Of a stretch of DNA of 21,802 bases, positions 1 to 21,802 are shown one piece after another. Source of the stretch: a virus. Each line of letters begins with the position of its first letter. Within the stretch, counting starts at the first letter, position 1. The translations under genes were made by a program, and so were the position numbers. The stretch covers positions 1 to 21,802 of the IMG/VR virus record IMGVR_UViG_3300030104_002756; one strand, 5' to 3'. The notes under the pieces are model-generated. The model saw only the letters and a list, made by a program, of their open reading frames with translations. It had not been told where the DNA came from and did no database searches.

Positions 1-258
1 TGGCAAAGAAAAGCAGGTAAGTCTAAGTCAGGTGGGCTAAATGCAAAGGGTAGAGCGAGTTACAATAGAGCAACAGGTGGCAATCTTAAAGCACCTGTTA
101 CCTCTAAAAATCCGACAGGAAAAGCTAAGTCAAGACGTAAGTCTTTTTGTGCAAGGATGTGTGGTATGAAAAAAAGATTAACAAGTGCCAAGACAGCTAA
201 CGACCCAAATAGCAGAGTCAATAAGGCATTAAGAAAGTGGAATTGTAGGTGTGCTTAA
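1..258 (+). CDS. DUF6321-like small basic phage protein (5' truncated)
   Basis: Frame 1 is open from the first base to TAA at 256-258, giving the last 85 residues; the start lies outside the window. The visible part is very rich in Lys and Arg. It contains the stretch GGLNAKGRASYNRATGGNLK (residues 11-30), followed by SFCARMCGMKKRLTSAKTAN (48-67) and a terminal WNCRCA. I recognise this pattern as the DUF6321 type of small protein common in marine phage genomes; its function is not established. Four cysteines (50, 54, 82, 84; CxxxC and CxC) could form a metal site or disulfides, which is inference. The gene directly abuts the next start codon (TAA then ATG at 259), so the two are probably co-translated. 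Family call is from memory of the pattern, not a search. Confidence 0.7.
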   Translation, partial: WQRKAGKSKSGGLNAKGRASYNRATGGNLKAPVTSKNPTGKAKSRRKSFCARMCGMKKRLTSAKTANDPNSRVNKALRKWNCRCA

Positions 259-1014
259 ATGAGTTTATACGATAATATTAATAAAAGAAAAAAAGCAGGG
301 ACTAGCAGGTCTAAAGAAAATTCAACTATTAGTAAAAAGAATTACAAGGATATGCAAGATGGTTTTCCTAATTCAAAGAAGAATCGTGGTGCGTATATAA
401 AAAAGAAAAAATTCAAACCACATATGATGTATGATAAAAATGGTAAGAGTTATAAAGCTAATACAATGCAGGAGCATTTAGATATGAAAAAGAAAGGCTA
501 TGGTCATAGCAAGAAAGGTGCGTATATGAAAAAAGATATGGGCTACGCTATGGGTAAAAAGAAGAAAAAGAAGTTCCCTGACCTTAACAAGGATGGTAAG
601 GTAACATACGCAGATGTCTTAAAAGGTAGGGGCGTATCTAAAGGTGCTTATATGCACGCTATGAAAAAGAAAATAGGTATGAATGCAGGAAGTAAGGTTT
701 ATTCCGGAACTGTTAGTAATACTAGAGATGTTGCTAATAAAATGGATATTAAGGATGGTATGTATAGACAACGTCAAATACTAAGTGTGCCTGCCGAACA
801 AGTAGGTGGTAGTGGTGGTCAAAGGTATTACTTAGGAGAGGGCAGTTCAAGACAACCCGGAATTGCACGTAGAAAAGCTAGTTCAAGAGCCCGTGTAAAA
901 ATGGTAAGTGCACCACAAGACTCTATTCCATCAGCTATGATACCTGCATTTTTTGACGAACCTAAACAGCCTGAAAAGAAGAAGAAAAGAAAAGGATTCT
1001 TTAGACGTAAATGA
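259..1014 (+). CDS. Lysine-rich phage protein with EF-hand/dockerin-like calcium loop
   Basis: A 251-residue, strongly basic protein. Its N-terminus (MSLYDNINKRKKAGTSRSK) looks like small Lys-rich proteins often seen beside structural genes in marine phages. Three similar 'GAY' elements recur near residues 44, 87 and 129, each next to Lys clusters. Residues 108-119 read DLNKDGKVTYAD, matching the D-x-N-x-D-G-x(5)-D spacing of EF-hand/dockerin calcium loops, preceded by KKKKKFP. The C-terminus ends in a Lys/Arg cluster. Upstream TAGGTG at 246-251 can serve as a weak ribosome site. The TGA overlaps the next ATG (ATGA, 1011-1014). Its role is unknown. A nucleic-acid-contacting or scaffolding virion component is a guess based on charge and position upstream of the connector genes. 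Confidence 0.75.
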   Translation: MSLYDNINKRKKAGTSRSKENSTISKKNYKDMQDGFPNSKKNRGAYIKKKKFKPHMMYDKNGKSYKANTMQEHLDMKKKGYGHSKKGAYMKKDMGYAMGKKKKKKFPDLNKDGKVTYADVLKGRGVSKGAYMHAMKKKIGMNAGSKVYSGTVSNTRDVANKMDIKDGMYRQRQILSVPAEQVGGSGGQRYYLGEGSSRQPGIARRKASSRARVKMVSAPQDSIPSAMIPAFFDEPKQPEKKKKRKGFFRRK

Positions 1015-1895
1015 ACGTATCTCAAATAGCCCAACAGGTTCAACTTAGGGTTGAAGATAAAGATGGTGTAATCTTTACACAGCCTGACATTGCTAAGGCA
1101 ATAAACTCTGCTAATCAACGTATAGGAGCATACTTAGATAAGAAGTATTTATCTAGGTTACTACACGAGCAATCTTTGAATACCTTTTTTGATAACAATG
1201 GTAACGCATTGGTTGAGGGGGAGTTACACGCTGACAATCAATTTTTAACTGATTATCAGTATAACTATGTAACTAACAATACCCAACAGATGACAACAGA
1301 TTCAAAGATTACTTTAACAACGGAACAAAAAGCTAGTATTTGGAAAGGTAGTTTTATACTTAGCGATTTAACTGATAACACTCAGAAAAATCAGGCAGGT
1401 TATGAGTTATTGTTTGACCAAATAGAATCAGCTTATTTAATTCCTAATTCACACACAAATTACGGAGCAAAGATAGCTGAGAGTATTGTATGGATTCATA
1501 TAACAGACCAACTAGGTAGATATGAATTAGAAAATAGCTATATGTACACTCCATCAGGTAGTAGCCCTGTTATGGTTCGCACAGCAGAGACAACAAGATT
1601 GGGTGTTCAAGAGGTAAAGTATTTATTATTACCAATAGACCTGCCAATGTTTGGCAACATTCAATTACTGTATTATAGAAAACCTCGAGAAATAACTAAT
1701 ATTAGTTCAGCAGAATTAGAGATAGCTAGTGTTGCTCACGATGCAATAGTATTTCTAGCCTGTGCTGAGTTACTTAATAGTGACGGGGATTTACAGCGTT
1801 CATCTGATATGCACACCAAAGGTTTACAAATAATAGAATCTTTAAATGCAAAGGTTGGTAGTATGGACTTAACCAAGAAACAGAGTAACATATAA
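1011..1895 (+). CDS. Putative head-to-tail connector/adaptor protein 1
   Basis: A 294-residue protein with a helical N-terminus (MNVSQIAQQVQLRVEDKDG) and a helical C-terminus. The segment around residues 224-285 (LYYRKPREITN, then helices containing DAIVFLACAELLNSDGDLQ) follows the layout of podoviral adaptor proteins such as P22 gp4 or T7 gp11: a beta strand ending 'Y.rkP', an acidic turn, then a long helix through 'A..L....D'. Such proteins form the ring between portal and tail. The start codon overlaps the previous stop (ATGA), and the stop overlaps the next start (TAATG), implying translational coupling. The middle (residues ~80-150) is not recognised. The neighbour at 1895 has the same general architecture, so the two may occupy successive rings. 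Functional call rests on pattern and gene order only. Confidence 0.6.
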   Translation: MNVSQIAQQVQLRVEDKDGVIFTQPDIAKAINSANQRIGAYLDKKYLSRLLHEQSLNTFFDNNGNALVEGELHADNQFLTDYQYNYVTNNTQQMTTDSKITLTTEQKASIWKGSFILSDLTDNTQKNQAGYELLFDQIESAYLIPNSHTNYGAKIAESIVWIHITDQLGRYELENSYMYTPSGSSPVMVRTAETTRLGVQEVKYLLLPIDLPMFGNIQLLYYRKPREITNISSAELEIASVAHDAIVFLACAELLNSDGDLQRSSDMHTKGLQIIESLNAKVGSMDLTKKQSNI

Positions 1896-3076
1896 TGAAG
1901 TGGACAGAATTAGTAGATAGGGTTGTTCTACAGTTTGGTACTAACCCACATAATAAAGCAATGGCACGTAAGTTTCTTGAAGAGGCAGAACGTGATTTAG
2001 CCTTTTATACAAAGTGCCTTATCAAAGATAAGACTATTGTAGCAAACACAGATGATAATTTTTTTGATATGCCTGACGATTTTTTAGAATTAAAGTCAGG
2101 TATAACTGCTAACGAACATCAGCTACAACCTTATAGAGACCAAATTAATAGGGTTAAATCAGATGGTAGTCAGGTCACGGGTACGCCTAGGTATTACTTA
2201 TTAACATCACAGCAAATAATATTAATACCACATCCAACAGAAGAGACAGTTATTAACTTTCAATATATTGCACAACCTAAGGCTGTAGAAGATGGTCGAG
2301 TATATAAAAAGATAAATTACAAAGCCCTTGATAATGGGTTTTTTATGGACGAGGCTGAGGTTCAAGGTGCTAGAAGTGGAGCAAAGGCAACTGTCCATAG
2401 TGATATAAATGATTTAAAAACAGGTACGTTAGTTATCGAAAACGTAACTCCGGGTACGCATACTTACACAAGTGCATATCCTGTTAATCCAAGTTCTAGT
2501 GCTATGGGTTTTTCTACTGTTGGTAATGCAGAGTGGTTTCCTACATCAGGGACACTTAATCTAACTGCATCTAATGGGACTACAGTTAATGTTACTTTTA
2601 CAGGCAGGACTATAACAAATAATTCTGTTAGCATTACAGGTGTGGGTATACCTAGTGTAATACAAGCAGGGGCAAAATTCTCACTTACTAAAGATTTTAT
2701 ACAGAACGAAACATTATTTACAATAGACGATGCTTATAACCTAGCACAGGTTTCAGGTAGTTATACATTTGCTCAATTAGAATCCTCTTGGGATACTTTT
2801 GGTTTAGGAGCAAGGGCTACATCATCAAGCGTTGCTATAGATTGGACAGATAACGACATACTAAGCCCTGTAATTCCTGAGATATACCATTTGTATTTGG
2901 TTGATTATGCTAAAGGTTGTATTGCAGAGAACGAAAAGGAATATCAATTATCAGATAGGTTTATGCAAAAATACTACGGGAACAGGGAGTCTGTTAGAGG
3001 TCAGCTAAGTGGTAAGGGCACAGGCTCAGGCACAATGGTCGTTGCAGACCTAAGTTTTCGTGGTAACATTGTATGA
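1895..3076 (+). CDS. Putative tail connector/adaptor protein 2 with inserted beta domain
   Basis: A 393-residue protein. Residues 1-140 (MKWTELVDRVVLQFGTNPHN, then FLEEAERDLAFYTKCL, DMPDDFLELKS, and TPRYYLLTSQQIILIPHP) show the helix plus beta-strand pattern of podoviral tail adaptor/gp11-like proteins. Residues ~324-370 (IPEIYHLYLVDYAKGCIAEN and following) give the matching C-terminal helix pair. Between them, about residues 150-305 form a Ser/Thr/Gly-rich, beta-type insertion not expected in a minimal adaptor. The gene overlaps its upstream neighbour by one base and its downstream neighbour by four (ATGA at 3073-3076). It probably forms a ring under the portal or connector and contacts the large nozzle-like protein that follows. 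I infer this from order and pattern; no search was possible. Confidence 0.6.
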   Translation: MKWTELVDRVVLQFGTNPHNKAMARKFLEEAERDLAFYTKCLIKDKTIVANTDDNFFDMPDDFLELKSGITANEHQLQPYRDQINRVKSDGSQVTGTPRYYLLTSQQIILIPHPTEETVINFQYIAQPKAVEDGRVYKKINYKALDNGFFMDEAEVQGARSGAKATVHSDINDLKTGTLVIENVTPGTHTYTSAYPVNPSSSAMGFSTVGNAEWFPTSGTLNLTASNGTTVNVTFTGRTITNNSVSITGVGIPSVIQAGAKFSLTKDFIQNETLFTIDDAYNLAQVSGSYTFAQLESSWDTFGLGARATSSSVAIDWTDNDILSPVIPEIYHLYLVDYAKGCIAENEKEYQLSDRFMQKYYGNRESVRGQLSGKGTGSGTMVVADLSFRGNIV

Positions 3077-6000
3077 GTTCTGTCAAAGTACCAATATTCG
3101 GTGGTCTAGTTACTAATGCAGACTCCGAAGATATAAAAGTAGAGTTTACCCCGAACACTCATAATTTTGATACAAGTGAAGTCGGCACATTAAAACGACG
3201 TGACATATCTACTAAAGTAACCCAACAAACAGACAGAGGTTTTGATTCAATGTTCCTATTTAGGAATGCGAATCTAACAACAGGTTCAGGTATGGAGTGG
3301 TTAATCTATTGTTCACAACGTGGCATAATATTTAGAATGGATAGGTTTTATAATGATTTATTATTAGATAGTTATAATGATAATACATTACAGTATAATT
3401 CTAATAACAACCCACCCGGAAATGATTTTCTATATTTTATAGACAATCAACAGCAAACAGTACCTAGATACATTAGCTTTCAACCTTTCGGAGATTATGT
3501 TTTAGTAGGTATGGGACACAAATTTCCCCCCAAGATTATACAGGCTATAAACGCTAGAAAACAATTTACGGGTCAATATACTAAACCAACAGGTGTTTAT
3601 ATTGAAAACTTTCATAGGGGCTATCCAACAACATATACCTTAACAGGAACAGCAGACACATCATTTGGTTCATTAGCAACAGCTACTTACAGATATAATT
3701 TTGTTCCTATTTATGATGGTGTAAATGAAATTGCAGTAGATGACGTTAAGTCTGTTCAAGTCGGTGTAACTCAAAATAATGGAAAGGCTAATGTAGCTTT
3801 AAGTTTAGTTAATAGCATAAACGATATGCCTTGTAGTTTAACAGGTTATAGGATTTATAGAGCAACAGTAGTAGGAAGTGCAAAGCCTGCATTTCGTGCA
3901 ATTAAAACAATAAACTTATTAACGCCTGCCGGAGCAGAAGACCAACTTATTGAATCTACTTCTTGTTTTGCAGGTAGACATATTATACATAGCCCTGAGG
4001 GATTTCCTAGCGTACAGGAAATTAATGATATATGGAACACTAGGTTTCCTAATAATCAATATACTCTTACTCAAATGACAGACACAGTAGCCGATGATGA
4101 TGAATTTAAGTTTGACATTTACAAAATGGGCGAGCAGGGCGATACTTTTGGTAGTAATAATACAGCTTATACACAACAGACCTGCGATAGAACAAATGCT
4201 ACGGGTTATTTTGGTGGTAGTCTTTTACCCCACATTCAATTTATAAATCCCGGTTCAGGTGCAACGGGATGGGATTTAAACAAATGGGATAGTCTTCTTC
4301 AAGATTCAGAAAATGAATTTTTACACCTAAACATACCACACACTTATTATCCAAATAATGATGATGGTAATATAGACGAAGATGGATACGCAAATGGTTG
4401 GACAGCCTTAACAGGAGATACTATACTGTTAAAAATTATGTTACTAATAACAGGTGGTTCAGGTGGTAATGCTTTTCATAATCAGTTATTCTTAAATATA
4501 TTTGTGCAAAATGCTTATATGGGTAAAGATAAAATCTATTCCCATAGTAATATATTCTCAACTCCGGGCACAAACAATGGGGATACAGCTAGATTACAAT
4601 ACACAAATAAAAATAATACAGCTAAAGATATTAATGAAAACATATACTTGCACGGGAAAAAAGTGGTTATGTTTTCTCTTGACAGTAATGGAGACCCATC
4701 AAACGATATTGATGCTCTTACATTAGATTACAACGCATCAAATAATAGTTCATCTAATCTTGTAGTAAAAAACGACATAGACAATCTTTCTATTTCAGGT
4801 TCAGGTAATGTAGGTCAATCATATAATGACAGCAATAAACAAGCTACCATAACCTTTACAGACAAAGGAGAGGCAGATGGTGCTTTGCCAAGTGTACCTA
4901 TGGGTACAATCACTAGCCTTAGATGGCTGTATAGTGAAAATCACGGGGGTAGGATGTTTGTTGGTAATGTTGTACTTGAGCCAAATGGTATGAATGAATA
5001 TTACCCTGATATGATTAACTATTCTGAGGCAGGTATGCCTGCAACTATACCAATAGGTAATTTTATAAGAATACGAGACCCTGAGGGTGGTGGAGTACAA
5101 GGACTAAAGAGTATGGGCGACAGCCTTATTGTCTTTATGGAATATGGCATCTATCGTCTAAGAGTACCTAGTATAGACCCATCAACTTATAGCGTATTAG
5201 AAAGTAATGAGTTTATTGGGTGCATTGCTCCTAGGTCTGTAGTTAAGGTAGAAGATAAGGTTTATTTTTGTGGTAATAATAATATCTATCAAATTGATGC
5301 AAACTTTAATATTAAAGCAATCGGTAGTGCGATTCTAAATAAGTGGGTTTCAGAACCTGAAAAAGATAAGTCGATTGCAATGTACGACCCAATTAAAGAG
5401 GTTGTGTTGTTTAGGTTTGGTAGGGTAAAGCCTGACCTGTATGAATATAACATTAGAACAGGCGAATGGAATAAGATACAAACTCAAGGCAATGTTAGTT
5501 CTATGGCTGTTGGGGAAGAGGGTTACTTACACTTTGGAGATAATTCATTTTTAGATGTTACTAGAAGTGATGGTAATGATAACGATGAGGATAACCCTAG
5601 CGACCCTGAAGACCCTGACGGAGATGATGATGGCAACCCAAATGATGATGTGGATGATGAAGACCCTGACATTTATGCTGATTTAATTGATAACACCTTT
5701 GACTCTACTGCCACTATTGCAACAGAGCATTTTACAAACTCAGATTTTTTTGCAGGAATTACATTTAGAAACTTAACAAGTACAGCAGGTAGTAATATTT
5801 TAACAGGTTGGAATCCTGCAACAGGGATAGTAGCAAATCAAAAAATAGCAGGGTTTGGTTTGCCAAGTGGAACAACTGTTTCCTCTACGAATGCAAGTAA
5901 TAATAATATAGATGTAAGTGTAAATGCAACACAGGATAGTTATGTACCACCCGGGTTTGCCTCTTACGAAATACAGGGTCACGATGGGAATACCACCTTT

Positions 6001-7176
6001 TTTGGTCACAAAGAATTTAGTGCACAAAGTAACGCTTTCAAGTATTACTTGAGCACAGATGATTTTTCTAATTCAAATAGTAAACTAAGCCAAGGATATT
6101 TTTGTGATGAAGATTATATCTTTGTTAGAATCATAGCTGATAATATCAATATGAGTAGCCTGAGTTTTACGAGGTCATTAGTAAAAGCAGAGTTATTAAG
6201 GATTGATAAAGAGGCATTTAATTCTACACCACAAGAGTTAAAGTTTTCAAGAGTATTTAATGAGGGTACAAATACTCCTATCTTATTATACTTTTTTCAA
6301 AATCAATTAAATACAACTTTAGAGCAAGAGGATGGCGTTGCATACACATATCAAACAGGAGACTTTACAACTTGGGGAGCAGGTGTAGAACCTGCAAATC
6401 ATAATGAAAGTATTGTGGTTTTAAAGTGGAAAGCTAGTGGTCTTACAACGCAACCTATTCAATTACTTAACGAGGGTAGTTCTATAGTTTTATTTCTTCC
6501 TGATGTTTACAATTATAGAAAGTGGGTAGATATAAAACCTGATGCAAACTCAGACCAAGACGATGGGGAAGATTCGCAGAACTTTACACAACCAACTATA
6601 CAGGTTGTAAATACTAGCACAGCTACAGCAGACACAAATGGTTCAGGAGATTCTTATAACCATTTTCCATATTGGAGTAGGCTTGCACATCACGGAAATG
6701 AATTTAGCTTTAACAATGACAACACATACGGAACATTAGCAACTCATATGGCTATAAGTGGTCAATCTTATGTTGTTGCTAGGTATATGGGAGAGACTCA
6801 GCATCAGGTTGTAAAGTTTGGTAATAATATTACATACACCTTTGAGTTTTTTACTATTTACCAATTAGATACAAATAGCAATGGTGTATTCCAAAAATAC
6901 AGACCAATAAAAAACGTAGCAAATGAGGCTTACTATGGAGAGGTTGCTTACTCTTATATATATAGACTTATAGATATGAGTAGTAATGATGACACCTACG
7001 CAAGTAGCGTACAATCTCCATATCCTAGTAATATCCTTAATCACGATTTTAATGGCTTTGACCCAATGTTAGAGAACGAAGTAGAATTAACAAAATATTA
7101 TCCATCTAATCCCATAGAACCTGAACAGGGAATTGTACCTATGGCAGGTTGGTTAGAGAAAGGAGTAGAACAGTAA
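3073..7176 (+). CDS. Large tail nozzle/tubular-type protein with Asp-rich linker and C-terminal extension
   Basis: A 1367-residue virion protein. The N-terminal part starts SSVKVPIFGGLVTNADSEDI and includes residues ~677-765 (GLKSMGDSLIVFMEYGIYRL, later GCIAPRSVVKVEDKVYFCGN). These resemble the beta-propeller-like tail proteins that close the tail of podoviruses (T7 gp12, P22 gp10 type). A long stretch around residues 335-610 looks inserted. Residues 833-866 are an extreme acidic linker (16 Asp and 3 Glu in 34). After it come ~500 residues of beta-type, Asn/Ser/Thr-rich sequence I do not recognise. Family members I know are usually 700-900 residues, so the extension is extra. The start overlaps the upstream stop (ATGA), and the stop shares a base with the next ATG (7176). 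It probably acts at the distal end of the tail tube; the extension may contact fibres or the host surface. Confidence 0.6.
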   Translation: MSSVKVPIFGGLVTNADSEDIKVEFTPNTHNFDTSEVGTLKRRDISTKVTQQTDRGFDSMFLFRNANLTTGSGMEWLIYCSQRGIIFRMDRFYNDLLLDSYNDNTLQYNSNNNPPGNDFLYFIDNQQQTVPRYISFQPFGDYVLVGMGHKFPPKIIQAINARKQFTGQYTKPTGVYIENFHRGYPTTYTLTGTADTSFGSLATATYRYNFVPIYDGVNEIAVDDVKSVQVGVTQNNGKANVALSLVNSINDMPCSLTGYRIYRATVVGSAKPAFRAIKTINLLTPAGAEDQLIESTSCFAGRHIIHSPEGFPSVQEINDIWNTRFPNNQYTLTQMTDTVADDDEFKFDIYKMGEQGDTFGSNNTAYTQQTCDRTNATGYFGGSLLPHIQFINPGSGATGWDLNKWDSLLQDSENEFLHLNIPHTYYPNNDDGNIDEDGYANGWTALTGDTILLKIMLLITGGSGGNAFHNQLFLNIFVQNAYMGKDKIYSHSNIFSTPGTNNGDTARLQYTNKNNTAKDINENIYLHGKKVVMFSLDSNGDPSNDIDALTLDYNASNNSSSNLVVKNDIDNLSISGSGNVGQSYNDSNKQATITFTDKGEADGALPSVPMGTITSLRWLYSENHGGRMFVGNVVLEPNGMNEYYPDMINYSEAGMPATIPIGNFIRIRDPEGGGVQGLKSMGDSLIVFMEYGIYRLRVPSIDPSTYSVLESNEFIGCIAPRSVVKVEDKVYFCGNNNIYQIDANFNIKAIGSAILNKWVSEPEKDKSIAMYDPIKEVVLFRFGRVKPDLYEYNIRTGEWNKIQTQGNVSSMAVGEEGYLHFGDNSFLDVTRSDGNDNDEDNPSDPEDPDGDDDGNPNDDVDDEDPDIYADLIDNTFDSTATIATEHFTNSDFFAGITFRNLTSTAGSNILTGWNPATGIVANQKIAGFGLPSGTTVSSTNASNNNIDVSVNATQDSYVPPGFASYEIQGHDGNTTFFGHKEFSAQSNAFKYYLSTDDFSNSNSKLSQGYFCDEDYIFVRIIADNINMSSLSFTRSLVKAELLRIDKEAFNSTPQELKFSRVFNEGTNTPILLYFFQNQLNTTLEQEDGVAYTYQTGDFTTWGAGVEPANHNESIVVLKWKASGLTTQPIQLLNEGSSIVLFLPDVYNYRKWVDIKPDANSDQDDGEDSQNFTQPTIQVVNTSTATADTNGSGDSYNHFPYWSRLAHHGNEFSFNNDNTYGTLATHMAISGQSYVVARYMGETQHQVVKFGNNITYTFEFFTIYQLDTNSNGVFQKYRPIKNVANEAYYGEVAYSYIYRLIDMSSNDDTYASSVQSPYPSNILNHDFNGFDPMLENEVELTKYYPSNPIEPEQGIVPMAGWLEKGVEQ
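7159..7165 (+). promoter_or_regulatory. Shine-Dalgarno site fixing the start at 7176
   Basis: AAAGGAG lies 10 bases before ATG 7176, inside the end of the nozzle-like gene. An in-frame ATG at 7149 lies upstream of this site, so the site supports 7176 as the true start. Confidence 0.7.
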
Positions 7177-7613
7177 TGGCACAGGCAACTCATCAGGTAT
7201 ATACACCCCCTGCACAAAACATTATTAGTGTTCCAATATATAACTACAGAACACAGGGTGGTTCTGCTGTTTGGAGACTAAGGGGCTTAAATGGCAATAG
7301 CGTTGGTGGAGAATTGTTTGATTCAGTTAGAAATACAAAGTGGTTTAAGCTAAAAGGCTATGATACTTCTGCACAAATACGCAGAATATCAATGAGTTAT
7401 CGAAGTCAAAAACCAATACAGGTATATGTATATAAAGATTTTGAGAATTTACCTTGCCACGTTATAACATTTAAGAAACTTACTAGACGTGGTATTACAT
7501 CTGTAAAAGCATCAGCTAGGGCAAAATGTTTAATGTTAAAAATACAAACAGCATCTTGGGTTACAGGTGGTGTTGATATTTATGGAATGGAAGTAGAAAT
7601 AGCTGATGAGTAA
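7176..7613 (+). CDS. Small beta-sandwich-like tail protein
   Basis: A 145-residue product starting MAQATHQVYTPPAQN. The 7176 start is preferred over in-frame ATG 7149 because AAAGGAG sits just upstream and the TAATG junction with the previous gene is typical of this cluster. The sequence is predominantly beta-type with alternating hydrophobics (KWFKLKGYDTSAQIRRISMS, then PIQVYVYKDF, CLMLKIQ and GVDIYGMEVEI). This matches the style of small beta-sandwich proteins or domains that accompany podoviral tail nozzle proteins. It may be a detached accessory domain of the preceding protein; that is inference. There is no signal peptide or membrane segment. The 3' end overlaps the next gene by 8 bases. 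Confidence 0.6.
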   Translation: MAQATHQVYTPPAQNIISVPIYNYRTQGGSAVWRLRGLNGNSVGGELFDSVRNTKWFKLKGYDTSAQIRRISMSYRSQKPIQVYVYKDFENLPCHVITFKKLTRRGITSVKASARAKCLMLKIQTASWVTGGVDIYGMEVEIADE

Positions 7614-7839
7614 ACAAGACGACCAAAAATTTATACAACAAGAAGTTTTAGGTAAACAAGATAAGATAGTGTTTACAAATGATTTTAATAAAGTGAGTAG
7701 TATGAGTAACAGTAGTTTAATGTTTGTTGCTGTTGATAAGGATGGTATAAGTAGTGGCAATCCAACGAATGACGAAATAGGACTATATGCTAAATTTGGT
7801 AACAGAACATATAAGGTATCTTTAAGTGAGGTTAGTTAA
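7606..7839 (+). CDS. Small protein of unknown function
   Basis: A 77-residue protein beginning MSKQDDQKFIQQEV and ending YAKFGNRTYKVSLSEVS. It has no membrane segment, signal peptide or motif I recognise. The last ~35 residues alternate hydrophobic and polar residues as a small beta-hairpin domain would (SLMFVAVDKDGIS, then IGLYAKFGNRTYKVSL), a style seen in small phage structural proteins. It overlaps the previous gene by 8 bases and directly abuts the next ATG, and GGAAG at 7589-7593 is a possible ribosome site. Context between tail and ejection-protein genes suggests a minor virion or assembly component. Coding status is supported by tight packing and lack of alternative frames. Confidence 0.6.
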   Translation: MSKQDDQKFIQQEVLGKQDKIVFTNDFNKVSSMSNSSLMFVAVDKDGISSGNPTNDEIGLYAKFGNRTYKVSLSEVS

Positions 7840-8481
7840 ATGACAGGTTTAGAAGTATTAGCAATAGCATCTGCTTTACAAGCAGGTGGTAAAATGGTAA
7901 AAGGGGGACTTGATTGGTTAGATGGTGGAAAGGCATCGCCCGAGGAAATGGCAAGGCTAAAGAAACTAAGAGAAAAATTGAACGCAGAGGCAGTAACGGA
8001 TGCAGATGTTGCACGTGCAGAGCAACTTGGGACAAGGCAAGCAACATCATCAATGAACCAAGCTAGAGATTTAGGTAGACAGCAATTAGCATTTCAAGGA
8101 TTAGGTAGTAGTGGACTATCTAGTCAGGTTGGATTAAAAGAGGCACAGCAGTTAGCCGATGCACAGACAACACAGGGTATTGGATTACGTGAAAGACAGA
8201 AACAAGCTAACGTAGCTTACAAAGAAAGAGCAGAGTCTAACTTAGATAATTATAGACAAGCATTAGCCGATAGAAGAAAAGCTGTAATGCAACAAGGCAG
8301 GTCAGACTTTTTCTCAGGTGGATTAGATTTACTTACCTTAGGTGCACAGCAAGGTATGATAGGTGGTGGTGGCTCAGTTCCAAAACCTCCGTCAGGAACA
8401 GGTGTGGACACATCTTTTGTAGACCCTAAAAATTTGCCTAAGGTTAGCCTATTAGAAGAAAACCCAACGGATATAACTTAG
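7840..8481 (+). CDS. Putative internal virion/ejection protein (gp14-like position)
   Basis: A 213-residue protein. The N-terminus (MTGLEVLAIASALQAGGKMV) is a Gly/Ala-rich hydrophobic helix. Residues ~33-160 are a long charged helix or coiled coil rich in Gln, Ala and Arg (EEMARLKKLREKLNAEAVTD, RERQKQANVAYKERAESNL). A Gly-rich segment with a second mildly hydrophobic stretch follows (FFSGGLDLLTLGAQQGMIGG, ~159-178), then a Pro-rich tail. This composition and position after the tail genes fit the first of three ejected internal proteins, as in T7 gp14 or P22 gp7. These proteins leave the virion with the DNA and help build a conduit across the envelope. GAGG at 7828-7831 is a good ribosome site. 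Homology cannot be confirmed by eye. Confidence 0.5.
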   Translation: MTGLEVLAIASALQAGGKMVKGGLDWLDGGKASPEEMARLKKLREKLNAEAVTDADVARAEQLGTRQATSSMNQARDLGRQQLAFQGLGSSGLSSQVGLKEAQQLADAQTTQGIGLRERQKQANVAYKERAESNLDNYRQALADRRKAVMQQGRSDFFSGGLDLLTLGAQQGMIGGGGSVPKPPSGTGVDTSFVDPKNLPKVSLLEENPTDIT

Positions 8482-8489
8482 AGGATATT

Positions 8490-9485
8490 ATGAGCAACCC
8501 AAGAGAATTATACAACCAATATCATAAAGCATTAATGGATGCAAGGATAGAGGCATCTAAACAGTTACAAAAGGATGCTATAAAAACATATGAAATAAAT
8601 CAACGTGCAAAAGCATATGCAGATAGAGATGCTACAGAACGAGAAAAGATAAAGGCTCAAAATAAAAGAGAGTATTATAAGATATTTGTAGATGCTATGG
8701 GTAAGATGTCTGAGTTTGATGGCAAGAATCCTTTACACCAACTTGAAAAAGAGGGACAGGGTAAAGATGCTGTTTATTATATAGGCGTTGGAGACGACAG
8801 GCAGGAAATAAGTGCTAAGGCATATATGCAATACAATACAGAAAACCTTAATACTATGAAACTAAGAAAGCTAGTAATGGGTGGTTATATGACAGGCATA
8901 AAACATATGAGTGAATATGACCCTGATGCTATTGCAAGAGCAGAGAATATGTTAAAAAGAAATCCTAATAATCCACCTAGTGGAGTTAAGACAGCACCTG
9001 ATGGTAGGGTAGTAATAAGAGATGGTAACGATGGTCTTGATAAGGACATTAAACAAAAAACAGATGAAGACTTAGCAGATGAAAAGATAGACCTAGAGGG
9101 AGACACAGGTGGATTCTTTCAGGGAATCAAGGGTGGTATAGAAAGAGATTTGCAAGACCCAACATCCCCTGCATATGCAATAGACAAGTTTTTTAGTAAT
9201 AAAGAAGAGCCGGGTGGAAGTGGCTCAGGAAGTGCAGTAGCCGATACTACTGATAGATTTGGAACTTTATACACAGACCCTGCCTCTAGTACAAGCACCT
9301 CAGGAGTTATGATGAATCAAGCAGGTAAACCTATGACAACGGAAGAGGGAATGAATATCATTTCAAATAAGGGTGGTATTAATGCAGGTGGTAATGTGAG
9401 TAATACAGCAGGAATGACCTTGGATTTAAAGTCAGGTCTTAGAGATAGGTACAGGGAAGAACTAGGTAAACGATTACAAAAATAA
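8490..9485 (+). CDS. Putative internal virion protein (second of three)
   Basis: A 331-residue hydrophilic protein. Residues 1-75 are a highly charged helix (MSNPRELYNQYHKALMDARI, then QLQKDAIKTYEINQRAKAYA), likely a coiled coil. Residues ~80-150 are mixed. From ~residue 170 the chain becomes Gly/Asp/Ser-rich and probably disordered (DGNDGLDKDIKQK, EEPGGSGSGSAVADTTD). A short charged helix closes it (LRDRYREELGKRLQK). It sits between a probable ejection protein and the giant protein, as does gp15 between gp14 and gp16 in T7-like phages; no sequence similarity to gp15 is visible. A strong ribosome site, AGAGGA at 8480-8485, lies 4 bases before the ATG and overlaps the previous stop. The stop abuts the ATG of the giant gene. 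Confidence 0.5.
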   Translation: MSNPRELYNQYHKALMDARIEASKQLQKDAIKTYEINQRAKAYADRDATEREKIKAQNKREYYKIFVDAMGKMSEFDGKNPLHQLEKEGQGKDAVYYIGVGDDRQEISAKAYMQYNTENLNTMKLRKLVMGGYMTGIKHMSEYDPDAIARAENMLKRNPNNPPSGVKTAPDGRVVIRDGNDGLDKDIKQKTDEDLADEKIDLEGDTGGFFQGIKGGIERDLQDPTSPAYAIDKFFSNKEEPGGSGSGSAVADTTDRFGTLYTDPASSTSTSGVMMNQAGKPMTTEEGMNIISNKGGINAGGNVSNTAGMTLDLKSGLRDRYREELGKRLQK

Positions 9486-12400
9486 ATGAGTAACCAATGG
9501 CTATACGATGGAGTAATGTCTTTTGAAAATCCTGACTATGAAACTCCTGATTCATTATTCTATAACAACCCTTATGGTGTTTCTGTCTACACCGATTGGA
9601 TGGCAGATTATGGTGCTGTTCGTAGTGGTGTTTCTCCTGATATAGAAAACGCAGGTGGGGAAATTATGCCTAGACCTGCATTCCCTACTTTAGATAGTGG
9701 TAAGGCTGTTGGTCAGGCTATTATAGACAATCAATGGGATATGTCAGGTGGAGACTATTTAACATTTGTTAAGAATTACGTCTATGGTAATAATAAACAA
9801 TTTGAAGACATTATCCCTGAAGAACAACAAAAGCTACGTAATTATGCAGGTCACTTAGAAACCTATCGTAATCACGCTAATCAAAAGAGCGAATTAGAAA
9901 CTGTTGTTGGAGACATAGAAAAAGGCATAGAGCTTGATTTTTATAAAGAGTCTCTATATGAAATGTATCCCGAACAAAGACAGCGAATAGATTCAGCTAT
10001 TGAATCAGGTGGTATAGGCGTAGATGATTTAATGTACGAACTAGACGAGAACGCACCTAAAGTTCCTGCTCAATTAAGCAACGATGTTTTTACTATGAAC
10101 AACCTAGGCATTATGAAAGATGCTTTTGATTCAGGTGTAGGTGGTATGGCATCTGACTTAGGTGGTATGTTTGAATGGTGGGGTATGGAAGACATTGGTG
10201 GCTCTATAAAAGATTGGGGCGATAGCGTTCAGAAAAACAATGCGATTGATATGCCCGAGTATGAGTTTGATTACAACCATATAGGTAGTAAAGAGTTTTG
10301 GATGGTAGATGCTCCTAGGGCTTTGCCATCTATGCTGTCTTTAATGATACCTTATTTTGGAGCAGGTCGTGCAGGTACAAGTATTTATAGGGCTTTACCA
10401 TATGCTAAAAGGTTTGCAAATATTGAAAAAGCATTCAGAGGTACTGAGAAAGGTAAAGTTGCTCTAAAATCAATGAGGCGAGGAGAGGCTATCTCTGCAA
10501 GTATTACAGGTGCTGTAGGTGGTCGTCAGGTAGAATCATTGATTGAGGCAGGTGGTGTATGGAATCATATGAAAGACCAAGGATATACAGACGAAGAGGC
10601 AGGCGTAGCAGGTTGGGAAGTATATAAGCAAAATCAAAAGTTAATAGCATCTGATTTTACTCAGCTATATGGTATCTATGGTAGATTACCATTTAGACTA
10701 GCTAATAACTTTGGTAATTGGTTCAGGGGTGCAGGTATTGGAATTGGTGTTTTAGCAGAGGGTTATGAGGAAGTAGCACAATCTTACTTTCAAGAATTAG
10801 GACAAGCTGTAGCAGATGATACAATAGAAGACCCTGAATTAATATTAGATATAAGAAAATTAAAACCTGAAGATAAAAAAGCATTTGCTATTGGTGTTTT
10901 AGGTGGTGGTGTATTTGAGGGTATGGGCAGGTTAGTTACTAACAACCTAGACCCTAACCAAATAGATGAATTATTAGATGACATATATGTTAAATATGAA
11001 GACAGGAAAGAGGCACAAGAAAATGCTCAGGAAGATTTAGACACCGAGTTTAGTTCTTTCTTAGCTGAGGCTACAGGTTTACGTGCTTTAAAAGACAAGC
11101 TACGTATACGTTTTAGCAACAGAACATTACGTGATGTATATACAGCAGAAGAATTGATAAGCATTGGTTATAATCCTGCCGATTATGCTAGTGCAAGAAT
11201 AGACGAAACAAGCCCAAGATATGACACAGAACAGGGTGGGGAACAGTTCTTATTAGAACCTGAGGCGTTTAATTACATTGATAATGATGGTGTTGTTAAT
11301 GTAATCTTTGGTAATAATGCTAGTAATGAGGCAGTATTAGAAGACGTTGTCGAGGCAGTTTATAGAAGACTAGAACAGCTTGACCCTGTCCTGTATAATA
11401 ATATAAAGGCTTGGGAACAAAGAAACCAAGAAAAAAGCAGTAATTTTCAGGGCAGGGAACTTTTCAGTAAATCCTTTGTCTACAATTATTTAGGTATAGA
11501 ATCCAAGATACCTGAGAACAACACAGGCTCTATCCCACTACCACCTGAAATATCAGAGGCGTTTGATAACTACTTTGTAAATGAAGACGGGGATAACATT
11601 ATTTCGACTTTAATGGGGGTGCAAGAAAGACGTACTGACCGAGAAGAACAAAGCGAAATATTGGCAATTCCGGAACAAACTAGCTATGAAGAAGGCTCAG
11701 AAGTTCCAATGGTTATGAAGTCAAAGCCAACTATTGTAATAAAGGAAAGACCCGGAGCACAGTTTTCAGGACAAACAATAGAGGTTGGAGATTATGTACA
11801 ATGGACAAACCAAGGTGCAGACCAATTTGAAATACCAAGAAAAGTTTTAGGAATAGAAAGAGACCCTACGAGTGGTCGTATGTATACTTTTGTTGAGGGT
11901 ACAACTACAGGTATTCCATTAGATGAATTAGACATTAGAAGTGCACCTGCATCTAATAACGATGTTTTTGTTACTATAGATAATAACCAAGGCGAATTGT
12001 TTAAAATGCCTACAGCAAACCCCGACGTACAGGAACAAGAGCCTGTTATTAAGCGTGAGGTAAAGATAAAAGGGGTAGAGGGTTTATTTGGAGAGCAATT
12101 AACAATAGATGATATTGCAAAACAAGTTAATGATATAGATAAGTCTAATAGTAAAAATATTAAAAGTATAAGGGAAATACCTAATAATCTTAAAGATGTT
12201 AAGAAAGAAGACTTTAATAGGGAAAGAATCCTTAATATTTTAAGTCAGCACCCTGAGGTAGCTGAAAGCCTAACCCCTGTTGTTTCTATGAAAGTCTTAA
12301 AAGAAATAACCAAAGACTTAAACATACCTGTTCAAGGTCGTAAAAAAGTAGACCAATTAATGGCTATACAGAACTTCTTTGAAGAGGCTAAAGATGATGC

Positions 12401-15400
12401 AACCCAAGGTTCTTATATAGGTACTTGGCTACCTAGTGAAACCATACAAAGTATAGACATACCTAACGTCAGGTCAAACCTTACCAATGTTATCTTAGAT
12501 GCTTATAAAAGATTACGCCCTGATGGTACGTTTGTTGTTAATCTGCCTGAGGGTACTACTCCAAAAGCTAGAGAAAAGATATTTACAATGCTTACAGGTA
12601 CAAACAGAGATATGTTTAAGATGCCTAAGCGTGGTATGGTTGCTATCAACAAACAATCTATCAAAAAGAGTTATTCAGGTTTATTTGCTCAAGCTAATTA
12701 CGACAAGAAAAACTCAACTCCTACAAAGCTAGTATTCAAAGGTAAGGGTCAAGTACCACCTAGCCTTGTAAACTTTATGTCTATTGACCCTACGAAAACG
12801 GGTGTAGGTGGTTTAGGTAAAGGACTCAGAAGACAATGGAATCCTAATACAATGTCTTGGGGCGTTGATAATAGAACATTTACTCAAAAGGAATATCAAG
12901 ACTATATAGACAGGGCTGTTGAGACAGGAGTCACAGAAGTCACAGAAGAACTTCAAAGTGTATTTGAAACCTTAGGTGCTATTAAAGATACAGATGGTTT
13001 AAAGTTTATAGACATTTCCTTAGGTTGGTATACGACAGCAGTAGATAAGTCTATACAAGTTACAGGTAGTACGGAAATCCCGTCTTTGTTGGCTAAGGGT
13101 CAAGAGGGTATAAACAATAGAAATGTTTTTAGAACTCTATTAGGTCTAACCTCTCCTAACCAAGCTGTTGATAATAATTTTAATTACGCTGTAGAAATAT
13201 ATAAGCACATAGAGCAAAAACAAATGCGACCTGAGTTTAAGGAAGCTAGTGCAGGATTTAAGTTTTTTAAGAAAACAGATGGTATAGATTTAAAAATGCC
13301 AAATAGTGTGGCTTTAAACATCGAATTATTTTATGATTTAAAGGATTTACACTTTGATGGTAGGATGGATAAGACAATAGAGTGGTTAAAAACAAAGCAC
13401 GACCCTAACGATATAAACTATGTTTTAAACAGTATTGGTAGAAAGATTAAAAAGGTTGATACTGTAGATGGCTTTTTAACAAAAGAGGGAAAAGTTTATG
13501 GAGCAGAGGTTTTTAATTTTAAGGTTGGAGCATTTGTTGCCAACCTATTAGGTGTTTCAGATATATCAACTATTGACCTTTGGATGTCTAGGCAAATTAA
13601 TAGATGGTTAGGCGAACCTTTTATTGCAACAAATAAAGATGTCGGTAGGATATTTGGCGACAACTTCTTTGCTCCAAATAGCACAGTAACTAAAATGCGT
13701 GATGAGGCAGGAGCAAGACAAAACTTTTTATTGTTTAGAGATGTAGTAAAGGGCATAGCTAACGACAAAAGAATAACAAAACACTTTGGTAGAAAAGTGA
13801 CACCAATGGAAATACAGGCTTTGTTATGGTATATGGAAAAAGCATTATACTTAAATCAAAATGCAAGGTCTCAAAAAGAACTAGGAGAAAGTGATTATGG
13901 CTCGTATTCCGAAATCAGACAAGAAATCAGACGTAACCCCAATGTCAATCTTACAACTATTGAAGGGATTGAACCTGAACGAAACCAAGGAGCGTATATT
14001 CGAGGAAGTGGCAAAAGAGCATTTGAAAGTACGTATGCCGAAGATAGTCAAGGAGCAAGCCTTGGACGAATAGACCTTAATCAAGAAGAGGACAGAGATG
14101 GAGTTAGACCTTTTGTTGGCTTTAGACAGAAACAAAGTAAAGAGTCTAAGGCTAAACAAAAAGAGTATGACAAGCATTATGCTCCTAAGAATTGGCGTGA
14201 TTACTTAGTTACATTTAGTACACAAATAGGAAAACTACATCCTAAGCTACCCGGATTGTTCAGGCGTTTTCAGTTCTATAGTTTAAAATACTATAACGAT
14301 TCAATGGCAGAGGTAGAGCCTTTAGTTTTAGGATTAAAAGATTTACATAAGAGAGCCACAAAGAAAAGAGCATCAGAAGAATTAAAAAGCGATTATTTAG
14401 ATATTGACCTAGGTCTTAAAAATCAGCAATATAAAGAGATAGAACCTTTATTGAAAAAGTATGGTTTATATGAGGCTGTACTTCGTGCACGTAAACAACT
14501 AGATAAGATAGCTAAAGATAAAGAGGCTGTTGGATTTGACTCAGGTTTCTTAGAAGACTATTTCCCTAGGGTCGTTACTGACCATTTAATGTTAAAAGAT
14601 TATCTATTAGAATACGTTGCTGACCAAGGAGACAAGGATGCGATAGCTGAAGAGATTGAGGCACGTAGTGCAGAGATAGGTAGAAAGTTAGAACTAGAAG
14701 AACAAGTCGAAGTTATGCAACGAGTTATACTAGGTAGAGCACAGGGTGCACAAGTAGGGACTCCTGATAATTTAAAAGAAAGAAAGATTAAAACTCTTAA
14801 CGATAGTGCTAATCAATTCTATGCCCCTACTTACGATGCCCTTGGTATTTATATGGCTCAGGTTACTGAGGCTATAGCAGGCAAGCGATTTTTAGGACAA
14901 AGTAAATACAGCGTAAGAAAGCAAGGCTCAAACTTTATTGTTGCACATAAACACTCAGGTAAAGATGCTACAGGAATGAAGTTTAAAAACAGGCGTGATG
15001 CTTTTAATAAAATGAAAGAATTAGTAAGTGTACATCTTGATGCTCAGGGCATTCCATTAACAGGGATGGAATACACTATTGATTCTTTTATACTAAAGGC
15101 AATGGAAGAATACGGGCTAGATGTTAAACAAGAAGAAAGATTAAGGAAATTATTACAAGCATATTTCAATAGACAAAAAGGTAATCCTATGACTATGGCT
15201 CTAAAGACAACAGGGTACATAACTTCTATGGGAAGTATCTTTAGTGCAATTACTCAGATTGCTGATATTGGTTTAGCTGTATGGCGTTCAGGAGACCGAG
15301 GTTTAACTAGAATACCAACAGGTGCATATAGAACAGTAAGGGCATTAACCGAATCCCTTGTATACTCTTTTGGACAACGCAGGTTTAACGAATCTTTTAT

Positions 15401-16415
15401 AGGACGTGAAGAGTATGGGGTAGATGCTATAGCTGAAGAATTGAAACCTGATGGTGGAATGTTATTAAACTTACTACAGAAAGTATTTAAAGTAGTTCAG
15501 CTAGAAAGATTAGACCAAGTAGGTAAAGATACAACTGTAAATGCAACATTAGCTAAGTTTAGAGCATTAGCAAAGAATCCTAATAAGCCTGAATATAATG
15601 AGTTTATATATAGACTACAGCAAAGTTTTAGTGCAGAAGAAATAAGTCAAATATTAAAAGATTTACAAGATGGTACACGAAGTGAATTAGTGCTCCTATT
15701 GTCGTATACGGAGTTACTCAAGGTTCAACCAATAGGTAAATCTGAAGTTCCTGTTGGTTATTTAGAGATGCCAAATGGTAGAGTCTTCTATCAGTTAAAA
15801 ACATTCTTCTTAAAAAGGTTTGATGTATACAGAGATGAAGTAAAATTTATAAATGCTCAATATGCCGAGGCAGAGAGAGTAGGCGATAAGGCAAAAATGC
15901 GTGGTTTAAAATCTCAATACTATGCACGTATTGTTGGTTTGATTGCATTGTTTGTATTAGCTGAAATGGGAACAGATGAAATTAAAGACCAATTAGCAGG
16001 TAGAGAAACTGACTTATCAGACAAAGCAGTACAGAACTTATTAAAGATGGTCGGGTTAAGTAAGTTTACTTTTTGGACAGCTAAGAGAGAGGGTCTTGAT
16101 AGTGCTCTATTGAAAATGATTATGCCACCTATCACAGGGGTTGTTAATGATATAGCTATTAAAGACGTATATACCTTAGGCGAAAAATATAACAAAGGTG
16201 GAATGCCTGAAGTTCGCAAGCACATTAGAGAATCAGGTTTGCGAGTATACAATCATATACCTGTAGCAGGTAAACACTTGTATTGGTGGAACGAAGATTT
16301 ATTAGGTAAACGACCTGCATATCTTGGTGTAGGTAGAGGCAATGTAATTGCAGAAAAGTATAACAAGAAGAAACGCAAAAGGCGTAAGCGTGGTCGTGGA
16401 GAAAGGCAACGATAA
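9486..16415 (+). CDS. Giant 2309-residue internal virion / large polyvalent-type protein
   Basis: By far the largest gene. Visible segments in order: Gly/Trp-rich and hydrophobic amphipathic stretches at ~216-246 and ~268-300; an EGYEEVAQ motif (425-432) among helices of membrane-active type; an SH3-like beta segment (~762-818, IEVGDYVQW); a SAP-like helix pair (~935-965, with GRKK); a methyltransferase-like fragment (LRPDGTFVVNLP, 1010-1021) lacking an obvious SAM-binding glycine loop; and a block at ~1155-1376 ending STIDLWMSR (T1362, D1364, W1366), then QALLWYMEK (1444-1452), resembling DUF7178-like modules of phage polyvalent proteins. Further on are DYFPR (1691-1695), a hydrophobic helix at 1905-1936, and a basic tail (2290-2309). 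It sits where T7 has gp16 and lacks a clear ribosome site, so it probably depends on coupling to the previous stop. Likely packaged and ejected with the DNA. Domain names are pattern calls, unverified. Confidence 0.6.
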   Translation: MSNQWLYDGVMSFENPDYETPDSLFYNNPYGVSVYTDWMADYGAVRSGVSPDIENAGGEIMPRPAFPTLDSGKAVGQAIIDNQWDMSGGDYLTFVKNYVYGNNKQFEDIIPEEQQKLRNYAGHLETYRNHANQKSELETVVGDIEKGIELDFYKESLYEMYPEQRQRIDSAIESGGIGVDDLMYELDENAPKVPAQLSNDVFTMNNLGIMKDAFDSGVGGMASDLGGMFEWWGMEDIGGSIKDWGDSVQKNNAIDMPEYEFDYNHIGSKEFWMVDAPRALPSMLSLMIPYFGAGRAGTSIYRALPYAKRFANIEKAFRGTEKGKVALKSMRRGEAISASITGAVGGRQVESLIEAGGVWNHMKDQGYTDEEAGVAGWEVYKQNQKLIASDFTQLYGIYGRLPFRLANNFGNWFRGAGIGIGVLAEGYEEVAQSYFQELGQAVADDTIEDPELILDIRKLKPEDKKAFAIGVLGGGVFEGMGRLVTNNLDPNQIDELLDDIYVKYEDRKEAQENAQEDLDTEFSSFLAEATGLRALKDKLRIRFSNRTLRDVYTAEELISIGYNPADYASARIDETSPRYDTEQGGEQFLLEPEAFNYIDNDGVVNVIFGNNASNEAVLEDVVEAVYRRLEQLDPVLYNNIKAWEQRNQEKSSNFQGRELFSKSFVYNYLGIESKIPENNTGSIPLPPEISEAFDNYFVNEDGDNIISTLMGVQERRTDREEQSEILAIPEQTSYEEGSEVPMVMKSKPTIVIKERPGAQFSGQTIEVGDYVQWTNQGADQFEIPRKVLGIERDPTSGRMYTFVEGTTTGIPLDELDIRSAPASNNDVFVTIDNNQGELFKMPTANPDVQEQEPVIKREVKIKGVEGLFGEQLTIDDIAKQVNDIDKSNSKNIKSIREIPNNLKDVKKEDFNRERILNILSQHPEVAESLTPVVSMKVLKEITKDLNIPVQGRKKVDQLMAIQNFFEEAKDDATQGSYIGTWLPSETIQSIDIPNVRSNLTNVILDAYKRLRPDGTFVVNLPEGTTPKAREKIFTMLTGTNRDMFKMPKRGMVAINKQSIKKSYSGLFAQANYDKKNSTPTKLVFKGKGQVPPSLVNFMSIDPTKTGVGGLGKGLRRQWNPNTMSWGVDNRTFTQKEYQDYIDRAVETGVTEVTEELQSVFETLGAIKDTDGLKFIDISLGWYTTAVDKSIQVTGSTEIPSLLAKGQEGINNRNVFRTLLGLTSPNQAVDNNFNYAVEIYKHIEQKQMRPEFKEASAGFKFFKKTDGIDLKMPNSVALNIELFYDLKDLHFDGRMDKTIEWLKTKHDPNDINYVLNSIGRKIKKVDTVDGFLTKEGKVYGAEVFNFKVGAFVANLLGVSDISTIDLWMSRQINRWLGEPFIATNKDVGRIFGDNFFAPNSTVTKMRDEAGARQNFLLFRDVVKGIANDKRITKHFGRKVTPMEIQALLWYMEKALYLNQNARSQKELGESDYGSYSEIRQEIRRNPNVNLTTIEGIEPERNQGAYIRGSGKRAFESTYAEDSQGASLGRIDLNQEEDRDGVRPFVGFRQKQSKESKAKQKEYDKHYAPKNWRDYLVTFSTQIGKLHPKLPGLFRRFQFYSLKYYNDSMAEVEPLVLGLKDLHKRATKKRASEELKSDYLDIDLGLKNQQYKEIEPLLKKYGLYEAVLRARKQLDKIAKDKEAVGFDSGFLEDYFPRVVTDHLMLKDYLLEYVADQGDKDAIAEEIEARSAEIGRKLELEEQVEVMQRVILGRAQGAQVGTPDNLKERKIKTLNDSANQFYAPTYDALGIYMAQVTEAIAGKRFLGQSKYSVRKQGSNFIVAHKHSGKDATGMKFKNRRDAFNKMKELVSVHLDAQGIPLTGMEYTIDSFILKAMEEYGLDVKQEERLRKLLQAYFNRQKGNPMTMALKTTGYITSMGSIFSAITQIADIGLAVWRSGDRGLTRIPTGAYRTVRALTESLVYSFGQRRFNESFIGREEYGVDAIAEELKPDGGMLLNLLQKVFKVVQLERLDQVGKDTTVNATLAKFRALAKNPNKPEYNEFIYRLQQSFSAEEISQILKDLQDGTRSELVLLLSYTELLKVQPIGKSEVPVGYLEMPNGRVFYQLKTFFLKRFDVYRDEVKFINAQYAEAERVGDKAKMRGLKSQYYARIVGLIALFVLAEMGTDEIKDQLAGRETDLSDKAVQNLLKMVGLSKFTFWTAKREGLDSALLKMIMPPITGVVNDIAIKDVYTLGEKYNKGGMPEVRKHIRESGLRVYNHIPVAGKHLYWWNEDLLGKRPAYLGVGRGNVIAEKYNKKKRKRRKRGRGERQR
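13897..14073 (+). CDS. Possible nested out-of-frame ORF inside the giant gene
   Basis: A 58-residue ORF in the +1 frame, starting MARIPKSDKKSDVTP and ending MPKIVKEQALDE. AGGAG at 13883-13887 lies 9 bases before the ATG, better than the site of the giant gene itself. The product would be a compact, charged, helical protein with no membrane segment. It overlies a part of the giant protein that looks like a linker between domains (after QALLWYMEK, before the next helical region). Against it: its third codon positions are about half G/C, much higher than in other genes here, because they coincide with first positions of the main frame. Listed as a hypothesis only. Confidence 0.2.
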   Translation: MARIPKSDKKSDVTPMSILQLLKGLNLNETKERIFEEVAKEHLKVRMPKIVKEQALDE

Positions 16416-16455
16416 AAAACTAATGACAAAAAAGAGAAAAGAGGTAATATAACAT
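16416..16455 (+). promoter_or_regulatory. Largest intergenic gap; A-rich leader with GAGG ribosome site
   Basis: This 40-base, A-rich stretch separates the giant gene from the adhesion region. GAGG at 16441-16444 lies 11 bases before ATG 16456 and can act as ribosome site. No convincing promoter or terminator is visible; ATGACA at 16423 and TAATAT at 16445 are 16 bases apart, but transcription would then begin at or beyond the start codon. Confidence 0.4.
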
Positions 16456-16959
16456 ATGGCAGATTCAGGAATTGCACCCAATCCCGATAGTAACCAACCA
16501 TCAGGATTTGTATACTCAGGAACACTAGGTACAGACTTAGGTACTGTTGCGATAAGTGAGGTATATAAAGATTTATTAACTGTCAATGATGCAAGTAACA
16601 ATAACGCAGGAGCAACAGATGCCCTAAAATATATAAGAGATGGTGCAGGATTTCCATTACCAATTCAGGTAAGCAGAACAGAAGTATCTGTCGATGGAGA
16701 TTTAAAAGTAAATGATTTACACATAGGCAATACAATCAATCTTGATTCTATTAGTCAGTATCTGTTTAATGTAAACACAGGTACAAGTGGTACAGTTTTC
16801 AAACTCAGAGTAGGTAGTAACGATGTCTTTGCAATTACAGATAAGGGCGAAGTAAATGTTAAGAGTTTGGATTTTGAAGAGACCGACGAAAATAATGTAG
16901 CAGGTCAGAGTGAGGGAACTTTAATATGGAATGGCACGAACCTACTGTGCTATATGTAA
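16456..16959 (+). CDS. Short fibre/baseplate-like structural protein
   Basis: A 167-residue protein starting MADSGIAPNPDSNQPSGFVY. The N-terminal third is polar and probably extended. The remainder (EVSVDGDLKVNDLHIG, then TVFKLRVGSNDVFAITDKGE and VNVKSL) follows the repetitive beta pattern 'v.gdl.v..l..g..i', which is common in phage fibre shafts and in proteins that anchor them. There are no membrane segments. It ends with IWNGTNLLCYM, an unusual hydrophobic terminus. It is the first gene of the adhesion block and is followed after 28 bases by fibre A. It could be a short fibre, a fibre-attachment protein or a head fibre; I cannot choose between these. Coding support is strong: open frame, ribosome site and clean junctions. 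Confidence 0.6.
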   Translation: MADSGIAPNPDSNQPSGFVYSGTLGTDLGTVAISEVYKDLLTVNDASNNNAGATDALKYIRDGAGFPLPIQVSRTEVSVDGDLKVNDLHIGNTINLDSISQYLFNVNTGTSGTVFKLRVGSNDVFAITDKGEVNVKSLDFEETDENNVAGQSEGTLIWNGTNLLCYM

Positions 16960-16970
16960 CAACAAACAAG

Positions 16971-16978
16971 AAAAGGAG
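16971..16978 (+). promoter_or_regulatory. Strong Shine-Dalgarno site of fibre A
   Basis: AAAAGGAG lies 9 bases before ATG 16988 within a 28-base gap. It is the most complete ribosome site downstream of the giant gene. Confidence 0.7.
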
Positions 16979-16987
16979 TCATAGATA

Positions 16988-18202
16988 ATGGCAACGTGGA
17001 AACGAATCATTACTGATGCCGATGATAGTAACTATAAAAATAGTAACGTAAAATCGTCTGACTTACCTGTTGCTACTGCATCAGCAGTAGGTGGAATCAA
17101 GGTAGGTTCAAACCTTTCTATCGTAGCAGATGGAACGCTTTCAGCATCGAGTGGCAGTAATACAACAAACAGCAGTATGGCGTTTAATACATCAACAGGT
17201 GTTTTAACGCTTACTGATTCAGCAAGTGGTAGTGTAACAGTAGACCTAGATGGTAGGTTTCCTACTGATAAGATTACCAACCTCTCAATCTCAGGTACGA
17301 CAGGTGCTCTTACGATAGCATCGAGTACGGGTACTAATGCAGTTATACCTATTCAATCAGGCAACAACTCAGGTCTTATGGATAAGACTAGAGATACTGC
17401 AATCACAGCAAACTCAGCAAAGGTTAGTAACGTATCTACTAATCTTAGTGTATCAACAACGAACGCTAAAGTAACTGTTAATAGTTCTGATGGTACAAAC
17501 GCTGAAATTTCAACTGCGAATGGTTCAAACGCAGGGGTGTTGTCATCAGCATTGTTTAACGCTATCAATACAAATACAGCTAAAACAAGTAACGTAACAA
17601 CAAACCTAAGTGTATCTACATCAGCAGGCAAAGTAACAGTAGCAAGTTCAGATGGTACTAATGCTGAGATTGGAACAGCAACAGCATCTAGTGCAGGTGT
17701 TTTGTCATCAACTTTGTTTAGCAACATACAAACAAACAACGCTAAGGTTTCAGCATCAGGTATTGTATCCTGTACTGAGAGTAATGTTATAAGCATTTTA
17801 GGGGCTTTAGATTCAAGTGATACACTTCACATTGGAGATACAGGGGCTGATACTACAGTATCAATTAGAGGTAATCTAACAGTTAGTGGTACAACAACTA
17901 CAGTAGACAGCACCAACCTAAAGATAGGCGATAATCTTATTACCTTAAACAAGGATGTAACAGGAACACCAACTGAGAATGCAGGGTTTGAAGTAGAGAG
18001 AGGCACAAGTGCTAATCCTAACTTTATTTGGTCAGAATCAAGCGACCACTTTATGATAGATTACAATTCTTGGAAAGCCAATGTAGCTACTATGCAAACT
18101 GCTAATTCATCTGCTCCAACAAGTTCAGATAATGAAGGTGGTGCAACAGGTGCTTTTTGGCATAGAACAGGAACTAACGAAGTATACGTTAGAACAGCGT
18201 AA
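16988..18202 (+). CDS. Tail fibre protein A (MATWKRIIT anchor, 54-residue repeats)
   Basis: A 404-residue fibre. Residues 1-21 start MATWKRIITDADD and match the start of the fibre at 18672, so this is probably the virion-anchoring peptide. Residues ~29-55 (TASAVGGIKVGSNLSIVADG) are a familiar fibre element. Residues 90-251 are three tandem 54-residue units, the first degenerate. Residues ~280-345 contain RGNLTVSGTTTTVDSTNLKI, a beta-type motif widespread in marine phage fibres, followed by a segment about an 'LNKDVTGT' turn. The last ~50 residues (ending TGTNEVYVRTA) may be the receptor-proximal tip. The ribosome site AAAAGGAG (16971-16978) is the best in the region, suggesting high expression. 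The fibre is expected to be a trimer that binds the host surface; that is established for such proteins in general and inferred here. Confidence 0.75.
   Translation: MATWKRIITDADDSNYKNSNVKSSDLPVATASAVGGIKVGSNLSIVADGTLSASSGSNTTNSSMAFNTSTGVLTLTDSASGSVTVDLDGRFPTDKITNLSISGTTGALTIASSTGTNAVIPIQSGNNSGLMDKTRDTAITANSAKVSNVSTNLSVSTTNAKVTVNSSDGTNAEISTANGSNAGVLSSALFNAINTNTAKTSNVTTNLSVSTSAGKVTVASSDGTNAEIGTATASSAGVLSSTLFSNIQTNNAKVSASGIVSCTESNVISILGALDSSDTLHIGDTGADTTVSIRGNLTVSGTTTTVDSTNLKIGDNLITLNKDVTGTPTENAGFEVERGTSANPNFIWSESSDHFMIDYNSWKANVATMQTANSSAPTSSDNEGGATGAFWHRTGTNEVYVRTA
17255..17740 (+). repeat. Three tandem 162-base (54-residue) repeats in fibre A
   Basis: Units are 17255-17416 (degenerate), 17417-17578 and 17579-17740. 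All align without gaps in protein: TNLS[I/V]S, SS[T/D]GTNA and a following hydrophobic turn recur at the same offsets. Units 2 and 3 share 39 of 54 residues, and 19 of those 39 use different synonymous codons, so the repeat is much clearer in protein than in DNA. Confidence 0.85.
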
Positions 18203-18216
18203 ATAAAGTAAACGAC

Positions 18217-18221
18217 AGGAG
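18217..18221 (+). promoter_or_regulatory. Shine-Dalgarno site of the 18228 gene
   Basis: AGGAG lies 6 bases before ATG 18228, inside the 25-base gap after fibre A. An out-of-frame ATG at 18223 leads only to a short ORF and is not used. Confidence 0.65.
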
Positions 18222-18227
18222 AATGTT

Positions 18228-18449
18228 ATGGCGTTACACAGTAAAGGTGGTCAAATTGTTAAAAACAAACCTCGAGGAAACATTGTTAAAGTAGAGGACA
18301 ATAAAGAAGAAGTAAAGTTAAATGCTAATGATACAGACTTTTTATTAAAACTATTTATGGACTCTCAATTTAAAGGGAGTGAGATAGACAAAGCACACGG
18401 GGTGTTAAGCAAATTGGCAAAACTACATAGGGATAACTTAAATGGCTAA
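18228..18449 (+). CDS. Small helical protein, paralogue 1
   Basis: A 73-residue protein. The first 30 residues are polar and basic (MALHSKGGQIVKNKPRGNIV). Residues ~32-70 form a probable helical hairpin, LNANDTDFLLKLFMDSQFKG followed by helix 2 with GVLSKLAKLHR. The LN..KG spacing (18 residues) and the G...K..K pattern after it are identical in the next gene, so the two look like diverged duplicates. Small proteins of the form 'L...E..fLl.....FkG......v..KL' occur in many marine phages; their function is unknown to me. Position between two fibres suggests a role in fibre assembly or in the virion. The last 8 bases overlap the next gene. Confidence 0.7.
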   Translation: MALHSKGGQIVKNKPRGNIVKVEDNKEEVKLNANDTDFLLKLFMDSQFKGSEIDKAHGVLSKLAKLHRDNLNG

Positions 18450-18672
18450 ATCATCAAAATTACAAATTGTTAAATTAAATCCGATGGAGTTACTATTAAT
18501 AAAACAAGCAGTAGAAGATGTAACTGTCAAGGGCAAGGATGCTCATATTGTGGCAGGGACAATAACAAAAATAACTAAGGCGATAGACAGGGTAGATTTA
18601 AACTTAAAGAATGGATTACCACCCGGAACGTATGAAGATAATAATGGTCAGGTAATGGCAAAGGTTGATTAA
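18442..18672 (+). CDS. Small helical protein, paralogue 2
   Basis: A 76-residue protein starting MAKSSKLQIVKLNPMELLLI. The helical core (LNPMELLLIKQAVEDVTVKG, then GTITKITKAID) aligns without gaps to the core of the preceding gene: LN at the same offset from KG, then G and two Lys at matching places. Unlike paralogue 1 it has a short N-terminus and an extra polar C-terminal tail (NGLPPGTYEDNNGQVMAKVD). Ribosome site AGGGA at 18429-18433, 8 bases before the ATG. The stop shares its last base with the ATG of fibre B (TAATG). Function unknown; fibre-assembly chaperone or minor virion protein are both possible. Confidence 0.7.
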   Translation: MAKSSKLQIVKLNPMELLLIKQAVEDVTVKGKDAHIVAGTITKITKAIDRVDLNLKNGLPPGTYEDNNGQVMAKVD

Positions 18673-20036
18673 TGGCGACTTGGAAAAGAATAATTACTAC
18701 TGCTGATGATGCAAGTTATAAGAATAGCAACGTAACCACTTTTAGTGGTAATTATAATGACCTTAGTAACAAACCCACTATACCTACCAATAACAATCAA
18801 CTTACTAATGGTGCTAGTTATTTAACTACGTCAGGTAAAGCAAACGATTCTCATAAGTTAGATGGTTTGGCTCTTATGTCAAACACTATCAACAATGGTG
18901 CAAACCGAATAATGAGAACGGATAGTAATGGGTACGCTCACTTTGGTTGGATAAACACAATAAGTGGTGCATTAACAACTCAAACCATCAATAGGATTTT
19001 TTGTTCTACCGACCAATATGTTCGCTATATGACTCCTGCTAATTTTGCAGACCAAATAGAGGGGCATATTGATTATGACGAACTAGACAACCTACCAACT
19101 ATTCCAACTAATACTAATCAGCTAACAAATGGTGCAGGTTTTACAACGAATGCAGGAGATATTACTAATGTTAGTACAGGTACGGGCTTAACAGGTGGTG
19201 GTAGTTCAGGTAGCGTAACTGTCTCTGTTGCTAGTGGTGGCATAGATACAACACAGCTTGCAGACGACTCAGTTACTAAAGCTAAATTAGATGCTAACTC
19301 TGTTGTTGCAGGTTCTTTGTCGGTAAGCAGTAGCCCTACCTCAGGTCAGTATTTAGTATTTGCACCAACGGGAGATGGTTTACATTGGCAGACTCTTAGT
19401 ATTAACAACACAAATTGGAGTGGCACAGACCTTGCTGTTGCAAATGGGGGGACAGGTTCATCTAGTGCTAGTGGTGCTAGAACTAATTTAGGACTAGGTT
19501 CGTTAGCAACTGCATCAAGTATTAGTAATAGTAATTGGTCAGGTACAGATTTGGCTGTTGCTAATGGTGGTACAGGTGCATCATCACAAAGTGATGCAAG
19601 AGGTAAAAACAATCTTGATGTAAACCAATCAGGACACCTTGGCTACAACACAAGAATAAAAATTTTACCTAGTGATTTTATGCAAGACTCAGATAACTCA
19701 ACTGCAAACTACGCATTGACATCAGCTAACAATGGTGGTACAGGTAGAATTATGAGTAGTCTTTTAGAGATAATTGGTAATTGGAATATACCAAAAGGAT
19801 TCAAAGCAACATCAGTTACCCTATATGGAACATCAAGAAGTTTTGCAGTTTATGAATGTAACATAGCTAATACTTCTGCTACATCAAAAGGAACAGGTAC
19901 AATGTCTACCTCGGGTGGCACATCAAACATTACAGATGTCACAGCATCAGACACTAATTATCTTTCAATTAGAATTGACCTAGCATCTACCAATGATAGA
20001 TTTTATGGTGGATATATAAGTATAACGAGAGCATAA
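18672..20036 (+). CDS. Tail fibre protein B (MATWKRIIT anchor, GGTG repeats)
   Basis: A 454-residue fibre. Residues 1-21 repeat the N-terminal peptide of fibre A with three substitutions, implying the same docking site. Then come elements typical of tailed-phage fibres: YNDLSNKPTIPTNNNQLTNG and the similar DELDNLPTIPTNTNQLTNG ~95 residues later; DITNVSTGTGLTGGGSSGSV; and a duplicated NWSGTDLAVANGGTG segment followed by ARTNLGLGSLATASS, as in the Phage_fiber_2 repeat family. The last ~120 residues, after NNLDVNQSGHLGYNTR, form a beta-rich domain ending GGYISITRA and are the likely receptor-binding tip. Ribosome site AAAGG at 18660-18664. It could be an alternative to fibre A or part of the same branched apparatus; order alone does not decide. 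Confidence 0.8.
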   Translation: MATWKRIITTADDASYKNSNVTTFSGNYNDLSNKPTIPTNNNQLTNGASYLTTSGKANDSHKLDGLALMSNTINNGANRIMRTDSNGYAHFGWINTISGALTTQTINRIFCSTDQYVRYMTPANFADQIEGHIDYDELDNLPTIPTNTNQLTNGAGFTTNAGDITNVSTGTGLTGGGSSGSVTVSVASGGIDTTQLADDSVTKAKLDANSVVAGSLSVSSSPTSGQYLVFAPTGDGLHWQTLSINNTNWSGTDLAVANGGTGSSSASGARTNLGLGSLATASSISNSNWSGTDLAVANGGTGASSQSDARGKNNLDVNQSGHLGYNTRIKILPSDFMQDSDNSTANYALTSANNGGTGRIMSSLLEIIGNWNIPKGFKATSVTLYGTSRSFAVYECNIANTSATSKGTGTMSTSGGTSNITDVTASDTNYLSIRIDLASTNDRFYGGYISITRA

Positions 20037-20037
20037 A

Positions 20038-21312
20038 ATGGCAAATGATTTAAGAGCAAGTAAAAGTGGTAGCAAGTTAGAAGATGCCCCTCAGTTAAAA
20101 AAGATTACTGACATACACGGGACAGTAGCAACTGAAGACATCGTAATGAGGTCTGTTATTGAAAGATTTAAAACTCTTGAGGCAGAGCAGAGAACTATAC
20201 ACGAAGAGATAGACGAACTACAAAAGTATATAATAAGTGCTTTTGGTAGAGACTCTAGCCTAGCCTCAAGCCAAGGAGCAAAAGGAGATAAAGGAGACCA
20301 AGGCATACAAGGCATCCAAGGAGCAACAGGTGCTCAAGGAGCGAAAGGAGATAAGGGGGACACAGGTGCACAAGGAGCAACAGGAGCGAGAGGTGCGACG
20401 GGAAGTCAAGGAACAGCAGGGAGCAATGGAGCGAAAGGAGACAAAGGAGATGCGTTTGTATATAGCGACTTTACTTCTACGCAACTTGCAGGTCTTAAAG
20501 GTGCTACGGGTGCTCAAGGAATACAAGGTGTTAAAGGAGACACGGGAGCAAGAGGAGCGACAGGTTCAGCAGGAGCAAATGGTTCTAATGGGGCTAAAGG
20601 TGATAAAGGTGATGCTTTTGTTTATTCTGATTTTACAAGTTCTCAGTTAGCAGGATTAAAAGGTGCGACAGGGGCACAAGGTATTCAAGGTGTTAAAGGA
20701 GATACAGGAGATAGAGGAGCAACGGGAGCACAGGGAATACAGGGTGTCAAAGGAGACACAGGCGATAAAGGCGATAAAGGGGATACAGGTAGTGCAGGTT
20801 CTAATGGTAGTAATGGTTCTAATGGTAGCAATGGAGTAAGCGTAACTCATTCCTTTAGTGGATATACTTTAAGTGTAACGTCAGCTAGTGGAACATCTAG
20901 TGCAAATTTAAGAGGTGCTACAGGAGCAACGGGGTCAGCAGGTGCTAAGGGAGATAAAGGAGATACAGGAGCGACAGGAGCACGAGGAATACAAGGTATC
21001 CAAGGTGCAACAGGGTCAGCAGGAGCAAAAGGGGACAAGGGAGACCCCGGAACTGACGGAACTAATGGAAGTAATGGTGCTAAGGGAGACAAGGGAGACA
21101 CAGGGGCTCAGGGTGCAACAGGAGCAAAAGGAGATAAAGGGGATACAGGAGCACAAGGTGCTCAGGGTATCCAAGGTGTTGCAGGAGCAGATGGTGCAGA
21201 TGGTTCTGATGCAAGCGTAAGTGGAGTCACAGGTAACTACAGATATATGCAGGATAGTAGAACCACTAAAACAATGAAAATACAAAACGGATTAATAAAG
21301 CAAATATCATAA
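20038..21312 (+). CDS. Collagen-like fibre protein with repeated non-collagen interruptions
   Basis: A 424-residue protein. Residues 1-79 are a helical N-terminus with a probable coiled coil (IERFKTLEAEQRTIHEEIDE), suited to trimerisation. Residues 80 to ~393 are Gly-X-Y repeats (GAKGDKGDQGIQGIQGATG type), a collagen-like triple-helix shaft. They are broken three times: twice by DAFVYSDFTS[T/S]QLAGLKG and once by a 28-residue beta-type segment (~265-293, VSVTHSFSGYTLSVTSASG). The last 31 residues (VSGVTGNYRYMQDSRTTKTM and on) are a small cap. Phage collagen-like fibres are known; bacteria make them without proline hydroxylation, and the KGD/KGE-rich sequence fits salt-bridge stabilisation. 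There is no MATWKRIIT anchor, so it probably docks differently from fibres A and B. One base separates it from the fibre B stop. Confidence 0.8.
   Translation: MANDLRASKSGSKLEDAPQLKKITDIHGTVATEDIVMRSVIERFKTLEAEQRTIHEEIDELQKYIISAFGRDSSLASSQGAKGDKGDQGIQGIQGATGAQGAKGDKGDTGAQGATGARGATGSQGTAGSNGAKGDKGDAFVYSDFTSTQLAGLKGATGAQGIQGVKGDTGARGATGSAGANGSNGAKGDKGDAFVYSDFTSSQLAGLKGATGAQGIQGVKGDTGDRGATGAQGIQGVKGDTGDKGDKGDTGSAGSNGSNGSNGSNGVSVTHSFSGYTLSVTSASGTSSANLRGATGATGSAGAKGDKGDTGATGARGIQGIQGATGSAGAKGDKGDPGTDGTNGSNGAKGDKGDTGAQGATGAKGDKGDTGAQGAQGIQGVAGADGADGSDASVSGVTGNYRYMQDSRTTKTMKIQNGLIKQIS
20422..20724 (+). repeat. Two 54-residue-spaced collagen/interruption repeats with silent divergence
   Basis: Copies at 20422-20562 and 20584-20724 encode 47-residue segments differing at only two residues (T/S and A/D). 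Hand alignment shows 26 of the 47 codons differ silently. The copies begin 162 bases apart. Confidence 0.85.
20797..20832 (+). repeat. (Gly-Ser-Asn)x4 minirepeat with alternating serine codons
   Basis: Four 9-base units encode Gly-Ser-Asn. Gly and Asn codons are constant (GGT, AAT), while the Ser codons run TCT, AGT, TCT, AGC, alternating between the two serine codon blocks. Confidence 0.85.
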
Positions 21313-21455
21313 TGGATAGTTTAAGAGTAACAGGAGTTACAACAGGATTAGGGTTTGTTTATTGGACAGACATATTATCAGGTATACTAATGTGCCTGAT
21401 GTTTGCGTTTCAAATTTATTATTTATATTTAAAGGTAAAGAAGATTAAGGAATAA
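21312..21455 (+). CDS. 47-residue single-span membrane protein (possible holin-type lysis protein)
   Basis: The ATG shares one base with the stop of the collagen-like gene (TAATG). The product starts MDSLRVTGVTTGLGFVYWTD, followed by a membrane segment of about 22 residues (ILSGILMCLMFAFQIYYLYL) and a basic tail KVKKIKE. One span with a positive C-terminus suggests insertion with the C-terminus in the cytoplasm. Position after the fibres and before a second membrane protein matches lysis genes in many phages, for example T7 gp17.5. Function is inferred; a virion or superinfection-exclusion membrane protein is an alternative. There is no clear ribosome site, so translation probably depends on coupling. 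Confidence 0.6.
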   Translation: MDSLRVTGVTTGLGFVYWTDILSGILMCLMFAFQIYYLYLKVKKIKE

Positions 21456-21462
21456 CTACATA

Positions 21463-21802
21463 ATGGGAGCATCCGAGGCTTTAGAAATTTACACTACTGT
21501 TGGTGTCACGGGCGTTGTGGTCGCCCTTTTTGCTTTTATGATTAAAAGTTTAATGACGACTAACAAAGAACAATCAGAAGATTTAGAATTAATTAAGCAG
21601 AGTATAGCAGTACAGAAGACAGAGCTAAACTCAACATATCAAATTACAGTAAAACTCATTGATGCTATTAATGAATTTAAAAAAGACATCAATGATAAAT
21701 TAGACAGGCGACACGAGAAATTAGTGGATAGTATAGACGACATCAGCGACGATGTAAAATATATCCAAGGTCGTTTAAATGGTAACAGTAGAATAAATAA
21801 AT
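21463..21802 (+). CDS. Holin/XhlA-like membrane protein with coiled coil (3' truncated)
   Basis: Starts at ATG 21463 (TAAGGA at 21446-21451 upstream) and stays open to the window end, giving 113 residues without a stop. Residues ~10-30 (YTTVGVTGVVVALFAFMIKS) form one membrane span. The rest is charged helix with heptad character (KSLMTTNKEQSEDLELIKQS, FKKDINDKLDRRHEKLVDSI), ending DVKYIQGRLNGNSRINK. A short N-terminal region, one span and a C-terminal coiled coil resemble XhlA/BhlA-type haemolysin or holin accessory proteins, though here the span precedes the coil. It probably acts with the 47-residue protein in lysis. The coding sequence of the membrane span contains a terminator-like hairpin. 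The endolysin, if linked, must be outside the window. Confidence 0.6.
   Translation, partial: MGASEALEIYTTVGVTGVVVALFAFMIKSLMTTNKEQSEDLELIKQSIAVQKTELNSTYQITVKLIDAINEFKKDINDKLDRRHEKLVDSIDDISDDVKYIQGRLNGNSRINK
21510..21531 (+). terminator. Terminator-like hairpin inside the holin-like gene
   Basis: GGGCG (21510-21514), a 7-base loop, CGCCC (21522-21526) and then TTTTT (21527-21531) have the form of a Rho-independent terminator with a short, all G-C stem. It lies in the coding region of the membrane span. The stem uses codons (GGC, GTC, GCC) that are uncommon in neighbouring genes. A five-pair stem is at the lower limit for function, and there is no A tract before it. Confidence 0.35.

Follow-up and report, generated by a model that had tools for sequence, protein, structure and literature searches.

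A giant, predicted ejected protein of a short-tailed phage contains a candidate DNA-glycosylase-like domain

A 2309-residue protein encoded next to the virion genes of a short-tailed phage contains a conserved helical domain that, judging by its motifs and structure models, probably has the helix-hairpin-helix (HhH)-GPD fold and that turns up again in the giants of numerous other phages. DNA glycosylases excise bases that are damaged or modified. We read the protein as an ejected polyvalent protein, comparable to the vRNAP of phage N4, with a DNA-glycosylase-like domain, and put the chances of that overall reading at about even; that the domain is an active glycosylase falls a little short of this. 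More tentative still is the wider proposal that hundreds of aquatic phages deliver an unnamed HhH-GPD DNA glycosylase inside a giant ejected protein, to act on DNA in the earliest part of infection (either repair of the phage genome on arrival or an attack on host DNA). What is new here is the predicted glycosylase-like domain, polyvalent or ejected giants being of a kind already known. Giant phage proteins with no assigned function are common, and they rank among the longest uncharacterised proteins of short-tailed phages; an invariant lysine/aspartate pair in a conserved domain offers a concrete, testable activity for them and suggests base excision as one of the events of phage entry.

The window is the whole stretch of DNA that was analysed, 21,802 nucleotides, from a source record that is a 21.8-kb virus fragment. 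It contains the following gene:

9486-16415, + strand: giant gene, predicted ejected polyvalent protein of 2309 aa (ORF, relatives and codon-position change)

The giant ORF is a real gene. Its 2309 codons include zero internal stops, and it starts directly after the end of the gene for a 331-aa protein. An earlier note on this DNA had described one uninterrupted 6.9 kb gene, and the giant likewise stays a single gene, with no splitting seen, in three IMG/VR relatives (L001, L005 and L006; best-segment identity 63-74%). The L001 homologue has 2305 aa and is 64% identical over its full length, and those of L005 and L006 have 2184 and 817 aa, both contigs stopping inside the gene. Identity between L001 and the window is at least 80% at residues 1-120 and 1741-1860 and falls locally to 32-45% near residues 121-240 and 961-1080. 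Change is concentrated at third codon positions in all regions of the gene, the pattern expected for a selected coding sequence. The full protein has no sequence relatives in INPHARED, Pfam, PHROGs or the PDB, and a two-sequence alignment used as a profile against genome contigs gave zero matches. Three scans with family sub-alignments returned the same relatives only, except that residues 1330-1510 added one locus (L015) from beyond the family. These residues overlap the domain on which the glycosylase reading is based:

12885-13856, + strand: conserved helical domain of giant phage proteins, HhH-GPD-like, residues 1134-1457 (homology, models, Foldseek)
13500-13607, + strand: helix-hairpin-helix and the next helix, residues 1339-1374, with K1346 (13521-13523) and D1364 (13575-13577) 18 apart
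13815-13841, + strand: QALLWYMEK, residues 1444-1452, the domain's last helix (sequence, alignments)

The T-x-D-x-W block (residues 1362-1366) and QALLWYMEK, to which the earlier note had drawn attention but given no name, are parts of this one domain. A seven-sequence domain alignment retrieved 168 viral loci. For 80 of these the sequence was fetched, and the ORFs complete in it all have 1640-4813 codons (47/47, some contigs being near duplicates). The locus added by residues 1330-1510 belongs to a T7-like phage whose gp16 slot is taken by a giant of 2810 aa, and the match covers window residues 1178-1376 and 1410-1455. This giant (L015:7217-15649) carries LPD22 and a HEFSH zincin-like motif; no HExxH zincin motif is present in the window giant. 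Bbp10 of BPP-1, a relative, has been described as CLCA_X-type (PMC3650047). Limnohabitans phage DC33 (39 kb) and two Manatee Spring phages have giants of the L015 type, and those of DC33 (3125 aa), ctQRb9 and ctEw122 share the domain with the window protein (E 3e-4 to 1e-6). By BLAST, the BPP-1, Caulobacter, Vibrio and Pseudomonas giants have no match to the domain. The Bbp10, DC33, ctQRb9 and ctEw122 giants resemble the window giant in lying between a second internal virion or lysin gene and the tail fibre, whereas the rest of the protein in BPP-1-type and DC33-type giants is unrelated to it by sequence; N- and C-terminal profiles gave no match to BPP-1-type giants. Phage DC33 (L016, PQ492659.1) is tailed, with portal and tail genes, yet is filed under Inoviridae, which looks like a taxonomy error.

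Pfam searches of 14 diverse domain-bearing giants found ART-PolyVal in seven, LPD38 in three, LPD22 in two, and LPD37, LPD23 and SLT singly, which makes the domain a marker of giant polyvalent-type proteins. The top Foldseek matches in BFVD include phage proteins named "ART-PolyVal-like" and "Large polyvalent protein associated" (best E 5.7e-8, probability 1.00), so the polyvalent link drawn in the earlier note stands. Phage polyvalent proteins are typically encoded near virion genes and predicted to be injected (Iyer et al. 2017, PMC5512222). The window giant is like them in being very large, of predicted modular build and encoded among virion genes, and in sharing residues 1134-1457 with giants bearing ART-PolyVal, LPD or SLT domains; it is unlike them in that no named polyvalent domain was detected in it, the whole protein having been searched for those catalogued in Pfam (ART, MPTase, LPD). 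No LPD model in Pfam matches the conserved domain, and an LPD38 suggested by eye in the C-terminal part was not supported by hhalign (probability 0.3%). Outside residues 1134-1457, the window giant has neither a sequence match to other giants nor a named Pfam domain. The same predicted fold is found in BFVD in two small stand-alone proteins, A0A291LIQ2 of Streptomyces phage Tefunt (321 aa) and G8EYE9 of Synechococcus phage S-CBP42 (198 aa), which are the simplest material for activity tests of the domain.

Across 36-37 members, K1346, G1348, F1350, N1353, T1362, D1364, W1366 and R1369 are invariant, as are Q1444, A1445, W1448, Y1449, E1451 and K1452; the WY and QALLWY parts were included in the search patterns, so that their invariance is partly selected, and the K..D part was absent from those patterns. 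In 45 distinct motifs the lysine is kept in 45/45, with a K-to-D spacing of 18 or 19. HhH-GPD glycosylases have an HhH followed by a catalytic aspartate, with a lysine in the bifunctional members. In E. coli Nth (MG1655 record) these residues are K120 and D138, a spacing of 18, the same as for K1346 and D1364, and on this ground an HhH-GPD DNA glycosylase fold was predicted prior to any fold search. The window domain is like Nth, MutY and archaeal Ogg in having an HhH with a lysine, an aspartate 18-19 residues later and an arginine at +5 from the aspartate; unlike them, it is larger, has inserts and has no iron-sulphur cluster motif. Some members of the domain family, L074 among them, carry fewer inserts. 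The Pfam HhH-GPD model (PF00730) finds no match in the window and none among the domain members scanned singly.

AlphaFold2 models were made for residues 730-1530 and 1130-1466. Residues 1134-1457 have pLDDT mostly >90, and the domain model has a mean pLDDT of 83.5 and a pTM of 0.83. In both, K1346 opens the second helix of the helix-hairpin-helix and D1364 stands just before the following helix. Foldseek searches of 350,542 PDB chains placed S. solfataricus Ogg (SsOgg) at rank 1 for the long model (E 0.12, probability 0.69), and for the domain model M. jannaschii Ogg (MjOgg) at rank 2 (E 0.41, probability 0.77, TM 0.47 by target) and the human MutY homologue at rank 23. The Ogg structures have the highest probability among full-domain matches, with rmsd >11 Å and E-values that are not significant singly. 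A halovirus endonuclease III stands at rank 47 in BFVD. The structure search proposed in the earlier note, which weighed conduit folds against effector-type domains, therefore returned a possible effector-type domain, glycosylase-like in shape. When the domain profile was compared with a nine-sequence Nth/MutY profile in hhalign, residues 1344-1374 fell on Nth 118-148 so that both the lysine and the aspartate coincide (score 21.2, equalled or exceeded by 2/500 column shuffles; hhalign's own probability ~1%), and a profile of other giants, with the window excluded, scored 24.5 in the same K/D register. Ahead of the HhH, the succession of N-terminal helices does not align convincingly with Nth, and PDB sequences searched with a structure profile of the domain yielded chance-level matches only.

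These values leave some room for a different enzyme or fold, such as the DUF7178 family, the glycosylase resemblance being chance. Terpene synthases and other helical proteins have Foldseek E-values close to those of the glycosylases, with none of the PDB matches significant, and several domain members match DUF7178 weakly (E 0.0023 in L074, 0.0036 in L031, others up to 0.13, all below the Pfam cut-off). The window sequence itself has no DUF7178 match, and the DUF7178 and HhH-GPD assignments need not exclude each other. Against chance resemblance speak the K/D register in hhalign and the fact that the motif-based prediction preceded the appearance of archaeal Ogg at Foldseek ranks 1 and 2 in two models, and we hold a different fold or enzyme unlikely. 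Similarly unlikely, in our estimate, is an HhH-GPD-like shape that has no enzyme activity and serves as a DNA-binding or guiding module that keeps hold of the genome while it is packaged or ejected. It is common for HhH motifs to bind DNA non-catalytically, the enzyme-level fold evidence is weak, and the same giant has other DNA-binding-like parts (a SAP-like segment and a basic tail), but K, D, N, T, R and QxxxWYxEK are strictly conserved in very divergent giants, which looks more like an active site than a scaffold.

The giant occupies the slot of the largest ejection protein and is encoded next to virion genes. The window order is DUF6321, two genes, an SU10-type adaptor, a 1367-aa nozzle homologue, 154-aa, 77-aa, 213-aa and 331-aa proteins, the giant and tail-fibre-type genes, one of them collagen-like:

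1895-3076, + strand: head-tail adaptor, SU10 type (Pfam SU10_adaptor, E 2.1e-12; L030 homologue, E 1e-17)
3073-7176, + strand: nozzle-type tail protein, 1367 aa (homologue of the 784-aa protein at the same position in L030, E 2e-28)
7840-8481, + strand: 213-aa protein, small ejection-protein slot (position, helical composition, L001 homologue)
8490-9485, + strand: 331-aa protein, middle ejection-protein slot (position; L001 homologue at 42%)

This order complies with that known around the gene of the largest ejection protein (nozzle, small, middle, large, fibres), and here too the earlier note, which had placed the giant in an ejection-protein position, is supported. The 213-aa and 331-aa proteins have no family match in Pfam or PHROGs. 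The nearest outside relative (L030) shows this gene order too, with an adaptor, a nozzle homologue, 501-, 229- and 397-aa proteins and then a 2001-aa giant with LPD38; in BLAST its domain is matched by the window protein at E 8e-31 and by the L005 protein at E 2e-33. Slot-equivalent giants of 1902-3209 aa are found in BPP-1, Caulobacter, Vibrio, Pseudomonas, Acinetobacter, Cobetia and Limnohabitans phages, and in one locus (L080) a PHROG "DNA ejection protein" is encoded two genes ahead of the giant. The window nozzle homologue exceeds its L030 counterpart by ~580 aa.

The relative's other half was recovered as well: L001 and L004 are one 40.3 kb IMG/VR contig whose ends both lie within the nozzle gene (904 + 450 aa, compared with 1367 aa in the window), so the genome is probably complete and circularly permuted. 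It encodes a P22/SU10-like portal, an SU10-like major capsid protein, terminase and a GH108 endolysin, together with an exonuclease, DnaD-like replication genes and a PDDEXK nuclease. The capsid relatives in INPHARED (Mx8/Mx9, BUCT555, ppBjS10J-1 and one Manatee Spring phage) carry ordinary-sized proteins in the post-nozzle slots, which suggests that this lineage has replaced or expanded such a protein to give the giant. The relative that encodes the L001 giant (G001) also has a stand-alone, zincin-like antirestriction gene of ArdC type with ArdcN and MPTase-PolyVal domains (L004:12735-13787); domains of these types are often fused within polyvalent proteins.

Two further explanations bear on this position. 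The giant could serve as a conduit and nothing more, in the manner of T7 gp16 or P22 gp16/gp20, the shared domain then being structural. Its position and high helical content would suit such a role, and a few domain-bearing giants carry a transglycosylase (SLT) or adjoin peptidoglycan hydrolases. On the other hand, the giant has no similarity to known ejection proteins in searches of the whole sequence, nor to solved ones in the fold search of residues 730-1530, no peptidoglycan hydrolase was found in it, and half of the giants sharing the domain bear ART and other effector domains; we consider this explanation quite improbable. More improbable still is that the giant is an intracellular protein made late and not a virion protein, given that its gene lies within the head-tail gene run, directly between the two small ejection-slot genes and the fibre genes, as in many other phages, and that bbp10 of BPP-1 is annotated within a structural cassette.

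The reading of the giant as an ejected polyvalent protein finds a model in N4, in which gp51 and gp52 make a tunnel through which the giant vRNAP is released (PMC12633501). The N4 vRNAP has ~3500 residues and is expelled with these two smaller, tunnel-forming ejection proteins, and its beads-on-a-string build has been proposed to permit passage via a ~35 Å channel (PMC12633501); the DEV vRNAP is likewise an ejection protein (PMC10925440). The window resembles these Schitoviridae systems in combining a giant, predicted multi-domain protein with two smaller, putative ejection proteins. It differs in that no RNA polymerase domain or sequence similarity to vRNAP was found in the giant, and in that its effector-type domain looks glycosylase-like.

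From this comparison we infer a possible course of packaging, entry and catalysis. The giant, a polyvalent protein by kind, would be the largest ejection protein in a short-tailed phage of marine type and would be packaged along with the 213-aa and 331-aa proteins. These two would form a tunnel across the envelope during infection, and the giant would be threaded through it as a string of loosely joined domains, like the N4 vRNAP. The earlier note had proposed that one protein both forms the conduit and delivers early counter-defence domains; because in N4 gp51 and gp52 build the tunnel and the vRNAP passes through it, this is probably not the likeliest division of labour, and it is possible that the giant is also part of the conduit. 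Inside the cell, its basic tail and SH3- and SAP-like modules might help to hold DNA while the domain at residues 1134-1457 would act on it as a glycosylase or glycosylase/lyase of HhH-GPD type, with D1364 as the putative catalytic aspartate and K1346 as the putative nucleophilic lysine. The base acted on would be a damaged or modified one, in the DNA present at entry, incoming or host. Repair of lesions in the incoming genome is a possible but doubtful use, as is some other use or none at all, and attack on, or marking of, host DNA leans towards the unlikely.

Beyond the conserved domain, the giant has the following segments:

10758-10781, + strand: EGYEEVAQ, residues 425-432, in the conserved N-terminal part (sequence, relatives)
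11790-11939, + strand: SH3/Tudor-like small beta barrel, residues 769-818 (model, Foldseek)
12219-12395, + strand: SAP/HEH-like helices, residues 912-970, possible DNA binding, weak (model; weak Pfam SAP)
12471-12596, + strand: "methyltransferase-like" fragment, residues 996-1037, whose fold is not that of a methyltransferase
14556-14570, + strand: DYFPR, residues 1691-1695 (kept in relatives)
15198-15293, + strand: moderately hydrophobic helix, residues 1905-1936 (Kyte-Doolittle)
16368-16412, + strand: basic tail, residues 2295-2309 (sequence)

The separate predicted folded modules in the giant are residues 769-818, 912-970 and 1134-1457. The features picked out in the earlier note fared unevenly. 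EGYEEVAQ, T-x-D-x-W, QALLWYMEK, DYFPR and the basic tail are all present, the last 30 residues having a net charge of +12. Its SH3-like segment corresponds to the barrel at residues 769-818, which has pLDDT ~90 and matches Tudor/chromo-type SH3 barrels with Foldseek probability up to 0.96-1.00 (E 0.15-0.4). For the SAP-like segment, helices are predicted at the right place (pLDDT 85-94) but the Pfam SAP match is below the cut-off (E 0.094, 12.8 bits vs. 23.9). The methyltransferase-like fragment (~990-1040) was not borne out by fold or family: the model has one strand between two helices, with pLDDT ~55-79, and no Rossmann sheet with a SAM loop. The helix at residues 1905-1936 is moderately hydrophobic, with a Kyte-Doolittle maximum (1.33, 19 residues) below the usual transmembrane level and slightly below that of residues 2141-2163 (1.41). 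The EGYEEVAQ region is conserved and the C-terminal 850 residues are conserved within the family; neither these nor the DYFPR region have a family match.

We found no glycosylase in polyvalent or ejected phage proteins in a search of the open-access literature, and the text of Iyer et al. (2017, PMC5512222) mentions no DNA glycosylase domain. Brig1 is a bacterial DNA glycosylase that defends against modified phage DNA (PMC11078745). Compared by role alone, it parallels the activity proposed for the window domain as a DNA glycosylase in phage-host conflict but differs in being a bacterial defence enzyme, the candidate enzyme of the window being the phage's own. If the reading holds, DNA glycosylases would join the list of phage-injected proteins, on the opposite side to Brig1. 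A cultured carrier of the domain exists in Limnohabitans phage DC33, so that virion content and activity are directly testable.

Several minor features lie outside the giant gene. Positions 1-258 encode the C-terminal end of the DUF6321 protein, cut by the window edge; this C-terminal module also terminates PHROG families of differing lengths. Downstream of the giant, the fibre-type proteins encoded at 16988-18202 and 18672-20036 share the starting sequence MATWKRIITxADDxxYKNSNV, as if an attachment N-terminus had been duplicated. The collagen-like tail-fibre gene at 20038-21312 encodes 424 aa with GXY repeats, and the fibre gene at the same place in L001 (13847-14746) encodes 299 aa, so repeat length may vary between the two.
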